Assembly: GCF_019834675.1 (NCBI RefSeq)
Contig: NZ_JABUBU010000005.1
Coordinates: 62,001 to 126,000 of the forward strand
From: Rhodococcoides corynebacterioides
GTDB taxonomy: Bacteria > Actinomycetota > Actinomycetes > Mycobacteriales > Mycobacteriaceae
Length of the DNA stretch: 64,000 nt
Direction of reading: 5' to 3'
This document shows positions 1-64,000 of the stretch, piece by piece. Below the pieces are notes generated by a model that saw only the letters and a list, made by a program, of their open reading frames with translations, was not told where the DNA came from and did no database searches. The position numbers and the translations under genes were made by a program. Position 1 is the first letter of the stretch. Every line of letters starts with the position of its first letter.

Positions 1-172
1 ACAGGCCACATGCGAAATCGGTGAAGTCCGGTGTGTCGACGGCGACGAGGTCGAGCCGTCGGTTGCGATGGCGAGACAATTCGAGCAGAAACGCGCTCCG
101 GTTCCACGGACTCGGCACCAAGTGTTCGATCTGGCGCGCCGCCGCGAGAACATTCCTCGCCGTGTCGTTCAT
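1..172 (-). CDS. ImmA/ParH-like toxin-component protein, N-terminal part (cut by window edge)
   Basis: An ATG at 172-170 opens a frame that stays open to base 1, giving 57 residues of a longer protein that begins MNDTARNVLAAARQI. The stretch RSAFLLELSRHRNRRLDLV resembles the start of actinobacterial proteins of about 170-190 residues that sit next to HTH regulators and are often annotated as ParH-like or ImmA/IrrE-like toxin components. It lies 24 bp downstream of the EspR-like regulator on the same strand, so it is probably the last gene of a three-gene operon. The metallopeptidase motif expected later in an ImmA protein would lie outside the window, so the assignment rests on N-terminal pattern and context only. 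Confidence 0.5.
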   Translation of the reverse strand, partial: MNDTARNVLAAARQIEHLVPSPWNRSAFLLELSRHRNRRLDLVAVDTPDFTDFACGL

Positions 173-196
173 GTCCCCCCCGGACAATGTTTGTTG

Positions 197-622
197 CTAG
201 TTCAGGCCGACAGATCGCTCTCGGCGTTCGCGAAGCTCCCGCAGCACTGCGGTCAATCGCTCGGGATCGGTGTCTTCGTCTCCCCCGCGTAGCCTGACGC
301 CCCGAATGCCGCCCGACACCAGCTCGTCGATCAGAGTCAGTTGGGTGTGAAGCCTGGGGGCTGCGGTCTCGTCGAGAAGGTACTCGCGACTGGACGGAAA
401 AATCTCCGCCAAAGCCTCGACGACGTTGGCCGGGATCGGCCTGGTGCCTCGTCTGAAGCTCGCCATGTCGTCAGCACTCACGGTGGTCGCCGTGGCAATA
501 CTGACTGCGCGAGCGACGTCGTCGTGACTCCGCTCGGTGCCGTCGGATGCTCGCCAGACACGAAAGAGAAGGTCGAGTCGCCTGGACAGCGGAATAACGT
601 GCCGCGTTCGATCGTCGATCAT
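197..622 (-). CDS. EspR-like helix-turn-helix regulator
   Basis: A 141-residue protein with an N-terminal segment LSRRLDLLFRVWRASDG followed by a helix-turn-helix at about residues 40-75, ending in a helical, charged tail. Length and layout match the mycobacterial EspR family of small nucleoid-associated/XRE regulators (about 130 residues, N-terminal RLNRLFD-type segment), although only the architecture is compared here. The ATG at 622 overlaps the stop of the preceding gene as ATGA, and the AGGAGG that serves it lies inside the end of that gene, so translation is coupled. It probably binds DNA as a dimer. Which promoters it controls is not visible; its own operon is the simplest guess. Confidence 0.65.
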   Translation of the reverse strand: MIDDRTRHVIPLSRRLDLLFRVWRASDGTERSHDDVARAVSIATATTVSADDMASFRRGTRPIPANVVEALAEIFPSSREYLLDETAAPRLHTQLTLIDELVSGGIRGVRLRGGDEDTDPERLTAVLRELRERRERSVGLN

Positions 623-1251
623 TGTTGCCTCCTAGAGAACCTGGCCTCGAATTCGGCGAGCAGACCCTGATCAGCGTCGATCTCCCGGCCCGCCAACCAC
701 CGCCGGTACAGCCGCTCTTTCCCGTCCTCGTCGTCGTCTGACCCCGCGGGTTCGTCGAGCAGTTCGCTGAAAACCGCGTACACCGGAGAGAGTGCACCGT
801 TTTCACGCTTGTTCTCTTCGAAGAGGCGCGTGACGTATTCGCCGTACATTGGCCGCAGCGACACCGCCAGCCGTCGGGCCAGGTCCTCGAGACGTGCGTC
901 CTTCATCTCCCGGGCGATCGTGTCGAGCTCGCGCGAGATGCCGAGTAAGTCGAGAACGACGCGAAGGGCGACGGCGACGCCGTCCGGTCCGAGCGAGGCA
1001 ACCCCGTCGTTTGCTCGCCTCGGCTTCGGCGTCCCGCCGCGAAGCACGTCGGACGCCGAACCCGGTTCCCATTCCAACGCGGCGTCGAGTTTCCCCAATG
1101 TCGTGGCGGACACGGTGCGGGTTGTGCCCTCCTCGATGTCCTTCAGCGTAGGTATCGAGGGCCCGCCCCGGTCACGCACCTGTGGACGCGACAGACCGAG
1201 TTCGGTACGGCGTTTCCACACGTACTCGGCTAATCGTCCAGGACCGTCCAC
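619..1251 (-). CDS. XRE-family HTH regulator
   Basis: A 210-residue protein. Residues 7-42 contain a typical XRE pattern (YVWKRRTELGLSRPQV, then PTLKDIEEG) in which the recognition helix precedes a conserved E-E-G. The remaining 150 residues are helical and acidic with no recognised ligand or peptidase domain. The GTG start at 1251 has no clear ribosome binding site, but TACTGT lies 7 nt before it on the same strand, so the mRNA may be leaderless. It is the first gene of the operon 1251-1 and is coupled to the EspR-like gene by a 4-bp overlap. Two HTH proteins plus an ImmA/ParH-like protein is a common actinobacterial arrangement of unknown detailed function. Confidence 0.7.
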   Translation of the reverse strand: MDGPGRLAEYVWKRRTELGLSRPQVRDRGGPSIPTLKDIEEGTTRTVSATTLGKLDAALEWEPGSASDVLRGGTPKPRRANDGVASLGPDGVAVALRVVLDLLGISRELDTIAREMKDARLEDLARRLAVSLRPMYGEYVTRLFEENKRENGALSPVYAVFSELLDEPAGSDDDEDGKERLYRRWLAGREIDADQGLLAEFEARFSRRQQ

Positions 1252-1423
1252 GTCCAGAACAGTAGAGCGTCGCTGAAGTCACGAGCAAGAAAAACAACTA
1301 GACGCGTGAACAGTGTTGATGCTCGTCGACGGGGCGGCGTACTTATGTTTATTTGCGTTTCTCTATCTTTTTGTAGCGGCGCGTTGTTACTCTGCAGGTG
1401 GTGGTCCGGACTGGGGAGGCGAA

Positions 1424-1618
1424 GTGTCCACACATCAGACATACGGCGGCGGTGGCGTCGGAGAGTGCAACGAGATCGTCGTCGACGTGCGAACAGGGCA
1501 ACGCCTTCGCTGCTCCATCACCGGCGAAGGTGAGCATCACCGCCACGAAGCCTGGTCCGGCGACGGAGAGGTCATCGCACAGTGGGAGGCACCGCCGGCA
1601 CTCTCGTCCGCCCCGTAG
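1424..1618 (+). CDS. Small Cys/His-containing hypothetical protein
   Basis: A GTG start at 1424 is preceded by GGGGAGG at 1412-1418 and gives 64 residues. The sequence has a Cys in GECNEI, another in RLRCSITG, and then EHHRHEAW followed by a late Trp. This C-x(n)-C-x(n)-H-x-x-H-E-x-W spacing recurs in many small actinobacterial and actinophage proteins of unknown function and may bind a metal. The frame is open further upstream to 1313, but that extension is low complexity and has no better ribosome site. It precedes the secretion operon on the same strand by 134 bp. Function unknown. Confidence 0.5.
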   Translation: MSTHQTYGGGGVGECNEIVVDVRTGQRLRCSITGEGEHHRHEAWSGDGEVIAQWEAPPALSSAP

Positions 1619-1752
1619 CGACCCCGACGTCGTCACCACAGCAGCGCGCATTCCGGTCCGGAACCGGCCCTCAGTTCCGGACTCGCTCATCGCCACACGA
1701 TGGCGCGCAATCGATTGTTCGACAACCAATTCCTAATGAGTGGAGATCAGTC

Positions 1753-2922
1753 ATGTCCAAGCACAGTCCCGGGCGGTCACGGAGATCACGAAGCGCAGCA
1801 ACCGCTGCGCCAGTTGTCATCGGTTGCGTCGTGCTCACCTCCGGTGGGTACGGCGACATCGCGCATGCAGCGCCGCAGGACTTCGTGACCGCACCGGACA
1901 CCGCGCAGAGCGGCACCACGAACGCCACCCCGGTCCCGGCTCCGACGTCCCAGCGTGAGTTCCTGCCCGGGTTCACCCCGTCACCGCAGGTCCAGCAGTC
2001 GCAGTGGCGCAGCTACGACGACTACCAGTCCGGCCGCCAGCAGTCCTCGACCACCACCGCGCCGGTCTGCTACGCCCCGGCCCCGCAGCAGTCCGCCCCG
2101 GCCGCGCCCGCACCATTCGTCCCGCCGACCCCGCCGACCCCGCCGCCTCCGCCGACGGTGCAGCGCACCGTCATCTCCCCGATCGACGCACCGGAAGGCA
2201 CCATCCTGATCGGCAGCCAGGCCGTCGCACGCCCGGACTTCATCGACGCCCGCACGGCCGAGCAGTTCAACAACTCCGCTTCCGCACTCCAAGCCGACGG
2301 CGCGAACGCCCTGGTGAACGCCGGACTGGCCGACGCACCGCAGGCCGACCGTGTCGCAGCCGGCGCCGCGACCGGCATCGTCGTCGGCGGCGCAATCGGT
2401 GCCGCCGCCCTCGGTATCCCTGCCACCGCCGTCGGCGCTGTCGGCGGTGGCCTGGTCGGACTCGGAATCGGTTCTGCCACGGTGCCGTTCGTGTGGTGGG
2501 CACCGGGCATCGGTTGGGTCTTCGGCCCCGGCGTCGGTGCCGCCATCGGTGCCGGTGTCGGTGCCGCCGCGCTCGGTGTGCCCGCGGCCTTCGTCGGTGC
2601 GGGTATCGGCGGTGCGATCGGTGGTGCCATCGGCGCGACCGCGTTGGGCGGCGAGCAGACCACCATCACCGAATCCGCCCCCGCCGCTCCGGCGGGGGCT
2701 GCCGAACCGGCCCCGGTGTGGACGCCGCCGCAGGATCTCGCCCCGGTCGTCGACTCCGCCCCGGCCTACGTCGAGCAGGCCCGCACCGCGGTCGCCGAAC
2801 AGCCCGGCGGCGCAGCCGTGCTGGACGCGGTCGACACCGCCGTCGCCGACGCGACCCCGGTGATCGAGCAGGGCACCGCCGCGCTGAACGCCGCGCTGGC
2901 CCCGTTGGGCGTCGCGGTCTGA
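1753..2922 (+). CDS. Exported glycine-zipper protein, first gene of the conjugation operon ('insoluble domain' type)
   Basis: The ATG at 1753 follows GGAG at 1743-1746 and opens a basic N-terminus, a hydrophobic core and an AHA-AP signal peptidase site near residue 39, so the protein is exported. After a Pro/Ala-rich spacer (about residues 95-135), residues 200-300 alternate Gly and Ala in glycine-zipper form (GIVVGGAIGAAALG, GAGIGGAIGGAIG) around an aromatic FVWWAPGIGWVFGP insert. Such zippers oligomerise in membranes; corynebacterial relatives are annotated as insoluble-domain proteins. The tail is Ala/Pro rich. It begins the run of transfer genes and may form or line an envelope channel. 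That role is inferred from location and composition; no enzyme motif is present. Confidence 0.7.
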   Translation: MSKHSPGRSRRSRSAATAAPVVIGCVVLTSGGYGDIAHAAPQDFVTAPDTAQSGTTNATPVPAPTSQREFLPGFTPSPQVQQSQWRSYDDYQSGRQQSSTTTAPVCYAPAPQQSAPAAPAPFVPPTPPTPPPPPTVQRTVISPIDAPEGTILIGSQAVARPDFIDARTAEQFNNSASALQADGANALVNAGLADAPQADRVAAGAATGIVVGGAIGAAALGIPATAVGAVGGGLVGLGIGSATVPFVWWAPGIGWVFGPGVGAAIGAGVGAAALGVPAAFVGAGIGGAIGGAIGATALGGEQTTITESAPAAPAGAAEPAPVWTPPQDLAPVVDSAPAYVEQARTAVAEQPGGAAVLDAVDTAVADATPVIEQGTAALNAALAPLGVAV

Positions 2923-3019
2923 TCGCCGGGTGCAGCCGGACCCGCACTACCCGGGGCCCGGCTGCATCCGAAGGTTCGACACCGACCTCCCCACCCCCTC
3001 CACCGAAAGGCGCACTGCC

Positions 3020-3874
3020 GTGGCCCATTCCGAGGACCCGCACCCCGACGACGGGGCGGACGACTGGTTCACCGCCGCTGATACCGCCCCCGCAGCGGAG
3101 CCTGCGGCGGGGGAGAGCGGGCGCCGGCTGAGCCTGGCCGCCCGGCCACTCGACACGGACAGCGTCGACAGCGATCACGACGTCGAGGACTGGTTCGCCG
3201 ACCACGACACCGCTGCACCGGCCGGTGGTCCGGTCGACGAGTTCGGCACCCGCACCGACACGCTGCGCGCGCACGCCGACCACACCGCACCCGCAACCGG
3301 TGCGTCGTGGTGGCGTCGGCATCGCAGCTCGGTCGCCGTCGCCGCCGCCCTCACCGCCCTGGTCGGCGTCGTCGGCGGAGCGGCACTCGTGCTGACCGGC
3401 ATCGGGGGGCCGGAACCGGCCACCGCAGCACCGTTGCTGCCCACCAGCACCGTCGACACCACCACCGCTGCCGCCCCGGCGCAGCCCGCCACCGGCGAGG
3501 TCGCCGCGGCCGACTTCACCTGGTGCGCCGGCCAAGCCCCCGGTGAACCGGTCACCGGGGACACCACCGACCCCGGCATGGCCGCGATCTGGCGGTTCGA
3601 GAAGGCGTTCTACTTCGACCGCGACCCCGTCGCCGCCCGCGCCGCCGCCACCCCCGACGCCGTCATGGCCTCGGCCGACCGGCTGCGCCTGGGCATCGAC
3701 GCCCTCGAGCCCTCGGTGGAGTTCTGCGTCCTCGCCGACCCCGTCTCGCCCGGTGTCTACGACGTGACCGTGGCCGAACGCGGCCCCGGCATCGACCCCC
3801 GCACCACCACGCAACGGTTCACCACCGCCGAGTCCGGCGGCACCACCTCCATCACCGCCATCACCCGCCGCTGA
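3020..3874 (+). CDS. Bitopic membrane protein of the conjugation operon
   Basis: The GTG at 3020 follows GAAAGG at 3005-3010 and gives 284 residues. About 100 acidic, Asp-rich residues (cytoplasmic) precede one membrane segment at roughly residues 103-128 (AALTALVGVVGGAALVL). An external domain then carries two Cys in FTWCAGQ and EFCVLADP, which could form a disulphide. The second half, from ATPDAVMASADRLRLG to RFTTAESGG, resembles a small compact domain but I do not recognise the family. It lies between the glycine-zipper protein and the cutinase. A structural role in the secretion channel is likely; a TcpC/VirB8-like function is only a guess. Confidence 0.65.
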   Translation: MAHSEDPHPDDGADDWFTAADTAPAAEPAAGESGRRLSLAARPLDTDSVDSDHDVEDWFADHDTAAPAGGPVDEFGTRTDTLRAHADHTAPATGASWWRRHRSSVAVAAALTALVGVVGGAALVLTGIGGPEPATAAPLLPTSTVDTTTAAAPAQPATGEVAAADFTWCAGQAPGEPVTGDTTDPGMAAIWRFEKAFYFDRDPVAARAAATPDAVMASADRLRLGIDALEPSVEFCVLADPVSPGVYDVTVAERGPGIDPRTTTQRFTTAESGGTTSITAITRR

Positions 3875-3894
3875 CTCGACGAGAGGCACCACCG

Positions 3895-5535
3895 ATGACC
3901 ACCACCACCCGCCGCGCCGGACGCACCGCCGTCGCCGCCAGCGCTGTCGCCGCGACGCTCCTCGCAGCCGCGACCGCCCACGCCGACCCGACCACCACGA
4001 CCAGCTCGGCGGCGGACTGCGCGCCGCTGCACCTGGTGGTCGTCCCCGGCACGACCGAGATCGACGAGAACAGCTCACCGGACACCGACTCCGGCTTCTT
4101 CTCCCGCCTCACCGTCCCGGCGATGCGCGACGCCAACTCCGGCGACACCCCTGCCCTGGAGCGCAGCTACGTCCCCTACCCGGCCTCGTTCGGCGGCAAG
4201 CCCGGTGACCGATCCTCCGACACCTACGCGACGTCGGTGCAGACCGGCATCGACAACGCCGAAGCCATGATCGGCGACATCGCGAAGAAGTGCCCCGGCA
4301 CGCGGGTGTTCGTCTCCGGCTACTCCCAGGGCGGGCAGATCGCCTCCGAGGTCATCCGCGAGATCGGCGCCGGAACCGGCCCCATCGACGCCGACCGGTT
4401 CGCCGGCGGCGCCCTGTTCTCCGACCCCACCCGCGGCCAGGGCGAACCCGTCCTCGGCGGCGGTGACCGCGCACCGGCACCGGCCCCCGGCACCACCGGG
4501 GACGCGGTGCAGTCCGTCCAGCTCGCCCCCGCGGTCGCCGCGTCACCGCCGACCGGAGGCGGCATCGCCCCCGACCCCGCCGACGCGGACTTCGGCGCCG
4601 TCGCCGACCGCGTCGCCTCCTACTGCACCGCAGGCGATCTCGCGTGCGACACCCCCGCCGACGCACCCGCCGCGAAGCTGGTCGCCAACATCGCCGGACA
4701 GTCCTCGATGGACACCCGCGACCCCGTGCGCATCCTCACCGACGTCTCCACCGCCGTCGGCCGATCCGCCCTGCTCACCAGCGCCTCGGTCGTGAACGAC
4801 AACATCGACTTCGACTCCCGCGCAGGCCGGTTCGAGGTCACCCCCGCATCGGAGACGGTGCTGGGGAAGATGGCGAAATACTCCGACCCCACCGCCGTCA
4901 CCGACGGCGAGGCAGTCGACGAAGCGGTCGGCGCGGTCACCAAGATCGCCGGCATGGCGATCGGGGCGGCGATCACCGTCGCCAAGGACGTCATCACCCC
5001 CGAGACCATCGGCCAGCTCGCCGCCGTCGGGCTGGCGAACCCTCCGGCTGCGCTCGCCGTCCTCGCCACCAAGGTCGGTGCCGCGGCGGTGAAGCTGGTA
5101 CCCCCGGCGACGATCGACTCCGCCGTCACCGCCGCGTTCGACGAGGTCACCCGCACCGTCGACGACAACGCGGGCCTGGCGAAGCTGGTCACCGACACCT
5201 CGTACTGGAACACCGCGGCCAAGCACGGCTCCTACGACAGCGTCCCGGTCGGGACTCGCGGGGAGACCCCGGTGCAGCTCACGGTGCGGTGGATCGTCGC
5301 CCTCGCCGCCGACCTCACCGGCGACAACACACTCGCCGAGAAGGTCGGGGCTGTTCTGACCCGCAGCGCCCAGTTGCTCGCCACCACCGACACCGTCCGC
5401 CCCGCCGGCCAGATCCTCAGCGCCGGTACCGCGTCCGCACGGGCGAGGTCGACCACGGCCACCTCGTCGACCACAACGCCGTCGGCCACCACCACCACTA
5501 CACCGGCCGGGGCGTCCTCGACCGGAACCCGGTGA
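3895..5535 (+). CDS. Secreted cutinase-family esterase with long C-terminal extension
   Basis: Begins with a Sec signal (cleavage near residue 31, AHA-DP). LHLVVVPGTTEIDE and the nucleophile elbow VFVSGYSQGGQIASEV (Ser at about residue 144) place it in the cutinase-like alpha/beta-hydrolase family; later CDTPADAP and KHGSYDSV are candidate positions for the Asp and His. At 546 residues it is more than twice a classical cutinase (about 200-230), with an Ala-rich insert and a Ser/Thr-rich tail. In mycolate-bearing bacteria related enzymes cleave lipid esters, and the phage enzyme LysB cleaves mycolyl-arabinogalactan. Being inside the transfer operon, it could loosen the mycolate layer for the secretion channel; that is inference. 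Confidence 0.8.
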   Translation: MTTTTRRAGRTAVAASAVAATLLAAATAHADPTTTTSSAADCAPLHLVVVPGTTEIDENSSPDTDSGFFSRLTVPAMRDANSGDTPALERSYVPYPASFGGKPGDRSSDTYATSVQTGIDNAEAMIGDIAKKCPGTRVFVSGYSQGGQIASEVIREIGAGTGPIDADRFAGGALFSDPTRGQGEPVLGGGDRAPAPAPGTTGDAVQSVQLAPAVAASPPTGGGIAPDPADADFGAVADRVASYCTAGDLACDTPADAPAAKLVANIAGQSSMDTRDPVRILTDVSTAVGRSALLTSASVVNDNIDFDSRAGRFEVTPASETVLGKMAKYSDPTAVTDGEAVDEAVGAVTKIAGMAIGAAITVAKDVITPETIGQLAAVGLANPPAALAVLATKVGAAAVKLVPPATIDSAVTAAFDEVTRTVDDNAGLAKLVTDTSYWNTAAKHGSYDSVPVGTRGETPVQLTVRWIVALAADLTGDNTLAEKVGAVLTRSAQLLATTDTVRPAGQILSAGTASARARSTTATSSTTTPSATTTTTPAGASSTGTR

Positions 5536-5564
5536 CCGATACACACGATTCAGGAGGGACGGAG

Positions 5565-6212
5565 ATGGCCGCACAGCCGATCGACGACCACCAGCTCTAC
5601 ACCGACGACACCACCGGCTCGACCCCCGTCCCCGCCGGACTCCGCATCCCCCCAGTCGAGCGGCAGGCACCGATCCATCCTGACCCGGTCGCCGGGCCGG
5701 GACGCCCGCCGGTGATGTGGCTGCTCGGCGCGCACGGCGGCGCCGGAGTCTCCACCCTCGCCCGGGTATGGGCACCCGCGGCGGATGCGCTCGGTGGGTG
5801 GCCCGCCGCCGACCGGTACCGGTCGGTGATCGTCGTCGCCCGCACCCACCGCACCGGCCTCGCCGCCGCCCACGACCTCCTCCTGCAAGCCGCCGCCGGC
5901 CTCGTCGGCGGGTGCACCGTCATCGGACTCGCACTGGTGCCCGACGCCCCCGGCAAACTCCCGAAGACGCTGCGGCGCAGCGCCGACGTCGTCGCCTCCG
6001 CCGCACCCGTGGTGTGGCACCTGCCGTGGGTGCCGGACCTACGGGTGCACACCGCCGACGACCTCGCGCCGTGGTCACCCGCCGAACCCGACCCGACCCC
6101 ACCGGGCCGACTACGCGCGCAGGTCACCTCCGCCGCATCCCCGCACCCCGGACTCGTCGCCGCCGGGCACGCCGCGTTCGACGCCGCCCGCACCGCCGCC
6201 GCCACACGCTGA
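5565..6212 (+). CDS. P-loop protein of the conjugation operon (DUF6668-like)
   Basis: The ATG at 5565 follows CAGGAGGGA at 5551-5559 and gives 215 residues. Residues 52-63 read LLGAHGGAGVST, a deviant Walker A of the ParA/MinD type, and later SVIVVARTHRTG and IGLALVPDAPG fit the strand-loop pattern of such a fold. It matches my memory of the actinobacterial DUF6668 family found beside type IV secretion genes. The C-terminal half contains VVWHLPWVPDLRV. It is probably cytoplasmic and may position or energise the apparatus, but whether it hydrolyses ATP cannot be told, because the Walker B element is not obvious. Confidence 0.65.
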   Translation: MAAQPIDDHQLYTDDTTGSTPVPAGLRIPPVERQAPIHPDPVAGPGRPPVMWLLGAHGGAGVSTLARVWAPAADALGGWPAADRYRSVIVVARTHRTGLAAAHDLLLQAAAGLVGGCTVIGLALVPDAPGKLPKTLRRSADVVASAAPVVWHLPWVPDLRVHTADDLAPWSPAEPDPTPPGRLRAQVTSAASPHPGLVAAGHAAFDAARTAAATR

Positions 6213-6260
6213 CCGACACCCCAACCCCGACCCCACCGCTCACACCACCGGAGGAAACCC

Positions 6261-6545
6261 ATGCTCACCACCACCGCGACCGTCGTCCTGGCCCAGAACA
6301 TCGGCGACGTCGACCCCACCGCGCCGAGCGGGGAGTTCGGCGACAAGATCAACATGCTCATGTCCTGGCTGATGTGGGGCTGCATCTTCGCCTCCGTCGC
6401 CGCGATCATGATCTGCGGCGCCACCCTCGGCTACCAGCGCATGACCGGCGGCGGCGGAGACAGCACCGGCAAACTCGTCGGCGGCCTGGTCGGCGCGGTC
6501 ATCATCGGCGGAGCCGCCGGCCTGGTCAACGGACTCATCCTGTGA
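6261..6545 (+). CDS. Small two-span membrane protein, VirB2/pilin-like
   Basis: A 94-residue protein starting at ATG 6261, 7 nt after GGAGG at 6249-6253. It has a hydrophobic N-terminus, one span around SWLMWGCIFASVAAIMICG (residues 33-54) and a second around VGGLVGAVIIGGAAGLVNG near the C-terminus, joined by a short Gly-rich loop with KLVGG. Size and topology suit a VirB2/TrbC-type pilin or VirB3 partner of a type IV system. Its C-terminal motif GGAAGLVNGLIL recurs in the next gene, so the two are paralogous. The next gene starts inside its stop codon. The lack of a long signal peptide argues for an unprocessed membrane component. Confidence 0.65.
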   Translation: MLTTTATVVLAQNIGDVDPTAPSGEFGDKINMLMSWLMWGCIFASVAAIMICGATLGYQRMTGGGGDSTGKLVGGLVGAVIIGGAAGLVNGLIL

Positions 6546-6757
6546 CCGCCCCGGCATCAGCACTGGGGACCACCGTGCTGGGGTGGTCGACCTGGGGAAT
6601 CGTCATCGCCAGCACCGCCGTCGCGTGCGGCGCGTCCTTGCTGATCGTGCATCACACGAGACTCTCCGACGTATCCGAGCCCCGCCTGCTGCTGATCCTG
6701 GTGGTCGCCGTGGTCCTCGGCGGGCTCGCCGGCCTGGTGAACGGACTCGTCCTGTGA
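6542..6757 (+). CDS. Small two-span membrane protein, paralogue of the preceding gene
   Basis: The GTG at 6542 overlaps the previous stop (GTGA) and encodes 71 residues. Two hydrophobic segments (about 14-37 and 50-68) flank a short polar loop VHHTRLSDVSEPR. The protein ends in VVLGGLAGLVNGLVL, nearly the same as the end of its 94-residue neighbour, which suggests tandem duplication of a pilin-like gene. No catalytic motif is present. It probably inserts into the cytoplasmic membrane as part of the transfer apparatus. Translational coupling on both sides supports its being real despite its small size. Confidence 0.65.
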   Translation: MTAPASALGTTVLGWSTWGIVIASTAVACGASLLIVHHTRLSDVSEPRLLLILVVAVVLGGLAGLVNGLVL

Positions 6758-7038
6758 CCGCCGCCGTGCACACCGCCGCCGGGGTCGACGAGCTGAACGA
6801 GACCGCCACCGGTGCCTTCGACTCCGCGGTGAGCCTGCTCGAACTGCTCGCCCGCGGGGCACTGATCGTCTCCGCCATCGGCATCGCCGTCGGAGTGGTC
6901 ATGCTCGTCTCGGGCAGCTCCCGCGCCATCGGCACGATCCTCGGCAGCGTCACCGGCGTCGTCCTGGCCACCGTCGGACTCTCCGGCGGCATCGACTGGA
7001 TCATCGGCCACGCCTCGCTGGCGGGGGTCGGCACATGA
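6754..7038 (+). CDS. Small membrane protein of the conjugation operon
   Basis: The GTG at 6754 overlaps the preceding stop (GTGA) and gives 94 residues. An amphipathic N-terminal helix (DELNETATGAFDSAVSLLEL) is followed by two hydrophobic segments, ALIVSAIGIAVGVVMLVSG and GTILGSVTGVVLATVGLSG. The topology resembles the pilin-like genes on either side, but the C-terminal GLVNG motif is missing. It ends with the next gene starting in its stop codon (ATGA at 7035). VirB2- or VirB3-like function is plausible but not proven by sequence. Confidence 0.6.
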   Translation: MTAAVHTAAGVDELNETATGAFDSAVSLLELLARGALIVSAIGIAVGVVMLVSGSSRAIGTILGSVTGVVLATVGLSGGIDWIIGHASLAGVGT

Positions 7039-7328
7039 GCACCACCGTCACCCTCGCGGCCGCGGCGATGGTGCTGGCGCAGCCGCCGACCTCCCCGGTG
7101 ACCTTCCCCTCCGAGGTCTGGGGACCGCTCATGACGGCCCTGTCGTGGCTGCTGTGGTTCGCCATCTGCACCTGCATCGCCGCGCTGTTCGTCTGCGGTG
7201 CGGTGTTCGTCAACCAGCGCAAATCCACCGGAACGCAGGTCGTCGAGGACGCCACACTCGGCCGCATCCTCGTCTGCGCCGCCGTCATCGGCGGCGCCGC
7301 CGGCATCGCCCAAGCCGTCCTCGCCTGA
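7035..7328 (+). CDS. Small two-span membrane protein, third pilin-like paralogue
   Basis: The ATG at 7035 overlaps the previous stop and gives 97 residues. The layout copies that of the 94-residue protein at 6261: hydrophobic N-terminus ending MVLAQPP, a span SWLLWFAICTCIAALFVCG, a short loop with an NQRKSTG turn, and a C-terminal span ending VIGGAAGIAQAVLA. The conserved SWLxWxxI...FVCGAxxxNQR pattern supports paralogy. The Cys residues inside the first span (CTC, VCG) are unusual and shared in part with the 6261 protein (WGCI, MICG). It closes the block of four small membrane proteins. Confidence 0.65.
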   Translation: MSTTVTLAAAAMVLAQPPTSPVTFPSEVWGPLMTALSWLLWFAICTCIAALFVCGAVFVNQRKSTGTQVVEDATLGRILVCAAVIGGAAGIAQAVLA

Positions 7329-7355
7329 CCCACCCATCCGAAAGGTGCCCCGCCC

Positions 7356-7994
7356 GTGACCGTCTCCCGCACCGCCCGCCTCACCGCCGCCGCGGTCGCC
7401 GTGATCCTCGCGGCCGCCGGATGCGGCACCGACGACACCTCCGACACCGCCGCCCCGAGCCCGGCGGTCGACACCACCTCCGCGCCGCAGGACCTGCAGT
7501 GGCGCACCGTCGCCGGTGTCTCCGTGCCCACCTCCCGCACCGCCGGACCCACCGCCGGGACCGGAGCGGCTCGGCACGGGTACGACCGCACCCCGCAGGG
7601 CGCGGTGCTCGCCGCGATCAACGGGCAAACCGCGCTCGCCGTCGCGGACGACCGCACCTGGCCGGAGGTCGTCAACACCGTCACCACACCGGGACCGGGA
7701 CGTGATGCGTTCGCCGTCGCCCGCGCCGGTGTCACCGTCGCCGGCACCGTCCCCGACGCGGCCGCGCCGCGGTTCGTCGGGTTCGAGGTCACCGACTACC
7801 AGCTCGACCCACCGACCGCGGCGGTGTCGGTGGCACAAACCATCGGCACCGACCCGCAGCTCTACGCCTATCCCGTTGCCCTGCAATGGATCGACGACGA
7901 CTGGCGCATCGTTCTGCCCACCCCGGAGGACAACATCGACGCCGCCGAGATCGCCGACCTCACCGGCTACACCACCCTGGAAGGGGCATCGTGA
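7356..7994 (+). CDS. Lipoprotein of the conjugation operon
   Basis: The GTG at 7356 follows GAAAGG at 7339-7344 and gives 212 residues. A signal peptide ends in the lipobox LAAAGC (Cys 24), so the protein should be lipid-anchored on the outer face of the membrane. The mature part has GYDRTPQGAVLAAINGQTA, a motif repeated in the next protein (GYSRTPQGAALAAANI). I relate it to actinobacterial DUF8175-type proteins next to type IV genes, from memory. The alternating helix and strand pattern is compatible with an NTF2-like fold as in VirB8/TcpC, but this is not demonstrated. Stop and next start overlap (GTGA). Confidence 0.65.
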   Translation: MTVSRTARLTAAAVAVILAAAGCGTDDTSDTAAPSPAVDTTSAPQDLQWRTVAGVSVPTSRTAGPTAGTGAARHGYDRTPQGAVLAAINGQTALAVADDRTWPEVVNTVTTPGPGRDAFAVARAGVTVAGTVPDAAAPRFVGFEVTDYQLDPPTAAVSVAQTIGTDPQLYAYPVALQWIDDDWRIVLPTPEDNIDAAEIADLTGYTTLEGAS

Positions 7995-8824
7995 CTCGCA
8001 CCCGCACCCTGATCGTCGCCGCCGCAGCGCTCGTTGTCCTGGTCGTCGTCGGCGCATTTGTCTTCGTCGTGCCGAACCTGCGCGGCGACGAGGACACCGA
8101 CACCGCCGCCCCGCCGACCTCGGCCGAACCGACCCCCGGCCCCGGGATGAGCGAGCTGAACACCGGCGCCACCGGATTCGGCATCCCGGACGCGGACCTG
8201 TCCGGTCGCACCGTGATGGTCCCGAACAACCCTGCCGGGCAACCCCTCCCGCAGCGCGACCCGGCCGGGCCGCGCACCGAATGCACCCCCGACGGGGCAC
8301 CGGTGACCTCACCGGAGGGGGTGATGATCCAACGCAACTTCGGCGTCTCCACCCTGTACTCCGAGACGGACGGGCCCTCCCGCTTCGACGGCCTGGTCCT
8401 CGCCGGCTACAGCCGCACCCCACAAGGTGCCGCGCTGGCCGCCGCGAACATTCTTCCGCGGACTCTCGCCCGCGGCCCGGTTGCTCTCGAAGCGGTCAAC
8501 AAGCTCGTTCTCGACGGTGGTTCCTTGGTCGACTCCGAGGCTGGTCAGGAGGACGTCGACGGCCCGGTCAACACCGACATCGTCGCATTGCGCGCGCCGA
8601 TGGGTTTCAAGATCCTCTCGTGCACCAGCAACTTCGTCGTCGTTGAGCTGGCACTGATTCGCGATGTCGACGACACCGGGCAGCGATTGCAGCAACCGCA
8701 GTACTACGGCATGCGGCTGAATATGGTCTGGGACAACGGGACGTGGAAGGGGCGTGAGGCAACAGGACCCGGATCGACTGGGCCGTACTCGTCCCTCGAC
8801 GGCTTCACGCGGTGGGCGCTGTGA
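7991..8824 (+). CDS. Membrane-anchored protein with NTF2-like/VirB8-like features
   Basis: The GTG at 7991 overlaps the previous stop and encodes 277 residues. One N-terminal span (LIVAAAALVVLVVVGAFVFV) is followed by an Asp/Thr/Pro-rich linker and an external domain of about 200 residues. That domain holds two Cys (TECTPDG, LSCTSNF) and the GYSRTPQGAALAAAN motif shared with the preceding lipoprotein. A single span with an external domain repeated in two neighbours is what VirB8/TcpC-type channel proteins look like. The stop overlaps the next GTG. Confidence 0.65.
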   Translation: MTRTRTLIVAAAALVVLVVVGAFVFVVPNLRGDEDTDTAAPPTSAEPTPGPGMSELNTGATGFGIPDADLSGRTVMVPNNPAGQPLPQRDPAGPRTECTPDGAPVTSPEGVMIQRNFGVSTLYSETDGPSRFDGLVLAGYSRTPQGAALAAANILPRTLARGPVALEAVNKLVLDGGSLVDSEAGQEDVDGPVNTDIVALRAPMGFKILSCTSNFVVVELALIRDVDDTGQRLQQPQYYGMRLNMVWDNGTWKGREATGPGSTGPYSSLDGFTRWAL

Positions 8825-10395
8825 GCGCCGGAGGCACCAGCGCCTTCACGCTGATGAGACAAGCTGTTCTGACCGTCCTGGCCACACTTGCAGTCCTCGT
8901 CACCAGCGCCGGCCCCGCGGCCGCGCAGGAACCGACTGCGCCCAATCCATCACCGGTGACCGGCATCGTGGACCAGGGCAACGACTTCCAACAAACCCGT
9001 CGGGAGTGCTTGGCCGACGGGTCGGACGTTATCCGCGATGGCAGCGCCGCCGACAGGCTGCTCGACTTCTTCAACAGTCGAGGAGCTGCCGATCAGATTC
9101 TTTGCCTGGACACTGCGGTTACGGAACATCCCGGTGACGCCCTGGCCACGGCCGCGTCGTCGGCGGCGTCGGCGTTCTGGGGGGACTCGGTCGGCGACTT
9201 CGCCAAGGCGGTCATGGAAGGCAACGCCCAAGCGTTCCGGACGGTGATGACGTTCTGGATGACCGCGGGCATTCCCGGCCTCGGCGCTGAAACGGCGATG
9301 TCGGGACTGCGGAACATCGTCACCGGCTTCACCGTCGCCGCCCTGTTCGCCTCACTGGTCATTGCGACGACCAAACTCGCCGTCGCCCGCAAACAAGCGG
9401 TGATGGAAGGAGCGACGGAGACGGCGTCGATGCTGGTGCGGACGGTGTTCACCGTCGCCCTGCTGCCGGTGTTGGTGCTGATGTTCCACCAGGGCGGCGA
9501 CGCCGCCTCGGCGTACGCGCTCGAGAGGTTCGTCGGGGGTGATCTGAACGAGAAGATCACCGCGATCACCGCCTTCGACGAGAAGACCGGTCTGGGGCCG
9601 GTGTTCGCGCTCGCGTGCGCCGGGTTCGCCTTCCTCGGCTCCGTCGCCCAGTTGATCGCCCTCCTGATCCGCGAGGCGGTGCTGTGCGTGGTGGTGGCGG
9701 TGATCCCGCTGGCGGCGGCGTCGTCGGCGACGGCCACCGGGCGCTCGTCCTACAAGTCGATGATCGCCTTCACGTTGGGGGCGTTGCTGTTCAAGCCCGT
9801 CGCGACCTTGCTGTATCTGTTCGCGTTCTGGGCGCAGTCCTCGTCCTCCGGTGACCCGGTGGCCTCGGTCATCATCGGCTCGGTCCTGCTCGCAGTCGTC
9901 GGGTTCGCGCTCCCGACGTTGGTGCGGATCATCGCCCCCGCGGCCGAGACCATCGCCGCCGGCGGTGGCCAGGCCGCCGGGTTGGCCGCCGCGGGCGGCG
10001 CCCTCGCCGGTGGAGCCGGGGCGCTCGGTGCCCGCGCCCTGTCGACCGGTGCCCGCGCGCTCGGCGGCACCGGCGGTGGGTCCGGTCCCGGCCCGGGGAT
10101 GGGCGCGGCGGGGACCGGAGCGAAGGCACCGGCCGGGTATCGCGGTCAGTACACCGGCGGTGCACCCGTGCTCGGGAAGTTGCACACCGCATCCGGTGCG
10201 GTGGGGCGAACCACTCGGGCCGGGTCGAGCGTCGCCGGGGCAGTGCGAGGCGGCACTGCCGCGACGCTCGGCGGCGCGGCCGGTGCAGTGCGCACGGCGG
10301 CGTCCGGAGCTCGCGCGACAGGTCAGGCCGCGGGACGGCTCACCGCAGCCGCCGAAGGCGCGGTCGGCAACTACCACGGACGGATCCCCCGATGA
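8821..10395 (+). CDS. Polytopic VirB6/TrbL-like channel protein
   Basis: The start is taken as GTG 8821 because it overlaps the previous stop (GTGA); another in-frame GTG lies at 8812. The 524-residue protein begins with a signal-like segment cleaved near PAAAQE, then an external region with paired Cys (RRECLADG, QILCLDTA). At least six membrane segments follow between residues about 155 and 370. The tail of about 150 residues is Gly/Ala rich and basic, predicted cytoplasmic and disordered. This order (signal, Cys-bearing domain, five to six spans, low-complexity tail) is that of VirB6/TrbL-type proteins in Gram-positive conjugation systems. The next gene starts inside its stop. Confidence 0.7.
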   Translation: MSAGGTSAFTLMRQAVLTVLATLAVLVTSAGPAAAQEPTAPNPSPVTGIVDQGNDFQQTRRECLADGSDVIRDGSAADRLLDFFNSRGAADQILCLDTAVTEHPGDALATAASSAASAFWGDSVGDFAKAVMEGNAQAFRTVMTFWMTAGIPGLGAETAMSGLRNIVTGFTVAALFASLVIATTKLAVARKQAVMEGATETASMLVRTVFTVALLPVLVLMFHQGGDAASAYALERFVGGDLNEKITAITAFDEKTGLGPVFALACAGFAFLGSVAQLIALLIREAVLCVVVAVIPLAAASSATATGRSSYKSMIAFTLGALLFKPVATLLYLFAFWAQSSSSGDPVASVIIGSVLLAVVGFALPTLVRIIAPAAETIAAGGGQAAGLAAAGGALAGGAGALGARALSTGARALGGTGGGSGPGPGMGAAGTGAKAPAGYRGQYTGGAPVLGKLHTASGAVGRTTRAGSSVAGAVRGGTAATLGGAAGAVRTAASGARATGQAAGRLTAAAEGAVGNYHGRIPR

Positions 10396-11891
10396 CCTCG
10401 ACGGTGCACGACGAACCGGCGATCTTCTCCGCCGGCACCCGCCCGAAGTCGACGTTCGCGTTCGGGTTGTCGGTCAAAGCCGTCGGCTACGCCGCCGCCG
10501 GATTCGCCGTCTCGTTCGCAGTGCTGATCTTCGGCGGCGTCATCCCCGGCCTGGCCCTCATGGCCGTCATGGCCGTGCTGCTGGTGCCGCTGGTGGTGGC
10601 CCCGAACGGTCGATCCCTCTACGAGACAGGACAGTTCGCGATGCAGTGGTTTCACCGCAAGCACATCTCCCGCTCCACCGAGTACCACGCCGGACCGCAT
10701 TCGCAGATCCCCGGCGGCCGGTACCGCCTGCCCGGCCTGCTCGCCACGACCACCCTGCACGTCGGCACCGACCGGCACGGCAACGAGTTCGGGATGATCC
10801 ACCACCCCGCCGATCACCGCTACACCGTGATCGTGGACTGCCTGCCCGGCGGCGACGAAGCGGTGGTGCGCAGCGAGAAGGACCTCTACACCGCCGACTG
10901 GGGCGTCTACCTCGCCGACCTGGGCCTGGCCAGTGACATCGTCGGCGCGACCGTGGTCGTGGAGAACATCCCCGCCACCGGCCTGCGCCTGGCTCGCCTC
11001 GTCGAACGGGAGATGGCCGCGGCCGCGCCGGGACTGTCTGCGGAGTTCGTGCGGCAGTCGTCGGTGCGGATGCCCTCGGGTCGGCACCGCACCCTGGCGC
11101 GGCTGTCGATCACCTTCCGCGCCACCACCCGCGAGCGGCAGAAGGAACCGGAGGAGATGGCCGCGGAGCTGGCGCGGCGGCTGCCGGACCTCTACGGCAA
11201 CCTCGCCGGCGCAGGTGTCGACGCCCAACCGATGACGGCGGCGGAGATCGTGGCCACCGCGCACCGCTCCTACAACCCGTCGACGGAGAACGACTTCGAA
11301 GAGCTCGACATCGCCGGGCAGCCGCACGGGGTGGCGTGGGAGGACGCCGGACCCGGCCGGGCCCGCACCGAGTGGGGTCACTACCGGCACGACGGGGCGA
11401 CGTCGGTGGTGTGGGAGATGGCCGCACCACCGGAGTCGGTGTTCACCGACACCGTCCTCAAACCGCTGCTCGCCCCGCACGACGACCTGCCCCGCAAACG
11501 CCTCACCCTGATCTACCGGCCCTATTCGGCCGGGGACGCAGCGAAGAAGGTCGAGAAGCAACACCGAGACGCCCTGCACGCCATCAACTCCCGCGGCGCC
11601 AAGATCAGCTCCGCCGAAGCGGAGAAGCGTCTCGAGATCACCTCCCAGGCCCGCAAGGAGATGGTCTCCGGCGCCGGGCAGCTCCGGTACTCGGCGCTGC
11701 TCACGATCACCGCCCAAGACCCGGCCGAGGTGGGGAACGCCGCGGCGGTCACCGAATCGCTCGCCGCCCGCGCCCGCCTGCGGCTGCGGCGCGCGCACGG
11801 CTTCCAGGACGCCGGGTTCGCCGCCGGCCTCGGGCTCGGGGTGCTGCTGCCCGACCACATCACCACCTCCGCCCTCGTCCGCCGCAGCTGA
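10392..11891 (+). CDS. SCO6880-family membrane protein of the secretion system
   Basis: The ATG at 10392 overlaps the previous stop (ATGA); 499 residues. Two close spans lie at about 28-78 (AVGYAAAGFAVSFAVLIFGG, LALMAVMAVLLVPLVV), followed by a long soluble part. HRKHISRSTEYHAGPHSQIPG after the spans and a helical stretch DAAKKVEKQHRDALHAINS are typical of the SCO6880 family, which sits directly upstream of VirB4-like ATPases in actinobacterial elements. It may combine the PrgI/VirB3 anchor with the N-terminal half of a VirB4 protein whose motor half is the next gene. Its end is separated from the ATPase gene by 61 bp. Confidence 0.75.
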   Translation: MTSTVHDEPAIFSAGTRPKSTFAFGLSVKAVGYAAAGFAVSFAVLIFGGVIPGLALMAVMAVLLVPLVVAPNGRSLYETGQFAMQWFHRKHISRSTEYHAGPHSQIPGGRYRLPGLLATTTLHVGTDRHGNEFGMIHHPADHRYTVIVDCLPGGDEAVVRSEKDLYTADWGVYLADLGLASDIVGATVVVENIPATGLRLARLVEREMAAAAPGLSAEFVRQSSVRMPSGRHRTLARLSITFRATTRERQKEPEEMAAELARRLPDLYGNLAGAGVDAQPMTAAEIVATAHRSYNPSTENDFEELDIAGQPHGVAWEDAGPGRARTEWGHYRHDGATSVVWEMAAPPESVFTDTVLKPLLAPHDDLPRKRLTLIYRPYSAGDAAKKVEKQHRDALHAINSRGAKISSAEAEKRLEITSQARKEMVSGAGQLRYSALLTITAQDPAEVGNAAAVTESLAARARLRLRRAHGFQDAGFAAGLGLGVLLPDHITTSALVRRS

Positions 11892-11952
11892 ACCGGGCCA
11901 CGACCCGTTCGGCCGACGCCCCCGGCTCCACCGACTCGAAGGGACCGCCCTC

Positions 11953-13755
11953 GTGACACCCACCGACACCCGCAGAGCCTCCACCGATTCCGACCAGCCG
12001 CAGCGGCGGCGCGGGTTCATCCCGGATCTCGACTACGCCGACCTCGCTGCCCGCATCGAAACCGGCGAGACGGCCGAACCGGCGAAGCTCAGCCGTGTCG
12101 GGATCGGACTGGCCCGCTGGCGCAACACCCACCGCGACGCCGCCGGTTCCGGCTCACCGCAGGGGAAGCACCGCGCGGACCCGGACTGGCGGTCGGCGCT
12201 GGCGACCACGGCGGACGGGGCGCGGGGCGCCGGCGGGGGGCGGATGACCTCGGTGCCCGCCCCGATCGAGTACGAGGCATCGTCGGTGCAGCTCTGCGGG
12301 CTCAACCCGTGGGCCATCGGTGCGGCCGCCCCGAACTCGGGCACCATCGTCGGCCAGCACGCCGTCACCGGAGAAGCGGTCGCGTGCGATCCGTTCGCCT
12401 ACTTCCGCGACAACCACATCGCCAACCCGTCGATGTTCGTCCTCTCCCTCCCCGGGCTGGGGAAGTCGTCGCTCATCCGCAAGGTCCTGCTTGGGGCCAC
12501 CGCGTGGGGGCAGACACCGATCGTCGCCGGGGACATCAAAGCCGAATACGTCGCCCTGACCACGATGCTCGGCGGGCAGGTCGTCACCCTCGGCCACGGT
12601 GGTGGGCATCTCAACCCCCTCGCCGCCGGCACTCTCGGCCAAGCCGTCGTGCGGCTGCGGGCTGCCCGCACCGACGCCGCCGCAGCGGGCGACGCCGCGC
12701 GGGTCGAGCACCTGGACGAACTGCTCGGCACGGCGGAGCTGACGGTGCGAACGCGGCAGGTCAACGCCGTGTGCGCGCTGATCGAGCTGATTCGCTACGA
12801 CACCCACTCGGTGCGGGCGTTCGAGAACTCCATCATCGGTATCGCCCTCGACGAGCTCTACTCCGAACACGGCGGGTTCAACTACGCGCACCCGCCGCTG
12901 ATCCGGGACCTCTACCAGCGCATCGATACCGGCTCGGAGGCGATGCTGCGCGCGACGTACCAAACCACCCGAGAGGGCTACCGGACGCACATTACCGACC
13001 TGATGCAGGCGCTCGGGGCGCTGATCTCGGGGCCGTTGGGGACGATCTTCGCCGACCACACCTCCCAACCGCTCGACCTCGACGCCCCCATGATCTGCAT
13101 CGACGTCTCCTCCCTCGACCGGGGCGATACCGCCCTCAAGGCCGCGGTGATGCTCTCCTGCTGGGCCGATGCCTACGGGACCGTGGAAGCGGCGCACCTG
13201 CTGGCCGACGCCGGCCTGGACCGGCAGCGGTTGTTCCTGCTCGCCCTCGACGAGCTGTGGCAAGTCATCGGCGCCGGACCCGGCATGGTCGCCCGCGTCA
13301 ACGAGATCTCCCGCCTCAACCGCACCGACGCCACCGGGCTGCTGATGATCACCCACACCGGCCGCGACCTCGAAACCCTGCCCACCGAAGCGGACATCAA
13401 GACCGCCAAGGGGTTCATCGACCGCGCCGGCATGGTCGTCTGCGGCGGCCTTCCCATCGGTGAGGTCGAACGACTCTCCGGCGAGCTCAAGTTCACCTCG
13501 GCCGAGCAGGACATGGTGACCTCCTGGTCCCGCGGGGCAGCATTGCGGTCGGCGGAGCGGCGGACCGCCCGCTCACCGATCGGGCGGGGGAAATTCCTGA
13601 TCAAAGTGGCCAAGGACAACACCCCCGGCATCCCCATCCAGACGGTGTTCACCGACCTCGAGATCGACTCCGGAGTCCACGACACCAACGCCCGCTTCGC
13701 CGACTACTTCGACACCGCCGCCGGCGACGCTTCGACCGGGCAGGTGCTCCGATGA
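11953..13755 (+). CDS. VirB4-like ATPase of the type IV secretion system
   Basis: A GTG start gives 600 residues. Walker A is PGLGKSSLIRK at about residues 166-176 and Walker B is LFLLALDELWQVIG at about 427-440, followed by NEISRLNRTDATGLLMITHT, the arginine-bearing motif seen in VirB4/TraC motors. GDIKAEYVALTTMLGG after Walker A matches the FtsK-HerA-like fold. VirB4 proteins form cytoplasmic hexamers that energise pilus or substrate transport. The family's N-terminal membrane-associated half is short here, in keeping with its partner being the preceding SCO6880-like protein. The stop overlaps the next ATG (ATGA). Confidence 0.85.
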   Translation: MTPTDTRRASTDSDQPQRRRGFIPDLDYADLAARIETGETAEPAKLSRVGIGLARWRNTHRDAAGSGSPQGKHRADPDWRSALATTADGARGAGGGRMTSVPAPIEYEASSVQLCGLNPWAIGAAAPNSGTIVGQHAVTGEAVACDPFAYFRDNHIANPSMFVLSLPGLGKSSLIRKVLLGATAWGQTPIVAGDIKAEYVALTTMLGGQVVTLGHGGGHLNPLAAGTLGQAVVRLRAARTDAAAAGDAARVEHLDELLGTAELTVRTRQVNAVCALIELIRYDTHSVRAFENSIIGIALDELYSEHGGFNYAHPPLIRDLYQRIDTGSEAMLRATYQTTREGYRTHITDLMQALGALISGPLGTIFADHTSQPLDLDAPMICIDVSSLDRGDTALKAAVMLSCWADAYGTVEAAHLLADAGLDRQRLFLLALDELWQVIGAGPGMVARVNEISRLNRTDATGLLMITHTGRDLETLPTEADIKTAKGFIDRAGMVVCGGLPIGEVERLSGELKFTSAEQDMVTSWSRGAALRSAERRTARSPIGRGKFLIKVAKDNTPGIPIQTVFTDLEIDSGVHDTNARFADYFDTAAGDASTGQVLR

Positions 13756-14054
13756 GGGCCGAATACGCCGCCGAGGTCAAGGAGTGGGCGCTCGAGACGT
13801 ACCGCTCCTCCCGCCCGAACTACCCATCGCGGGATCAGTGCGTGACCGCGATCGCCGGTCAGATCGGCGCGCACGTCAACACCGTGAACCGGTGGATCAA
13901 GCTCGAATTCGGGCCCTCCCGCGAGCCCGCGGCGGACGAGGTGGTCGCCAAGCTCCGCGCCGCCGAAGCCGAGATCGAACGCCTGCTGCGGGTCAACCGT
14001 GACCTGTCCGACCGGCTCGCCGCCGCCTCGCCTCGCACGATCGCAGCGCAGTGA
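13752..14054 (+). CDS. Small HTH plus coiled-coil protein, transposase-OrfA-like, inside the conjugation operon
   Basis: A 100-residue protein coupled to the ATPase gene by ATGA and to the hydrolase gene by GTGA. Residues 5-50 (VKEWALETYRSSRP...AIAGQIGAHVNTVNRWIK) look like the helix-turn-helix of IS3-type OrfA transposase proteins, and residues 62-92 form a leucine-rich coiled coil (RLLRVNRDLSDRLAAA). No OrfB, inverted repeat or other insertion-sequence part is nearby, and the overlaps on both sides show it is a settled operon member. It is more likely a DNA-binding regulator or accessory factor recruited from an insertion sequence than an active transposase gene. Confidence 0.6.
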   Translation: MRAEYAAEVKEWALETYRSSRPNYPSRDQCVTAIAGQIGAHVNTVNRWIKLEFGPSREPAADEVVAKLRAAEAEIERLLRVNRDLSDRLAAASPRTIAAQ

Positions 14055-15721
14055 AGAAGGGCGGGACGATCGCGCTGGTCGCCGCCCTCGCGGTTGCACT
14101 GTTCGTGGTGCTGTTCGTCACCACCATCGGGGGTCGGATCGACTGCGGTCCCACGAGCTCGACACCCGGTGCCCCGGTCCCGGCTGGTACGCACGTCAAG
14201 CCGACCGACCCGGCTGCGACCACGTTGACGTCCGGATTCGGTCCGCGGTGGGGCACCGAGCACCGCGGCGTCGACTACGCCGGACCGGTCGGCACACCGA
14301 TCTACGCCTTCACCGACGGAACCGTGCGAGAAGCCGGACCGGCCGACGGTTTCGGCAACTGGATCATCGTCGACCACGTCATCGACGGAAAGCCCTACTC
14401 AACCGTCTATGGCCACATGGAGAGCGACGGAGTACTCGTCACGACCGGCCAGCAGGTCACTGCCGGCCAGGAAATCGGCCGGATCGGCAACGCCGGTCAG
14501 TCCACCGGGGCGCACCTGCATTTTGAGGTCTGGGACGGTGGCCGACTACCGGACGGAGCGGGCACGGCGGTCGACCCCGCGTCGTGGGTGGACAGCGCCC
14601 GCGCGCCCGGTACCGCGCCGCCCCCGCCCGCACCCGGCAGCAGCGGAAACAGCAGCACCGTCGGAGGGTCCACCGGGCCCGGTGGCAGCGTCGGCGGTCT
14701 GAACGACAAGCAGCTCGCCATCTCCAAGCAGACCGTCGCCATCGGCGAGGCGATGAACGTCCCCGAACAGGGCATCGTCGTCGCCCTGGCAACGGTGTCG
14801 CGGGAGTCGACTTTCCAGATGTACGCCAGCTCCAACGTCCCGGACTCGCTGAACTACCCCCACGACGCCGTCGGCTCGGATCACCTGTCGGTCAACCAGT
14901 TCCAGCAGCAGGTCACCATCTGGGGCGACACCGCTACCCTGATGAACCCCGTCACCGCCAACCGCCTGTTCTACGAGCACCTCCTGGCCGTCCCCGGGTG
15001 GGAGTCGATGCCCGTCACCGCCGCCGCGCAGGCCGTGCAGAACTCGGGCCTACCCGGCGCCTACGCCGAACACGAACCCCTCGCCCGCACCCTGTATGCG
15101 CAGTTCAAGGGCGCAGGCCGCGACCTCCCCGCCGCGGACCGCGCCGCCCTCGCCGGCGCCGCGGCCGCCGCCACCGTCGGGAGCGGAGCGGCCACCGCCG
15201 ACTGCGCGGATGCGACGCCGAACACCAACGGCCCCACCTTCACCCCCGGTGGCCCGTTCGGGGCCAACGTCATCGCCGCCGCGATGCGCTGGCTCGGCAC
15301 CCCCTACGCCTGGGGCGGCGGCGACCAGAACGGACCCACCAACGGCATCAGCGACGGCGGCGGCGCCGCTGACGCGCACGGAGACACCGGCAAAGTCGGC
15401 TTCGACTGCTCCGGGTTGACCCTGCACGCGGTCTTCCAAGCCTCCGGCGGCGCAATAAGCCTGCCGCACTTCACCGGCGACACCTCCAACCCCGGACAGC
15501 TCTACGACCCCCGAGGCCAGGAGATCCCGCTCGACCAGAAACAACCCGGCGACCTGATCTTCTTCGGCTCCGGTGGCAATACCCACCACGTCGGCATCTA
15601 CTACGGCGTCGAGAACGGCACCGAAATGCTGCTCAACGCACCGCAATCGGGCGACGTGGTCTCCGTTCAACCACTCTCCGGCTGGGCCGGAGAACAGATG
15701 TACGTCAGGAGATTCGGATGA
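14051..15721 (+). CDS. Three-domain cell-wall hydrolase: M23 peptidase, lysozyme-like domain, NlpC/P60
   Basis: The GTG at 14051 overlaps the previous stop; 556 residues with an N-terminal membrane anchor (residues 6-26). Domain 1 (about 55-175) is a LytM/M23 metallopeptidase with HRGVD and the HLHFEV zinc motif. Domain 2 (about 215-355) has ALATVSRESTFQMYASS and SVNQFQQQ, as in lysozyme/SLT-like transglycosylases, with Glu in the RES triplet as the candidate acid. Domain 3 (about 395-555) is NlpC/P60 with catalytic Cys in GFDCSGL and His in HHVGIYYG. Such VirB1/TcpG-type enzymes open peptidoglycan for the transfer channel. All visible catalytic residues are present. Confidence 0.9.
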   Translation: MKKGGTIALVAALAVALFVVLFVTTIGGRIDCGPTSSTPGAPVPAGTHVKPTDPAATTLTSGFGPRWGTEHRGVDYAGPVGTPIYAFTDGTVREAGPADGFGNWIIVDHVIDGKPYSTVYGHMESDGVLVTTGQQVTAGQEIGRIGNAGQSTGAHLHFEVWDGGRLPDGAGTAVDPASWVDSARAPGTAPPPPAPGSSGNSSTVGGSTGPGGSVGGLNDKQLAISKQTVAIGEAMNVPEQGIVVALATVSRESTFQMYASSNVPDSLNYPHDAVGSDHLSVNQFQQQVTIWGDTATLMNPVTANRLFYEHLLAVPGWESMPVTAAAQAVQNSGLPGAYAEHEPLARTLYAQFKGAGRDLPAADRAALAGAAAAATVGSGAATADCADATPNTNGPTFTPGGPFGANVIAAAMRWLGTPYAWGGGDQNGPTNGISDGGGAADAHGDTGKVGFDCSGLTLHAVFQASGGAISLPHFTGDTSNPGQLYDPRGQEIPLDQKQPGDLIFFGSGGNTHHVGIYYGVENGTEMLLNAPQSGDVVSVQPLSGWAGEQMYVRRFG

Positions 15722-16320
15722 CACCCACCACTCACACGGCCCGTCTGAGCACCCTCGTTGCAGCGACACTGGCTGCGGCCGCACTCGCTCTAACCGGCTG
15801 CGGAGGAACCGAACCTGCTGTCCCCGACGGCGGCACCCCGCCCACGTCCACGGCGCCACCGCCTCCGACGGTGTGCACCGACCGCATTGACGAGGCCACC
15901 GGCGTCGACACCTGCGACGTCGAGGCCGTCCTGTCCACCGCCGCAGCCGCCCTGTACTCCTACCGACCCACCGAGCAGCCCCGCAAAGGTGTGGACCTCG
16001 ACGCCGCAGCGACCCTTCTCAACCCTCTCTGGGTGCAAGAAGTCGGGGAGTCCTCCTCCGCTTTGGCGCCCGTCACCGGCGCCGAGTGGGACCGGTGGGC
16101 CACCAGCGGGATCACCGTCGACGCCGACGCGAACGTGACCTCCGACGACCACCCGGCCGACACGGACACCCTCGTCCGCCGCGTCGTCGCCGTGCAGCAG
16201 ACGCTCGTCGACGCCGGCGGCGCCACCATCGGCGAGCTGACACCGATCGCGCTGTACATGACTGCCACCCGCGCCAACCGCCTCACCGGCTGGGCCGTGT
16301 CCGCGATGACCGTTCGATGA
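15718..16320 (+). CDS. Lipoprotein closing the conjugation operon
   Basis: The ATG at 15718 overlaps the preceding stop (ATGA) and gives 200 residues. The signal peptide ends in a lipobox ALALTGC, followed by a Pro/Thr-rich spacer and a helical domain containing two Cys (VCTDRIDE, DTCDVEAV) close together. The C-terminal half ends ANRLTGWAVSAMTVR. I do not recognise a named family. As the last gene before a 650-bp non-coding stretch it completes the operon that starts at 1753. An envelope role beside the hydrolase is plausible. Confidence 0.65.
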   Translation: MTPTTHTARLSTLVAATLAAAALALTGCGGTEPAVPDGGTPPTSTAPPPPTVCTDRIDEATGVDTCDVEAVLSTAAAALYSYRPTEQPRKGVDLDAAATLLNPLWVQEVGESSSALAPVTGAEWDRWATSGITVDADANVTSDDHPADTDTLVRRVVAVQQTLVDAGGATIGELTPIALYMTATRANRLTGWAVSAMTVR

Positions 16321-16972
16321 GAACACCGTGGCAGCTGTCCGTCGGCGCCATGACCGTCAGCTGTGGCATAGTCCGTCGTCATCGACCAGATGAACTGACG
16401 GGTCTCGCCCTATCGGTCAGCAAGCGGCGTTGTACGCCTCGTCGACGTCGAGGAAACAACGGGCTAGCCACCAAACCTTGACGATAACGATAATCACTGG
16501 TAACGCGACGTATTAGAGAGCGACGAGTTCGGGTCAGCGAGCATGCAAGCTGAACATGACGGTGAGTCGAGTACGCGCTGAACGTGCGCCCGCTGGCTTG
16601 CCGAGGTTGGACTGCTTGGAGCTAAGTCCCTGTTGTACAGAGCGTTTCAACTGAGCAGTGTCCGCGGGGCGCGGTTTCAAACTCAACTGGGATCTATGCC
16701 GACGAGCTCGATATGGGTCAAGGGTCGTTATTGCGAGCGCGTATCCCGTCATCCGTTGCGCTGCATGGGCGTTGTCTACGACGCTGATCGTCGAGGGGGA
16801 TTGGTGCGGGTGCCGGCGCGGGCCCCGTTGAAGACAGTGCCCGGGCAGCAATCATTCGAGCGCTCACACCCCTCGGCCTCCGTCGGGCCCACTTGAGGAC
16901 GCCGCAGCCTGTTGTGAAGTGCAGTCGTTTCACATACTGTGACGGCGGCCACTTAACTTAGGGGAGTTTGAC
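16321..16972 (+). other. Non-coding interval between conjugation operon and lipase
   Basis: I see no convincing gene here. Short open frames in several phases lack ribosome sites and family resemblance. Local composition is less GC-rich than on either side, especially at 16480-16530 (TAACGATAATCACTGG) and 16920-16960. The last part (GTTTCACATACTGTGACGG, then GGGGAG at 16961-16966) probably holds the lipase promoter and ribosome site. The junction may mark where the lipase/TetR cargo joined the transfer region. Confidence 0.5.
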
Positions 16973-18400
16973 GTGCACTTGAATCCACGGGCAACGGCGA
17001 TCGGTCGCTGTTCTGCCGCAATCGGTGTCGGCGCTGTCGTAGTCGGAATGGCACTCGCATCGAATGCGGTAGCGATCGCCTCACCGTTGTCGGTCGTCCC
17101 GATCGAGCCAACTGCCGCGGTCACATTGCCGCCGGAATTGGATCCGTTCTACTCACCACCGTCCGGGATTGTTGCCGATGCAGCGCTCGGTCAGGTTCTG
17201 CGTGCCCGGACGATCACTCCTGCTGCCCTGAGTGCGTTGCCGATCAACGTCGAAGCGTGGCAACTGCTCTACCGCACCTCGGACAGTCAAGGCAATGCGA
17301 TCGCCACAGTGACGACCGTCTTACGGCCGCGCGGCGATGCACCTGCGGGAGGACGGAAGTTGCTGTCCTACCAAATCCAGGAGGACTCGACCGCTCAATA
17401 CTGCGCACCCTCCTACGTGATCCAGCACGGGTCCATTCCGGCAGACTTCGTCAACTCCGCGGAATCCCTGACGGCGATCTCGGCCGGGGTATCCCAGGGG
17501 TGGACTGTGGCTCTGCCCGACTATCAGGGCCCGAACTCTGCCTACGGTGCACCGGTCATCGCCGGACAGGCCACGCTCGATGGCATCCGTGCCGTGCAAA
17601 GCTTCGAACCGGCCCAGCTAAACGGAACTGCCACGCCGACGGCGCTGTGGGGATACTCCGGCGGAACCATTCCCACCTCATGGGTCGCTGAGAACGCTCA
17701 CCTTTATGCACCCGAACTCAACATCGTCGGCACAGCCAGCGGCGGTGTCGCACTTGCCGATGTCGAACGAGTGGTGCGGCACAACACCGGTGGCGTGTGG
17801 GCAGGTCTGGTATCGCCGACGTTGATCGGAATCGGCCGGGAGTATCCCGAGGTGCAACGTGTACTCGACGCTCGAACAAATGACTTCGGGCGCACCGTCA
17901 ATGCGGTTAAGAGCGCGTTGTGTCACCCACAGGGGACGAATCTGTTTCCGGGTTACGACTACCTCGGGACCTACATCGGTGACGAAGATCCATTGGAAAT
18001 TCCGGAGGTGAAGTCGGTTATTGCCGAGGTCAGCCTGGGTCATCACACACCGACGATGCCGGTGTTCATCTACCACGCACAAAACGACGAGATCATTCCC
18101 AGTGCAGGTACCGACCGACTGGTCGACAAGTACTGCCAGGACGGCGACGCTCAGATCACGTACGTGCGGGAGGTCCTGGCCGAGCACATCAGTGGGTTCA
18201 TTTCATCGTTGCCGACCGCTTTCATGTGGATCCAGCAGCGGATGAACGGTGACCCGGCCCCGAACGGGTGCGCGATCACTTCACCCATCTCCACGCTCAC
18301 CGCCGACGGCGCACTGCAGCAGGTCGGCGACGTCCTCGGCGACATCGCAGGAGCAGCGAGCGGGCGCGCCATCGGAGCCGGGACATTCGGGGGCTCGTAG
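16973..18400 (+). CDS. Secreted triacylglycerol lipase, LIP family
   Basis: A GTG at 16973 follows GGGGAG at 16961-16966 and gives 475 residues with a signal peptide (hydrophobic residues 14-38). The alpha/beta-hydrolase elbow is ALWGYSGGTIPTSW (Ser at about 229), the acid is in YHAQNDEIIP and the His is in AEHISGF. These are the three landmarks of secretory lipases of the LIP family (PF03583), and 475 residues is close to the usual length. Actinobacteria secrete such enzymes to hydrolyse triacylglycerols or other esters. A TetR regulator follows 9 bp downstream in the same direction, so the two probably form a self-regulated cargo operon unrelated to transfer. Confidence 0.85.
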   Translation: MHLNPRATAIGRCSAAIGVGAVVVGMALASNAVAIASPLSVVPIEPTAAVTLPPELDPFYSPPSGIVADAALGQVLRARTITPAALSALPINVEAWQLLYRTSDSQGNAIATVTTVLRPRGDAPAGGRKLLSYQIQEDSTAQYCAPSYVIQHGSIPADFVNSAESLTAISAGVSQGWTVALPDYQGPNSAYGAPVIAGQATLDGIRAVQSFEPAQLNGTATPTALWGYSGGTIPTSWVAENAHLYAPELNIVGTASGGVALADVERVVRHNTGGVWAGLVSPTLIGIGREYPEVQRVLDARTNDFGRTVNAVKSALCHPQGTNLFPGYDYLGTYIGDEDPLEIPEVKSVIAEVSLGHHTPTMPVFIYHAQNDEIIPSAGTDRLVDKYCQDGDAQITYVREVLAEHISGFISSLPTAFMWIQQRMNGDPAPNGCAITSPISTLTADGALQQVGDVLGDIAGAASGRAIGAGTFGGS

Positions 18401-18409
18401 AATGAATGT

Positions 18410-19036
18410 ATGGCCAAGACCGCTCAACGTTCGTACGCCGGGCTTTCCGCCCACGATCGGCGAATCGAACGCAGAGTGAAGTTCATCGATGCGGCCTTCA
18501 CCGTTTTCGCGACTACAGGGTTTGCCGCCAGCAGCGTCTCCGAGATTTGCAGCAAGGCGAACCTCTCGACCCGACAGTTCTACGAGGAATTCACGGGGAA
18601 AGAAGACATCCTCAGTGCGGCCTACGGTGAGGTCAACCGCAACGCCGAGACTGCAGTGGCGGAAGCTGCCGCTACCGTCTCGGCGGAACCGCTCGAAACT
18701 CGCCTGACCACCATCATCCGGGCCTACCTCACGAACATTCTCCGCGATCCACGCCACGCCCGAGTAGCCTTCGTCGAGGTCATTGGGGTCAGCGACAGCA
18801 TGGAAGTGCAACGACAATCGAGGGTCGATGCGTGGATCGATCTGCTCAATTCTCTGATTGCTACCGAAGTCGACACGGGGGAACTCCCCGCACGCGACTA
18901 TCGATTGACCTGGATCGGGTACATCGGTTCCGTGAACGCCCTGGTCGTTCACCGCACCACGAAGTCACCTCGCACGAGCGTGGACGATTTGGTGTCCGAA
19001 CTGGTACGCCTTGCTCGCACCGGGGTGCTGAGCTGA
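18410..19036 (+). CDS. TetR-family regulator
   Basis: A 208-residue protein. The N-terminal helix-turn-helix spans about residues 22-68, with FIDAAFTVFATTGFAASSVSEI and the recognition helix NLSTRQFYEEFTGKEDIL, as in typical TetR proteins. The rest is a helical ligand-binding domain with RDPRHARVAFVEVIGVS, reminiscent of TetR members that sense fatty-acid-like compounds. It lies 9 bp after the lipase stop, so the pair is probably one transcript. The likely ligand is a lipase product or substrate, which is inference from position. No palindromic operator stood out in the lipase upstream region. Confidence 0.85.
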   Translation: MAKTAQRSYAGLSAHDRRIERRVKFIDAAFTVFATTGFAASSVSEICSKANLSTRQFYEEFTGKEDILSAAYGEVNRNAETAVAEAAATVSAEPLETRLTTIIRAYLTNILRDPRHARVAFVEVIGVSDSMEVQRQSRVDAWIDLLNSLIATEVDTGELPARDYRLTWIGYIGSVNALVVHRTTKSPRTSVDDLVSELVRLARTGVLS

Positions 19037-19314
19037 CGTCTTTCCTGTGGACCGACATAGCAGGAGCCGGTCGACGAACATGGAATGTACGGACCCGATA
19101 AATGCACTACTTGGTCGACGAACTACCGCCGAGGGAGGGCCGCGTAGCCCGGGGCGCAGGCACATGTGTGCCGGCGGCTCATCGCCTGCATTCGCGCCAC
19201 CTCGCGCGGGACAAGCCCACCTTCTAGTAAATCCTCCGCATACCTCCGTATTTCGGGTTATCGAGCGAACCGACCCCGTCAGCAGCTTTCTGGTTGTTCC
19301 ACTGAACGAGAGAG

Positions 19315-19878
19315 CTACTTGGTTCTTCGGTTAAGAGTTCCGGCGGCGTCCACGACGGCGCTATGTGCCATAGATAGTTCGGATGTTCGCACGTAGGTAG
19401 GTGCTGTTCGCCATAGGCCAAGAACCGGCCAGTCGGAATGGTGTCGCGACCACCATTGAACTCCGTCCCAAGCCATTCCTGTCATTGTCGTTTGGTTGTA
19501 TAGTTTCTGAGCCCACCGCTGGGTTACCGTGCGGTTGCGCGTGACTACTTGTGTTGGTCGAAGCCCGACGTCAACTAGCGCCTGCGCATCATCTAGATCA
19601 ATGATTTTGCAGTCATCGTGAACTGAATAAGTGTGTAGTGCATAACGAGCACCAGCAATAGCCCGGAAGTCGAACATGACCTCCTGCCACTCTGTATACC
19701 TCGCAAATACTTCGCCGACCGCACCAGCTTCGGTGCGCGATAAGTACCAGACGTCGTAAATTCCGGCATTGTCCACTCGCCCGTACCCTTGCGCTGGTTT
19801 GTGCAGGTAAGAGGGGTGCCCAGGTTGCGACGAGTCCGCGGCAGCGGATGAGTAAGGTGCAATCCGATAGAGTAGCAC
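19315..19878 (-). CDS. RES-domain toxin (NAD+-degrading family) paired with the bL12-antitoxin fusion
   Basis: A 187-residue protein from a GTG at 19878 that shares one base with the stop of the upstream gene (TAGTG), so the two are translationally coupled. RES landmarks are GYGRVDNAGI (Arg 34), VWYLSR (Tyr 45), VGEVF (Glu 56) and a Ser in WWSRHHSDW near residue 144. Characterised RES toxins such as MbcT and Res destroy cellular NAD+ (MbcT by phosphorolysis). Length is typical (about 150-230). Codon use is more AT-rich than in flanking genes, pointing to horizontal origin. The order antitoxin then toxin is the usual one for Xre/MbcA-RES modules. Confidence 0.8.
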   Translation of the reverse strand: MLLYRIAPYSSAAADSSQPGHPSYLHKPAQGYGRVDNAGIYDVWYLSRTEAGAVGEVFARYTEWQEVMFDFRAIAGARYALHTYSVHDDCKIIDLDDAQALVDVGLRPTQVVTRNRTVTQRWAQKLYNQTTMTGMAWDGVQWWSRHHSDWPVLGLWRTAPTYVRTSELSMAHSAVVDAAGTLNRRTK

Positions 19879-20639
19879 TATGCGTAGACTCCATATGCGT
19901 CTGACCGTATGGCGGCAATTACCGTTTCGGTTTCGCCAAGATCGAGCATCTGCAATGGTGAACTAAAATTTAGATGGCCGTTTGGTGTTCGTAGCCAGTC
20001 ACTGAAGAGTGCACGGTTCCAGTACTTAGTAAATTCGGAACCTACTATTTGGATCCGACCCAGTTGAGATAGGCGGTCGTGGTCGGCCCGGATCCCTGTT
20101 GGTGATAATTGACTGCTTTCGATGCCTAGGCTCGCCGCCGCGGCAGCGGGGCTTCCAAGCAATTCGACAAATTGACCCAGCACAGCTGTTAATTGCGCGT
20201 TGACCGTCTCGGATCTTGCCGCCCTGTTGGCGGGCGAAGATTTTTTTACACGGACCAGTGCGCCTGCTTCCGCAAGTTTGACCTTAGCGGCCTCGGCTGC
20301 CTTTCTATCGACTCGCGTAAACAAGGCCTTCGGAGCGCTCTCGACGATGTCCTTGGCTTCTTTGATGCCCAGGCCAGAAACGACCTCACGAACGACCTTG
20401 ATGACCTGGATCTTCCTGTCGCCGGCGCCCTCGAGGACGAGGTCAAACTGGTCCTGCTCTTCAGCCGCGTCGGCGGGAGCAACAGCTCCGCCGGCAGCAG
20501 CAACGGCGACGGGGGCAGCTGCGGTGACCTCGAAGGTCTCCTCGAATGCCTTCACGAATTCGCTGAGCTCCAAGAGGGTCAGTTCCCTGAACTGATCCAC
20601 TAGTTCGTCCGACTGAATGCGTGAACGCCAGTCCGTCAT
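19878..20639 (-). CDS. Ribosomal protein bL12 fused to an MbcA/ParS-like antitoxin domain
   Basis: A 253-residue protein from ATG 20639. Residues 11-40 ([19 protein letters not shown]) are a bL12 N-terminal dimerisation/bL10-binding domain, 41-62 an Ala-rich hinge, and 63-132 a full bL12 C-terminal domain with [13 protein letters not shown] and [14 protein letters not shown], the face that contacts translation GTPases. After a linker, residues 147-253 ([16 protein letters not shown] ... [15 protein letters not shown] ... [14 protein letters not shown]) follow the C-terminal pattern of MbcA/ParS antitoxins that accompany RES toxins. The ATG was chosen because TATAAT stands 6 nt before it, implying a leaderless mRNA; the frame is also open to an ATG at 20741. 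Function as antitoxin is inferred from the RES gene directly downstream. Confidence 0.8.
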
Positions 20640-20645
20640 TCCGAG

Positions 20646-20651
20646 ATTATA
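20646..20651 (-). promoter_or_regulatory. TATAAT -10 box, leaderless promoter of the bL12-antitoxin/RES operon
   Basis: Read on the minus strand, a consensus TATAAT ends 6 nt before ATG 20639, so transcription should begin at or next to the A of the start codon. No good -35 hexamer is seen at 16-19 nt upstream. The position decides the start codon, since the ATG at 20741 would lie upstream of the transcript. Confidence 0.55.
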
Positions 20652-20739
20652 GCGTTGGGTCGACTCTGCGGCCGAGGAATCACCATCCGACGGCCGGTAC
20701 GTTGGCTTGGGTGGCGATTCGGGCTTCCTCGACCCGGCC

Positions 20740-21163
20740 ATGGCATTCGAGGGCGCGTTCAGTGAAGACGACCTTAGGCGGCTTTGAGAAGCGGTCGGTT
20801 TGGCTCACGGAAAGCGCCCGTTCGACAGATCAGCCGGTGTTGGTGCCCGTCGCACCTGGTTGGACGGCTGGTGCTCGCCATTCGGAACCATCGCGGCCGT
20901 ATGACTCGACGGTCGCTGGCCGTACTCGCTGACTGGGCGGGTTGCGAGGACCCCGGACGTGGCGCTGGTGAACAGGTAGAGCGCATTCCGGTCCGGTACG
21001 CGGCAGCTGTGAACACAGGTCATAAAGCATCCGCGAATCTGTAACGGTGTAGACCATCGGTTGCAGCAGCCCTGAGGCCTGGGCTCTGACGTCGATCGCC
21101 GATGGTCTACAGCCGGCGCCAACGAGTCGTGCGGTCCGCGACGCAGTTCGTTATGCTCTGACC
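20740..21163 (-). other. Interval without a recognisable gene
   Basis: All six phases hold open frames of at most about 100 codons with biased, low-complexity composition and no ribosome sites. I looked for a transposase or integrase remnant and cannot support one. The last 15 bases (TTATGCT at 21150-21156) probably contain the promoter of the leader RNA that follows. Confidence 0.4.
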
Positions 21164-21299
21164 GTTCGACCGTCGATGAGGGTCACGGTCGAGCGTCCAC
21201 CCAGCAGCGACCACCGTCGCCGCCCACGGTTTTGTCGTGGGCTGCGTGTTCGGTGTGGTGTCGCGGGCTGGCCGACGCTCCCAGACAAGGCCCCGTCTC
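21164..21299 (+). ncRNA. Structured 5' leader RNA, copy 1
   Basis: The first 36 nt (21164-21199) are identical to 42681-42716. They form a hairpin with an 8-bp stem, TCGACCGT/ACGGTCGA, around CGATGAGGGTC. The following GAGCGTC (21191-21197) can pair with GACGCTC at 21274-21280, closing an inner region that holds a hairpin GCCCACG/CGTGGGC. From the repeat to the start codon is 136 nt, against 138 nt in copy 2. A -10-like TATGCT at 21151-21156 would start transcription near the first repeat base. It leads the coupling-protein operon. A cis-acting regulator (ligand-, protein- or antisense-controlled) is inferred. Confidence 0.55.
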
Positions 21300-22016
21300 A
21301 TGACGCTCCCCTTTCTCGACCGTCCTTCGTCCTCGCCCCGCTTGTCGGCGGCGCAGCGCCGCACCCTGACTCGGGTCGGCTACCGCATCGGCGTGCAGGC
21401 TGCGATCGACGCACTGACACGCCGCGACATCGGTGACCGCCTCGCACACGCCCGCGCCGCCGAGACCGGCCGCTACGCCGCACACCGCATCGAACGCCCC
21501 GCTGCCGCCTACCGACGCGCTCGTCGAGACGTCACTCGTGAGAGCGACCTCGATTCGGATCGTCTGCTGCGCGCCGCGATCCGGGCCGGCATCGCCAGCG
21601 AGGTGTCCGCCGCCGCCACAGCCCACTACAACGCGGAGGGCACCGGCGAGGCCATGCACGCCTGGACCACCGCGATCGCGCACGCCGACGCCTGGAACTC
21701 GGTTCTCGAGGACGCCGGCATCGACCTTGACGAGCTGCACGAGGAACTCGACCTCGACACCGCCGACGATCCCGGCGTCGATGCATTCGTCTCCGACCCC
21801 GCCGTCGACGCCGAGCAGGAAGCGGCAGTGATGGCCGACGCCCAAGCCGACACCGTCGCCGGAGTGCGTCCCGGTACCGACGTCACCACCGCCGAGCTCG
21901 CCTCCCCAGGGCCGGTCGCCGACGCTGCACCCGCGCAGAACGCGAACCACGGCCGCTCCCTGCCGGCACCTGCGTTCGATCACGCCACCCACATCGACCA
22001 GGAGGTGTCGCTGTGA
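21300..22016 (+). CDS. Hypothetical helical protein, first gene of the coupling-protein operon
   Basis: The ATG at 21300 is the last base pair block of the structured leader and gives 238 residues. The first 150 residues are helical and rich in Ala and Arg (LTRVGYRIGVQAAIDALTRR, RAAIRAGIASEVSAAA); the last 80 are acidic and probably disordered. No membrane segment, nuclease or ATPase motif is visible. It overlaps the following gene by GTGA. I do not recognise it; as the lead gene of the operon that carries the coupling protein it may be a DNA-processing accessory. Confidence 0.6.
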   Translation: MTLPFLDRPSSSPRLSAAQRRTLTRVGYRIGVQAAIDALTRRDIGDRLAHARAAETGRYAAHRIERPAAAYRRARRDVTRESDLDSDRLLRAAIRAGIASEVSAAATAHYNAEGTGEAMHAWTTAIAHADAWNSVLEDAGIDLDELHEELDLDTADDPGVDAFVSDPAVDAEQEAAVMADAQADTVAGVRPGTDVTTAELASPGPVADAAPAQNANHGRSLPAPAFDHATHIDQEVSL

Positions 22017-22480
22017 ACGCCACCCGCACCCGCACCTCGGCAGACGCTGGAGCCCCCGGCGCTTCGGCAACGCTGCAGTTGAGCCTCGTCTTCGGCTTCG
22101 CAGCCCTGGCCGGCGCCGCCTACGGCGCACTGCGCGCCGGGCATGCCCTCAGCGGCACCGAAACGCCGGTCCCCGACAATCCGTTCCAGGCGCTGATCGA
22201 GGTCGCCGACGGCACGCTGGTGTGGCCGTTCGCCTCGACCCTCGTCCTGATCGCGGCCGCGGCCGTCCTGGTCTTGTTTCTCATCGGTCTGACTCCGACT
22301 CGTCGACGCGCGCCCCGACCGACGACCACTGCCAACAAGCGGTGGCTGATCGACGGCCCAGCGGTTGCCCTGTCCGCACCGGTCACCGGTAAAACGTTCG
22401 CCTTTCCACGCCCGCCGGGTGCCGTCTTCTCCCTCGACGCGACCCCGACCGCGGGCCGCGACGGCGGTGATGCGGCGTGA
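22013..22480 (+). CDS. Truncated TraG/VirD4 paralogue: N-terminal membrane domain only
   Basis: The GTG at 22013 overlaps the previous stop; 155 residues. It starts MNATRTRTS and continues LVFGFAALAGAAYGALRAGHAL, NPFQALIEVADGTLVWP, matching the start of the coupling protein just downstream (MNATRTPTS, LVLGFIALVAAAYGALRAGHAL, NPFQALIEVATGKLVWP). Both membrane segments are kept, but after residue 97 it diverges into 58 unrelated residues and has no ATPase. The next gene overlaps it by GTGA, so it is maintained in the operon. It may mix with the coupling protein in the membrane, or it may be a relic of a tandem duplication. Confidence 0.7.
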   Translation: MNATRTRTSADAGAPGASATLQLSLVFGFAALAGAAYGALRAGHALSGTETPVPDNPFQALIEVADGTLVWPFASTLVLIAAAAVLVLFLIGLTPTRRRAPRPTTTANKRWLIDGPAVALSAPVTGKTFAFPRPPGAVFSLDATPTAGRDGGDAA

Positions 22481-24393
22481 ACGCCACCCGCACCCCCACC
22501 TCGAAAGGCGCCGGAACCTCCGGCGGCTCGTCGACGATCCAGTTGGCCCTCGTCCTCGGGTTCATCGCCCTGGTCGCCGCCGCCTACGGCGCATTGCGCG
22601 CCGGGCACGCCCTCACCAGCACCGGCGCATCGATCCCAGGCAACCCGTTCCAAGCGCTGATCGAGGTCGCCACCGGGAAACTGGTGTGGCCGACCGTGTC
22701 CACAGTGCTGCTGGTTCTCGGCACGCTGGCTGTCCTCGCTCTGGTGTTCCTCGCCGGGTACCTGCGCCGGCAACGGCGCGGACCGAGTGCGTCGATCGAC
22801 GCCCGAGCCAAGCTGATGGCTTCGCCCTCGCAGTTGACTGGGGTGACCGGCAAACAGGCCCGCGACAAGGCGCGGCGACTGCGGCCCGAGCTGGCCGAGG
22901 TCACCGACCGCAATCTCGAGGCCCGCGACATCGGAGTCGTGGTGGGACGCACGGTCGTCGGCCGCAAGGACGTGTTCATGTCGTGGGAGGACGTCCTGCT
23001 CGCCGTCGCCGGCCCTCGCATGGGTAAGACGGCGGCGTTGGCGATCAACGCCCTGTGCTCGGCACCCGGCCCCGCCTTGTTCACTTCGAACAAACGCGAC
23101 GGCCACGACCTCACCCGCGGCGTGCGTGAGCAGGTCGGGCGAGCGTGGCGATACGACCTGCAGAACATCGCCGACAGTGACCGGGCAGCCGGAGACGGCT
23201 TCTGGTGGAACCCGCTACACGGCATCGACCGCATCGTCACCGCCCGCAAGCTCGCCTCGTACTTCGCTGCGGCCGGCCGGGAATCGGGCTCGAAGGTCGA
23301 TTCCTACTTCGACGGCGGCGCGCAGGAGTTGCTGGCGCAGATGATCCTGGCTGCCGCGGCCGGAGGCGGCGATCTGCTCCACGTCTACGGGTGGCTGTCG
23401 GAGGAAGACAACGAACTGCCCCAACGCATCCTGGAAGAACACGGCCACCTCGTCGTCGCCAAGCGGCTGCGGGCCACCGCCGGGTTGAACCAGCGTCAGC
23501 GTGACGGTCTGTACGACATGGCCCGCCGGTTCATCGGCCTGCTCGAAGAACGCACCTACGCGATGAGCGTGGTCCCTCCCGTGCGAGCGGAACTCACGCG
23601 GCCCGGCCTGCGCGACACCGACATCGGTCGGGTGCAGTACCCGCATGCCATGCCCGAGTTCGTGATCGACGACTTCGTCGCTGGCACCGACACCCTCTAC
23701 GCCTTGTCGAAAGAAGGGCCCGACTCCTCGGCGGCATTGACGACGGCGCTGATCGGATCGATCGTCGACGCCGCGCAGCGGCGGGCGAGGGGAAGTCGGG
23801 GTGGACGGTTGCCGGTGCCGATGCTGGTGGTGCTCGACGAGGCCGCGAACGTGTGCCGCCTGCCGGAGCTGCCCGCCTGGTACTCGCACCTCGGCTCGCA
23901 GGGCATCTGCATGATGGCCGTCATCCAGAACCTCGCCCAAGCGCAGAACGTGTGGGGCCCCGAGGGCGTCAAGCAGCTCCTCGATGCCGCCAACTTCCTC
24001 TGGTACGGCGGCGGCATCAAAGAACGCAACACCCTCGCGGATCTGTCCGCACTGGTCGGTGACCACGACGTCGAACGCTGGACGACCTCGCGCAGCGGCG
24101 GCGGTCTCGGCGGTGGGTCCAGCTCGAAGAGCCAGTCCTGGTCGCGTGAGCCGATCCTGCCCGTCGACGACCTGGCAGCACTGCCCAACACCCGTGCGCT
24201 GGTGCAGATTTCGGCGAACCACCCGGTGCTGGTGGAGAAGCTCTACTGCAACGAGGGCCCCTACAAGGACCGGATCGCCGACTCCAACACCCGCTACGGC
24301 ATCCCCGGTGTCCTGCCCGTCGCCCTCGGCGGCGACGAGGACGCGGTGGTCGACCATTCGGGCAACGACGAGCCGAAGGAGCCGTTCCTGTGA
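22477..24393 (+). CDS. Type IV coupling protein, TraG/VirD4-like ATPase
   Basis: A 638-residue protein from GTG 22477. Two membrane spans at about residues 22-45 and 75-97 precede a cytoplasmic motor with Walker A AGPRMGKTAALAI (about 178-190) and Walker B PMLVVLDEAANVCRLPEL (about 449-466). QGICMMAVIQNLAQAQNVWG follows, the glutamine-rich strand typical of VirD4/TraG proteins, and the C-terminus ends acidic. Coupling proteins bring the relaxase-DNA complex to the secretion channel. Its operon, separate from the channel operon, also carries the leader RNA, DUF4913 and the methylase-helicase. Length is normal for the family. Confidence 0.9.
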   Translation: MNATRTPTSKGAGTSGGSSTIQLALVLGFIALVAAAYGALRAGHALTSTGASIPGNPFQALIEVATGKLVWPTVSTVLLVLGTLAVLALVFLAGYLRRQRRGPSASIDARAKLMASPSQLTGVTGKQARDKARRLRPELAEVTDRNLEARDIGVVVGRTVVGRKDVFMSWEDVLLAVAGPRMGKTAALAINALCSAPGPALFTSNKRDGHDLTRGVREQVGRAWRYDLQNIADSDRAAGDGFWWNPLHGIDRIVTARKLASYFAAAGRESGSKVDSYFDGGAQELLAQMILAAAAGGGDLLHVYGWLSEEDNELPQRILEEHGHLVVAKRLRATAGLNQRQRDGLYDMARRFIGLLEERTYAMSVVPPVRAELTRPGLRDTDIGRVQYPHAMPEFVIDDFVAGTDTLYALSKEGPDSSAALTTALIGSIVDAAQRRARGSRGGRLPVPMLVVLDEAANVCRLPELPAWYSHLGSQGICMMAVIQNLAQAQNVWGPEGVKQLLDAANFLWYGGGIKERNTLADLSALVGDHDVERWTTSRSGGGLGGGSSSKSQSWSREPILPVDDLAALPNTRALVQISANHPVLVEKLYCNEGPYKDRIADSNTRYGIPGVLPVALGGDEDAVVDHSGNDEPKEPFL

Positions 24394-24797
24394 CCACTGA
24401 GCACGAGCACGACAACGACGACTCGGCCGTACCGCCGACCCTGGTGTTCGAGTCGATGGCGGTGTGGTTCGACCGATGGTTCTCGGTCACCGTTGCCCGC
24501 CGGCTGTCGGGGACCGCCGGTCGGGGTCGGGTGTTCTGCCCGCAGTGGTGGCGTCACGACGAGGTGGTGGGACGCCTGCGTGACCTGTGGTTGGCCTGGG
24601 AGAAAGCCAAGGCGAGCGACGACCGCGGCGCAGGGTCGGCGTGGTGGCTCCACGATGCCGACCCGACGCTGCGGGTGCTGCTCGACGCCGAAGCCGGCCC
24701 GATGTACCAGTGCACCCGCGACAACCACGTCGATACCCGGCCCCTGCAGGCGACTCTCGTCGCCCCGCCGCCGGGATGGTTCGACGGTCTCGACTGA
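24390..24797 (+). CDS. DUF4913-family protein
   Basis: A 135-residue protein from GTG 24390 (GTGA overlap with the coupling-protein stop). FCPQWWRHDEVVGRLRDLW and later GSAWWLHDADPTLRVLLD match the DUF4913 signature (C-P-x-W-W ... WW ... DP...L), a family widespread on actinobacterial mobile elements beside coupling proteins. Its biochemical role is not known. The conserved aromatic pairs suggest a compact soluble domain. It is followed by a strong hairpin, so it may be the last gene of this transcript for part of the message. Confidence 0.75.
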   Translation: MTTEHEHDNDDSAVPPTLVFESMAVWFDRWFSVTVARRLSGTAGRGRVFCPQWWRHDEVVGRLRDLWLAWEKAKASDDRGAGSAWWLHDADPTLRVLLDAEAGPMYQCTRDNHVDTRPLQATLVAPPPGWFDGLD

Positions 24798-24840
24798 CAG
24801 ACCCGCCGCACCGTCCCTGACACAAACCAACCGTGAGAGA

Positions 24841-24870
24841 CCCTGGTGGGTCCTGCAAGACCCACCAGGG
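24841..24870 (+). terminator. Perfect 12-bp hairpin after the DUF4913 gene
   Basis: CCCTGGTGGGTC at 24841-24852 and its exact complement at 24859-24870 are separated by CTGCAA. There is no T-run, as is common for actinobacterial terminators. It lies 44 bp after the DUF4913 stop and about 100 bp before the next genes. Confidence 0.7.
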
Positions 24871-25035
24871 CCATGTGGCCGGACTCGCGCTCCGGCCGAC
24901 GACGACGTTAACGACCACCGCCCCGTCGTGGGCGGCCCGGTCGACTCGTCCGACCCCCAGGAGCGCACCCCGTGGCCACCACACCCGATGACAACCAACT
25001 CGATTTGTTCGCCGACGCAGAGGACAGTGACAGCC

Positions 25036-25647
25036 ATGATCGACCCAGCGGTGCAGGACGTGATGAAGCTCTACCTCGAGCACGTGGGGCTGCCGCCGGA
25101 GCTGAGCCCGGAAGATCAGCAGGAGTTCGCGGAGCGGGAGAGCGAGCGGATCGCGGAGCGGATCGACAACATGAAGGTCCACCTGCAGGAGCAGGTGCTG
25201 GCCCGGTACGTGCGGGAGAACGGACACCCGGCCCCGTACATGGAGCAGGTCGGTCTGATCAATCAGGCGTGGGCGCAGGCGACGGATTACGTGATCGCCG
25301 AGGAGATCTACGGGCAGGATCTGCCGGAGGAGATGGAGGCGTACCCACCGGATCAGGAGAGCCCGGACCGCGAAGCGGAGCGGGACGCGGCGAGGATTCA
25401 GGTGCACCGGTCCGACCCGGAACGGTGGCGCAACCCGCTGAACTGCGCGGACCCGGATCGCCCGACCCGGCAGTTGATGAAGCAGCTCTGGGCGGACCGG
25501 ACGCCGACGTTCCGGTACTACGCGGTGCACCTGCTGGCGGCGCGGATCGAGGACGACCAGCCGTACCCGACGTCGCCGAACCACCCGCTGTTTCCCTCGT
25601 TCACGAGCCAGCTCGACGCGCGGGTGGCCGAGGCAAGCGGCACGTAA
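25036..25647 (+). CDS. Hypothetical acidic helical protein upstream of the methylase-helicase
   Basis: ATG 25036 gives 203 residues: MIDPAVQDVMKLYLEHVGLP, then helical charged stretches, WRNPLNCADPDRPTRQL, and a tail near RYYAVHLLAARIEDD. Third-position G/C choice and a sensible helical protein indicate that this phase is the coding one, although another phase is also open across the whole region. I do not recognise the family. A GTG at 24972 with AGGAG at 24959-24963 opens a different phase (start MATTPDDNQLDLFAD). The stop TAA is embedded in GTAA at the apparent start of the giant downstream gene. Confidence 0.6.
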   Translation: MIDPAVQDVMKLYLEHVGLPPELSPEDQQEFAERESERIAERIDNMKVHLQEQVLARYVRENGHPAPYMEQVGLINQAWAQATDYVIAEEIYGQDLPEEMEAYPPDQESPDREAERDAARIQVHRSDPERWRNPLNCADPDRPTRQLMKQLWADRTPTFRYYAVHLLAARIEDDQPYPTSPNHPLFPSFTSQLDARVAEASGT

Positions 25648-28600
25648 CTCGCCGCGCGGCGCACGACGCGCAACTGGACCTGTTCGCCGCCGACGCCGAC
25701 GGCGCTGCGCCGATCGACCCCGCCTCCCTCGACATCGGCGGCGCTCCGCTCCCTCCCGCAGTGGACCCCACCCCGCCGCAGAACGTCGAGGCCGTCGGCC
25801 CCGCCGACGCCACCGGTCCTGTCGAGTCCGCCGATCTCTCCCCCGCCGCCGATGTCGCTGACGATTCGATCCACGGCGCGGTCGAGCCGGTGGACTTCCG
25901 GCCCGGCCGCGAGGTGCTGGTGCCGTCGGGGGCGCGGGCCCGCGTGCGGGCGAACATCGACGCGCTCGGCGTGCTCGCCCGGGTCACCGAGCAGAACCGG
26001 TACGCCACCCCGGCAGAGCAGGCCGTTCTCGCGGGATGGTCGAGCTGGGGTGCGACACCGCAGGTGTTCGACCCCCGGCAGAGCGACTGGGCCCCCGAAC
26101 GGGCTCAGGTTCGGGCGTTGCTCGACGACACCGCGTACGCGCAGGCACAGCGCACCATCCTCAATGCCCACTACACCGATCCGGCGATCGCCGACGCGAT
26201 GTGGGCGGCACTGGAGAACGCCGGCTTCTCCGGCGGCCGCGTCCTCGAACCCGGATGCGGGTCGGGCACCTTCATCACTCACGCGCCGCCGTCGGCGCAG
26301 ATGGTCGGTGTCGAGCTCGACGCCACCACCGCCGCGATCGCCGCGGCCCTGACCCCGTCGGCGCAGATCCGCGCCGAAGGGTTCGAGCGGACCTCCGTCC
26401 CGGCGAGTTCGTTCACCGCGGTGATCGGGAACGTGCCGTTCGGGGATTACCGGCTCTACGACCCGGTGCACAACCAGGCCAAGCACTCCATCCACAACCA
26501 CTTCATCGTCAAGTCGCTGGCGCTGACCGCCCCCGGTGGGTACGCGGTGCTGCTGACCTCCCGGTACACCCTCGATGCGCAGAACCAGCGGGCGCGCCGC
26601 GAGATCGCCGCGCTCGGCGACCTCGTAGGTGCCGTGCGCCTGCCCTCCACCGCGTTCCGCCGTGTCGCCGGAACCGAGGTCGTCACCGACGTCCTCGTTC
26701 TCCGGCGCCGGGAGGAGGGCCGCGAGCCGTCGACGCTGACGACGCAGTTCCTCCAGCTCGCCAACGCCACGGCCCGAGACGACACCGGAGAGGACAAGGG
26801 AGTCCCGATCAACGCCGTCTTCACCGAACACCCCGACTGGGTGCTCGGTGACCTGCGCATCGGGCACGGGATGTACGGGCAGGACACCCTGTCCGTCGAC
26901 GCCCGCGACGGCGACGACCTCCCCGCGTTGGTCGCCGAGCGCCTGACCGAAATCGTCGACACCGCGAGAGCGCGCGGCCTCGGACACACCGCGTCCTGGC
27001 GCGACACCCTCGGCCCGACCCGCGAGGACTTCGACCGCGGACTCCTCGCCGCGGGACGACTGCCGGCGGAGGACGACCTGGCAGTGGGCACCCTGCGGCA
27101 CAACCGGCCGGCCGGCACCATCGAACGCTACGGCCACGGTGAGTGGGAGACGGTGAACACCCGCGGCCCCAAGCAGGTCGCCGAATGGTCCCAACTGCTT
27201 GAGCTGCGCGACACCACCCACGCCCTCATCGACGCCCAACGCGACGCCGCCACCACTACCGGTCAGCGCCAGGCGCTGCGCGAGATCCTCGCGCAGCAGT
27301 ACGACGCCTACGTCGGCCGCTACGGCCCGATCAACCGGTTCACCATGACCGTGCCCAAGGACCTCACCGACGACCAGCACGAGAAGGCCCTGGCCGCGCT
27401 GATCGACGCCTGGCGCAGAGACGAAGGCACCGGCGGTGCACCGTTCGCCGGCGACGTCCCCGAGGACGTCCTCGATCAGCTCTCCGAGCGGGCGTGGGTC
27501 AATCCCCGCACCCCGACCAAGCTGCAGAACCACCTCGGCCGCACGCTGCGCACCGATCCCACGTTCGCCCCGGTCCTCGCGCTCGAACACTTCGACGACG
27601 AGACCATGACCGCGCGCAAGGCCGCCATCTTCCACACCGACGTGATCCATCCGCGGCAGGTCCGCACCCACGCAGACACCGTCGTCGAAGCGATGGCGAT
27701 CAGCCTCGACGAGTCGGCGCGCCTGGACGTCCCCCGGATCGCCGAGCTGCTCGCGGTCACCACCGAGGAAGCGGAAACCGCGATGGAGGGGCACGCCTTC
27801 CGCACCCTGTCCGACCCCACCCGGTGGGTCGGCGCGTCGACGTATCTGTCGGGCAACGTGCGCCGCAAACTCGCCGAAGCCGAGGAGGTCGCCGCACTGG
27901 ACCCGCGCTACCGCGCCAACGTCGACGCGCTCACCGCGGTGGTGCCACCACGAAAGACCGACGTCGACGTGGCACTCGGGGCTCCGTGGGTGCCGATCGA
28001 GACCTACGTCCAGTTCGTGCGTGAGACGTTCGAGGTGCCCGAGGACACCACCGTCACCATCGAGCGCGTCCAGGGCCGGTGGGAGGTCGACGTGGACCCC
28101 TACAAGGGCGAGCACGAACAAACCCTCAAATGGGCACTGGTTCCCAAACGGGGGTCGTGGTCGACGTCCTACAACTTCGAGCACCGCCCCGCCGAGGATC
28201 GCGGCATCTCCAACGCCGGCGTCCGCGCCGGCAACTACGACTGGCAGGACCTGCTGACCGACCTGCTCAACCATGACCCCATCGAAATCGCCACCTCGAA
28301 GGAGTTCCGCGATACCGCCGGTGCCCCACCGATTCACGACGCCGCCACCCGCGCCGCTCAGTCGAAGGCGCGGCGGCTCGGGCAGGAGTTCTCCCAGTGG
28401 GCCCTGCACGCCGACGAAACTCGTCGGGAGCAGTTGCTCGACATCTACAACGACCGGTTCAACTCCCTCGTCGCGCCGACGCATTCGGGGGCGCACATGA
28501 GCTTCCCCGGCCTCGGGGAGAAGTACGCCCCGTACCCGTACCAGCGCAACGCCGCAGCCCGCATCGTCTCCGAGCCGACGGTGCTGCTCGACCACGTCGT

Positions 28601-31397
28601 CGGCGCCGGGAAGACCGGCACCATCCTCATGGGGGCGATGGAGCTGCGCCGGCTCGGACTGGCCACCAAACCGTGGATCGTGGTGCCCAACCACATCATC
28701 GACCAGGTCGTCCGCGAGGCCGGGCAGTGGTACCCGGCCGCGCGCATCCTCTCCGGATCCGCCGCCACCGACGCCGAGGGCCGGCGGTTGCTCATCGCCC
28801 AATCCGCCTCGCAGGACTGGGACATGGTCATCGTCCCCCGATCGGCGTTCTCCGCCATCGGCGTCGACCCCGGCACCAAAGCCGAGTACATGCGCGACCA
28901 GGTAGCCGAACTCGACACCGCACTGAGCACCGTCGAAGGCGACGCGACCCGCAAGCGCATCGAGGCCGCAAAAGCGCGACTCGAGGAAAAACTGAACGCC
29001 GCGCTCGATCAGGCCGGAAAAGACCTCGGGCTGACCTTCGAAGCGTCCGGATGCGACTACCTGTTCGTCGACGAAGCACACGAGTTCAAGAACCTCGCCC
29101 GCACCTCGGGCATCGTCGAGCTGTCCAACCTGGGCTCGAACCGCGCCAGCGACATGGACCTCAAACTGGCCTACCTGCGCTCGATGCGCCGAGAGGACGC
29201 CGTCACCAACGGCATCCCCGCCGACGACTACATCGAGCGGGTGGCCACGTTCGCCACCGGCACCCCGGTGGCGAACTCGCTCGCCGAACTGTGGGTGATG
29301 CAGCACTACCTGCGACCGGACCTGCTCGACGACGCCGGAGTGGCGTCGATCAACGACTGGGGCGCCACGTTCACCGACACCGTCGAACGGGTCGAACTCA
29401 ACTCCTCCGGCTCGCGTCTGCGAGCGGTCAGCCGCGTCGGAGAGTTCACCAACGTCGGCGACCTGATCGGCATGACCAGCGTCTTCACCGACGCCGTCAC
29501 CCGTGACCAGGTGCCGGCGAACCTGCCCGTCAAAGACGGTGGACGCAACACCGACGTCCTGTTCACCCCCGCCGTGGAAGTGCAGGACTTCATCGCCGAC
29601 CTCGGGTACCGGGCCGACAACCTCCGACGCGACCGGGCGGACCTCGACAACGCACTCAAGATCGCCGGCGATGGTCGCAACGCCACCCTCGACCCGCGGG
29701 CGGCGCACCTCGACCCCGCGCCGCCGCAGCACTCCCGCGCCCACATCGTCGCCGACCGCATCCTCGCGGTGCACCGCGCATCCCGAGACACCGTCTACCT
29801 CGACTCGGCCGGTCAACCGCATCCGACACCAGGGGCGTTGCAGATCGTGTTCTGCGACCGCTCCACCCCGAAGACCGACGGCTCCTGGTCGATCTACGAC
29901 GGCATCCGCGACGAGCTGATCGACGGCGGAATGGACCCCTCCCGCATCGCCTACGTCCACGACTACCCGAAACCGTCGGAGAAGGCGCGACTGTTCGAGC
30001 GGTGCCGCACCGGACGGGTGTCGGTGATCTTCGGGTCCACCGAGAAGATGGGCACCGGCACCAACATCCAGGACCGGGCGATCGCCCTGCACCACGTCGA
30101 CGTGCCGTGGCGACCGGCCGACCTCGAACAACGAGAAGGTCGCATCATCCGTCAGGGCAACCAGAATGCCCGCGTCCAGGTGTTCAACTACGTCGCGGAG
30201 AGGACCTTCGACACCGTCATGTGGCAGACGGTGCACCGCAAAGCGCACTTCATCGAACAGCTCAAGAAAGCCGACCGCTCCATGCGCCGGGTCGTCGACC
30301 TCGACTCGGACTCCCTCGCGGAGAACTCGGCGATGACCAAAGCGCTCGCCACGGGCGACGACCGGTACATCCGCCAGATCGAGCTCGACGCGCAACTGCA
30401 AGAGCTGCAATCGGAAGCCGACTCGCACTTCGCCGAGCAACGCTCCATCGAACGCGACCGAGACCGCCTACGGCGAGAAGTGCCCCTGACGAGAGCTCGG
30501 ATCGCGGCCCTCGCGGCCGCCGCACCCGTCCTGCGGCAACGGCGCGAACAGGAAACCTGGCCCGGCATCACCGTGCGGGGCCAGTTCCACCCCACCCGCG
30601 CCGAGGCCGGACCCGCACTCGCCGCGGCCCTGCAGAACGCCTACCAGTCCCTCAAGGGGGCGGGGCTGACCAAGACACTGACCGTGGTCGAGATGAGCGG
30701 ATTCACCATCGAAGCGGCGAGACCGGCGTCCGACAGTGCGCTCTACCTGTCCTTCTCCGGGTTGGGTTCATCGACCAAAGCCCTCGACGCGCACACGCTC
30801 TACCCGCGCATCGGCGACGGCGACCGCACCCAGCACGCACTCGGACTACTCACCCGCATCGAGAACATGGCCCTCACCGTCGACACCGACCTCGCCCGCG
30901 CCCAAAGCTCCCTCGACCGCGACGAACACCGACTCGAAACCCTGGAGGCGACCGAACTGTCCGACTTCCCGAAAGCCGCGCAACTGTCCGACCTGTCCGA
31001 CCAAGTCTCGCAACTCCGGCGGGAGATCAAAGAAGCCGAAACGAGCCCGGAGGCGCTGGCACGCAACGACGCCCGCGCCGAACGAGCCGCCGCGAAAGGC
31101 CGCGAACCCGGATGGTCACTGCTGCTCAACCCGACCCCGGCCAAAGTCGAAGAAACCGGCCTGGGCAGTGCCGACGCCGTCCGAGCAATGATGCGCGAGC
31201 TGGAACGAAACGCACTCACCGGTATCAGCGCCTCCCCCGGAACCGACCCTGACAGCGGCGCTGGCAGTACGTACCGTCACCACGCGCCGACCCCGACCGA
31301 CACCGCCCCCGACAGCAGATCAGACCGAGAGCCACCGCGATCTCGACCCGACGCCCCCAGCGGACCGGACCTCGACAACGGACCGGAGGTGGAGTGA
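25644..31397 (+). CDS. DarB-like N6-adenine methylase / SNF2-type helicase fusion
   Basis: Taken from codon 25644 this is 1,917 residues. The methylase has EPGCGSGTF (about residue 201) and IGNVPFGDY (about 262), a variant of the N-P-P-Y/F motif. The helicase has HVVGAGKTGTIL (about 983), VDEAHEF (about 1141) and the last motif REGRIIRQGNQN (about 1496), then a coiled-coil tail. Such giant fusions occur on conjugative elements, and phage P1 DarB, of this architecture, protects incoming DNA from type I restriction. The start is odd: GTAACTCGC stands where GTGACTCGC would give the usual overlap with the previous stop. The phase is also open from GTG 24972, whose product begins with a similar QLDLFAD motif. 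Confidence 0.8.
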   Translation, partial: VTRRAAHDAQLDLFAADADGAAPIDPASLDIGGAPLPPAVDPTPPQNVEAVGPADATGPVESADLSPAADVADDSIHGAVEPVDFRPGREVLVPSGARARVRANIDALGVLARVTEQNRYATPAEQAVLAGWSSWGATPQVFDPRQSDWAPERAQVRALLDDTAYAQAQRTILNAHYTDPAIADAMWAALENAGFSGGRVLEPGCGSGTFITHAPPSAQMVGVELDATTAAIAAALTPSAQIRAEGFERTSVPASSFTAVIGNVPFGDYRLYDPVHNQAKHSIHNHFIVKSLALTAPGGYAVLLTSRYTLDAQNQRARREIAALGDLVGAVRLPSTAFRRVAGTEVVTDVLVLRRREEGREPSTLTTQFLQLANATARDDTGEDKGVPINAVFTEHPDWVLGDLRIGHGMYGQDTLSVDARDGDDLPALVAERLTEIVDTARARGLGHTASWRDTLGPTREDFDRGLLAAGRLPAEDDLAVGTLRHNRPAGTIERYGHGEWETVNTRGPKQVAEWSQLLELRDTTHALIDAQRDAATTTGQRQALREILAQQYDAYVGRYGPINRFTMTVPKDLTDDQHEKALAALIDAWRRDEGTGGAPFAGDVPEDVLDQLSERAWVNPRTPTKLQNHLGRTLRTDPTFAPVLALEHFDDETMTARKAAIFHTDVIHPRQVRTHADTVVEAMAISLDESARLDVPRIAELLAVTTEEAETAMEGHAFRTLSDPTRWVGASTYLSGNVRRKLAEAEEVAALDPRYRANVDALTAVVPPRKTDVDVALGAPWVPIETYVQFVRETFEVPEDTTVTIERVQGRWEVDVDPYKGEHEQTLKWALVPKRGSWSTSYNFEHRPAEDRGISNAGVRAGNYDWQDLLTDLLNHDPIEIATSKEFRDTAGAPPIHDAATRAAQSKARRLGQEFSQWALHADETRREQLLDIYNDRFNSLVAPTHSGAHMSFPGLGEKYAPYPYQRNAAARIVSEPTVLLDHVVGAGKTGTILMGAMELRRLGLATKPWIVVPNHIIDQVVREAGQWYPAARILSGSAATDAEGRRLLIAQSASQDWDMVIVPRSAFSAIGVDPGTKAEYMRDQVAELDTALSTVEGDATRKRIEAAKARLEEKLNAALDQAGKDLGLTFEASGCDYLFVDEAHEFKNLARTSGIVELSNLGSNRASDMDLKLAYLRSMRREDAVTNGIPADDYIERVATFATGTPVANSLAELWVMQHYLRPDLLDDAGVASINDWGATFTDTVERVELNSSGSRLRAVSRVGEFTNVGDLIGMTSVFTDAVTRDQVPANLPVKDGGRNTDVLFTPAVEVQDFIADLGYRADNLRRDRADLDNALKIAGDGRNATLDPRAAHLDPAPPQHSRAHIVADRILAVHRASRDTVYLDSAGQPHPTPGALQIVFCDRSTPKTDGSWSIYDGIRDELIDGGMDPSRIAYVHDYPKPSEKARLFERCRTGRVSVIFGSTEKMGTGTNIQDRAIALHHVDVPWRPADLEQREGRIIRQGNQNARVQVFNYVAERTFDTVMWQTVHRKAHFIEQLKKADRSMRRVVDLDSDSLAENSAMTKALATGDDRYIRQIELDAQLQELQSEADSHFAEQRSIERDRDRLRREVPLTRARIAALAAAAPVLRQRREQETWPGITVRGQFHPTRAEAGPALAAALQNAYQSLKGAGLTKTLTVVEMSGFTIEAARPASDSALYLSFSGLGSSTKALDAHTLYPRIGDGDRTQHALGLLTRIENMALTVDTDLARAQSSLDRDEHRLETLEATELSDFPKAAQLSDLSDQVSQLRREIKEAETSPEALARNDARAERAAAKGREPGWSLLLNPTPAKVEETGLGSADAVRAMMRELERNALTGISASPGTDPDSGAGSTYRHHAPTPTDTAPDSRSDREPPRSRPDAPSGPDLDNGPEVE

Positions 31398-31423
31398 GGA
31401 CGGAAAGGGCCCCTGATGAGGTC

Positions 31424-32068
31424 CTACAGGTCCATGTAGTCGGCGAGATCGGGGGCTAGATCAGCGTTGTAGTCGTAGTAGAACTCAGCCATGTCTCGCT
31501 GCATGTCCGCATAGTGATCGAGTACGTCCATCGTCGCGGCCAGCAAGTCAGACATCTCGCGCATGGCCGCGTCGAGGGCAAGGAAATCGGCGCGGTCGTC
31601 CCTTTCGCTGAGCGTGCCGGCGTAGCGAAATGATTCCCCTGCCGGGTCGAGCTGCGCGAGGCGCGCGAGAGCCTTTCGTGTCTTGGCGTCAGTGACGGTG
31701 AGATCAAGGGCAAGAAGATGGTCGTCCAGTTCATCGAGTAGTGGCACCAACTTGTGGCCCAGCGTCTTCCTGAGTCGGTCCTTCGTCTCGTCCGCCGACA
31801 GCGATGGGTCGTGGTCGCCCCCTGCGCGCCTCAGTCGGGTCGCTTCGACGATGGCACTTTTCAGCGTCAGCTCCGCCGCGTGTCGATGCAGGTAGAGCCA
31901 CGGAATCAGGATGGTGTCATCGAACGGGACACCCGTGAACGACGCAGCCAGTCGATTAGCGGCCTCGCGGAAGAACATGGAGTACTCGAACATTCCGGCC
32001 CGACCTATTCGCATGATCAGCCTGCGGTGGTCCGTCGGTTGGAACTGATCGAAGAAGCCGGAACCCAT
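31424..32068 (-). CDS. HEPN-like protein
   Basis: A 214-residue protein from ATG 32068. IPWLYLHRHAAELTLKSAIV at about residues 56-75 matches the conserved helix of SAV2148/HEPN-like proteins (usually P-x-L-Y-L-x-R-H-x-x-E-L-x-L-K). The rest is helical and strongly acidic at the C-terminus (YYDYNADLAPDLADYMDL). HEPN proteins are often RNases in toxin-antitoxin and defence systems, but the usual catalytic R-x4-6-H is not clear here. No nucleotidyltransferase partner is adjacent. It is convergent with the methylase-helicase gene and 50 bp downstream of the relaxase gene, so it may be co-transcribed with the relaxase. Confidence 0.6.
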   Translation of the reverse strand: MGSGFFDQFQPTDHRRLIMRIGRAGMFEYSMFFREAANRLAASFTGVPFDDTILIPWLYLHRHAAELTLKSAIVEATRLRRAGGDHDPSLSADETKDRLRKTLGHKLVPLLDELDDHLLALDLTVTDAKTRKALARLAQLDPAGESFRYAGTLSERDDRADFLALDAAMREMSDLLAATMDVLDHYADMQRDMAEFYYDYNADLAPDLADYMDL

Positions 32069-32115
32069 AGCGGCAGCGTATCGACAGTCGAGTCGGTCTT
32101 GGAGTAGAGCAGCCG

Positions 32116-35100
32116 TCAGCTAGTTGGGTCGATGCCCTGGTCAGGTGCCCGGTCGAAGTCCGCCTGCACCCCATATGGGCGACTCGTTTCCTGCCCGTGT
32201 TCGGTCGCGCCGCTGGGTGTCGCGCCCCCGGCTCCAGTGACCGACTGGATCCGCTCGCGCTCTTTCACGTCGGTATCCGGTGTACGGGTGGGGTTCAGGT
32301 CGGTGACCCCTGCGACCGAGGACACGTTCACCGTGGAGATACGGGTCTCGCTCGCTCTGACTCGCTGCTCGGCACTCGCGCGTTCGGGGTGCAGCAGCAT
32401 CAGGCGCCGCCGGCGGCCGTGTTCGGCGATGACGTCGTCGAATATCGCGGCGGTAGTGAGGTCGCTCGTTCGGCGCCCCTCCGCGACACGGTCGATGATC
32501 TTCGCCCAGTCGGCGCGATCGGCGCGCACTCGACCGGCGGCTGCGTCGGCGGCGCGGCGCGCGCCGTCTAGTTGCTGAGCAAGCTGCTCGGTGCGCGCTC
32601 GTGCGGCGGCGATAGCCACTTCGAGGGGTTTGCGATCTCGCCGTTTGGCTCCACCAAGGCGCGCGGTGAGCGAAGCGAAATCAGTCCGGGCGTCAATGAG
32701 TTCGGTGTCGAGGCGGCGACGTTCGTTGTCGACGTCGCGCCAGGCGGCTATCGCGGAGGCCTGCTCGTGCAGACGCGCGTGTAGTGCCTCGGTGTCCGCG
32801 ACAACGGTGGGTTCCGTGCGGCTTCCGGCGCGAGTGACCAGCATGAGGAGATCCGCGTCGGGAAGTAGGCGAATCGAGTCTCGGCGCATTGCCGCACGTA
32901 GTTCGGCATCGACGTCGCCGGTCGCCGCCGGATCGGCCGGCGGCGATGCCGACACCCGCGGCTCGACCGACTGGGCCGTCTCCGTCGGGTCGGCGGGATA
33001 CAGGGTGTGCTCCGGTATGCCCACGGCGTTCTCGGGGGCAACGCCGGTCGGCACCGCCTCGACGTCGCCCGAGTCCACGTCTGTCGCTGCGGTGGGTGCG
33101 GGGGTGTCGGTGGTGAGGGCGGCGCGGCGGACGGCGTTCTCCGCGCGGACGAGTTGCCCGTCGAGGGTGCGGCACAGTGCGTCCTGCTCGAACCATGCCG
33201 CGGTGTCGAGTTCTTCCGCTGCCAGGCGGGCGGCGTCGACGTCGGTGCGGGTGACAGCTCCCCCGTCGGCGGCGACGGTGTCCTCGTAGGCCCGTGCTGC
33301 GTCGTGAGCGCGAGCCCGCGCCCGATCCGCTGCCTCGTCGGCGAACCCGACCTGCCAGATCGCCCAGTCCAACTCGCGGCGCGCGTCGACGACGGTGTCG
33401 TCCTCCCCCGCCTCGGCGGCTGCCGCTGCGGATGCGGCGGCGGGGCGCAGGACGGTGTCGATGTGGTGCCACTGCGTTTCGGCGGCGAGGGCGGCGTCGG
33501 TCCAGTCCTGGCGGGCGTCGAGCATCGCCACCAACGCCGGCTTCTGCCGGTCCGCGCGCACACTCATCTCGGCGATCATCGGTGCGGCGGCGGAGAGCGC
33601 GGGGCTGGTGCCGGCGGTGATCGCGGCGCGCAGCTCGCGGCGACGGGCGCGCGCAGCGTCGAGGTCGGCGCGCAGGAGTCGGACGCGTTCGTCGCGGGTG
33701 ACCGTCGGATACGGCAGGGCGATGCGGTCGGCGGCGGTGAGCATCGCCTCGAACGGGTCGATCTCGTCGTCCCCGGCTGCGGTGTCGTCGCCGTTCTGCG
33801 CGGCATCCGGCTCGGCCCGGTGCTCGACGTCGTCGCCACCGTGGTCGTACTCCGGGGGCGGCGGTGCGTCGTCGTACTCGGCCGGCGCGTCCAGCGCGTC
33901 GAGGGAGGCGAGGTAGTCGGCGTCCAGCTCGATAGGAACCGCCGCAACACGGGCGTCTGTCTGCGCTGCGGCCGCGGGCGGGCCGACCGGCGGTGGGAGC
34001 CGGTCGGGGTCGGCGAACTCGGACGGCAGGACATCACCGGCGCGGTCACCGACCGCGTCGTCGACGGGGGCGAGTGCTTCCTCGTCCTCGACGGAGAGGG
34101 GTTCGACGTCGGGGCCGATATAGGTGCGGGCGAGGTGGTTCTCGCGTACCAGCATCTCGGCGCGCCACGTCAAGGCTCGGGTCAGCTCGTGCGCGGGGAC
34201 GGTGAGGCCGTGCTCGACCGGGTCGATGCCGCCGTGAAGGCACTCGTAGGCGGTACCGAGCAGCTCACCGGGGGTCCACATGCTCGGGTCGGCGGCGTCG
34301 ACGGTCGCCACCAACGCCGGCCACGCCGCGTCGGCGACGATGCGCCGCGCGGTGCTCTCGCCGACCAGCTCGGCCAGCAGCGGTGCCCACACCGGGGTCA
34401 GGTCACCGCTCGTGTCGGCCGCGTCGAGGGCAGCGGCCGACAGCTCACCCGACAGTCGCCACCACAGTGCGGCGGCGGGCAACTCGTCCGGCAGCGGCGC
34501 CCGGGTGAGGGTGTCCCGCACCAGGGCGTGCACGTCGATGCCGGCGCGGGCGGCGGCGGAGAGGCGATCGGCGAGGACCGGGAAGTACGGGTCGCGGGCG
34601 ATGTGGCGGTCGAGCTCGTCGACGAACGGACGCCACCGTGTCACGGCGTCGTTGGCGCTGCCGAGCACGGCGTCGGCGCGGGTGTCCAGGCGGCGCTGGG
34701 CGGCGGCGGAGGTGGCGGCGTACTGATCGGGACCGGTGGGACGGCGGTCGGCGGGGTCGACCTCGTGGGCGGCGCGGAACACCGCGAGGTCGGTCAGCAG
34801 CTCGGCGGTGTCGTCGGCGCTCAGGAACGGGCGCGCCCACACCGGTGCGGTGGTCGGTGTCCAGGTGGCGACGTCGGCGGCGATGGCGTCGCGGTGCGCG
34901 GTGACCGCGGCCGCGCGGGCGTCGAGGTAGCTCGCCCACTCCGGTTCGCGGGCCAGCGCGTCGGGGATCGACGGCAACCAGGGCAGCGGTCCGCGGCCGC
35001 CGTGGTGGCGTCCGGTGGCGTCGAGTCGCCAGTCGAGTACGGCGGCTCGGTCGGCGGCGGCACTGAGGTCGCGGCCGGCGGCAGCGGCGTTCAGCGCAGC

Positions 35101-38100
35101 GACGGGATCGTCGCCGCGGGCGGCGAGGACCGCGAGGTGCCCCCGCAGAACGGGCCAGGCGGCGTCGTCGGTGAGGCCGTCGACCGCGGCGAAAGCGGCG
35201 GCGTCGATCTCGGCCATGACCGTCGGTCCGGCGAGTGCTTCGCAGGCGGTGGCCACGGAGTGGTCGTAAGCGGCGGCGGCAGGTGCGAGTGCGCGGTGCG
35301 GGTCGGCGGCGGCGGCGAGGGTGGAGTGCGCGGAGATCTGTGCGCCGTCGCGGCGGAGGATGGCGCGGAAGTCGTCGACGGCGGTGGGGGGCAGCATGCC
35401 GCGTTCGGTCATCGCGGTGTGCAGGTCACCGTCCGACGTTGTCGCGAGGTACATGTGGTTGGCGAATCGGCCGCGGGTGAGCGCGACGTAGGCGAGCTGG
35501 CGGGTTTCCTCGCCGGTGGCGACGACGTGGCAGGTGTCGGCGGTCGAGCCCTGCGCGGAGTGCACCGTTCCGGCGTAGCCGAGTTCGGTGGCGCGGCGGG
35601 CGTAGTCGGCGGTGAGGGTGACGGTGCGGCCGAGTTCGAGGTGCCGCACCACCAGGTCACCGGCGGCGGTGACGTCCTCGACCTGCCAGCGGTCGCCGTT
35701 GCGGACCCAGTCGGTCTGCGAGAGCGGGTTGCGGCGGTCGTTCGAGCGGGTGCGTACGACGTCGCCGACGCTGGCGAACAGTCCGTCGGACAGCAACGCT
35801 TCGCGTCCGACGGGGCCGCCCGCGGCGTTGAGGCGGTCGGTGCGGGCGCGGGTGTTCAGCTCGGCCACCAACTCGCGTGTCGGGGCGAGCAGGAGTGCGT
35901 CCTTGCCGGCGGCGCGGTCGGCGCTCCAGGCGGTGTAGGCGTCGTCGGTGACGGCGGCGATGGAGCCGACGTGCAGCCGGGAGTGGTCGATGTAGAAGCC
36001 GATCGCGGCGTCGTCGCCGTCGCGCAACGCCAGCGAGGCTGCGCCTTCGGCGGCGCCGGTGACCGGGTCGCGGAAGCGCACCACCTGCGAGAGGGTCAGC
36101 GCGCCGACGCGGTCGGCGATGTCGCGGAGCACACCGCCGGAGGCGACGGCGGCGAGTTGTTGGTCGTCGCCGATCAGCCGCACCGTCGCACCGCGCGCGG
36201 CGAGTGCGGACACCGCTTCGTCGAGGTCGCGGGTGCCGGTCATGCCGGCCTCGTCGACGATGATGAGGCTGTCCGGTCCGATGTCGGTGTACCACTGCGG
36301 CACCGACACCGGTGCACCGTCGCGCAGGCGTCGGGTGATGTCGACGAACTTCGCCACCGTGTCCGTCGTGGTGGCGATGTCCTGGCGCAGCACCGCGGCG
36401 GCGGCGGCGGTCGGGGCGAACCCGACGACGCGGCCGCCCGCGTTCTGCCACGACCGCGTCAGCGCTGTCATCGCGGTGGTCTTGCCGGTGCCGGCGGGTG
36501 CGAGGGCGAGTTGCACCTTCGCCCCCGAGGTGGCCATCGCGCGCACCAGGGAGCGTTGTCCGGCGTTGAGGTCGCGGCCGTTGGCGACGGATTCGAGCAG
36601 CGCGATCTCCACGTGCTCGTCGGCGATGGCGACGCCGTCGGTGCGTGCGGCGAGGGAGACGATGCGTGCTTCCGCGTCGAGGACGTCGGTGGTGGTGAAC
36701 AACGTCGCTTCGTGGCGGGTGTGCACGTCGAGTCCGTCGCGGCGACGCATCACCGCAGGGGCGAGGTCGGCGGCGACGTCGTCGCCGACCTCCTCCCCCA
36801 ACGACACCGCGAGATCGGTACTGCACGCGCGGTCGGTGACCGCCTCGACGAGTTCGGTGATGCGCTCGGCCGGCGGGTTCACCGACCGGACACGGCGGAT
36901 CGCTTCGGCGCGGATGTTGTGCCGCCGGTACCGCGAGCGTGCGCGGGAGACGACCTCGACGACCTCGGCGGCGCACTGCTCGACCCACCGCGGATCGTCG
37001 ACGTCCACGCTCGCCGAGGTGCGGGTGCGGCCGGTGACGCCGGCGACCATCTCCGACAGCGACTCCGGTGACCCGAGGACCTCGATCGCCTCGGCGCGCC
37101 ACCCACCGCGCTGCTCGGCGTGACTGCGCGGTTCGTGCTTGGCCTCGCGGGTTTCGAGGGTGGCGCGCTGCGCGAGGCCGATCGCTTCGATGGCCGTCGG
37201 TTCGCGGTGATGGTCGAGCTGGAACTGCCGCGACAGCTCCGCGGTGCGCGCGGTGATCGCAGCGGTCCGCGAGGACCACCGCTCGGTGAGGCGGTCGTCC
37301 ATCCCGACGATCTCGCGCACGGGACGTTTGCTGCGGTCCTCGCTGGGGCGGTCGGCGAACTCGACGCCGATGCGCTCACGCAGGTGCGCTTCGAGTGCGG
37401 TGTTGTAGACCTCGGAGGCGGGCACGTTGTTGCGGTAGAGCGCCGCGCCGTCGAGTGCGAGCCACTTGACGGTGCCGTCCGGCAGCGTGGTGGAGACCTT
37501 GTTGCTGATCGCGACGTGGGTGTGCAGGTTCGGATCCCCCGCACGCGAGTCGCGGTGCGTGAACGCGGCCGCGATCAAGCCGTTCGCGTCGACCTGGGCG
37601 ACACCGCCGTTGCCGAGCCGGGTGAAGCAGGCGTGCTCTTCGAGGTACTCGAGCGCCGCACCGATCGCCGCGTCGTGGGCGGCTTCGATCTGCTCGGCCA
37701 CTTCTCGCGGTGCGACCGCCCACAGCGCCGACACACTCTTGACGGGGGTGAAGGTCAGGTCGAATCCGGCGACGGCTTTGGTGTTCTGCCGGCCGGACTT
37801 CGCGACCCACCCGGACAGTTCACGCTCGTCGGCGGGTGCGCGTCCGTACTCGCGGGCGAACATCTCCGTCGCCACCCGGGTGCGGATGGTGGCGCGCTCG
37901 TCCGCGTCGATGGGGGCGTTCCACTTCTCGCCGCCGGCGAGGTTGTGCTCGACGAACGCCTTCGCGCAGGCGATGCGGTAGTCCGAGGCTCCGTTGTCGA
38001 TCTTGAACGCCCGCCCCAACCGGATCGACGCCGCCGCGGTGCGCGCAGCGGTCTTCGCCGATGCGCCCGCGGTCAGTTCGGCGGCGAACGTCTCGGCGTA

Positions 38101-38349
38101 CATCGTGTCGGCCTCGGGGTGCAGGCCGTCGCCGAACAGCGCCTTCATGTGCGCCTCCGACACCCGGGAGCCCTCGGCGATCGAGCCCAGCTCGGCCAGA
38201 CCGGTGCCGGTCCACCGGCCGGGCGATTCACCCTTCTCCGAGTAGTACTCCGACAGTGTGGCGGCGCCTCGCTCGGTGGAATCTGCTGCTGCAACGTGCC
38301 TGGTCAGGTACGTGTACCCGTCCCCGGCAGTGAGCTTGTGCAGACCCAT
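32116..38349 (-). CDS. MobF conjugative relaxase-helicase (TraA/TrwC-like) with a very long C-terminal region
   Basis: Start is ATG 38349 (a GTG lies one codon before). 2,077 residues. The relaxase domain holds N-terminal tyrosines in GDGYTYLTRHV (about 12-14) and the metal-binding triad in HRDSRAGDPNLHTHVAI (about 270-287). The RecD-like helicase shows APAGTGKTTAM near 617, IIVDEAGMTGT near 697, LIGDDQQLAAV near 728 and AYVALTRGR near 957. TrwC-family enzymes nick at oriT, stay bound to the 5' end and unwind the plasmid. Most relatives are 950-1,750 residues; here about 1,090 residues follow the helicase, Ala/Asp-rich and partly coiled coil, of unknown role. Confidence 0.9.
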   Translation of the reverse strand: MGLHKLTAGDGYTYLTRHVAAADSTERGAATLSEYYSEKGESPGRWTGTGLAELGSIAEGSRVSEAHMKALFGDGLHPEADTMYAETFAAELTAGASAKTAARTAAASIRLGRAFKIDNGASDYRIACAKAFVEHNLAGGEKWNAPIDADERATIRTRVATEMFAREYGRAPADERELSGWVAKSGRQNTKAVAGFDLTFTPVKSVSALWAVAPREVAEQIEAAHDAAIGAALEYLEEHACFTRLGNGGVAQVDANGLIAAAFTHRDSRAGDPNLHTHVAISNKVSTTLPDGTVKWLALDGAALYRNNVPASEVYNTALEAHLRERIGVEFADRPSEDRSKRPVREIVGMDDRLTERWSSRTAAITARTAELSRQFQLDHHREPTAIEAIGLAQRATLETREAKHEPRSHAEQRGGWRAEAIEVLGSPESLSEMVAGVTGRTRTSASVDVDDPRWVEQCAAEVVEVVSRARSRYRRHNIRAEAIRRVRSVNPPAERITELVEAVTDRACSTDLAVSLGEEVGDDVAADLAPAVMRRRDGLDVHTRHEATLFTTTDVLDAEARIVSLAARTDGVAIADEHVEIALLESVANGRDLNAGQRSLVRAMATSGAKVQLALAPAGTGKTTAMTALTRSWQNAGGRVVGFAPTAAAAAVLRQDIATTTDTVAKFVDITRRLRDGAPVSVPQWYTDIGPDSLIIVDEAGMTGTRDLDEAVSALAARGATVRLIGDDQQLAAVASGGVLRDIADRVGALTLSQVVRFRDPVTGAAEGAASLALRDGDDAAIGFYIDHSRLHVGSIAAVTDDAYTAWSADRAAGKDALLLAPTRELVAELNTRARTDRLNAAGGPVGREALLSDGLFASVGDVVRTRSNDRRNPLSQTDWVRNGDRWQVEDVTAAGDLVVRHLELGRTVTLTADYARRATELGYAGTVHSAQGSTADTCHVVATGEETRQLAYVALTRGRFANHMYLATTSDGDLHTAMTERGMLPPTAVDDFRAILRRDGAQISAHSTLAAAADPHRALAPAAAAYDHSVATACEALAGPTVMAEIDAAAFAAVDGLTDDAAWPVLRGHLAVLAARGDDPVAALNAAAAGRDLSAAADRAAVLDWRLDATGRHHGGRGPLPWLPSIPDALAREPEWASYLDARAAAVTAHRDAIAADVATWTPTTAPVWARPFLSADDTAELLTDLAVFRAAHEVDPADRRPTGPDQYAATSAAAQRRLDTRADAVLGSANDAVTRWRPFVDELDRHIARDPYFPVLADRLSAAARAGIDVHALVRDTLTRAPLPDELPAAALWWRLSGELSAAALDAADTSGDLTPVWAPLLAELVGESTARRIVADAAWPALVATVDAADPSMWTPGELLGTAYECLHGGIDPVEHGLTVPAHELTRALTWRAEMLVRENHLARTYIGPDVEPLSVEDEEALAPVDDAVGDRAGDVLPSEFADPDRLPPPVGPPAAAAQTDARVAAVPIELDADYLASLDALDAPAEYDDAPPPPEYDHGGDDVEHRAEPDAAQNGDDTAAGDDEIDPFEAMLTAADRIALPYPTVTRDERVRLLRADLDAARARRRELRAAITAGTSPALSAAAPMIAEMSVRADRQKPALVAMLDARQDWTDAALAAETQWHHIDTVLRPAAASAAAAAEAGEDDTVVDARRELDWAIWQVGFADEAADRARARAHDAARAYEDTVAADGGAVTRTDVDAARLAAEELDTAAWFEQDALCRTLDGQLVRAENAVRRAALTTDTPAPTAATDVDSGDVEAVPTGVAPENAVGIPEHTLYPADPTETAQSVEPRVSASPPADPAATGDVDAELRAAMRRDSIRLLPDADLLMLVTRAGSRTEPTVVADTEALHARLHEQASAIAAWRDVDNERRRLDTELIDARTDFASLTARLGGAKRRDRKPLEVAIAAARARTEQLAQQLDGARRAADAAAGRVRADRADWAKIIDRVAEGRRTSDLTTAAIFDDVIAEHGRRRRLMLLHPERASAEQRVRASETRISTVNVSSVAGVTDLNPTRTPDTDVKERERIQSVTGAGGATPSGATEHGQETSRPYGVQADFDRAPDQGIDPTS

Positions 38350-38352
38350 CAC

Positions 38353-38541
38353 AGACCGAACCGTACCGCAGGTGACTTAAATGCATGAGGTGTGTGGGAT
38401 TTTGGGCCTGCGGTTGGGCTGATTCGGGGCGACGGACAAACGTTGGTCGGCTGGGCTGGGTAACGGTGGCGGATCGGCGATGTGGGAGGAGGTTGTGTCA
38501 GGAATGGCGAGATTGTCGGGTCGTGGGGCTAGGGTGTCGGC
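38353..38541 (+). other. Candidate oriT region between relaxase gene and small accessory gene
   Basis: A 189-bp divergent interval. It contains an imperfect 14-bp palindrome GACAAACGTTGGTC at 38435-38448 and a marked excess of G over C on the plus strand (TGGGCT repeated at 38415-38420 and 38451-38456). MobF relaxases usually act at an oriT beside their own gene, so this is the best candidate in the window. The nick site itself cannot be identified by eye. Confidence 0.35.
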
Positions 38542-38868
38542 ATGGCAGCGACTCAGGCCCGGATGACCGCGCGCGCCCGGGCGCGCGCGGCGCAACAGAA
38601 GGTCTTGGCGGATCGCAAGCGGCGAGACGAGGCGAATATCGTCACGTTGACCACGTTCTTCGCTGCTGCCGAACAAATCGACGCGGCCCGTCTGACGATG
38701 GCCCGGGCGCTCGACGAGATCCGCGCACGAGAGGGAACACTCTCCGCGGCCGCGACGCTGACTGGGATCCCCCTCGGGGAAGCACGCAAGCTTGTCGCCC
38801 TGCTCTCCGCCGATCCAGACACGAGCTTTCGAAACCACGATTCCGACGCAGCGGCATATGTCAACTGA
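38542..38868 (+). CDS. Small basic protein divergent from the relaxase (possible relaxosome accessory)
   Basis: A 108-residue protein with a strongly basic N-terminus (ARMTARARARAAQQ, LADRKRRDE) followed by helical segments and GTLSAAATLTGIPLGEARKL, which looks like a small helix-turn-helix. Divergent placement next to the relaxase gene across the candidate oriT suggests an oriT-binding or transcriptional accessory protein, as TrwA or MbeC-type proteins are elsewhere. No family was recognised. The pentapeptide gene begins inside its 3' end. Confidence 0.55.
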   Translation: MAATQARMTARARARAAQQKVLADRKRRDEANIVTLTTFFAAAEQIDAARLTMARALDEIRAREGTLSAAATLTGIPLGEARKLVALLSADPDTSFRNHDSDAAAYVN

Positions 38869-39733
38869 CTCACGGTCGATCGATTCGTCGGCCGATGACC
38901 ACTACACCGATCGAGCACAAGACGACTGGCTCGTCGAGCTGCTCGCCAGCGCTGCTCTCGAAGGCGAGGATGATCAAGACGACAACCTCGTCGACGCGGA
39001 CCTTCGCGGCGCCTACCTCAGAGGCGCGGAGCTGAAGGACACCGATCTGAGCGGCTCTGATCTCTCAGGTGCAGATTTGATCGGCGCCGACCTCACTGAC
39101 GCCAACTTGCAGGACGCCACCCTCAACGGCGCGTACCTCATCGACGCCGACCTCACCGGCGCAGACCTCACCAGCGCCGACCTCGTTGGCGCGTACCTCA
39201 CCGGAGCCGACCTCACCGGCGTGTGCTTCGCCAGCGCCGATCTCACGAGAGCCCGGCTCACCGGCGCTAGCCTGGCCGACTCCGACCTCAGCCTCAGCGA
39301 CCTCTCCGATTCCGATCTCACCGACGCCGACCTCACCGGTGTCGATCTCGCCGGCGCCGGCCTCTTCGCGGCTGATCTCCTTCGGGCAACTCTCGTCGGT
39401 GCCGACCTCACCGACGCGTGCCTCGCCGACGCCGATCTCACCGACGCGCGTCTCGCTGGCGCCGACCTCACCGGTGCCGATCTCACCGACGCGTGCCTCG
39501 CCGACGCCGATCTCACTGGCGCCGACCTGACCCGTGCGGATCTCACCCGTGCAGACTTCAGCGACGCAACATTGAGGCGAGCTGATCTGACCGATGCCGA
39601 AATCACGTACGCCGACTTCACCGGCTCTGATCTCACTCGGGCTGCACTCGACTTGAGTGACCTCTCGTTCGACCCCCGCTACGACGAAACGACGACGTGG
39701 CCTGACGGGTCACACATTCCGCCGAGCGCGTGA
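38858..39733 (+). CDS. Long pentapeptide-repeat protein
   Basis: The ATG at 38858 lies within the end of the previous gene and gives 291 residues. After an acidic N-terminus of about 45 residues, nearly the whole protein is A(D/N)Lxx pentapeptide repeats (ADLTGADLTSADLVGAYL and similar), about 45 units, predicting a long right-handed quadrilateral beta-helix. It is very acidic. Some family members (MfpA, Qnr) mimic DNA and shield gyrase; others have no known target. There is no hydrophobic anchor. The DNA itself is a run of near-identical 15-bp units, so copy number may vary by slippage. An anti-toxin or DNA-mimic role for establishment is inference. Confidence 0.8.
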   Translation: MSTDSRSIDSSADDHYTDRAQDDWLVELLASAALEGEDDQDDNLVDADLRGAYLRGAELKDTDLSGSDLSGADLIGADLTDANLQDATLNGAYLIDADLTGADLTSADLVGAYLTGADLTGVCFASADLTRARLTGASLADSDLSLSDLSDSDLTDADLTGVDLAGAGLFAADLLRATLVGADLTDACLADADLTDARLAGADLTGADLTDACLADADLTGADLTRADLTRADFSDATLRRADLTDAEITYADFTGSDLTRAALDLSDLSFDPRYDETTTWPDGSHIPPSA

Positions 39734-40326
39734 ACGACAGTGCACCGGCACGAACGAAAACGGCCTGTAGGCACGGCGAGGTGAGCGAAATATCGCAACT
39801 GGCGTTGTTCGGTGATGACACCGCCGTCCCCGCGTCCACACGGGCCTGGCGGCCGCTGCGAGAACCGCTGCCGGCGAGAACCGTAGCGCGGTTCTGGGCG
39901 AAAGTGGTTGTCACGCCGACGTGTCACCTCTGGCGCGGCTCGGTCAGTTACCCCGACGGCTACGGCCGCTTCACCTTCACCGACGGTGGCACCCCTCGCA
40001 CGCTGTCCGCGCATCGGGTGGCGTTGGTTATCGTGCATGGAGACCTCGGTGACGGTGTCATCGGCGAGCACGATTGCGACGAGTCATTGTGCGTGCGCGT
40101 CGGCGACGGGCACCTCAAACTCGGCACCCAAGCGGCGAACCTCGCGCACGCCGTCGCCATTGGCAGGCACCTCGGACCGACCCCTGCCTATCGCGACCCG
40201 CGTGGCCGGTACGGGCGTGCCGTCGCCATCCGCGACGCGTTGCTCGATGGGTACGACCCCGGCCGACTACGCGCCGCCCTCAGTGGAACCGACGCGAACG
40301 CGATTGCCGCCCCGACGCTGTTCTGA
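39730..40326 (+). CDS. HNH endonuclease
   Basis: The GTG at 39730 overlaps the pentapeptide stop (GTGA); 198 residues. ARFWAKVVVTPTCHLWRGS, GYGRFTF, SAHRVALVIVHGDL and GEHDCDESLCVRVGDGHL form the HNH layout seen in phage-type and free-standing endonucleases: FWAKV, C-x-L-W, the catalytic AHR, then His/Cys-rich metal positions and HL..GTQAANL. All are present, so it should be active in cutting or nicking DNA. The N-terminal 55 residues are not part of the domain. Coupling to the pentapeptide gene is noteworthy, since the acidic protein could restrain the nuclease. That link is speculative. Confidence 0.8.
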   Translation: MNDSAPARTKTACRHGEVSEISQLALFGDDTAVPASTRAWRPLREPLPARTVARFWAKVVVTPTCHLWRGSVSYPDGYGRFTFTDGGTPRTLSAHRVALVIVHGDLGDGVIGEHDCDESLCVRVGDGHLKLGTQAANLAHAVAIGRHLGPTPAYRDPRGRYGRAVAIRDALLDGYDPGRLRAALSGTDANAIAAPTLF

Positions 40327-40343
40327 ACGTTAGCGTTCTTCGC

Positions 40344-40667
40344 ATGGCCAAAGACTGGGGTCCGGACGTATCGCGTGCACGTGCAGCGTTGGTGGTGGCG
40401 GCACTGCGCAAGTCATTGCTGACTTACGGGGAGCTCGGTGCCGCTATCGGTGTCCGGGGTGTCGACCTTCGCAATCAGGCGCGCCACATACTCGACCATC
40501 TCTCCGAGCAGAATCGCAGCGAGGATGAACCGTCGCTCGCCGCACTGGTCGTCAACGGCCAGACCGGTCGACCGGGCTCCGGATGGACCGACGGTGTGGG
40601 TGTCGAATGGCATACGGAAGTGCGCCGCGTGTTCGACCATGATTGGACCGCGCCGCCGCGCATCTGA
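40344..40667 (+). CDS. Hypothetical protein with compact conserved core
   Basis: ATG 40344 gives 107 residues. KSLLTYGELGAAIGVRGVDLRNQ looks like a helix-turn-helix (YGELGAAIGV as the turn) and is followed by PSLAALVVNGQTGRPGSGW, a strand-loop motif I have seen in small actinobacterial proteins of unknown role but cannot name. It ends HTEVRRVFDHDW. It lies 17 bp after the HNH gene and converges with the DUF6308 gene. A methyltransferase/MGMT-like winged helix is possible in view of TYGELGAAIG plus GRPGSGW, but the active-site PCHR is absent. Confidence 0.5.
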   Translation: MAKDWGPDVSRARAALVVAALRKSLLTYGELGAAIGVRGVDLRNQARHILDHLSEQNRSEDEPSLAALVVNGQTGRPGSGWTDGVGVEWHTEVRRVFDHDWTAPPRI

Positions 40668-40688
40668 CGAGGCGTGCCGCCGGCGCTT

Positions 40689-41315
40689 TCAGTTGGATTT
40701 GCCCCACATCCAGCTGATGACGTCGAGGACGCGCAGCGCACTGATGTCGTCGGGTAGATCCGCCAGCGTTCTGATCGAACGCAGCCGGGCATCGAGAGCG
40801 CCGCCGTCGGCGCGGAGCGCCTCGCGAATGGGGTTGTGATGCGAGAGCGTCGTACCCAGAATCTCACCGACGACGACGTCGTAGATCGGAACCAGGCGAG
40901 GACGTTTGCGGGCCATCAGTTTCGTCGCCTTGGTCCGGCCGATGTCTTTGATGCTCAACAGTTCCGTCTCGAGACGCCACAGCGGCGAGTCGCGGTTCAG
41001 AGCGTCGGCATCGTCGACGAGGTCGTGATCGGGACCGACAGCGTCAAGCAGCTCCGCGAACTCGTCGGCACGGGTGACGAGCAGCTCGCGTGCAGCTCGT
41101 GCACCGATGTCGACCGAGAGGAAGGTGACCGCGACGAGGTCGTCTGCGGTGAACCGATCTGCATCGGCCTGGCGATTCTGCGGCGCCCAGCTGTCGAAGA
41201 ATGCGCCGGTGTAGCACCCGCTGTCGAGGTACGTCTGACCGTAATACTCACGCAGAAGCGCTACCGCGTCGTCGTCGGTCGGGGCTGTGAGAGGTGGTGG
41301 GAGGGTGACACTCAC
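40689..41315 (-). CDS. DUF6308-family protein
   Basis: The GTG at 41315 overlaps the stop of the upstream OB-fold gene (GTGA) and gives 208 residues. CYTGAFFDSW, FTADDLVAVTFLSVDIGARAA and SIKDIGRTKATKLMARKRP followed by LVPIYDVVV match the DUF6308 family as I remember it. The I-G-R-T-K-A-T-K-L segment resembles a helix-hairpin-helix DNA-contacting element. No catalytic motif is known to me. Coupling to an OB-fold protein suggests that the pair acts on nucleic acid. Confidence 0.7.
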   Translation of the reverse strand: MSVTLPPPLTAPTDDDAVALLREYYGQTYLDSGCYTGAFFDSWAPQNRQADADRFTADDLVAVTFLSVDIGARAARELLVTRADEFAELLDAVGPDHDLVDDADALNRDSPLWRLETELLSIKDIGRTKATKLMARKRPRLVPIYDVVVGEILGTTLSHHNPIREALRADGGALDARLRSIRTLADLPDDISALRVLDVISWMWGKSN

Positions 41316-41665
41316 GATGCGAATTCTGTCAGGTCGTGCGCGGACTCGGAACGCGAAACTTCGTTGACCACCAGCGCGGTCAACGACTCCGAGACCGTCA
41401 CGCAGGCGTTCACGACGACCGGTGTCGCCCCGTCGAGGCAGGCGCGGTCGGTGCGCGCGAACGCACGCGGAAAGAGCCAGAACGGGATCGAACCGGTGGC
41501 GTCGACGAACAGTCCACGCGCCCACGGTCCCGACTGCTCGTGCCGCCTGACCATCACCTCGACAAAGGACCCGACCAACACGGCATGGGTTCCGTTCTCG
41601 GCTTTCCCGTCGATCACATCGTGGACCCGAATCCGCGGCTCGATTGATGCGCTGTCATCTGCCAT
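41312..41665 (-). CDS. Small OB-fold nucleic-acid-binding-like protein
   Basis: A 117-residue protein from ATG 41665, overlapping the DUF6308 gene by 4 bp. HAVLVGSFVEVMVRRHEQSGPWARGLFVDATGSIPFWLFP follows the strand order and DATGSI-x-x-W-x-F-P motif of the OB domains found in DnaE C-termini and small ssDNA-binding proteins. It ends VVVNEVSRSES, without the acidic tip of housekeeping SSB proteins. A role with single-stranded DNA during transfer or repair is inferred. The start was chosen so that the protein begins MADDSASIEPRIRVHDV, shortly before the first strand. Confidence 0.65.
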   Translation of the reverse strand: MADDSASIEPRIRVHDVIDGKAENGTHAVLVGSFVEVMVRRHEQSGPWARGLFVDATGSIPFWLFPRAFARTDRACLDGATPVVVNACVTVSESLTALVVNEVSRSESAHDLTEFAS

Positions 41666-41838
41666 CGCGGGAGGCTCCCACACGACGCCGACAATCCAGC
41701 GACCCACACGTGCGACCATGCTGCGGCGCCGCGACGGTCGCGTGTCGTACCCCCGGTGTAAACAGCGGGCACACACCTCGTGGGCGCCGCGCTGATCCGC
41801 CGTTCGTGGTGCATCACCTGACCGACGGGAGACCGCTC

Positions 41839-42114
41839 GTGCTCACTCCACTCGCCATCGCCGGCGGAGGACTGCTGATCCTCCTCGTCCGCCATCTCGC
41901 CGATACCCGCCGCGGTGTCGTCGGGTTCGTCGCCAACGCGCTCGTCGTGATCGGCGCGCTCGCCGTCGGTGCTGTCGTCATCGGCGCACTCGTCGCGGGC
42001 GCGGCCGTGCTCGCGTTGATCGCGGCCGTGTGTCTGTTCGCCATTCCGCTCGCGTTGCTCGGCGGGTCGGTCGGCAACGGCAGCAAGAGCACCTACCCGC
42101 GCCGCTACTACTGA
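41839..42114 (+). CDS. Small membrane protein
   Basis: The GTG at 41839 follows GGGAG at 41828-41832; 91 residues with two to three hydrophobic segments (LAIAGGGLLILLV, VVGFVANALVVIGALAVGAVV, VAGAAVLALIAAVCLFAIPLAL) and a polar C-terminus ending YPRRYY. A GTG at 41807 is an alternative start. No family recognised. Its stop overlaps the end of the convergent membrane-protein gene by 7 bp. Confidence 0.5.
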   Translation: MLTPLAIAGGGLLILLVRHLADTRRGVVGFVANALVVIGALAVGAVVIGALVAGAAVLALIAAVCLFAIPLALLGGSVGNGSKSTYPRRYY

Positions 42115-42605
42115 CCCTCGCGCCGCCACCCCACCAGGTGGCGTTTGTCGAACAGGTCCCATGAGTAGATCGCGGATGCAATCACCGCGACCGCACCGAT
42201 ACCCGCGGCGAACCGCCAGTAGTCGGCCACCGCCGTTTCCTCGACACCGACCCACGCCATGAACGTCAGGAAAGTGGCCGCGACACCGGCCCCGGTCGGG
42301 ACAGCCACCACCACGGCCCGCACCCACCCCGGCGCGATCGGGGCCAGGACACGCATCACCGCCCGCACCGCCAGGGCCACGAGAACCGCCGTTCCCCCGA
42401 GCAACGTGCACACCACGACCACGGTGATCGGAACCCCGATGAGAATCCACGCCACGAGGCCCAAGAGGTTGAGGCCATCCTGGGAGATGTCAATGACTAC
42501 TACGACGACCCAGGTGGCGATGGTGCAGAGCGCCGGCCAGAGCATCGCCTGCACCCGCCAGCTCAGCCCGGTGCGTCGATAGCGAGGGTCGTCGGGGTCG
42601 GGCAC
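42108..42605 (-). CDS. Polytopic membrane protein, hypothetical
   Basis: A GTG at 42605 opens 165 residues with four hydrophobic segments at about 20-40, 48-80, 92-118 and 126-148, and a charged C-terminus (DLFDKRHLVGWRREGQ). It has no recognisable catalytic motif. It is convergent with the small membrane protein on the plus strand and divergent from the second leader RNA across 75 bp. An element-encoded membrane protein next to transfer genes could act in surface exclusion, but there is no sequence proof. Confidence 0.55.
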   Translation of the reverse strand: MPDPDDPRYRRTGLSWRVQAMLWPALCTIATWVVVVVIDISQDGLNLLGLVAWILIGVPITVVVVCTLLGGTAVLVALAVRAVMRVLAPIAPGWVRAVVVAVPTGAGVAATFLTFMAWVGVEETAVADYWRFAAGIGAVAVIASAIYSWDLFDKRHLVGWRREGQ

Positions 42606-42680
42606 GCCTCGAGCCTCCCACGTCGCCGAGCGGTGTCGTCGGTGATGCGTGTGTCGGTGTCGTGTTTTACAGTCGTCGGT

Positions 42681-42818
42681 GTTCGACCGTCGATGAGGGT
42701 CACGGTCGAGCGTCCATCACCGGTCGTCACACACCGCGTGTGCACACCACCGCTGCTGCGGGGGTGCACCTTTCGCGTACCTGTTGTGCGGCCGTCGACG
42801 CTCCCACGAGAGGCCCTC
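42681..42818 (+). ncRNA. Structured 5' leader RNA, copy 2
   Basis: 42681-42716 repeats 21164-21199 exactly. The same 8-bp hairpin is followed by GAGCGTC (42708-42714), which can pair with GACGCTC at 42797-42803. The enclosed region differs in sequence from copy 1 but again contains a hairpin (two GTGCAC arms about 42748-42777). It ends in the shared CTCATG with a purine-rich stretch (GAGAGG) just before. TACAGT at 42669-42674 may be the -10 box. Similar total length (138 against 136 nt) and conserved ends with a diverged middle argue for a functional RNA rather than a recent duplication. Confidence 0.55.
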
Positions 42819-43217
42819 ATGTCTTCGATCACCACGCTCGACAAGGACACCGTTCTCGCGCGCGCTCGCGCCGCGATCGACACCCGCACCCGCTACGTCG
42901 AATTTCTTTTCGACGCCGCAGCCGCCGCCTCCGCCGCACACACCGCGGCCGAAGCCGCCCGCAGTGCGGCGGCGGACGCCGACACCGCACTGGCGAAGGC
43001 GTACAAGGACGCCGTCGACGCCGGCTGGACGCCGGCCGAACTGAAGTCCGCCGGCCTGCCCGCACCGGCCTCCCCGCGTAAGCCGTCGCGGCGCGCGTCG
43101 GGTCGACGCATCCGCCCCGCCATCGATACACCCGCCGACACCGCGGTCGGCGACGGGGACGGCTCGACTGGCGCCGTCGACGCTCGCGCCGCGGGCGGTG
43201 CGGAGGTCCACCAGTGA
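42819..43217 (+). CDS. Ala-rich coiled-coil protein under the second leader
   Basis: ATG 42819, at the end of the leader, gives 132 residues. Residues 8-70 form an Ala-rich helix (LARARAAIDTRTRYVEF, AAAAASAAHTAAEAARSAA), then YKDAVDAGWTPAELKSAGL, a pattern frequent in small actinobacterial DNA-associated proteins. A basic stretch (PRKPSRRASGRRIRP) and an acidic tail follow. No enzyme motif. Its stop overlaps the next gene by GTGA. Being controlled by the same kind of leader as the coupling-protein operon suggests joint regulation with transfer. Confidence 0.6.
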   Translation: MSSITTLDKDTVLARARAAIDTRTRYVEFLFDAAAAASAAHTAAEAARSAAADADTALAKAYKDAVDAGWTPAELKSAGLPAPASPRKPSRRASGRRIRPAIDTPADTAVGDGDGSTGAVDARAAGGAEVHQ

Positions 43218-44256
43218 CGGTCGTGGAGGCGGTGATCACCGACCGGCGGGGCGACGGCAGCGGCCCACGCAGTGTGCACACACACGGGGTGTTCCCGGAC
43301 GAATCCGCAGCGACCTGCTTCGTGCGGAACCAGCTCGTCGCCCTCCCCGCTCGCGGGGTCACCGACGTGCACGTGAGCCTGACCGCGCTCGGCGGAGACG
43401 ACACCGCGCGGCCGCTGCATGACGTCTTCGGCGCGGTGGCCACCGTCGCGGCCGAGTTCGACACTCCCCCGGCCGTCGAACGGGACCTCGCCGCAACACT
43501 GACCCGCGCCGCCCGCAGTCGCCGCGTCGACGTCGCCGCCGTCCTCGAACGGGCGGCGGCAACCGCGGCGGCGAACGTCGGCGGCGCCGACCTACTGCTC
43601 GCAGCCTCACCGGAATCAGTGGCGGCGCACCACGTGTCCGCGTTGGCCGGCCTGGGCACCGATCCGGAACTGCCGCTACTGCGGCGCACCGAACCGGTGG
43701 TGCTCTATTCCGAAACGCGCGACCAACAGCTCGACGACTACGGCATCCGCGAACTGTGCACGCGGGACACCGTCGCGATTAGGGCGGAGCTGCGCCCGCC
43801 GACCGTGACGGTGCGCCGCGGGAGGAGTTGGATGCGGAGCTGGCGGCGGTGCAGACGCTCTGCGAGGCAGACGTGGAGACGTACGTGGCGACGTGGATCG
43901 CGGCGGCGACGTCGCGGGCCCGCGACCTCGGGTTGCCCGACGATGTGCCGGTGCTGCTGTCGACCGATGCCACCGAGAGTTACGACGACGGGGATCTCGA
44001 ACCGCTCTACGACTACGCCTTCGCTACCGTCGCGTTGCCGGGGTGCGGGTACACCCCGACCACGTACCCGCACCGCGACGCCAGCGGGATGCCGGACGTC
44101 GAGGCGTTCGTCGACGCCGAACGCACCGCAAGCCGCTCGTATCGAGATCGCGCCGCCAGCGCTCGCAACAAGCACAGTCGACGCGAATCCGGTGTTGAGC
44201 GTGCTGCAGGCGAACCCCCCTCAATCCAGAAGCGTCGTCCTCGGAACCCCTTCTAA
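43214..44256 (+). pseudogene. Frameshifted hypothetical gene
   Basis: From GTG 43214 a protein-like phase runs to about 43775 (VVEAVITDRRGDGSGPRSV ... LYSETRDQQLDDYGIREL). It then turns into Arg-rich nonsense, while the phase one step over takes over a normal acidic sequence (GAPREELDAELAAVQTLCEA ... DDVPVLLSTDATESYDDG). In that second phase TAG at 43780-43782 limits where the switch can be, about 43783-43815. The C-terminal part LEPLYDYAFATVALPGCG recurs at 47365-47520. There is no heptamer slippery site, so a mutation (or sequencing error) is more likely than programmed frameshifting. Family unknown. Confidence 0.6.
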
Positions 44257-44261
44257 CGCGA

Positions 44262-44292
44262 CGAGGGCCCCACCCTCAGGGTGGGGCCCTCG
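44262..44292 (+). terminator. Perfect 14-bp bidirectional hairpin
   Basis: CGAGGGCCCCACCC at 44262-44275, loop TCA, exact complement at 44279-44292. It sits between the end of the frameshifted gene (+) and the end of the secreted-protein gene (-), so it can terminate both. Confidence 0.8.
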
Positions 44293-44303
44293 CGCGGGGC
44301 TCG

Positions 44304-44684
44304 TCAGCGGCAAGCAGCGAGACCCGTGGGCGTCCGGTACCACTTGCCGGACTTGAACCCGATGTTCTTGCAGACCTGCGAGTACGAGTGGTAGATCGTC
44401 TTCTCCGTCGGCTTGATGTTGCCCGCCGCGTAGAGGTACTTGCAGTCGACGCCGTTCTTCCTGTCGACAGCGGTCTTGTAGTAGTGCTTCGGCGACGCAC
44501 CCCTCGGGCTAGTCATCTGCTGGGCCGGAGTGCGGTCGTAACAGTACTGGTAGTACTCGATTACTCCGCCGTTGTGGACAGGGCCGGCAGAGGCGGCGGG
44601 AGCGATGACGGTGAGTCCTGCGGCGACCATGGCGAGTGTCGCCAGAACGGTGCCGACGGCTCGTTTCAGAGCGAAGAGAGACAT
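44304..44684 (-). CDS. Small secreted protein
   Basis: ATG 44684, with GGAGGAAC just upstream on the minus strand, gives 126 residues. A clean signal peptide (LATLAMVAAGLTVIAPAASA, cleavage near residue 33) leads to a mature, Tyr- and Lys-rich domain with four Cys (YCYDRTP, VDCKYL, QVCKNIG, LAACR). These probably form two disulphides. The basic exported domain is unlike neighbouring proteins and I cannot place it in a family; a small exotoxin, bacteriocin or wall-binding protein are all possible. Its 5' leader holds two stable hairpins, one of tRNA-minihelix form. Confidence 0.6.
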   Translation of the reverse strand: MSLFALKRAVGTVLATLAMVAAGLTVIAPAASAGPVHNGGVIEYYQYCYDRTPAQQMTSPRGASPKHYYKTAVDRKNGVDCKYLYAAGNIKPTEKTIYHSYSQVCKNIGFKSGKWYRTPTGLAACR

Positions 44685-44702
44685 CTGTTCCTCCGGTTCG
44701 TC

Positions 44703-44770
44703 GAGGGCGTTGTGCCCTCATGTCCGCGGAAGCCACCGGTATCGAACCGGAGAGATTGGCTTCCGCGGAC
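44703..44770 (-). promoter_or_regulatory. Two-hairpin 5' leader with a tRNA-minihelix-like element
   Basis: On the minus strand, 44770-44722 begins GTCCGCGGAAGCCA and ends with its exact 14-nt complement. Between the arms lies CCGGTTCGATACCGG, which has the form of a tRNA T-arm (G-TTCGATA-C with a GC stem). The result is an acceptor-stem plus T-arm shape without D or anticodon arms. A second hairpin, GAGGGC/GCCCTC (44703-44719), follows before the GGAGGAAC ribosome site of the secreted-protein gene. It could be a tRNA-derived remnant, an attachment-site scar or a translation control element. Confidence 0.45.
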
Positions 44771-45810
44771 TTGCCTGGGAGATCCCATCTTCGCGAGCAT
44801 CTGACTCGCGGGATGACTTCCTCGACAGCGCCCCCTGGTTCCCGCGCCGGTTGGCGCCGATGCGGAGGGGGCCTGAACGATTCAGTAACAAGGGAAGTTA
44901 ATACAGACCGACTGGGCCGTCAATAGTTGAGAGTCACCAAAAGCCGGGCCCCTGTGGGGTCCGGCCAGTGGCGGAGTACGTGGCGCGCCAACACCGCGCA
45001 CCCAATGGGCTCCCAGGCAAGGAACCGTTTATATATAGATCGCCTCGCGGCTGACCTATACGAGAAACATAAGTGCTCAGGGCACTATTCGCCTCTCGAT
45101 CAGAGGATTTTACGCACACCCCGCTTACAAGAGCAACACATTAGACGCAAGGCCTCTGACCTCGGTTTATGCAGCCGAGTAGTCACCTGCCACCCCGATC
45201 TTGCCTCACCGGGTGCAGTTCTACCTGTGTCCACGTTCCGGTATGACCGTTGAAGACGCGGCCGTCGGCGGTGACGTGGCGGGTGTCGCGCTCGGCCATG
45301 CCTCTATCAGCGGTGATCCGACGCCTTCTCCTGTCGGCGGCGACACTCGGGGAGACGTGAGAAACGCCAGGGGACTCGGAGCCATACCGACCGAAGACGA
45401 CCAGGTCACCGGGGTGGGTGACGTGGTCGAAGAAGATAACGGGGGACCTCCCCCTCGGCCCGGTCGGGGACGGCTCCCCACTGGTGCGGCCCTCCGGTGC
45501 GGTGCACCTCGGGTGGTGCGGGCGCCCCCTGTTGTGGGGGCACCCGCACCGGGTGAGGGGGTGCTACTCCTCGGCGGTGTCGGCGGTGAGCTGCTGGTGG
45601 GCCTGCTCGGGGTGAGTTCGGCCGCGTGAGCTGCGCGGCCGGCGGTTGTCCCCGGTGGTGGGTCCGACCCCGGTTGTGGGTGCCTGAGATCGAGCGCAGC
45701 GGCCGGGAAATCTTGGGCATCCACACGAGGAACACGGTCGGTCCACGGCTGGGGGCAGCCGTCTGGTGAGCCTCCCGCCTCCGGTCGCCGCGGACTGCTG
45801 CAATAGCAGG
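44771..45810 (+). other. About 1 kb with no confident gene; possible gene remnant on the minus strand
   Basis: 44880-45240 is unusually AT-rich for the window, with a hairpin GCCGGGCCCC/GGGGTCCGGC at 44944-44966 and many stops in all phases. In 45240-45640, the minus strand reads, in one phase, SPVIFFDHVTHPGDLVVFGR followed by GVSHVSPSVAADRR and HVTADGRVFNGHTGTW. This looks protein-like but has no start or clear family, and the coding appearance switches phase upstream of it. I interpret it as decayed coding DNA. No origin-type iterons were found. Confidence 0.35.
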
Positions 45811-47154
45811 ATGAACAGCGGCGACGCACCGGTCGATGAACCGAAACCAGAACACTTATGGCGGTGGGTCATCGCCGGCACCATCGCAACCACGGTTATC
45901 GGCGCGGCGCTCTTCTACCTGTTCGCGTGGCAGCAAGGCGGTCACGTGTGGAACTGGTCGCTACGCGAGACAACTGGTCAGCAAATTTTCGATTCGGCTC
46001 GCACTACGGTCGCTCTCGTTGGCGTCATCGGACTCGGCGGCGCGGCACTGCTCGCCTACCGCCGCCAGCGCACAACCGAGCGAAGCACAGCGCTCAGCAG
46101 TCAGGCAGTGACACTCAGCCGCCAACAGTTCACACACGATGAAGTACGCATACTCCGAGAGCGCTACACCTCGGCAGCTGAGCAACTAGGGTCAGATTCG
46201 TTCGCCATCCGGCTCGCCGGTGTCTACGCCTTCGCATCCCTCGCCGACGACTGGGCGGAGGCCGGCAACACCTCGGAAAGACAAGTTTGTATCGACGTGC
46301 TGTGCGCGTATCTCCGCACACCGACCGGGGGGGGGAGGGATCTCGCGTCAGCCACTGACGCAGATTCAGGCACATCCGCCGGGCTGAATGCTCAAGAAGA
46401 GCAGGTGCGATCAACCATCGTGCGTGTCATCGCCGACCACACTCGCGATGCCCGCCGCGTCGGAGCTCGTACAGCCCAAGTGCTGAAAGCGCCGTGGAAA
46501 AACTGCGACTTCGACCTCAGGGGAGCTCGACTGACCAACATAGACTGGAGTCACTGCCAGTTTCTCGGGGCTCTCGATCTGTCGGGTGCGCACTTCATCT
46601 CTGGCGCAGATTTCAGCAGTTGCGTTTTCGAGCGTGTCTCGTTCGTAGACGCGAGGTTCGGTTCCGAACAAGAGGGTTCGCCGACTACCGTTCGCTTCCA
46701 GGACTGTCTGTTCACCGAGGCGGACTTCGAGTGGGCAAGGTTCTTTGTGAGCGTGGACTTCGCTCGGGCTACGAACCGGGGCACGCTCAGATTCGACCTG
46801 GCCTCGTTCCGTGGTCTACGGACCAATTTCCACGAGATGACCTTCGAAACCGGGAGCGGGACAACGTTTAATGCGGCCGACTTCGCGGGGGCAGTTCGGT
46901 TCACGTCCGGAACGTTCGAAGGCGCGGTCGAGCTGTCACTGGCGAGTTTTGCCGAGGTCAGCACGCTCAGCTTTCGCACACCGAAGAGCTGGGATGTGCC
47001 GCCGACCCTTCCTTGGTCAGAAGACGGTGAAGTGCCATCGTTCATGGACTCCGGGTGGCCGCCGCCGATTCCCGCCGAGACAGACGGCGCTGCCAAGAGC
47101 GATGCGCGAGACGCTGCTGCACGTGGAGCAACCGAACCGAAGACTGACAACTAA
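45811..47154 (+). CDS. Membrane-anchored pentapeptide-repeat protein
   Basis: ATG 45811 gives 447 residues; the frame is open upstream to 45766. Two spans (about 19-40 and 64-84) are followed by a helical region with RYTSAAEQLGSDSFAIRLAGVYAF. This signature precedes pentapeptide domains in a large Streptomyces/Rhodococcus family (usually Y-T-x-A-x-x-Q-L-G-S-x-x-x-x-R-L-G-G-I-Y-A). Residues about 228-400 are degenerate pentapeptide repeats (FDLRGARLTNIDWSHCQF, GADFSSCVFERVSF). The family is common but its role is unknown; anchoring to the membrane argues against a free DNA mimic. The region downstream is decayed. Confidence 0.75.
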   Translation: MNSGDAPVDEPKPEHLWRWVIAGTIATTVIGAALFYLFAWQQGGHVWNWSLRETTGQQIFDSARTTVALVGVIGLGGAALLAYRRQRTTERSTALSSQAVTLSRQQFTHDEVRILRERYTSAAEQLGSDSFAIRLAGVYAFASLADDWAEAGNTSERQVCIDVLCAYLRTPTGGGRDLASATDADSGTSAGLNAQEEQVRSTIVRVIADHTRDARRVGARTAQVLKAPWKNCDFDLRGARLTNIDWSHCQFLGALDLSGAHFISGADFSSCVFERVSFVDARFGSEQEGSPTTVRFQDCLFTEADFEWARFFVSVDFARATNRGTLRFDLASFRGLRTNFHEMTFETGSGTTFNAADFAGAVRFTSGTFEGAVELSLASFAEVSTLSFRTPKSWDVPPTLPWSEDGEVPSFMDSGWPPPIPAETDGAAKSDARDAAARGATEPKTDN

Positions 47155-47364
47155 TCAGTAAGACCGCGCCCGGTTTCGGGCTGGACGGCTGCCGCAGGCG
47201 TCTTCTACATTCGCAAGCGGATCGAGACGCCGTGCGGGTCGCCTCGGTCGTTCCCAGCACTCCACAGGTGAGTCGAGCAACGGTGCCGCGTCAGCGTGCA
47301 ACCGGGTGCGGTGACTCACCGGGACCGACCGTCTCAAAAGGCCACATTCCATGTCCGCACCCAT

Positions 47365-47532
47365 CTCGAACCGCTCTACGACTACGCCTTCGCCACCGTC
47401 GCGTTGCCGGGGTGCGGGTACACCCCCACCACCTACCCGCACCGCGACACCAGCGGGATGCCCGACGTCGAGGCGTTCGTTGACGCCGAACGCACCGCAC
47501 ACCGTTCGTATCGGGACCGCGTCGGCCGGTGA
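47365..47532 (+). pseudogene. Duplicated 3' fragment of the gene at 43214-44256
   Basis: The phase ending at 47532 reads LEPLYDYAFATVALPGCG and continues to DVEAFVDAERTAHRSYRDR, about 90 per cent identical at DNA level to 43998-44155. It lacks the upstream two-thirds of that gene, so it is a fragment. Copies are direct repeats 3.4 kb apart that bracket the secreted-protein gene and the membrane pentapeptide gene. They could recombine to delete or circularise that block. Confidence 0.7.
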
Positions 47533-47681
47533 CCCCGGCGGCGACGTACCTGCGAAGCGGTTTGTCTGCTCGATTTCGACCGTCTCCGCGCATCTCTTCT
47601 CGGGTGGACGACGACGTGAGCGTGACGGACCGAGGCTGCGGTCGTGAGTTGCCGGTTCTGGTGCCGCGGCCGTCAGACGAC

Positions 47682-47712
47682 GAGAGCCGCAGACCAGTGG
47701 TCTGCGGCTCTC
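47682..47712 (-). terminator. Perfect 14-bp hairpin
   Basis: GAGAGCCGCAGACC, loop AGT, then the exact complement. It lies 178 bp downstream of the minus-strand membrane-protein gene at 47890-48234 and after the plus-strand fragment, so it may end both transcripts. Confidence 0.7.
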
Positions 47713-47889
47713 GACGTGCAAGGGACGGTGCCCGCCAGTGCGCCTCTCGGCAGGTGGCCGCTCGTAGCGGCGAAAGGGGTGGTACCCGGGGCATTGGGAC
47801 CGAACACCGTCGGCCTGTCCAACGACGGGGGCGGCAAAGGTATTCCGGTGTCGTCGGCCGGGACGGCCGGCGTGTGTGCGCGGTGTGGT

Positions 47890-48234
47890 TCAGCGGGGGT
47901 CGGTCGTCCAGGGGCGGTCGGCGCGGTCGTCGTCGGCGACGGCGGTGGTGAGCGACCACGGTTGCTGCGACTGTTCCGGCCGGTCGGTGGCCGCTGGTCG
48001 CTGCGACTGGCTGTGTCCGCGGATCAGCATGGTCATCGCGATGAGGGCGAACACCACGGTCAGCATCAGTCCGCCGTCGGCGGCGGTGAGGTTCCCCCCC
48101 GATGCGAATCCGCGGTCGGCGGTCGCGTTACCGATCAGCATTACCGAGCACATCGCGATCACCAGGACGAGCAGGGCGAGGGTCAGCTTGGTCAGCAGCG
48201 GCATCGAACTGGTGGCCTTACGGAAGTCGGGCAC
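47890..48234 (-). CDS. Small two-span membrane protein
   Basis: The GTG at 48234 has GAGG 9 nt upstream on its strand and gives 114 residues. Two hydrophobic segments (LTLALLVLVIAMCSVMLIG and GGLMLTVVFALIAMTMLI) are separated by a short external loop with FASGGNLTAADG. The C-terminus is Gln/Asp rich. No family recognised. It lies downstream of HicAB in the same direction with a 111-bp gap, and may belong to a separate transcript. Confidence 0.55.
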   Translation of the reverse strand: MPDFRKATSSMPLLTKLTLALLVLVIAMCSVMLIGNATADRGFASGGNLTAADGGLMLTVVFALIAMTMLIRGHSQSQRPAATDRPEQSQQPWSLTTAVADDDRADRPWTTDPR

Positions 48235-48345
48235 AGGGAAGGACCTCTTTTGTCTGGTGGGTCGGACGGCGCCAGGGGGCACCAACACGAAGCCGTCAGC
48301 CGGTGGGCGGCGCACGTCGCCCGTCGGGGTGGAGAACTGCGCTGG

Positions 48346-48732
48346 TCAGGTGTTGACGAGCTGGCTGACGCGTTGGAAGGTCACCCCGAGCAGGGTTCCG
48401 ATGTCGCGGACGGGGACCTGGGCGGCGGCGAGTTCGCGGGCGAACGCGGCGGTGTCGGCGCGGACCTTCGCCTCCTCGGCTTCGAGGCGATCGCGGCGGG
48501 CGCGAATGTCGGCCACGCGGGCGGTGAGGTCACCGTCCCCGGCGGCGAGTTCGACGTGCACGTCGATACTCACCTCGTCGAGCGCAGTGCCGGTCTCGAG
48601 GGCCACCAGTTCACGGGCGGCGGTGTCGACGTCGCCGAGTCGGCGGGCTTGGGTGAGGGCGTCCAGTTCGGGCACGGCGACCATCCACCACTTGCCGTCG
48701 CGGGTCACCGACACCGTGTAGGTCGTGCTCAC
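48346..48732 (-). CDS. hicB: HicB-type antitoxin
   Basis: The GTG at 48732 overlaps the hicA stop; 128 residues. TYTVSVTRDGKWWMVAVPEL and RRLGDVDTAARELVALETG match the HicB partial RNase-H-like fold, which binds and blocks HicA. Residues 60-100 are a coiled coil, and residues 105-127 (VPVRDIGTLLGVTFQRVSQL) form a helix-turn-helix for autoregulation. The toxin gene comes first in the operon, the usual hicAB order. Symbol assigned by family and gene order. Confidence 0.8.
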   Translation of the reverse strand: MSTTYTVSVTRDGKWWMVAVPELDALTQARRLGDVDTAARELVALETGTALDEVSIDVHVELAAGDGDLTARVADIRARRDRLEAEEAKVRADTAAFARELAAAQVPVRDIGTLLGVTFQRVSQLVNT

Positions 48733-48932
48733 TGCTCTCGCGCCTCCTTCATGGCCTTGACGATGTTGCGGTACACACCCGGCGAGATGGTGCGGTGCCC
48801 ATCCGGAACGGTGATCTTCACCGACCCGTCGGCGGACACCCACATCGTGTGCGAGCCGACCGTGCGGAGCGGGGAGAACCCTGCGCCGCGGAGTTCCTTC
48901 TGCACTTTGCGAGTGGGCTGATCCGCGACCAT
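48729..48932 (-). CDS. hicA: HicA-type toxin (mRNA interferase)
   Basis: A 67-residue protein from ATG 48932. KVQKELRGAGFSPLRTVGSH carries the catalytic His 28 in the G-S-H motif, followed by MWVSADGSVKITVPDGH and TISPGVYRNIVKAM, all as in HicA double-stranded-RNA-binding-fold ribonucleases that cut mRNA. Length is normal (about 60-85). The ATG has no ribosome site because the promoter places the transcript start on it. It is neutralised by the HicB gene coupled behind it. Confidence 0.85.
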   Translation of the reverse strand: MVADQPTRKVQKELRGAGFSPLRTVGSHTMWVSADGSVKITVPDGHRTISPGVYRNIVKAMKEAREQ

Positions 48933-48938
48933 GATTCT

Positions 48939-48968
48939 AGTCTAGCCTACTGGACTGTTTCTAGTCAA
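48939..48968 (-). promoter_or_regulatory. Leaderless hicAB promoter with CTAG-rich operator
   Basis: On the minus strand TTGACT (48968-48963) and TAGACT (48944-48939) are 18 bp apart, and the latter ends 6 nt before the hicA ATG, predicting a leaderless mRNA. The element is full of CTAG/GACT half-sites (GACTAG, TAGGCTAG, GACTAG), suggesting that HicB binds across the promoter. Confidence 0.6.
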
Positions 48969-48993
48969 TCGCGCTAGACGAATGCAGGCGACG

Positions 48994-49236
48994 TCAGAAC
49001 AGGACGTGTTGTGCGTCGGCGGCGGCTCGGTCGCGGTCGGCGCACCACAGGGAATGCAGGTGCCGGGCGACGCGGGAGTGCACACCGAGGTCGTCGGCGA
49101 GCGTGGCCCAGTCGGCGTTGCGGGCGAGTTCGGTGCCGAGCCAGCGGCCGGCGTCGACTCCGTCTGCGGTGAGCGTCCCGTCGGCGGTGAGGTACCGATC
49201 TGGATCCGCGACGGCCGCGTCCTGGTGCTGCGTCAT
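48994..49236 (-). CDS. Small hypothetical protein coupled to DnaB-N-like gene
   Basis: ATG 49236, within TGATG at the end of the upstream gene and after AGGAGG, gives 80 residues. DPDRYLTADGTLTADGVDAG and WATLADDLGVHSRVARHLHSL suggest a small helix-turn-helix-like or helical protein. It ends ADAQHVLF. No family recognised. Being coupled to a DnaB-N-like protein, it may be a replication accessory. Confidence 0.55.
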   Translation of the reverse strand: MTQHQDAAVADPDRYLTADGTLTADGVDAGRWLGTELARNADWATLADDLGVHSRVARHLHSLWCADRDRAAADAQHVLF

Positions 49237-49853
49237 CACTGCATTCCTCCTGATCGAAAGGCATTCAGGCGGTTCCACGCGGCGCGCTGCTCGCGGCCGA
49301 GCTGAACCATGTAGTCGAACAACTCCTCCTCCGGTCCCTGTTCGGCGGCCTGGGTGATCCGCTGTCCGGCGATGTGGAACGACCGCCGGTAGGACTGGGA
49401 GAGCACGATGTCGGCGTAGTGCACGGCGGAGACGGCGGGGGCGTCGGCGGTGACGACGTCGGCGAGCACCCGCCGCAGCGGGGCGTCCTTCTGCCCTCCC
49501 CCGGCGCGATGGATCACCGCGGCGACGGAGGCGGGGTCGTGCGGCCGGTCCTCGGTGACGAGGGCGGCGACGACGGTGAACAGTTCGGCGTGCGTCGGGT
49601 TCTCGAAGTCGCCGGGGGTGAGCGCGGTGGCGACGCGGGTCGTGTCGGCGGGCTCGGTGGACCACATGAGGGCGCAGAGGGTGAGCGATTCCGGGTCGGT
49701 CCGCGGGTCCAGTTCGCCCTGCTCGTCGACGGTGGTGTCACCGGCCGATGCGGCGACGGGCGCAGTGTCGGGCGCGAGGTCGCGGACCGCAGCGTCGTGG
49801 CCGGCCGCATCGTCGTCGGGGCCTTCGGTGGGGACGGCTCGGAGTGCGCTCAC
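49236..49853 (-). CDS. DnaB N-terminal-domain-like protein
   Basis: The GTG at 49853 gives 205 residues. After a disordered acidic stretch, residues about 65-175 (SLTLCALMWS, ATALTPGDFENPTHAELFTV, HYADIVLSQSYRRSFHIAGQ) follow the N-terminal collar domain of replicative helicase DnaB, including the F-x-x-P-x-H-x-x-L-F motif. No RecA-like motor is present, so it is not a helicase. Stand-alone DnaB-N proteins occur on actinobacterial plasmids, where they may load or compete with host DnaB. It is followed by a coupled 80-residue gene. Confidence 0.7.
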   Translation of the reverse strand: MSALRAVPTEGPDDDAAGHDAAVRDLAPDTAPVAASAGDTTVDEQGELDPRTDPESLTLCALMWSTEPADTTRVATALTPGDFENPTHAELFTVVAALVTEDRPHDPASVAAVIHRAGGGQKDAPLRRVLADVVTADAPAVSAVHYADIVLSQSYRRSFHIAGQRITQAAEQGPEEELFDYMVQLGREQRAAWNRLNAFRSGGMQ

Positions 49854-49879
49854 GGCTCTCACCTGCTCTCGTGTGGTGG

Positions 49880-50113
49880 TCAAGCGGCGGCGAGTTCGGC
49901 GATGCGGCCGTCGCGGTATCCGGACCAGTGGGTGCTCTCGTCGACCACGACGACGGGGGCGGCGAGGTAACCGAGGGCCATCACGTAGTCGCGGGCGTCG
50001 GCGTCGAGGCTGATGTCGACGGCGGTGTAGTCGATGCCGGCCTTGTCCAATGCACGGAAGGTGGCCTTGCATTGGTAGCAATTCGGCTTGGTGTAGACGG
50101 TCACCGCAGACAT
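49880..50113 (-). CDS. NrdH-type glutaredoxin-like protein
   Basis: ATG 50113 gives 77 residues starting MSAVTVYTKPNCYQCKATFR. The redox C-x-x-C is CYQC, followed by LDKAGIDYTAVDISLD and LAAPVVVVD with the cis-Pro, then HWSGYRDGRI, the NrdH C-terminal motif. NrdH donates electrons to class Ib ribonucleotide reductase using thioredoxin reductase. Mobile elements often carry one, perhaps to support DNA synthesis. It lies 26 bp upstream of the DnaB-N-like gene and is probably in the same operon. Confidence 0.85.
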   Translation of the reverse strand: MSAVTVYTKPNCYQCKATFRALDKAGIDYTAVDISLDADARDYVMALGYLAAPVVVVDESTHWSGYRDGRIAELAAA

Positions 50114-50434
50114 AGCTCGGGCCCTTTCGGTATTCACTGAGATTACTTCTATCCTATCCCCCATTTCTCTATCGAGCAATAATGTGAGGCCTTTTCACGG
50201 TAACGATTTTGTTGCGCATACCGTTGGTTCGCAATACTTCTCACCAGATCGCGTTTGCGGACTCGCGCGGAAAAGTCGCGGCGATACCGCACGTTAGCGG
50301 TTTACCCTACCGGCCAATCACGATTATCGGAAATGCGTAGTGACGCGGCGGTCCTTTTCCGCGCGTCAAGACCGCGGCAAACGGAATTGGCGACTTGCAT
50401 GCCCATGCCCCCGGATGGGCGATACGGTCGCGTT
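50114..50434 (+). other. Divergent intergenic region
   Basis: A 321-bp AT-richer stretch between the NrdH gene (-) and a DUF2510 protein gene (+). It contains several possible -10 boxes on both strands (for example TACTTC, TATCCTATC near 50145-50160) but no clear operator. The plus-strand phase of the DUF2510 gene is open through it, but protein-like sequence starts only at about 50435. Confidence 0.5.
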
Positions 50435-51379
50435 GTGACGTTCTCAAATGGGTCTCCCCCCGCCGGCTGGTACCCGGATCCGGAACCACCAGGGTCGCAG
50501 CTTCCGCGGTCACCGCGGTTGCGCTGGTGGGATGGACAAGAGTGGACCGATCGAGTCGACCCTCCGGTGACCACCTCACCTGCCGCACCCAAAGCCCCCG
50601 GCCGGCAATCGATGGGTCTGCGCAAACCGACCGCGTCCGTCCCGACACCTCGGCCACCCGTCGGAAACACCGGCCCTCCTCAGACGCCGGAGGCACACTC
50701 GACGAGCAATCTCGCCCGGTCCGTCGATTCTGGCGTCACACCCAATCCTCGACGCGGGCGGCCTGCGCACATGTGGTGGATCACGGGGGCCGCTGCCTTG
50801 GTGGTTCTCGCCGTGATTGCTGTACTCGTGGTGTTCGTCCGAAGCTCACGTGACGCTATGGACACCAGCGCCCTGCCCTCTGTTCTGAGTTGCCGGATCC
50901 AGTCGACGTCCGAGCCCTTGAGCAAGCGCGCGACCGTCAACGGTGTTCCGCCGTCGATACTGGCCAAAGGGGGCACGGCGGAATTGATCGACGAGAACCA
51001 GCTGCTCCTGAAGCTGGAGTTCACCGGTCCACTACCGCCCCTGCCGACGAGCTCCGGCACCGCCAAGAACCCAGTTACAGTCGGGTTGAACTATAGCTTC
51101 ATCGTAAACCTGGACCGTCCGGAAACCCACCCGTACGCAGTCATACGCGGGACCGATGGTTGGAGCATCGTCGATTTCTCCGATGGTTCATACGAGGGCA
51201 TCGTCCTTGACGACCTCCCGAACATCACGGTCGGACCCGACACTGTAGATCTGATTCTCGAGTTGGACAGACTCCCCGCCCTACCCAAACGACTCGACCC
51301 AGTTGTGTACGTCGACACCCTCAATCGGACCAACCAATATGCGGACGTCGATTATTACCTGGAGCAGGCGTGCGAGTGA
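50435..51379 (+). CDS. DUF2510 membrane protein with external domain
   Basis: From GTG 50435, 314 residues (an ATG at 50399 is an alternative). SPPAGWYPDPEPPGS and RLRWWDGQEWTDRV are the DUF2510 motif of actinobacterial membrane proteins. A Pro-rich linker, one span (ITGAAALVVLAVIAVLVVFV, about residues 112-131) and an external domain follow. That domain is related to the one in the gene at 51572: each has a Cys near its start (LSCRIQST, LGCESVPH) and an LLLKLEFTGPLPP-like strand. It ends DYYLEQACE. Function unknown; element-encoded envelope protein. Confidence 0.7.
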   Translation: MTFSNGSPPAGWYPDPEPPGSQLPRSPRLRWWDGQEWTDRVDPPVTTSPAAPKAPGRQSMGLRKPTASVPTPRPPVGNTGPPQTPEAHSTSNLARSVDSGVTPNPRRGRPAHMWWITGAAALVVLAVIAVLVVFVRSSRDAMDTSALPSVLSCRIQSTSEPLSKRATVNGVPPSILAKGGTAELIDENQLLLKLEFTGPLPPLPTSSGTAKNPVTVGLNYSFIVNLDRPETHPYAVIRGTDGWSIVDFSDGSYEGIVLDDLPNITVGPDTVDLILELDRLPALPKRLDPVVYVDTLNRTNQYADVDYYLEQACE

Positions 51380-51515
51380 TTTGTTCCTCGGGGCGCTTGT
51401 GGCAGTCAGCAGACCAGTGAGGAACGCCCGGCGCACCTCGGCTGCGACACCGCCGGCTCGGTCGACGGCGATCGTGCGGCGGCTGCTGGGCGCGTTCGGC
51501 GTCCCTGTATCCGGG
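51380..51515 (-). pseudogene. ParB gene remnant
   Basis: On the minus strand this segment is clearly related to the interior of the intact parB gene around 53645-53780, but is riddled with changes and has no start or stop of its own. The block CACTGGTCTGCTGACTGCCA aligns with the TGLLSAK region. It begins directly after the stop of the DUF2510 gene. It shows that a parB-containing segment was once duplicated here, or that a related plasmid recombined in. Confidence 0.6.
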
Positions 51516-51571
51516 TTCCTGAAGTGGTCGACCTGCGGCTGGTCATTGTGAGCGGATGGGAAGCTACGAGC

Positions 51572-52834
51572 ATGACTGCGCCCACTACGAAGAAGGATGC
51601 GTCGCGACGAGACCGCCGATCACTCGTCGTGGCCGCTGGCATCGTCGGAGTTCTGGTCGTCGTCGCTGCTGTTGCCGTCTTCACGCGGTCGTCGGACGAC
51701 GATGATGTCCAGTTGGATTGGACCGGGTTCCCCCGTGCCTTGGGCTGCGAATCGGTGCCACACGGCAGCGAGAGCCGCGACATCCCATCGGTGGTGCAGA
51801 GTCCCGCGCCGGACCAAGTGCTCGCGCGATCGGTCCTCATGGAGCACCCTTCGGATCAACACTTGAAGATCACCGTTCGATTCGCAGGCACACCGCCGCC
51901 GGCCCCGAGGCAGGTGCCGATCCCGGGTTACGGCGACCAGCAGTTCGCGGAGCCGGGCAGTTCCGACTTCTCCCTCGTGCTCTTTCCCGGCGGACCCGCC
52001 GCGAACGACAACAGCTACAACCTCACGATCTATAGGGAGGACCTCACCGCCGACGAGTTCGTGCAAGGGCAATGGATGGTCACCGGAGACTCCACGTTCA
52101 CCGACGACAGTCCCGCTGAGGGCATCACAACGACTGTCGACGAGGTGGCGCTCGCCGGGAACACCATCGCCCTCACCATCGACCTGTCTCGGTTCCCACC
52201 GGTCGCGGCGGCGTGGAAGCAACCTGTAGACCTCAGCGTCTACCCCATCACGAATGGATACCCCGACCCCTACACCGGCGGTGGCCTCATCCAGTACCAA
52301 CGTCAGGACTGCATCGACCGGACTGCGAACACCACCTCTGCCACCGAGCTCGCGGCGCCACCCACCTCCGCGACCACATCACCGCCGGCCGCTCCCCCGC
52401 AAACCGAGAGGTCGTCGGAATCCGCAGAATCCGAGGTAGGCGATCTGTTCGCCGGGATGCCCGCCGACCCCGGCAGTTGCGCCGATGGAGGTATATGCCA
52501 ACTCTCGGCGCCTAGCGGCAATTACTACTGCACGATCTCGCGCGTCGGCGCATTCTGCTCCCCTCCGCTGGGAGAACCCCTGACGGCCGGGGTGGACGCG
52601 CGTCTGATCTCGGTCGGCGCGGACGGAGAAACGAAGTTCCTCACCGATGCGGGCGGGAACTCGCACACGGAGGACCGCGGGACGATGAGCGAGTTCACCC
52701 TGCCATACGGCAACACCGTCACCGCTTACGGAATGACGTGTGCGTTCCGAGGCTCCACCGGCGGTGCGAGCTGCCGTCACGACGCATCCGGGCACGGTTT
52801 CACCATTGACCCCGCTCAGTACCGCTTCTTCTGA
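51572..52834 (+). CDS. Membrane-anchored envelope protein, paralogue of the 50435 gene
   Basis: ATG 51572 gives 420 residues: a basic N-terminus, one span (SLVVAAGIVGVLVVVAAVAVF), and two external domains. Domain 1 (about 50-275) is related to the external domain of the DUF2510 protein upstream. Domain 2 (about 315-420) has paired Cys (GSCADGGICQLS, YYCTISRVGAFC, MTCAFRG, ASCRHD) like small secreted actinobacterial domains. A Ser/Thr/Pro linker joins them. The paralogue pair flanking a ParB remnant suggests local duplication. Function not known. Confidence 0.65.
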   Translation: MTAPTTKKDASRRDRRSLVVAAGIVGVLVVVAAVAVFTRSSDDDDVQLDWTGFPRALGCESVPHGSESRDIPSVVQSPAPDQVLARSVLMEHPSDQHLKITVRFAGTPPPAPRQVPIPGYGDQQFAEPGSSDFSLVLFPGGPAANDNSYNLTIYREDLTADEFVQGQWMVTGDSTFTDDSPAEGITTTVDEVALAGNTIALTIDLSRFPPVAAAWKQPVDLSVYPITNGYPDPYTGGGLIQYQRQDCIDRTANTTSATELAAPPTSATTSPPAAPPQTERSSESAESEVGDLFAGMPADPGSCADGGICQLSAPSGNYYCTISRVGAFCSPPLGEPLTAGVDARLISVGADGETKFLTDAGGNSHTEDRGTMSEFTLPYGNTVTAYGMTCAFRGSTGGASCRHDASGHGFTIDPAQYRFF

Positions 52835-52915
52835 CGCTCCGGCCGACGCAGCGCGTCGCTGTATTGTCAGGGTGACCGGGACTGCCGGTACACGACGACC
52901 GACCAAGGATTTTCG

Positions 52916-53158
52916 ATGCCGACCGAACCACCGCTCGACGAGCTGCTCACGCTCGACGCTGTGCTCGAGCGCATCAAGGAACGCAGTGGCCGGGTGATCG
53001 GGGCGTCGACGTGGCGGTCCTACGTCGCCCGCGAGCAGGCTCCGGGGCCCGTCCGGCGGGTGGGCCGGCTCCCCTTCTTCTCCCCCGACGACATCGACGC
53101 CTGGATCGACAACCGTCCCGGCCGAGGCAACTGGCGCACCGGCGACACGGACCGGTAG
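52916..53158 (+). CDS. AlpA/MerR-like small HTH protein (excisionase-like)
   Basis: An 80-residue protein from ATG 52916. LTLDAVLERIKERSGRVIGA, STWRSYVAREQAPGPVRRVG and FFSPDDIDAWIDNRPG form the winged helix-turn-helix of AlpA/excisionase proteins, ending in the typical D-D-I-D-A-W-I. Such proteins control integrase or act as recombination directionality factors, or repress plasmid genes. No integrase is visible in the window, so its role here is more likely regulatory. It is convergent with parB across a strong terminator. Confidence 0.75.
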   Translation: MPTEPPLDELLTLDAVLERIKERSGRVIGASTWRSYVAREQAPGPVRRVGRLPFFSPDDIDAWIDNRPGRGNWRTGDTDR

Positions 53159-53204
53159 ACCGCCCGGCGTCGTTCCGCATCTGCGGCCCCCCGCACGTCA
53201 CACG

Positions 53205-53252
53205 AACGCCTGATGCCCCGATCCGCTGTGTGCGGTCGGGGCATCGGGCGTT
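53205..53252 (+). terminator. Long bidirectional hairpin between the excisionase-like gene and parB
   Basis: AACGCC-T-GATGCCCCGA (53205-53221) pairs with TCGGGGCATC-G-GGCGTT (53236-53252) with one T/G mismatch around a 14-nt loop. Placed between convergent stops at 53158 and 53274, it can end both transcripts. Confidence 0.8.
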
Positions 53253-53273
53253 GCGACAGGGGAACTGCTGGGC

Positions 53274-54881
53274 TCAGTCGTCGTCGAGGGTGGCGTAGGC
53301 GGCGTCGACGGTGGTGTTGCCGATGGCGGCTTGCTCGACGGGGCTGAGGGTGTGTCCGGCGTCGGCGAGAAACGTCAGGTAGGTGTCGATGCCCTGGAGT
53401 CCTCGGTAGCTCTTCTCGCTGTAGCGCCAGTAGTCCTTGCTGTCCTGGGTGCCGGTCAGGCGCGCCTCGAAGGCGGTCAGGACGCGGGCAAGGAGTAACA
53501 CCTCGCACTGCCCGGCGGTGGCCTTCGCCACTTTCGCGGCGGCGGTGGTGGGGTCGGTGCCGGTGATGGACCCGTACAGCTCGCCGGCCTTGAACTCCGT
53601 GAGCAGCGAGGGGTGCCGGGCAAGGACTCCGACGACCCACCGGGTGGTGTTCTTCGGGGCGCTCTTGGCGCTGAGCAGGCCGGTGAGGAACGCGCGGCGC
53701 ATCTCGGTGGCGACACCGCCGGCCCGGTTGAGGGCGATGGTGCGGCGCCGCTGGGCGCGGTCGGCGTCCTTGCGTTCGGCTTCCGCGCGAGCTGCGGCCC
53801 GCTGGGACGGTGAGAGTCCGTCCTCGGCGTCCCCCGCGTCACCGCCCGCCGCGGCGAGCTCCGGCGCGAGTGCGAAGCCGGCGTCGGCGCGGCGGGAATG
53901 GTGGAGGTAGAACTCGAACGACCACGACGTGGTCTTGGTGACGGCGTCGGCGCGGATCAGGCCGTCGATGGCCTCGAGGTCGGGGTCGTCTCGGGTGTCC
54001 CAGTCGATGAGCGTGTCGTCGACTTCGTGGCCGTCGGCGTCGACCCAGACGACACCGGCCTCGCTGGGGTGCACGTGCCACAGGTGCGGTGCGCTGTGTG
54101 GGGCATCGTCGGGGATCGGCTTCCCGTCGGGGGTGCGCAGGTCGGCTGGGGTGAACCAGTCGCCGCCGGTGGTGCTGGGTTCGTTGTGGATCACGGTGAA
54201 CCCGCGCTGGGCGTGTTCGGTGGCCGCGGCGGTAGCGGCGTCCATCGCGGCGACGTCTTCGCGCAGATGCGCCAGGTGGTAGCTGATGCCGTAGCCGCCG
54301 AGGATCCGCTCGATGCGGTCCGGGATCGCGGGGTACCGGTCGGCGGCGGTCTCGAGCTCGGCGAGGATCGCGGCGTCGTCGAGGGTCAGACGCCGATCGG
54401 CCAGGTGGTCGTCCACCTTCGCCGAGCGTCCGGCGGTCGCGGCGGTGCGGGTGAACTTCTCGCCGAGCTGGGTGATCTTGGCGACGCGCTCGACGTCGAG
54501 GCCGAGGTCGAGCAACTCGGTGACCGCACCGACCTTGTGGCGGGTGGTGATCGGGGCGCGCTGTTCGTTGGTGTGGAGCTGGCCGGTGACGCGGTCGATC
54601 TGGGCTTGCCGCTCGTCGTCGGATTCAGCGTCGACCAGGACCGGCACCGCGCTCAGGCCGGCCTCACGGGCGGCGAGGATGCGGCGTTGGCCGTCGATGA
54701 TGCGCAGGGTGCCGTCGGCTCGGCGGGTGGCGCTGATGGCGGTCAGAACGCCGCGCTCGGCAATCGACCGGACGAACTCGGGGTCGTCGGTGATGACGAC
54801 GTCGGTGCGGATGTTCTCACCGATCACCAGCTCGGTGGGGTCGGCGAGGACCAGGGACGGGGTCGATGCGGTGGTGGTCAT
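53274..54881 (-). CDS. ParB-family partition/regulatory protein
   Basis: ATG 54881 (MTTTASTPSLVLADPTELVI) gives 535 residues. The ParB N-domain is seen in VRSIAERGVLTAISATRR and LRIIDGQRRILAAREAG (near residue 65), followed by the helix-turn-helix region LDVERVAKITQLGEKFTRTA. The remaining 350 residues are specific to actinobacterial plasmid proteins and include a Trp-rich part (DWFTPADLRTP) and a charged helix. Chromosomal ParB proteins are about 300-380 residues, so this belongs to the large plasmid type. No ParA is adjacent. Partition, or a ParB-like CTP-switch regulator, are both possible. Confidence 0.8.
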   Translation of the reverse strand: MTTTASTPSLVLADPTELVIGENIRTDVVITDDPEFVRSIAERGVLTAISATRRADGTLRIIDGQRRILAAREAGLSAVPVLVDAESDDERQAQIDRVTGQLHTNEQRAPITTRHKVGAVTELLDLGLDVERVAKITQLGEKFTRTAATAGRSAKVDDHLADRRLTLDDAAILAELETAADRYPAIPDRIERILGGYGISYHLAHLREDVAAMDAATAAATEHAQRGFTVIHNEPSTTGGDWFTPADLRTPDGKPIPDDAPHSAPHLWHVHPSEAGVVWVDADGHEVDDTLIDWDTRDDPDLEAIDGLIRADAVTKTTSWSFEFYLHHSRRADAGFALAPELAAAGGDAGDAEDGLSPSQRAAARAEAERKDADRAQRRRTIALNRAGGVATEMRRAFLTGLLSAKSAPKNTTRWVVGVLARHPSLLTEFKAGELYGSITGTDPTTAAAKVAKATAGQCEVLLLARVLTAFEARLTGTQDSKDYWRYSEKSYRGLQGIDTYLTFLADAGHTLSPVEQAAIGNTTVDAAYATLDDD

Positions 54882-54915
54882 GGCGGGGTGTCTCCCAACT
54901 AGTGTGTGGTGGTGA

Positions 54916-54946
54916 GACACCGGGCAGTTAAGGGCTGTCCGGTGTT
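54916..54946 (-). promoter_or_regulatory. Hairpin in the parB leader (attenuator-like)
   Basis: GACACCGGGCAG and CTGTCCGGTGTT form a 12-bp stem with two wobble pairs around TTAAGGG. It is between the stop of the 91-residue gene and the parB start, 35 bp before the ATG. It may end part of the transcription or shape the parB leader. Confidence 0.5.
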
Positions 54947-55000
54947 TCGCGTTCTCGGTCGGTGCGCGGCGCTCGCCCCGCGCGGCTGGGCCGGGTCGCG

Positions 55001-55276
55001 CTAGGCGCTGAGCCCGATCGCGGTGATCGGCGCGGTCCAGGTGCGGCCCCATTCGTCGGCCCCGGTGACCGTCCACTCCCCCACCAGCTCGTAGCCGTGG
55101 TGGCGCAGCAGCTCGGTGGCCATGTCGGTGGTCCAGTCCAGTGCGGGCAGAGCTTCCAGGTCCGCGACCAGGTACTCGAACGGGCCCGCGGTTGCGGCCA
55201 GGGCGATGCCGAGACCGTGCCGGTCGTGTCCGCTCTCGGAGGTGGTGGCGGTCAGATTCGTGGGCGTTTCGCTCAT
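55001..55276 (-). CDS. Small hypothetical protein preceding parB
   Basis: ATG 55276 with GAGGT immediately upstream gives 91 residues. FEYLVADLEALPALDWTTD, HHGYELVGEWTVTGADEWGR and TWTAPITAIG suggest a small alpha-beta fold, without a recognised family. It is the first gene of the parB operon and its promoter is overlapped by the palindrome at 55287-55303. It may be a regulator or partition accessory. Confidence 0.6.
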   Translation of the reverse strand: MSETPTNLTATTSESGHDRHGLGIALAATAGPFEYLVADLEALPALDWTTDMATELLRHHGYELVGEWTVTGADEWGRTWTAPITAIGLSA

Positions 55277-55286
55277 ACCTCAATAA

Positions 55287-55303
55287 TACAGCGTTGCGCT
55301 GTA
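55287..55303 (-). promoter_or_regulatory. Palindromic operator upstream of the parB operon
   Basis: TACAGCGTTGCGCTGTA has 7-bp arms. On the minus strand it is followed by TATTAT and then GAGGT-ATG, so it overlaps the -10/-35 region of the promoter for the 91-residue gene and parB. The same core in a longer, perfect form is at 59990-60016. It is likely the binding site of one element-encoded regulator, or a parS-like site. Confidence 0.65.
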
Positions 55304-55532
55304 ATAGCAAGCGGGACAACGGAATTCGTTGGCGTCCAAAGGCGGTCACAGTCGCTGACCGAGCAGACCCGGGAGCCTCGTCCTGCACGCTTCACCGCGG
55401 AGCAGTTCTCGGGGCGTTATCGAGGTTCTGCGTACGAGACCCGATGGGCGACAGGGGGCGGTAACGATCCGGCCTTGTCTACCGACAGTGAGGTGGCTGC
55501 TCGACCGAGCGTCCATTAGCGAAGGAGCCTTC

Positions 55533-56303
55533 GTGGCACGTCATCTCTGGACGAACGTTGCGGTTTTGTGCGCCACAGCCCTCATCGTTGCAGGGTGTTC
55601 AGCGGGTGCCGCAACGGAGACTCCGCCGCCCGTAGTCACGGCTCAGGCCGATTCGAAGTCCACCACGGCAACGAGCACCGCTTCTGCGCCCGCCCGAACG
55701 AGCAGCGCAGCTCCCCGATCCACGCCTGCCGGACAGCTCACCCCGCCTGTTGTGGTCGAAGACGGATGGAGTTTGTCCCCTGACGGGGAGTTCGTCTCGT
55801 TCGGTGTGCGCGTGAGGAACGATGGACCTACTTCTGCACTGCCTTCAATCACCGTCACTGCGATTGATGCCAGCGGTGCACCGCTCGAAACCAAGCAAGA
55901 AAAGCTGGGTTTCTTCATGGCTGGTACCGATGCCTATATAGGTGGGACATTCATCGATTCCAGCGACATCGCGAATCTTCAAATCACAACGGAAGCAGGC
56001 CAGAAGCCGTTCACGGACGCGCCACCGGTGGCCATAACCGCTGAGGCCACGATCCAAGGAACCGGCTATTCTCCTCGCATCGCCCTCGCCGCGCGGTCGA
56101 ACAGCTCCGAACCCGTCGAATCGCCTGCGCGCATCTTCTTCGTTTTTCGAGACGAAGGTGGTGACATCGTCGGGGGGACGACTGCGTTCACGTCGAGCTC
56201 GATCCAGCCAGGTCGTGTACTCAATGAGGCGCCGTTCATCACCGGTTTCGCGCCCGACACCGCAACGAGTGCCGATGTCACCATCGCCGCGTCGGTCGGG
56301 TAA
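55533..56303 (+). CDS. Lipoprotein with FxLYD-like domain
   Basis: The GTG at 55533 follows GAAGGAG at 55521-55527 and gives 256 residues. The lipobox is LIVAGC, then a Ser/Thr/Ala linker and two repeated units: SFGVRVRNDGPTSALPSITV...FFMAGTDAYIGGTF and RIALAARSNSSEPVESPARI...SIQPGRVLNEAPF. Each looks like an immunoglobulin-like strand set of the FxLYD type seen in bacterial lipoproteins. It is anchored on the outer face of the membrane. Neighbouring 56407 gene is also a lipoprotein. Function unknown. Confidence 0.65.
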   Translation: MARHLWTNVAVLCATALIVAGCSAGAATETPPPVVTAQADSKSTTATSTASAPARTSSAAPRSTPAGQLTPPVVVEDGWSLSPDGEFVSFGVRVRNDGPTSALPSITVTAIDASGAPLETKQEKLGFFMAGTDAYIGGTFIDSSDIANLQITTEAGQKPFTDAPPVAITAEATIQGTGYSPRIALAARSNSSEPVESPARIFFVFRDEGGDIVGGTTAFTSSSIQPGRVLNEAPFITGFAPDTATSADVTIAASVG

Positions 56304-56406
56304 CCCAAGAACGAAGGATCAGAACCACTTGCTAGCTGGGAGCACTGCAGGCCTGCTCGCTCCCATTCGAGTTGCCCTATCGAACGACACGAGAAAGACG
56401 GTCCGC

Positions 56407-56958
56407 ATGGAACCTGGATTCGATCGACGGCGTATTACGAGCGCGGTGGTGGTCGCGCTCGGAACAATAGCGATTCTGTCCAGTTGCAGCTCCGAACCCG
56501 ATTCTGCGGCTGCCTCCACCTCGTCTCGCTCGACTACCACCACGGCTACTAACACCGCCACAGATGCGATGCCTTCGTTGGAACGGACGACTACACCGGA
56601 GGAACCGACGACTGCGGTGACGCGACCGGACTACAGCGAACCGCCCGTGTCGCCGAATTACTCGGTTCCGCCGCAGGTCGACACTGACGACTACGACGCG
56701 CTTCAGCCGGAGGCGCCGGGATTGGCGTGGCCGGAGCCGACGCCTCTGCCGCCGCTGCCTACACCGTCCTGGACGCCGTACCCCACACCGACGAGCGGGA
56801 ACCAACCCCTTCCGTCGGAATACGGGGTGGAAAACGCACAGGTCGGGTCGACGTGCATCAAAGGGTCAACCGGCTATGACTCGAGTGGCTTGCGCGTCTA
56901 CTGCGTCCCCTATCAGCCAGGTCTCCCTGATTCCGGATACGTCTGGGCCGCCCAGTAG
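56407..56958 (+). CDS. Pro-rich lipoprotein
   Basis: ATG 56407 gives 183 residues. The signal ends AILSSC (lipobox), then a Ser/Thr-rich and a Pro-rich stretch (PEPTPLPPLPTPSWTPYPTP), and a C-terminal domain with two Cys (GSTCIKGSTGYDSSG, RVYCVPYQ). This C-terminal pattern G-x-x-C-x-x-x-G-x-x-x-x-x-x-x-x-x-x-C recurs in actinobacterial secreted proteins as a small disulphide-bonded module. It ends GYVWAAQ. Function unknown. Confidence 0.6.
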   Translation: MEPGFDRRRITSAVVVALGTIAILSSCSSEPDSAAASTSSRSTTTTATNTATDAMPSLERTTTPEEPTTAVTRPDYSEPPVSPNYSVPPQVDTDDYDALQPEAPGLAWPEPTPLPPLPTPSWTPYPTPTSGNQPLPSEYGVENAQVGSTCIKGSTGYDSSGLRVYCVPYQPGLPDSGYVWAAQ

Positions 56959-57319
56959 CTGCCCCGAGGGCTCGCCACGCGCTGTCCGTGCCGGAACGCG
57001 AGGATGAGAACCGGGTCGGACTGGACTGGCACGCCGAGCACGCAGGCCGTAGCTTCTCCGAGCCCATACGTTGCGCGCCCCGGCCGCTCGGGCACTGCCG
57101 CTGCCATTCCCCACCAGTCGTTAGTACATACGTTCGATCGGCTGATATGGTCGACGGTGCGGGGCTGGGCGGAGGCTGCGGTCTCGGGAAGCGTCCGGCC
57201 CCGCACACACGCACCCACTCGACTGCCCTGCGGAGAGACGATGACCACTGCATTCGACGCCGCCGCGCAGTGATGCGGGCGTGCTGTGATGCGGGCGTGC
57301 TGTGTTCGAGGACTGGCCG
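56959..57319 (+). other. Leader region with two coupled mini-ORFs
   Basis: 56959-57240 shows no gene. A possible promoter lies near 57120-57155, and GGAGAG at 57233-57238 precedes ATG 57241, which opens MTTAFDAAAQ (stop 57273). Its stop overlaps the ATG of MRACCDAGVLCSRTGR (57273-57323), whose stop overlaps GTG 57320 of the next gene. The second peptide has three Cys, and its coding DNA contains a 17-bp tandem repeat (TGATGCGGGCGTGCTGT). The arrangement looks like translational coupling or cysteine-responsive attenuation. Confidence 0.35.
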
Positions 57320-57628
57320 GTGAAGTACTCCCCCGCGCCGCGGCGACTGTGCGACCCACCGATTCCGGTCACCGTCGACCTCGGCCGCGCCTTCGCCCGC
57401 ACTCCCCGCTCGGCTCGGCTGGGACTGGCGTTGCGCGTCAAGGCCGAAGCGCTGCACCTCTCCGACTCCGTGCCGGGCCTCCTCCATGCGTGGGTGAGAA
57501 CAACGGCCGGAGACTGGATCGCGTTGTGCGAGATGGACTTGCACACCGGAAACGGCAACGGCGCGATGCGCGTGCGGCAGTGGTGCCCATCCGCGTCGAT
57601 CACCCCACGAGACGTGCAACCGCGATGA
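57320..57628 (+). CDS. Hypothetical protein
   Basis: The GTG at 57320 (in a GTGA overlap with a mini-ORF) gives 102 residues; GTG 57302 is an alternative. SARLGLALRVKAEALHLSDS, GLLHAWVRTTAGDWIALCEM and AMRVRQWCPSASI look like a small beta-rich soluble protein with two Cys. This kind of W-x-A-L-C-E pattern occurs in small plasmid proteins, but no family name comes to mind. It is the start of a set of small genes continuing with 57684. Confidence 0.5.
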   Translation: MKYSPAPRRLCDPPIPVTVDLGRAFARTPRSARLGLALRVKAEALHLSDSVPGLLHAWVRTTAGDWIALCEMDLHTGNGNGAMRVRQWCPSASITPRDVQPR

Positions 57629-57683
57629 GCATGCTCGGTGAGCCCGCCGGCGGTGTCGGTGCGACGCGCTACGGTCCGTTGCC

Positions 57684-57851
57684 GTGAACCCCGGAGACCT
57701 GGCCCGACTGCACAGCGGGGCCGTGCACGTCTTCACCGTCGTCGAGGTCGACACCGACCACGCGACCATAGCCCCGGCCGGAGACGCCGCCACCGCAACG
57801 GGAGCGTACCCGTTCCGCGTTCCGCTCTCGGTCCTGACGCCCGCCTCGTAG
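57684..57851 (+). CDS. Small beta-rich hypothetical protein
   Basis: The GTG at 57684 gives 55 residues: MNPGDLARLHSGAVHVFTVV, then DHATIAPAGDAATATGAYPF and RVPLSVLTPAS. The alternating hydrophobic pattern fits a small beta-barrel (SH3- or KOW-like): P-G-D-L-A-R near the start and V-P-L-S-x-L at the end. It shares orientation with the preceding gene (55-bp gap). Short, so moderately uncertain. Confidence 0.45.
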   Translation: MNPGDLARLHSGAVHVFTVVEVDTDHATIAPAGDAATATGAYPFRVPLSVLTPAS

Positions 57852-57865
57852 TCGGCACCAAACCG

Positions 57866-58045
57866 CTACTCCTCCGAATCGTCGCCCTGCTCTCGACGTG
57901 CCGCCCGCCTCGCCACGTAGTCCACGACGATGCCGACGCCGGCGAAGGCTGCGGTCACGTACGGACCTCCGAAGCCGGTGACGTCGGTGATGAGAATCAG
58001 CACGCGCAGTGCGGTCGAGACGGCAGACCAATCGACTTTCGCCAT
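57866..58045 (-). CDS. Short membrane-associated protein
   Basis: ATG 58045, with AGGAGGGG 7-8 nt upstream on the minus strand, gives 59 residues. ALRVLILITDVTGFGGPYVT and AAFAGVGIVVDYVARRA form one or two short hydrophobic helices, followed by an acidic end (EQGDDSEE). Its strong ribosome site supports it. Function unknown. Confidence 0.55.
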   Translation of the reverse strand: MAKVDWSAVSTALRVLILITDVTGFGGPYVTAAFAGVGIVVDYVARRAARREQGDDSEE

Positions 58046-58252
58046 GTTGAGTACCCCTCCTGCTCGAAGGAGCTGGACAGTTCCTGCTCCTACAGATTGG
58101 GGCCGGGAACTTGGCTGCTGGACAGGGTCAATGCGGTGTGATCTACAACACTTGTCAGATAGTCAGCGGAATGGGGCGAGGATGCCGGCCCCGGGCAGCT
58201 GCCGGCCACGGTCAGGAGCATTGGTCCGCCCTCGCGGAATCAATGGGCGCGG

Positions 58253-58453
58253 TCAGCGCAGAGGTGTGGTCCGGCGCCAGGCGGCGAGGGGCCCGTCTCC
58301 GCTGGTCAGATGCCGGTGTTCGCGCAGGAGGGCGGCGATGTCGGCGTGCTCGCGGCGCAGCTGAGGATCGTCGGGGTCGTGGCCGTCGCCGATGAGGGCG
58401 TAGCGGGCGTCGGTGTCGACGTCGTAGTCCGGCGCCCCCGGGTGGTCGGTCAC
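58253..58453 (-). CDS. Small acidic hypothetical protein
   Basis: The GTG at 58453 overlaps the stop of the upstream membrane-protein gene and gives 66 residues. DYDVDTDARYALIGDGHDPD and LRREHADIAALLREHRHLTSG suggest a soluble helical protein. No family. Coupled with the membrane protein at 58450-58722. Confidence 0.5.
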   Translation of the reverse strand: MTDHPGAPDYDVDTDARYALIGDGHDPDDPQLRREHADIAALLREHRHLTSGDGPLAAWRRTTPLR

Positions 58454-58722
58454 GCCCGGTCGCTGGGCGTGGTGCGGGCGAGGTGGATCGCGACGCGGGT
58501 GCCGGCGAGGGCGACGATCGCGGCGAGGACGGTGGCGGTGCCGCCGATGATCCAGTGGGCGGGGTTGTGCGGGTCGTCGAAGCGGGCGAGAAGGCCCGCG
58601 GCGCCGAGGACGACGCCGACGACGATCGCTGCGAACGCGGCGGCGCGGTGCCGAGGCGCGGTGATCCTGGTGGTGGCGTAGGCGGCGGCGACAATCAGTG
58701 CGAGGCCGAGGTAAGTCAGCAT
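58450..58722 (-). CDS. Three-span small membrane protein
   Basis: ATG 58722, preceded by GGGGG on its strand, gives 90 residues with three hydrophobic segments (YLGLALIVAAAYATTRI, AFAAIVVGVVLGAAGLLA, WIIGGTATVLAAIVALAG). It ends with the next start in its stop. No recognised family; could partner with the acidic protein downstream. Confidence 0.55.
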   Translation of the reverse strand: MLTYLGLALIVAAAYATTRITAPRHRAAAFAAIVVGVVLGAAGLLARFDDPHNPAHWIIGGTATVLAAIVALAGTRVAIHLARTTPSDRA

Positions 58723-58868
58723 GGTCCCCCCTGGGTGCTGGTTTCTTCGTGGTGGTGGTCAGTGTGCCGCAGCGGTACGACACGGGTGGCGCTCAGCGGG
58801 GCCGGGAGCCGGGGCCGGCCGTCGATGCGGGGCACTCGTGTCGTGAATGGTCACGAACCATCTGACGC

Positions 58869-58912
58869 CCGCTCACCCGGCGTCGGCGGTGTCGCGGACG
58901 GCGGGTGAGCGG
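58869..58912 (-). terminator. Hairpin after the 58932-59885 gene
   Basis: CCGCTCACCCG (58869-58879) and CGGGTGAGCGG (58902-58912) are exact complements with a 22-nt loop. They lie 20 bp downstream of the minus-strand stop at 58932. Confidence 0.65.
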
Positions 58913-58931
58913 TGGGTGCACCGTGTACCGG

Positions 58932-59885
58932 TCAGAGGGTGGCTCCACCGGTGGTGAGTTCACGGCGCGCTGCGGACTCGATCGCGGCGCGCAGTCTTGC
59001 GGTCACGCGGTCGGGAACCGGCTGGGTGCCGGCGGTCAGTCGCGCAACGGCGTCGAGCGCGGCGCGGCGTTCGTCGGCGGTCGCGCCGTCGTCGCGGGCG
59101 ACGGTGAGCGATGCGGTGATGCGCTCGACGGTGCGGGTGTCGAACACCGGATCGGTGAAGCCGACGGCGGTGGCGTGCTCGTACGCTGCGCGCCAGGTTC
59201 GGTGGGCAAGAGCGGCTGCGGCCGCGAACTCGCGGATGCGTCGGGGGTCGGTGGGGACGGTGTCGGTTCGCAGGTAGGTGGCGGCGTCGAACGCCTCCAC
59301 GAACGCTGCCGTGTGCGGGTCGCGGACGTCGTCGAGCAACGGTCGCTCGAAGAACGAGTGCGGGTCGGTCACATGGGCGGCGTAGGCCGAGGCGACGTCG
59401 TTGTACTGGGCGAGGGCGGCGGTGTGGTCCACGGCGTTCTGCCTGGCTGCCGCGAGGCGGGCAAGGCGCTTTCTGCGCAGCGCCGCGACGCCGACACCGG
59501 CCGCAGCGAGCACTGCGAGGGCTAGCAGGACCAGACCGATGATGTCCCAGGAAATGTCGGTACGACCCGCAGGTTCGGTGTCGGTCGGAACCGGGGCCGG
59601 CGTCGACACGGGTTGCGGCCGATCGGCCGTCGGCGCTTCGGGCTCGCCCAGAAGGAATCGCAGGAATGCGGGACTGACCATCATGAGCAGTCCGGCGGCA
59701 ACGAGTGTCACTCCTCGCGAGACCGAACCGAGTCCGGTCGTGTGGGCACGCGCGGCGACCGCCCCTCCAACGAAGATCGCGACAACTCCGGCGGCCGAGC
59801 CGACCCACGTCACGAGCTCGAAAAGCGACTGGAGGTTGTCGGCGGCGTGGAGCATGGCGTCGTCTGCGGCGCGGACTGTGATCAT
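58932..59885 (-). CDS. Membrane protein with large cytoplasmic helical domain
   Basis: ATG 59885 with GAGGGG upstream gives 317 residues. Two spans near the N-terminus (TWVGSAAGVVAIFVGGAVAA, GVTLVAAGLLMMVSPAFLRF) resemble the pilin-like small proteins of the transfer operon, followed by a Pro/Thr loop and a third span (IIGLVLLALAVLAAAGVGVA). The C-terminal 180 residues are helical and soluble (ALAQYNDVASAYAAHVTD, PRRIREFAAAAALAHRTW). No family recognised. Its upstream region carries the perfect 27-bp operator, 105 bp before the start. Possibly part of an auxiliary transfer or exclusion function. Confidence 0.6.
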   Translation of the reverse strand: MITVRAADDAMLHAADNLQSLFELVTWVGSAAGVVAIFVGGAVAARAHTTGLGSVSRGVTLVAAGLLMMVSPAFLRFLLGEPEAPTADRPQPVSTPAPVPTDTEPAGRTDISWDIIGLVLLALAVLAAAGVGVAALRRKRLARLAAARQNAVDHTAALAQYNDVASAYAAHVTDPHSFFERPLLDDVRDPHTAAFVEAFDAATYLRTDTVPTDPRRIREFAAAAALAHRTWRAAYEHATAVGFTDPVFDTRTVERITASLTVARDDGATADERRAALDAVARLTAGTQPVPDRVTARLRAAIESAARRELTTGGATL

Positions 59886-59989
59886 GGGGTTCCCCTCGAA
59901 AGTCGATGATTGTCGGCCGCCGACGATGAGCACGAGCGCCGCCAGGTGGTCTCCGCCGAAGGTGGCGGAGAGCGGGCGCGTTCGTCGCT

Positions 59990-60016
59990 CAGTTTACAGC
60001 GTTACGCTGTAAACTG
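59990..60016 (-). promoter_or_regulatory. Perfect 27-bp palindromic operator
   Basis: CAGTTTACAGCGT-T-ACGCTGTAAACTG is an exact palindrome with one central base. Its core TACAGCGTTACGCTGTA differs from the site at 55287-55303 by a single base. It lies upstream of the 58932-59885 gene. Length and symmetry fit a dimeric repressor or a ParB-type protein. Confidence 0.7.
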
Positions 60017-60392
60017 GCAAGAGGGGAGCCGGCTCGAATACATTGCCTCCGAGCCTCCTTCGCTGAGTGAGAAAGTTTCGGTGAGCCACGGGGAGGTTAC
60101 GAGCTGCTCGATGCTTCTCCGCCTCTGGTGATGCTGTTCGCGGTCGTTCGTCCGGTGGATCGCAATCGGAGTCGCGCAGGAGCTGGCGGACCGCCTCATC
60201 GACGAGATGGACGGGCCCCCACGCTGGGCGCTGATGTCAAAGCTTCCCGGCTCCAGATGCCGCAGCAACGGGTGGAGCGCGTACTCGAAACCACGGAGAG
60301 AAGGTCACGTCAACAGCGGATGGGCTTGGCACAGAGCCAGGTGTTGGTACGGTCCCGATAACTAGTAGCCGCACTACCGTCCAGGAGTATCC
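60017..60392 (+). other. Interval without a recognisable gene
   Basis: Short frames are present but none resembles a protein family or has a ribosome site. GAGGCTCGGAGG-like runs near 60045-60060 form a weak hairpin. The last 30 bp probably hold the start region of the zinc-ribbon gene (CCAGGAG at 60380-60386). Confidence 0.45.
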
Positions 60393-60584
60393 GTGAGCCG
60401 ATTTCCCGATGTGGACTGGTTTTGCGACCGTTGCAACAACCATCTGAGCTCACAACCCGGCTTCAACGACAACAACTACACCTGTGTGTGCGACAACTGC
60501 GGACACAAGAACAGCATCTCGCGAGATAACATCTTCGACTCCCACGAGGACTACCACGGAGATGGTCGTCCGATTAAGTATTGA
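60393..60584 (+). CDS. Small zinc-ribbon protein
   Basis: The GTG at 60393, after CCAGGAG at 60380-60386, gives 63 residues. WFCDRCNNHLSSQPGF and YTCVCDNCGHKNSIS place two C-x-x-C pairs (CDRC, CDNC) in zinc-ribbon spacing. Similar small 'W-x-C-D-x-C-x-x-x-L-x-x-Q-x-G-F' proteins are found as free-standing single-domain proteins in Gram-positive bacteria. It is acidic at the end. Base composition is lower in GC than in its neighbours, suggesting separate origin. Function unknown. Confidence 0.7.
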   Translation: MSRFPDVDWFCDRCNNHLSSQPGFNDNNYTCVCDNCGHKNSISRDNIFDSHEDYHGDGRPIKY

Positions 60585-60817
60585 TCGCAAAGCCGGATGA
60601 GATGGCAGACGAAGTGAGACCACGGGCTCGGGTCGCGGAAAGTGCAGTGGTCGTCAATCTCGTGTCGTGAGTCGCCGCCGCCGACCTGGGACACTTCCCG
60701 GTGAGGCCGCCGGTTCGACGGCAGCATCAAGACACCAACTGCACAGGTGTGTTCGGCCGCCGGGAACCCTGCCGATGTTCTGCTCTCGGTGCGTCACGGT
60801 CCTCGATGTTTGTGGTC

Positions 60818-63370
60818 TCAGGGGTAGGCCATTCCCTCCGCGTCGAACAGGTCTCGAATGAGGTTCTGGTTGGTGGCCGCGCGAACTCGCGCGTCGATTC
60901 CCACTGCGGTGAGGTCCAGTGCTTGGAGGTTACCGCCTACCTCGGCGACGGCGAGGCAACGTCGGACGCGATCGGAGTGGTCTTGAGCGTAGCGAGAGAG
61001 CGCCGACCACTTGGAGGAGGTGTCGGCGAGGTCGGACCGGTGCGGGTCGACGATGTCCATGGCGTACTTTCCGTCGCCGTCGTCGTGCCAGAACAGGAAG
61101 TCGGGGTGCATCAAGCGCTGCTCGTCACCGAACTTGTACGGGATCGCGAGCGCGTGGCGGCCTGACGAGGGGTTGCGGTACCACCCGACGAGGCTCTCGA
61201 CGGCCAGCTCTGCTGTGAGTACGTCTGCCTCCCAGGACGACCGGGAGGTGTCGACGGGGAATCGGCCGGCGTTGGGTTTGCCGTCGGGGATGACGAACAG
61301 GTGCGCCGGGTACGTCTCGATCGGTGCAACGGTGTCGCCGCGGATCTTCTCGGTGGCGGCGGGATAGGCCGCGCGTGTCTCGACGGTCGTGGGGAGCATG
61401 GGTTCTGCGCCGAGATACCAGAGCGGTTCGGTCTGCTCTCGAACGTGGCGCGGTTTCGCGGACACCTTGGCCGCATGCTGTTGCCGCCATGTGGTGATCA
61501 GGGCCGTGGCCTGATGTTCCACGACTGTGGCGAACCCGAGGTCGGCCATCGCGACCAGGCGTGCAGATGCGTCGATCTCGTCTTCGCCGCGGTCGCAGAG
61601 TTCGTTAAAGTACCAGTTGGCAGATCCGTCGGGGAGCAGTCGTTTGGCTCGTTGGAAGTAGCCTTCGAGGTCGCGTTCGTTGGTGGGGGTGTCGGTCTTG
61701 CCGACGCTCTGCATGATCGCCTCACCGTAGGAGACCATGGTTGTGCTGATGGTCAGCGACATGATGTCGTCGACCTTGGCGTCGATCTCGTTGCGGCGTT
61801 GACTGTCAGCTGCGGTCATCTGATCGACGATCCACCGCTTCGCCTTCGCTGAGCCTTGTTCGATCAGACCGTGCTCGGTCAGCGTCGCGGCCAGGCGCAG
61901 CAACTGTGCGGTGCGTGAGCCGAAGGACGTCCTCTGCCGGGTGTACGAGGGAAGGGTGTCGAGCAGCTCGAACACGGCAGCGGGAACTTCTGTCGACTTC
62001 TCGCAGACGACGGGGGCGACGACGACGTCGACCTCGACACTCTCGTCTTCGGTCAGTGCCTTCACCACCCGCGCCACGTGCTCGGTTCGGAACCCCGGCA
62101 GGTACGCCGCGACCTCCCCCAGTCGCTCGTCTCCCCCGTCGATACGCTTGGCCAGCGGCGTTCGGACCAGTCGGCCGATGAGTTGGGCGATCTCGGTGTA
62201 GCTGTCCCTGTTCTGGAACGAGATCATCACCTCGGCTCGCGGGCAGTCCCATCCCGTGGTCAAAGCCGACTTGAACAAGACCACCCGCGCCTGGTCGTCA
62301 CCGGAGATGGCTTCCGGTGGCAGGTAGCGGATGGTCTTGTCGCCGACCTTGTACTGGCCGTGGTCGCCGAACGCGTGCGCGACTGCATAGCCGGACAGTT
62401 GAGGCCACGTCGATTCCAGCACCGCGAGAATTTCTGCGAGCCGCGCTTCTTCCCTGGCGGGTGAAAGTCCTTGCTCGACCTGGACGACGAGCAGTGGCTC
62501 GACCAGCCGGTCCCCGGTGGCCTCGTGGTGCGCCCGCCAGGATGCGTCGGACGATTCGAGATCCTCCACGGCGAGGGCGAGCATGGTGTTGTCCGCCGAC
62601 TGCGACTCCCCCAAGCTGCGCAGCAGAATACGGTCTTTGAGCAGTCCGGATTCGCGGACGTCGCCGGCTTTGACCTCCACCAGGCGAGGTGTCCTGTTGG
62701 CGGCGTTCATGGCAGCAAGGAAGCGGTCGGGGGTGGCCGAAATACCGAGCACGACCGGTGCGGCCGGCTGATGGGTTCCGATATTGGTGGTGCCACCATC
62801 GACGATGGTTCCCGCGATCGACTTGCGATCGGTGTTCTTCGTGCCCGAGCCGCGGTGCGCCTCGTCCCAGATCACCAGAAAATCCGCACCGCGGTCGCGA
62901 ACGGTGTTGGCGATCATGTCCCACGCGCCGTGGGTTCGCCTGTCGTTGCGGGTGCCGTCGGCGCGGACTGCGTGCAGTGTCGAGTTCTTCTGCATAGCTT
63001 GGATGTGGACGAAGTAGATGTGCCCCGGTTGCAGGGTGCGGTGGTCGTTCTCGCCGAGGAAGCGGATGCAGTTGATGTCGATTCCGCCCCCGGAAGCTTG
63101 GGTGATCTTCGCGATCGTCTGCGCGTTGAGGGCGCGGTCGTCGGTGATCCACAGGACCGTCATGTTCGGGTTGGCGGCCCTCGTCGGTGTGCCCTTGAAG
63201 ATCCCTTCGAGCACTGCTGTGGCAATGACGGTCTTGCCTGCCCCGGTGGGGGCGGTCAGGCCGACCGCGGTGCGTTCACCGTCGTCGAGGTACCCGGCGC
63301 GGGCCTTGCCGAGGTTGGTGAGCACGGACTCGACCGCAACCGCCTGATACGGCTCCAGTGTGAACTTCAC
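60818..63370 (-). CDS. Type III-like restriction enzyme helicase subunit (Res)
   Basis: ATG 63370 overlaps the Mod stop (ATGA); 850 residues. Superfamily 2 helicase motifs: APTGAGKTV (40-48), VLWITDDRA, LVIWDEAHRG (166-174), LGISATP, TTGWDCPRAEVMISF (about 370-384) and QLIGRLVRTP (about 397-406). The C-terminal HPDFLFWHDDGDGKYAMDIV resembles a PD-(D/E)xK nuclease core, but the usual Lys is replaced (D-I-V-D-P-H), so cleavage chemistry is uncertain. Type III enzymes translocate on ATP and cut at unmethylated sites together with Mod. It is the last gene of the pair. Confidence 0.8.
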   Translation of the reverse strand: MKFTLEPYQAVAVESVLTNLGKARAGYLDDGERTAVGLTAPTGAGKTVIATAVLEGIFKGTPTRAANPNMTVLWITDDRALNAQTIAKITQASGGGIDINCIRFLGENDHRTLQPGHIYFVHIQAMQKNSTLHAVRADGTRNDRRTHGAWDMIANTVRDRGADFLVIWDEAHRGSGTKNTDRKSIAGTIVDGGTTNIGTHQPAAPVVLGISATPDRFLAAMNAANRTPRLVEVKAGDVRESGLLKDRILLRSLGESQSADNTMLALAVEDLESSDASWRAHHEATGDRLVEPLLVVQVEQGLSPAREEARLAEILAVLESTWPQLSGYAVAHAFGDHGQYKVGDKTIRYLPPEAISGDDQARVVLFKSALTTGWDCPRAEVMISFQNRDSYTEIAQLIGRLVRTPLAKRIDGGDERLGEVAAYLPGFRTEHVARVVKALTEDESVEVDVVVAPVVCEKSTEVPAAVFELLDTLPSYTRQRTSFGSRTAQLLRLAATLTEHGLIEQGSAKAKRWIVDQMTAADSQRRNEIDAKVDDIMSLTISTTMVSYGEAIMQSVGKTDTPTNERDLEGYFQRAKRLLPDGSANWYFNELCDRGEDEIDASARLVAMADLGFATVVEHQATALITTWRQQHAAKVSAKPRHVREQTEPLWYLGAEPMLPTTVETRAAYPAATEKIRGDTVAPIETYPAHLFVIPDGKPNAGRFPVDTSRSSWEADVLTAELAVESLVGWYRNPSSGRHALAIPYKFGDEQRLMHPDFLFWHDDGDGKYAMDIVDPHRSDLADTSSKWSALSRYAQDHSDRVRRCLAVAEVGGNLQALDLTAVGIDARVRAATNQNLIRDLFDAEGMAYP

Positions 63371-64000
63371 CGCGGGCCGCCAGCGATGTTGATCGTGTAG
63401 TTCGACAAATAGTCCTCGTAAAGCTGCACCGTGTCGACGCCGACCGGCAGGCGCTCGACCGCACGCTGATACTCCGCATCGGAATCTGTGATGACGAACA
63501 CCACCTGAGGCGAAGCGCCGGTTACAGACGCGTCGGTGACTGCCCCGGCGAATATGGCCAGCGCGTCGATATCAAACAGGACGCCGTAGGCCTTTGTCAG
63601 TGCCCACCCGTCGTCGGGAATGCGATCAACTCGCTGGCCTCGCGCGCCGGCTTCGAGCCACATCAGTGGGGCGACGGCCTCGAACTCGTGACCGCGGCGG
63701 ACCATACCGGGGTCGAGGTAAGTCAAGTCCAACATTTCCACATTCACAGCGAGCCCGTCTGAGTACTTAGAACCGTTCTCGCGTTTGCCTGTGGCGACCG
63801 TGGAGATTCGCGGCCGGCAAACGAACTCAAAGACACCTCGCGCCTCCCAATCTGCGTCCCCAGGACGCAGGCCCAGAGTTCGCAGCTTCTTAGCTTCGCT
63901 TGCTCCAACCTCATTGTTGGTCACAAGAATGGACTGCCTGGTTCCCCCGTCCGCTGCATTGAGCTGCATCACAGCCTCGGTGGTACTGCCGGACCCACCG
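63367..64000 (-). CDS. DNA methyltransferase subunit of the restriction system, C-terminal part (cut by window edge)
   Basis: The phase is open to base 64000; 210 residues are visible. GGSGSTTEAVMQLNAADGG is the P-loop-like SAM-binding motif of beta-type N6/N4 methylases (D-P-F-x-G-S-G-T-T form), followed by TRQSILVTNNEVG and LRPGDADWEARGVFEFVCRP, as in type III-like Mod proteins. The catalytic D-P-P-Y must lie beyond the window. A 4-bp overlap couples it to the helicase gene. The C-terminal 110 residues probably help in target recognition or Res contact. Confidence 0.75.
   Translation of the reverse strand, partial: GGSGSTTEAVMQLNAADGGTRQSILVTNNEVGASEAKKLRTLGLRPGDADWEARGVFEFVCRPRISTVATGKRENGSKYSDGLAVNVEMLDLTYLDPGMVRRGHEFEAVAPLMWLEAGARGQRVDRIPDDGWALTKAYGVLFDIDALAIFAGAVTDASVTGASPQVVFVITDSDAEYQRAVERLPVGVDTVQLYEDYLSNYTINIAGGPR

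Follow-up and report, generated by a model that had tools for sequence, protein, structure and literature searches.

A cutinase-fold protein and its upstream partners in conjugative type IV secretion operons of mycolate-bearing actinobacteria

We analyzed a stretch of 64,000 nucleotides from Rhodococcoides corynebacterioides (contig NZ_JABUBU010000005.1; hereafter the window), in which a type IV secretion system (T4SS) operon carries a gene for a cutinase-fold protein near its head. Our main conclusion, to which we assign a probability of about 0.72, is that this cutinase, encoded on a plasmid, is a component of a conjugative actinobacterial T4SS that has adapted to mycolate-bearing (diderm-like) cells, and that it acts by the mechanism set out below. 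The gene order, the restriction to the mycolate family, the catalytic triad, a long insert, and the presence of cutinases in two T4SS lineages were observed directly. The restriction of the upstream partner gene(s) to mycolate-family T4SS loci is new here; in the literature outside subscription journals, we found no paper on host restriction or on partner genes.

Operon layout and the cutinase-fold protein

The operon (1582-16320) lies on a single strand (+); neighbouring genes are separated by no more than 61 bp and in many cases overlap slightly. The cutinase-fold protein (3895-5535, 546 aa, exported by sequence), assigned by PF01083, alignment A1, and structure, is followed by a DUF6668 protein (5565-6212; PF20373, E = 4.2e-10), a small two-helix, VirB2-pilin-like membrane protein with a relative annotated as "pilin" (6261-6545), a small membrane protein whose start was inferred via the homologue in locus L002 (6754-7038), and a second pilin-like membrane protein recognized from its translation (7035-7328). 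Further downstream lie genes for a lipoprotein-like secreted protein without a family match in Pfam or NCBIfam (7356-7994), a single-transmembrane protein that is a candidate for VirB8 by translation and position only (7991-8824; open reading frame listed from 7886), a polytopic VirB6-like membrane protein with a profile match in T4SS loci (8812-10395), and an SCO6880 family T4SS protein (10392-11891; NF042935, E = 4.4e-150). The VirB4-like ATPase (11953-13755) matches NCBIfam VirB4-like models under their cut-offs (E = 8.8e-15 and 3.3e-10) and has the conserved Walker region PGLGKSS. A small HTH protein (13752-14054; HTH_23, E = 0.0016), called "transposase" in the annotation of relatives, precedes the wall hydrolase (14051-15721), and a lipoprotein-like protein (15718-16320), placed by translation and spacing, closes the block. 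With a TraD/VirD4-type coupling protein (22477-24393, + strand; TraG-D_C, E = 1.6e-31) and a TrwC-type (MOBF) relaxase-helicase (32116-38352, - strand; PF08751, E = 4.2e-86), one element carries VirB4 ATPase, coupling protein, and relaxase and is, judged by this gene content, a conjugative T4SS.

The order cutinase, DUF6668, small membrane proteins, VirB6-like, SCO6880, VirB4, HTH, M23/NlpC is common to plasmids of Rhodococcus, Dietzia, and Corynebacterium; it varies slightly among plasmids, and the M23 gene has moved in some. Coordinates, strand, spacing, and this recurring order agree with the preliminary description of the window, which had placed the cutinase-like and the wall hydrolase genes in one T4SS operon. 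The three activities ascribed there to the hydrolase also hold, because Pfam identifies an M23 endopeptidase (E = 1.5e-30) and an NlpC/P60 domain (E = 3.3e-16) and the middle part matches the solved muramidases 8b2h (E = 3e-20) and 8b2e (E = 7e-19). A LIP-family secretory lipase (16973-18400) with a TetR gene, a few kb from the operon, is probable cargo.

PF01083 matches residues 93-259 of the cutinase (E = 1.4e-18, 67.8 bits against a cut-off of 25.9). Alignment A1 revealed the catalytic triad Ser144/Asp248/His444, with Ser144, the nucleophile position proposed earlier, within GYSQG; the three residues are invariant in seven relatives from three genera and in one record filed as Cryobacterium. 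By profile and triad, the product belongs to the cutinase family of alpha/beta hydrolases. Membership in the Culp6/Rv3802c equivalog was not found: NF050160 gives 79.7 bits (E = 2.1e-22) where more than 570 are needed, and the gene sits at a plasmid locus outside the pks13-fadD32 cluster. The chromosomal cutinase on contig C4 adjoins FadD32/Pks13. Asp248 and His444 are separated by a 195-residue helical insert (4639-5223, + strand, inside the cutinase gene), which measures 187-200 aa in nearly all relatives and whose helices have a pLDDT of ~50-80 in the predicted structure. Such a long linker is of the LysB type, since this spacing is 83 aa in LysB-D29 and 12 residues in cutinases (PMC7022511). 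The closest PDB structures are Rv3802c and MSMEG_6394, while the best viral fold match is Lysin B. The sequence match to PDB 3HC7 (LysB) is weak (E = 4.4e-4), and the PHROG "endolysin" match (phrog_102, E = 2.5e-23 over residues 40-202) was counted as fold-level support only. The parallel to LysB drawn earlier is in this sense structural. The protein has an apparent export signal and no recognised wall anchor.

Two genes directly 5' of the cutinase, on the same strand, belong to the same module and had been left out of the preliminary description. The translation of the first, termed gz (1582-2922; probable start ~1750, MSKHSPG...), is a Pro-rich export-type protein with a Gly/Ala glycine-zipper hydrophobic segment of ~100 aa; relatives carry the PGAP name "insoluble domain protein", and Pfam returned a chance-level match only (Gly-zipper_Omp, E = 5). 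The second, termed tm (2930-3874), has no Pfam family match. It consists of a single transmembrane helix (132-154) and a predicted extracytoplasmic NTF2-like domain (205-314; AlphaFold pLDDT ~96), with invariant Cys199 and Cys266. Its Foldseek matches are weak and mostly NTF2-like, including the PrgL VirB8 domain and an NTF2-like plasmid-conjugation protein.

Distribution among hosts and T4SS lineages

Generic PF01083 is unusable as a presence marker within the family because chromosomal cutinases occur in almost all mycolate genomes (the A1 profile matches at E ≤ 1e-20 in 399 of 401). We split off the plasmid cutinase subfamily by a bimodal gap in E-values (<1e-40 versus ~1e-21 to 1e-35). This long cutinase was present in 126 of 142 VirB4-positive and 4 of 259 VirB4-negative family genomes, compared to 0 of 49 VirB4-positive genomes outside the family, as expected if it accompanies VirB4 in mycolate hosts and is absent elsewhere. 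At 92 of the 150 best VirB4 places it lay within 20 kb, in 92 of 92 cases upstream on the same strand and 5.8-11 kb away; at many of the others, it was found further off or on another contig. The co-occurrence holds for most genomes, but ~5% of the T4SS-bearing family genomes (G020, G031, G032, G194, G277, G335, G348) have a T4SS without a nearby cutinase. At the level of loci, 33 of 40 mycolate-family T4SS loci have a cutinase versus 0 of 20 non-mycolate ones, and SCO6880, VirB4, and VirB6-like are present in all 60.

The upstream partners follow the same pattern. The tm profile was found at 76 of 80 mycolate-family T4SS loci versus 0 of 20 non-mycolate loci; since it gives matches of E~1e-5 everywhere in the linker/TM region, only C-terminal-domain matches were counted there. 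These counts refer to the profile at T4SS loci; a single-sequence tblastn reaches near relatives only and gives no plasmid-wide count. For gz, the numbers were 30 of 80 versus 0 of 20, the former being a lower bound because the composition-biased profile under-detects (visual inspection shows such proteins at L004 and L233). Thus, tm is as host-restricted as the cutinase and is often accompanied by the glycine-zipper protein.

Among 84,980 species we found 54 relatives of the cutinase, all from mycolate genera except "Kitasatospora arboriphila". We discarded this apparent exception: over 18.9 kb, its contig shares 98% identity with Williamsia muralis, so the assembly is mislabelled. The "Cryobacterium" plasmid pA26BH1, from a supposedly mycolate-free host, has the whole module; our literature search found no paper on it.

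The lineage-1 T4SS of mycolate hosts form one clade (support 100), and most of the correlation is therefore one evolutionary event. Independent points are added only by a second lineage and by genome G011. In the second, distant T4SS lineage, another cutinase lies directly beside a wall hydrolase in G018, G042, G092, G129, and G304, all of which have Pks13. G011, from the same family, has two T4SS but no Pks13/FadD32 orthologue, no cutinase, and no module. Given the missing Pks13, mycolates are not expected in this genome, and the lack of a cutinase is what had been predicted for such a host.

Copies without the catalytic serine and the proposed role

The Ser nucleophile is kept in 113 of 127 distinct copies, most with the full triad, and is replaced by Gly, Ala, or Arg in 14, most of them beside VirB4. 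These losses occurred independently at least four times, and the Ser-less copies are under purifying selection (omega 0.14-0.45). Seven Nocardia loci combine a Ser-less copy with an active-type paralogue directly upstream; the copies at L139, L209, L211, and L213 also lost His, which could be early decay. Conservation of Ser-less copies, in many cases next to an active paralogue, means that the role goes beyond catalysis, and the pure enzyme model of the preliminary description fails for them. The esterase substrate named there is not supported as worded either: the closest solved relative, Rv3802c, is a phospholipase/thioesterase and not a mycolyl-arabinogalactan esterase (PMC2625445).

We propose that the M23/muramidase/NlpC protein would open the peptidoglycan, whereas the exported cutinase-fold protein would have the mycolate layer as its site of action; there, it would most likely cleave ester-linked lipids surrounding the export site and thereby loosen the layer. 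The helical insert may hold long acyl chains, like the LysB linker, and the membrane-anchored NTF2-like protein and the secreted glycine-zipper protein would complete a mycolate-specific head module. In this scheme we infer the substrate, the site of action, a pore role, and the need for transfer. A dedicated way through the mycomembrane, as suggested previously, is in line with the host restriction, lineage 2, G011, and the LysB-like insert; the idea itself had already been published for pRErm46 (PMC6794481). As a tentative and rather doubtful extension, gz, the NTF2-like protein, and the cutinase might constitute a mycomembrane-specific outer complex, the functional equal of the Gram-negative VirB7/9/10 core, in which gz provides the route across the mycolate layer and is seated there by the cutinase fold, whether active or inactive, and active/inactive paralogue pairs reflect a division of labour.

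The Ser-less copies could also mean that the main role of the cutinase fold is to bind lipids or to serve as a scaffold subunit that seats the T4SS in the mycomembrane; catalysis would then be of minor importance or not needed, and in some lineages it would be divided between one inactive and one active copy. The repeated origin of these copies mostly beside VirB4, their pairing with active paralogues in Nocardia, the purifying selection on them, and the nearly constant insert length favor this explanation; however, the fold is that of a hydrolase, the large majority of copies keep Ser, and those without His may be decaying, so that we consider it unlikely. Inheritance of the cutinase within one T4SS clade circulating in Mycobacteriaceae, where it would serve some other purpose (lipid scavenging, surface change) unrelated to mycolates, would agree with the single lineage-1 clade and with relocated Nocardia cutinases that have no VirB4 nearby. 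It is nevertheless improbable in view of lineage 2, where five mycolate hosts have a separate cutinase adjoining the wall hydrolase, the absence from Pks13-less G011, the fixed upstream position, and the linear plasmids, whose cutinases belong to a further subfamily (close to MobF in pVAPN).

A secreted-type protein without a recognised wall anchor might instead remodel the donor or recipient surface for cell sticking or second-plasmid resistance, without opening the envelope. We regard such a role in entry exclusion, aggregation, or mating-pair formation as highly improbable, since in both lineage 2 and pRErm46 the cutinase is directly paired with a peptidoglycan hydrolase, which points to envelope opening. 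Finally, the enzyme could be a nutrient-use esterase trapped in the operon by chance, comparable to the nearby LIP-family lipase with its TetR gene. This is hardly credible and already disfavoured by synteny: order and orientation are conserved across genera and replicons, and the lipase is missing from those syntenic records.

In a T4SS review, the word "mycolic" appears once, for a layer that is crossed (PMC12857230). The module bears on how conjugation machines cross the mycolate outer membrane: with a secreted lipase-like protein at the head of the operon and two helper membrane proteins that are missing from the machine of wax-free relatives, this machinery seems equipped with dedicated tools for passing the wax. 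It is a defined, host-type-restricted gene set that is separable gene by gene, with G011 as a natural control. The module might account for a host barrier that resistance and virulence plasmids face in Rhodococcus, Nocardia, Dietzia, Gordonia, and Corynebacterium, and could be a source of enzymes and binding domains directed at mycolate layers. MOB-suite labels related conjugative plasmids non-mobilizable, and the module could serve as an annotation marker for elements typed in this way.

Comparison with known systems

The closest parallel is pRErm46 of R. equi, which has a homologous cutinase with a LysM/M23 endopeptidase module and the same SCO6880/VirB4 T4SS, and for which a role of the cutinase in envelope passage was proposed in 2019 by analogy to LysB (PMC6794481). 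There, the wall hydrolase directly follows the cutinase, whereas it lies 8 kb downstream in the window, and the relaxase is of the MOB-P type instead of TrwC/MOBF (PMC6794481). We did not find host restriction, partners, insert, or inactive copies described in that paper. In another rhodococcal plasmid, the linear pFiD188, the cutinase reportedly promotes conjugation (Francis et al. 2012, as cited in PMC6794481). The linear plasmids pVAPN and pNSL1 encode a ~663-aa cutinase from that further subfamily, with ParA, DUF2637, and ADP-ribosyltransferase genes as neighbours and no SCO6880/VirB4 within the stretch read.

The tm protein resembles VirB8, TcpC, and PrgL in having one transmembrane helix followed by an NTF2-like domain. 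The fold class fits, but the best VirB8 match (7aed) is weak (E = 0.014), Foldseek gave nothing below E = 0.001, and the operon has another gene in the VirB8 position. Rv3802c/Culp6 and MSMEG_6394 provide the closest solved structures and the closest NCBIfam model and share the core of the cutinase; the solved Rv3802c chain (285 aa) is without the 195-residue insert, and its gene is chromosomal, inside the mycolate synthesis cluster. LysB (D29, 3HC7) is likewise a GYSQG serine hydrolase with a long Asp-His insert and is the top viral fold, although the sequence similarity is weak and the window's protein has an insert more than twice as long and an apparent export signal.

Operon content and head genes

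In the 4.02-Mb genome that holds the window, genes adjoin or overlap throughout 1582-16320, and the operon that they form combines, as the preliminary description had claimed, two envelope enzymes with a type IV secretion system (T4SS), here represented by a SCO6880 family protein (E=4.4e-150) and a VirB4-like ATPase. The cutinase was recovered at 3895-5535 (+) (PF01083, E=1.4e-18), and the product of 14051-15721 (+), proposed to be a three-activity wall hydrolase, indeed matches M23 (E=1.5e-30), a muramidase-like domain (8b2h, E=3.2e-20) and NlpC/P60 (E=3.3e-16). Judged from its gene content (SCO6880, VirB4-like ATPase, TraD and TrwC/MOBF relaxase), the element is conjugative; a plasmid of Rhodococcus sp. 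NBC_00297 is a close relative (82-89% protein identity).

Directly upstream of the cutinase gene lies tm (2930-3874, +), which encodes one transmembrane helix and a Cys-Cys NTF2-like domain, and for which no Pfam family was found. The next gene upstream, gz (1582-2922, +), codes for a protein that is exported and contains a long glycine-zipper segment. We found tm in 76 of 80 mycolate-family T4SS-related loci, including most of those lacking the cutinase, and detected gz in 30/80, compared to 0/20 non-mycolate loci for either gene. Together they are a head module specific to the host type, a description of which was not found in the literature searched. A second NTF2-like C-terminal domain is present in a 537-aa ORF of the same genome (L278:8477-10087; G000:C23:50527-50838), near which cutinase and VirB4 profile matches are absent.

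The element carries further genes. A secretory LIP-family lipase and a TetR regulator (16973-19036), in a lower-GC stretch separating the wall-hydrolase and TraD blocks, are probably cargo. An odd L7/L12 fusion of 287 aa is encoded on this conjugative plasmid at 19878-20741 (-); it has ribosomal L7/L12 dimerisation (E 1e-17) and C-terminal (5e-21) domains and weakly matches an Xre/MbcA/ParS antitoxin C-terminal domain (E 1.6e-4). The 2141-aa helicase/methyltransferase-like product of 24972-31397 (+), directly 3' of TraD and DUF4913, is possibly an anti-restriction protein; its counterpart in plasmid pA26BH1 (L001) is labelled 'helicase-related'. Two pentapeptide-repeat proteins (38792-39733 and 45766-47154) have a fold known among gyrase-protecting proteins.

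Distribution among hosts

By established chemotaxonomy, mycolates occur in the window's family (Mycobacteriaceae) and not in other actinomycetes; the synthesis marker Pks13 was checked in the genomes for which it is given below. Profiles built from 7 long cutinases (A1) and 6 VirB4-like ATPases (A2) were searched in 401 family genomes and 395 genomes sampled class-wide. A1 scores were bimodal, with plasmid-type cutinases below 1e-40 and chromosomal ones at ~1e-21 to 1e-35. The ATPase was present in 142/401 family genomes, of which 126 had and 16 lacked the plasmid-type cutinase (hand tally of the A1 match table against the ATPase-positive list), whereas 4 of 259 ATPase-negative ones had it (G002, G010, G067, G370). 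Outside the family, the A1 search detected it in 0/49 ATPase-positive genomes, in agreement with the suggestion that cutinase and VirB4 co-occur in mycolate hosts and not elsewhere; Fisher's p of ~6e-32 for this contrast is overstated, since genomes and loci share ancestry. At 92 of the 150 best ATPase places the plasmid-type cutinase lies within 20 kb, in 92/92 upstream on the same strand (5.8-11.1 kb, median 8.4). Read gene by gene, 20 loci outside the family all contained SCO6880, VirB4 and a VirB6-like gene (20/20 each), and the cutinase in 0/20, versus 33/40 mycolate-family loci.

Cutinase matches on named plasmids, which take in other subfamilies, came from Rhodococcus (221), Prescottella (42), Gordonia (26), Nocardia (13), Corynebacterium (11), Dietzia (7) and others, including one Cryobacterium, while named records with the same ATPase came from Streptomyces (93), Arthrobacter (50), Clavibacter (21), Paenarthrobacter (20) and Curtobacterium (15). 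Among GTDB species, all 54 cutinase matches belong to mycolate genera, leaving aside a mislabelled assembly: 'Kitasatospora arboriphila NRRL B-24581' (L224), rejected as a mycolate-free host because 18.9 kb of its contig match Williamsia muralis at 98% identity. Plasmid pA26BH1 (NZ_MN657140.1), filed, perhaps wrongly, as Cryobacterium, carries the full module, close to rhodococcal ones.

T4SS without a nearby cutinase were found in G020, G031, G032, G194, G277, G335 and G348. A transposase-like ORF occupies the expected place of the operon head in G015, the G170 locus is a 7.6-kb contig, and in G259 and G276 the cutinase lies at the opposite end of the contig, which in G276 is the circular plasmid pGBRO01. 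Four loci (L204, L253, L255, L257) with Nocardia-type long cutinases and tm have no VirB4 within 10 kb and were read as split or decaying T4SS; L204 has a pilin-like gene as well. A group of closely related T4SS, cutinase and tm included, recurs in numerous genomes of a single genus that appears to be Nocardia (L235-L252, L258, L260, L272-L274), several on multi-megabase contigs, as if vertically kept or a widespread integrated element.

In a VirB4 and SCO6880 tree, 84 mycolate-host systems, 82 with the module, form one clade (support 100), so that host and descent are largely confounded. Mycolate hosts also contain a deeply different T4SS lineage, whose VirB4 matches A2 at E ~1e-65. In five of its genomes (G018, G042, G092, G129, G304), all with Pks13 (5/5), a cutinase of another subfamily lies directly upstream of an M23/NlpC-type hydrolase; in G020, with Pks13, the system of this lineage lacks a nearby cutinase. 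The family member G011 has no Pks13 match and its FadD32 search returned a generic 33%-identity match alone, so mycolates are expected to be absent; seven other family genomes checked alongside, and all eight of a second set, have clear Pks13 orthologues. G011 carries two T4SS, lacks the cutinase genome-wide, and lacks tm and gz near both; its second system, a relative of the distant lineage in the tree, has no cutinase within ~30 kb. The distant lineage is the strongest sign that the cutinase-hydrolase pairing tracks the envelope and not the T4SS clade.

Inactive copies

The S-D-H triad (Ser144/Asp248/His444 in the window) is present in 145 of 176 long cutinases read; copies without His in the aligned column mostly belong to a subfamily whose insert is shorter and which carries an HxxY of its own. 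Serine is replaced by Gly, Ala or Arg in 14 of 127 distinct rows, requiring at least 4 losses on the tree. Seven Nocardia T4SS loci (L216, L218, L259, L261, L267, L268, L269) have tandem cutinases, the active one directly upstream of the Ser-replaced one; four further Nocardia loci have a dead copy alone, its His also lost, and the Corynebacterium-like G054 has a further T4SS-linked one. An omega of 0.14-0.45 indicates that dead copies are retained, and a pure hydrolase model therefore needs widening.

Cutinase structure, mechanism and known systems

AlphaFold predicts the alpha/beta core with confidence (pLDDT ~95) and, at moderate confidence, an all-helical insert between Asp248 and His444, which measures 187-200 residues in nearly all relatives and 133 in chromosomal Williamsia copies. 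Foldseek retrieved MSMEG_6394 (E 1e-10) and Rv3802c (4e-9) from the PDB, and Lysin B topped the viral proteins (best 3.4e-7). The suggested LysB likeness holds for the viral fold and insert position, but in a profile search of solved chains Rv3802c is closest (1.4e-36, versus 4.4e-4 for LysB 3HC7). Rv3802c, encoded in the mycolate cluster, acts as a phospholipase/thioesterase (PMC2625445), so it is plausible that the cutinase attacks some lipid ester of the mycolate envelope.

From the observed gene content and order, host restriction, triad and insert, we infer a route in which the wall hydrolase (14051-15721) would open peptidoglycan, the cutinase would loosen or bind the mycolate layer, and the anchored NTF2-like and glycine-zipper proteins may build or hold the passage; substrate, location, pore and need for transfer are its conjectural parts. 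The idea of cutinase-aided envelope passage is already known: PMC6794481 put it forward for pRErm46 and cites 2012 work according to which a cutinase promotes pFiD188 conjugation. Two other rhodococcal linear plasmids have a different cutinase subfamily. The host-type survey, Pks13-less control, second lineage, insert, partner genes and inactive copies are added by the present analysis. LysB-D29 and the window cutinase share the interruption between Asp and His, which comprises 83 residues in LysB-D29, where cutinases have ~12 (PMC7022511), and 187-200 in nearly all relatives of the window cutinase.
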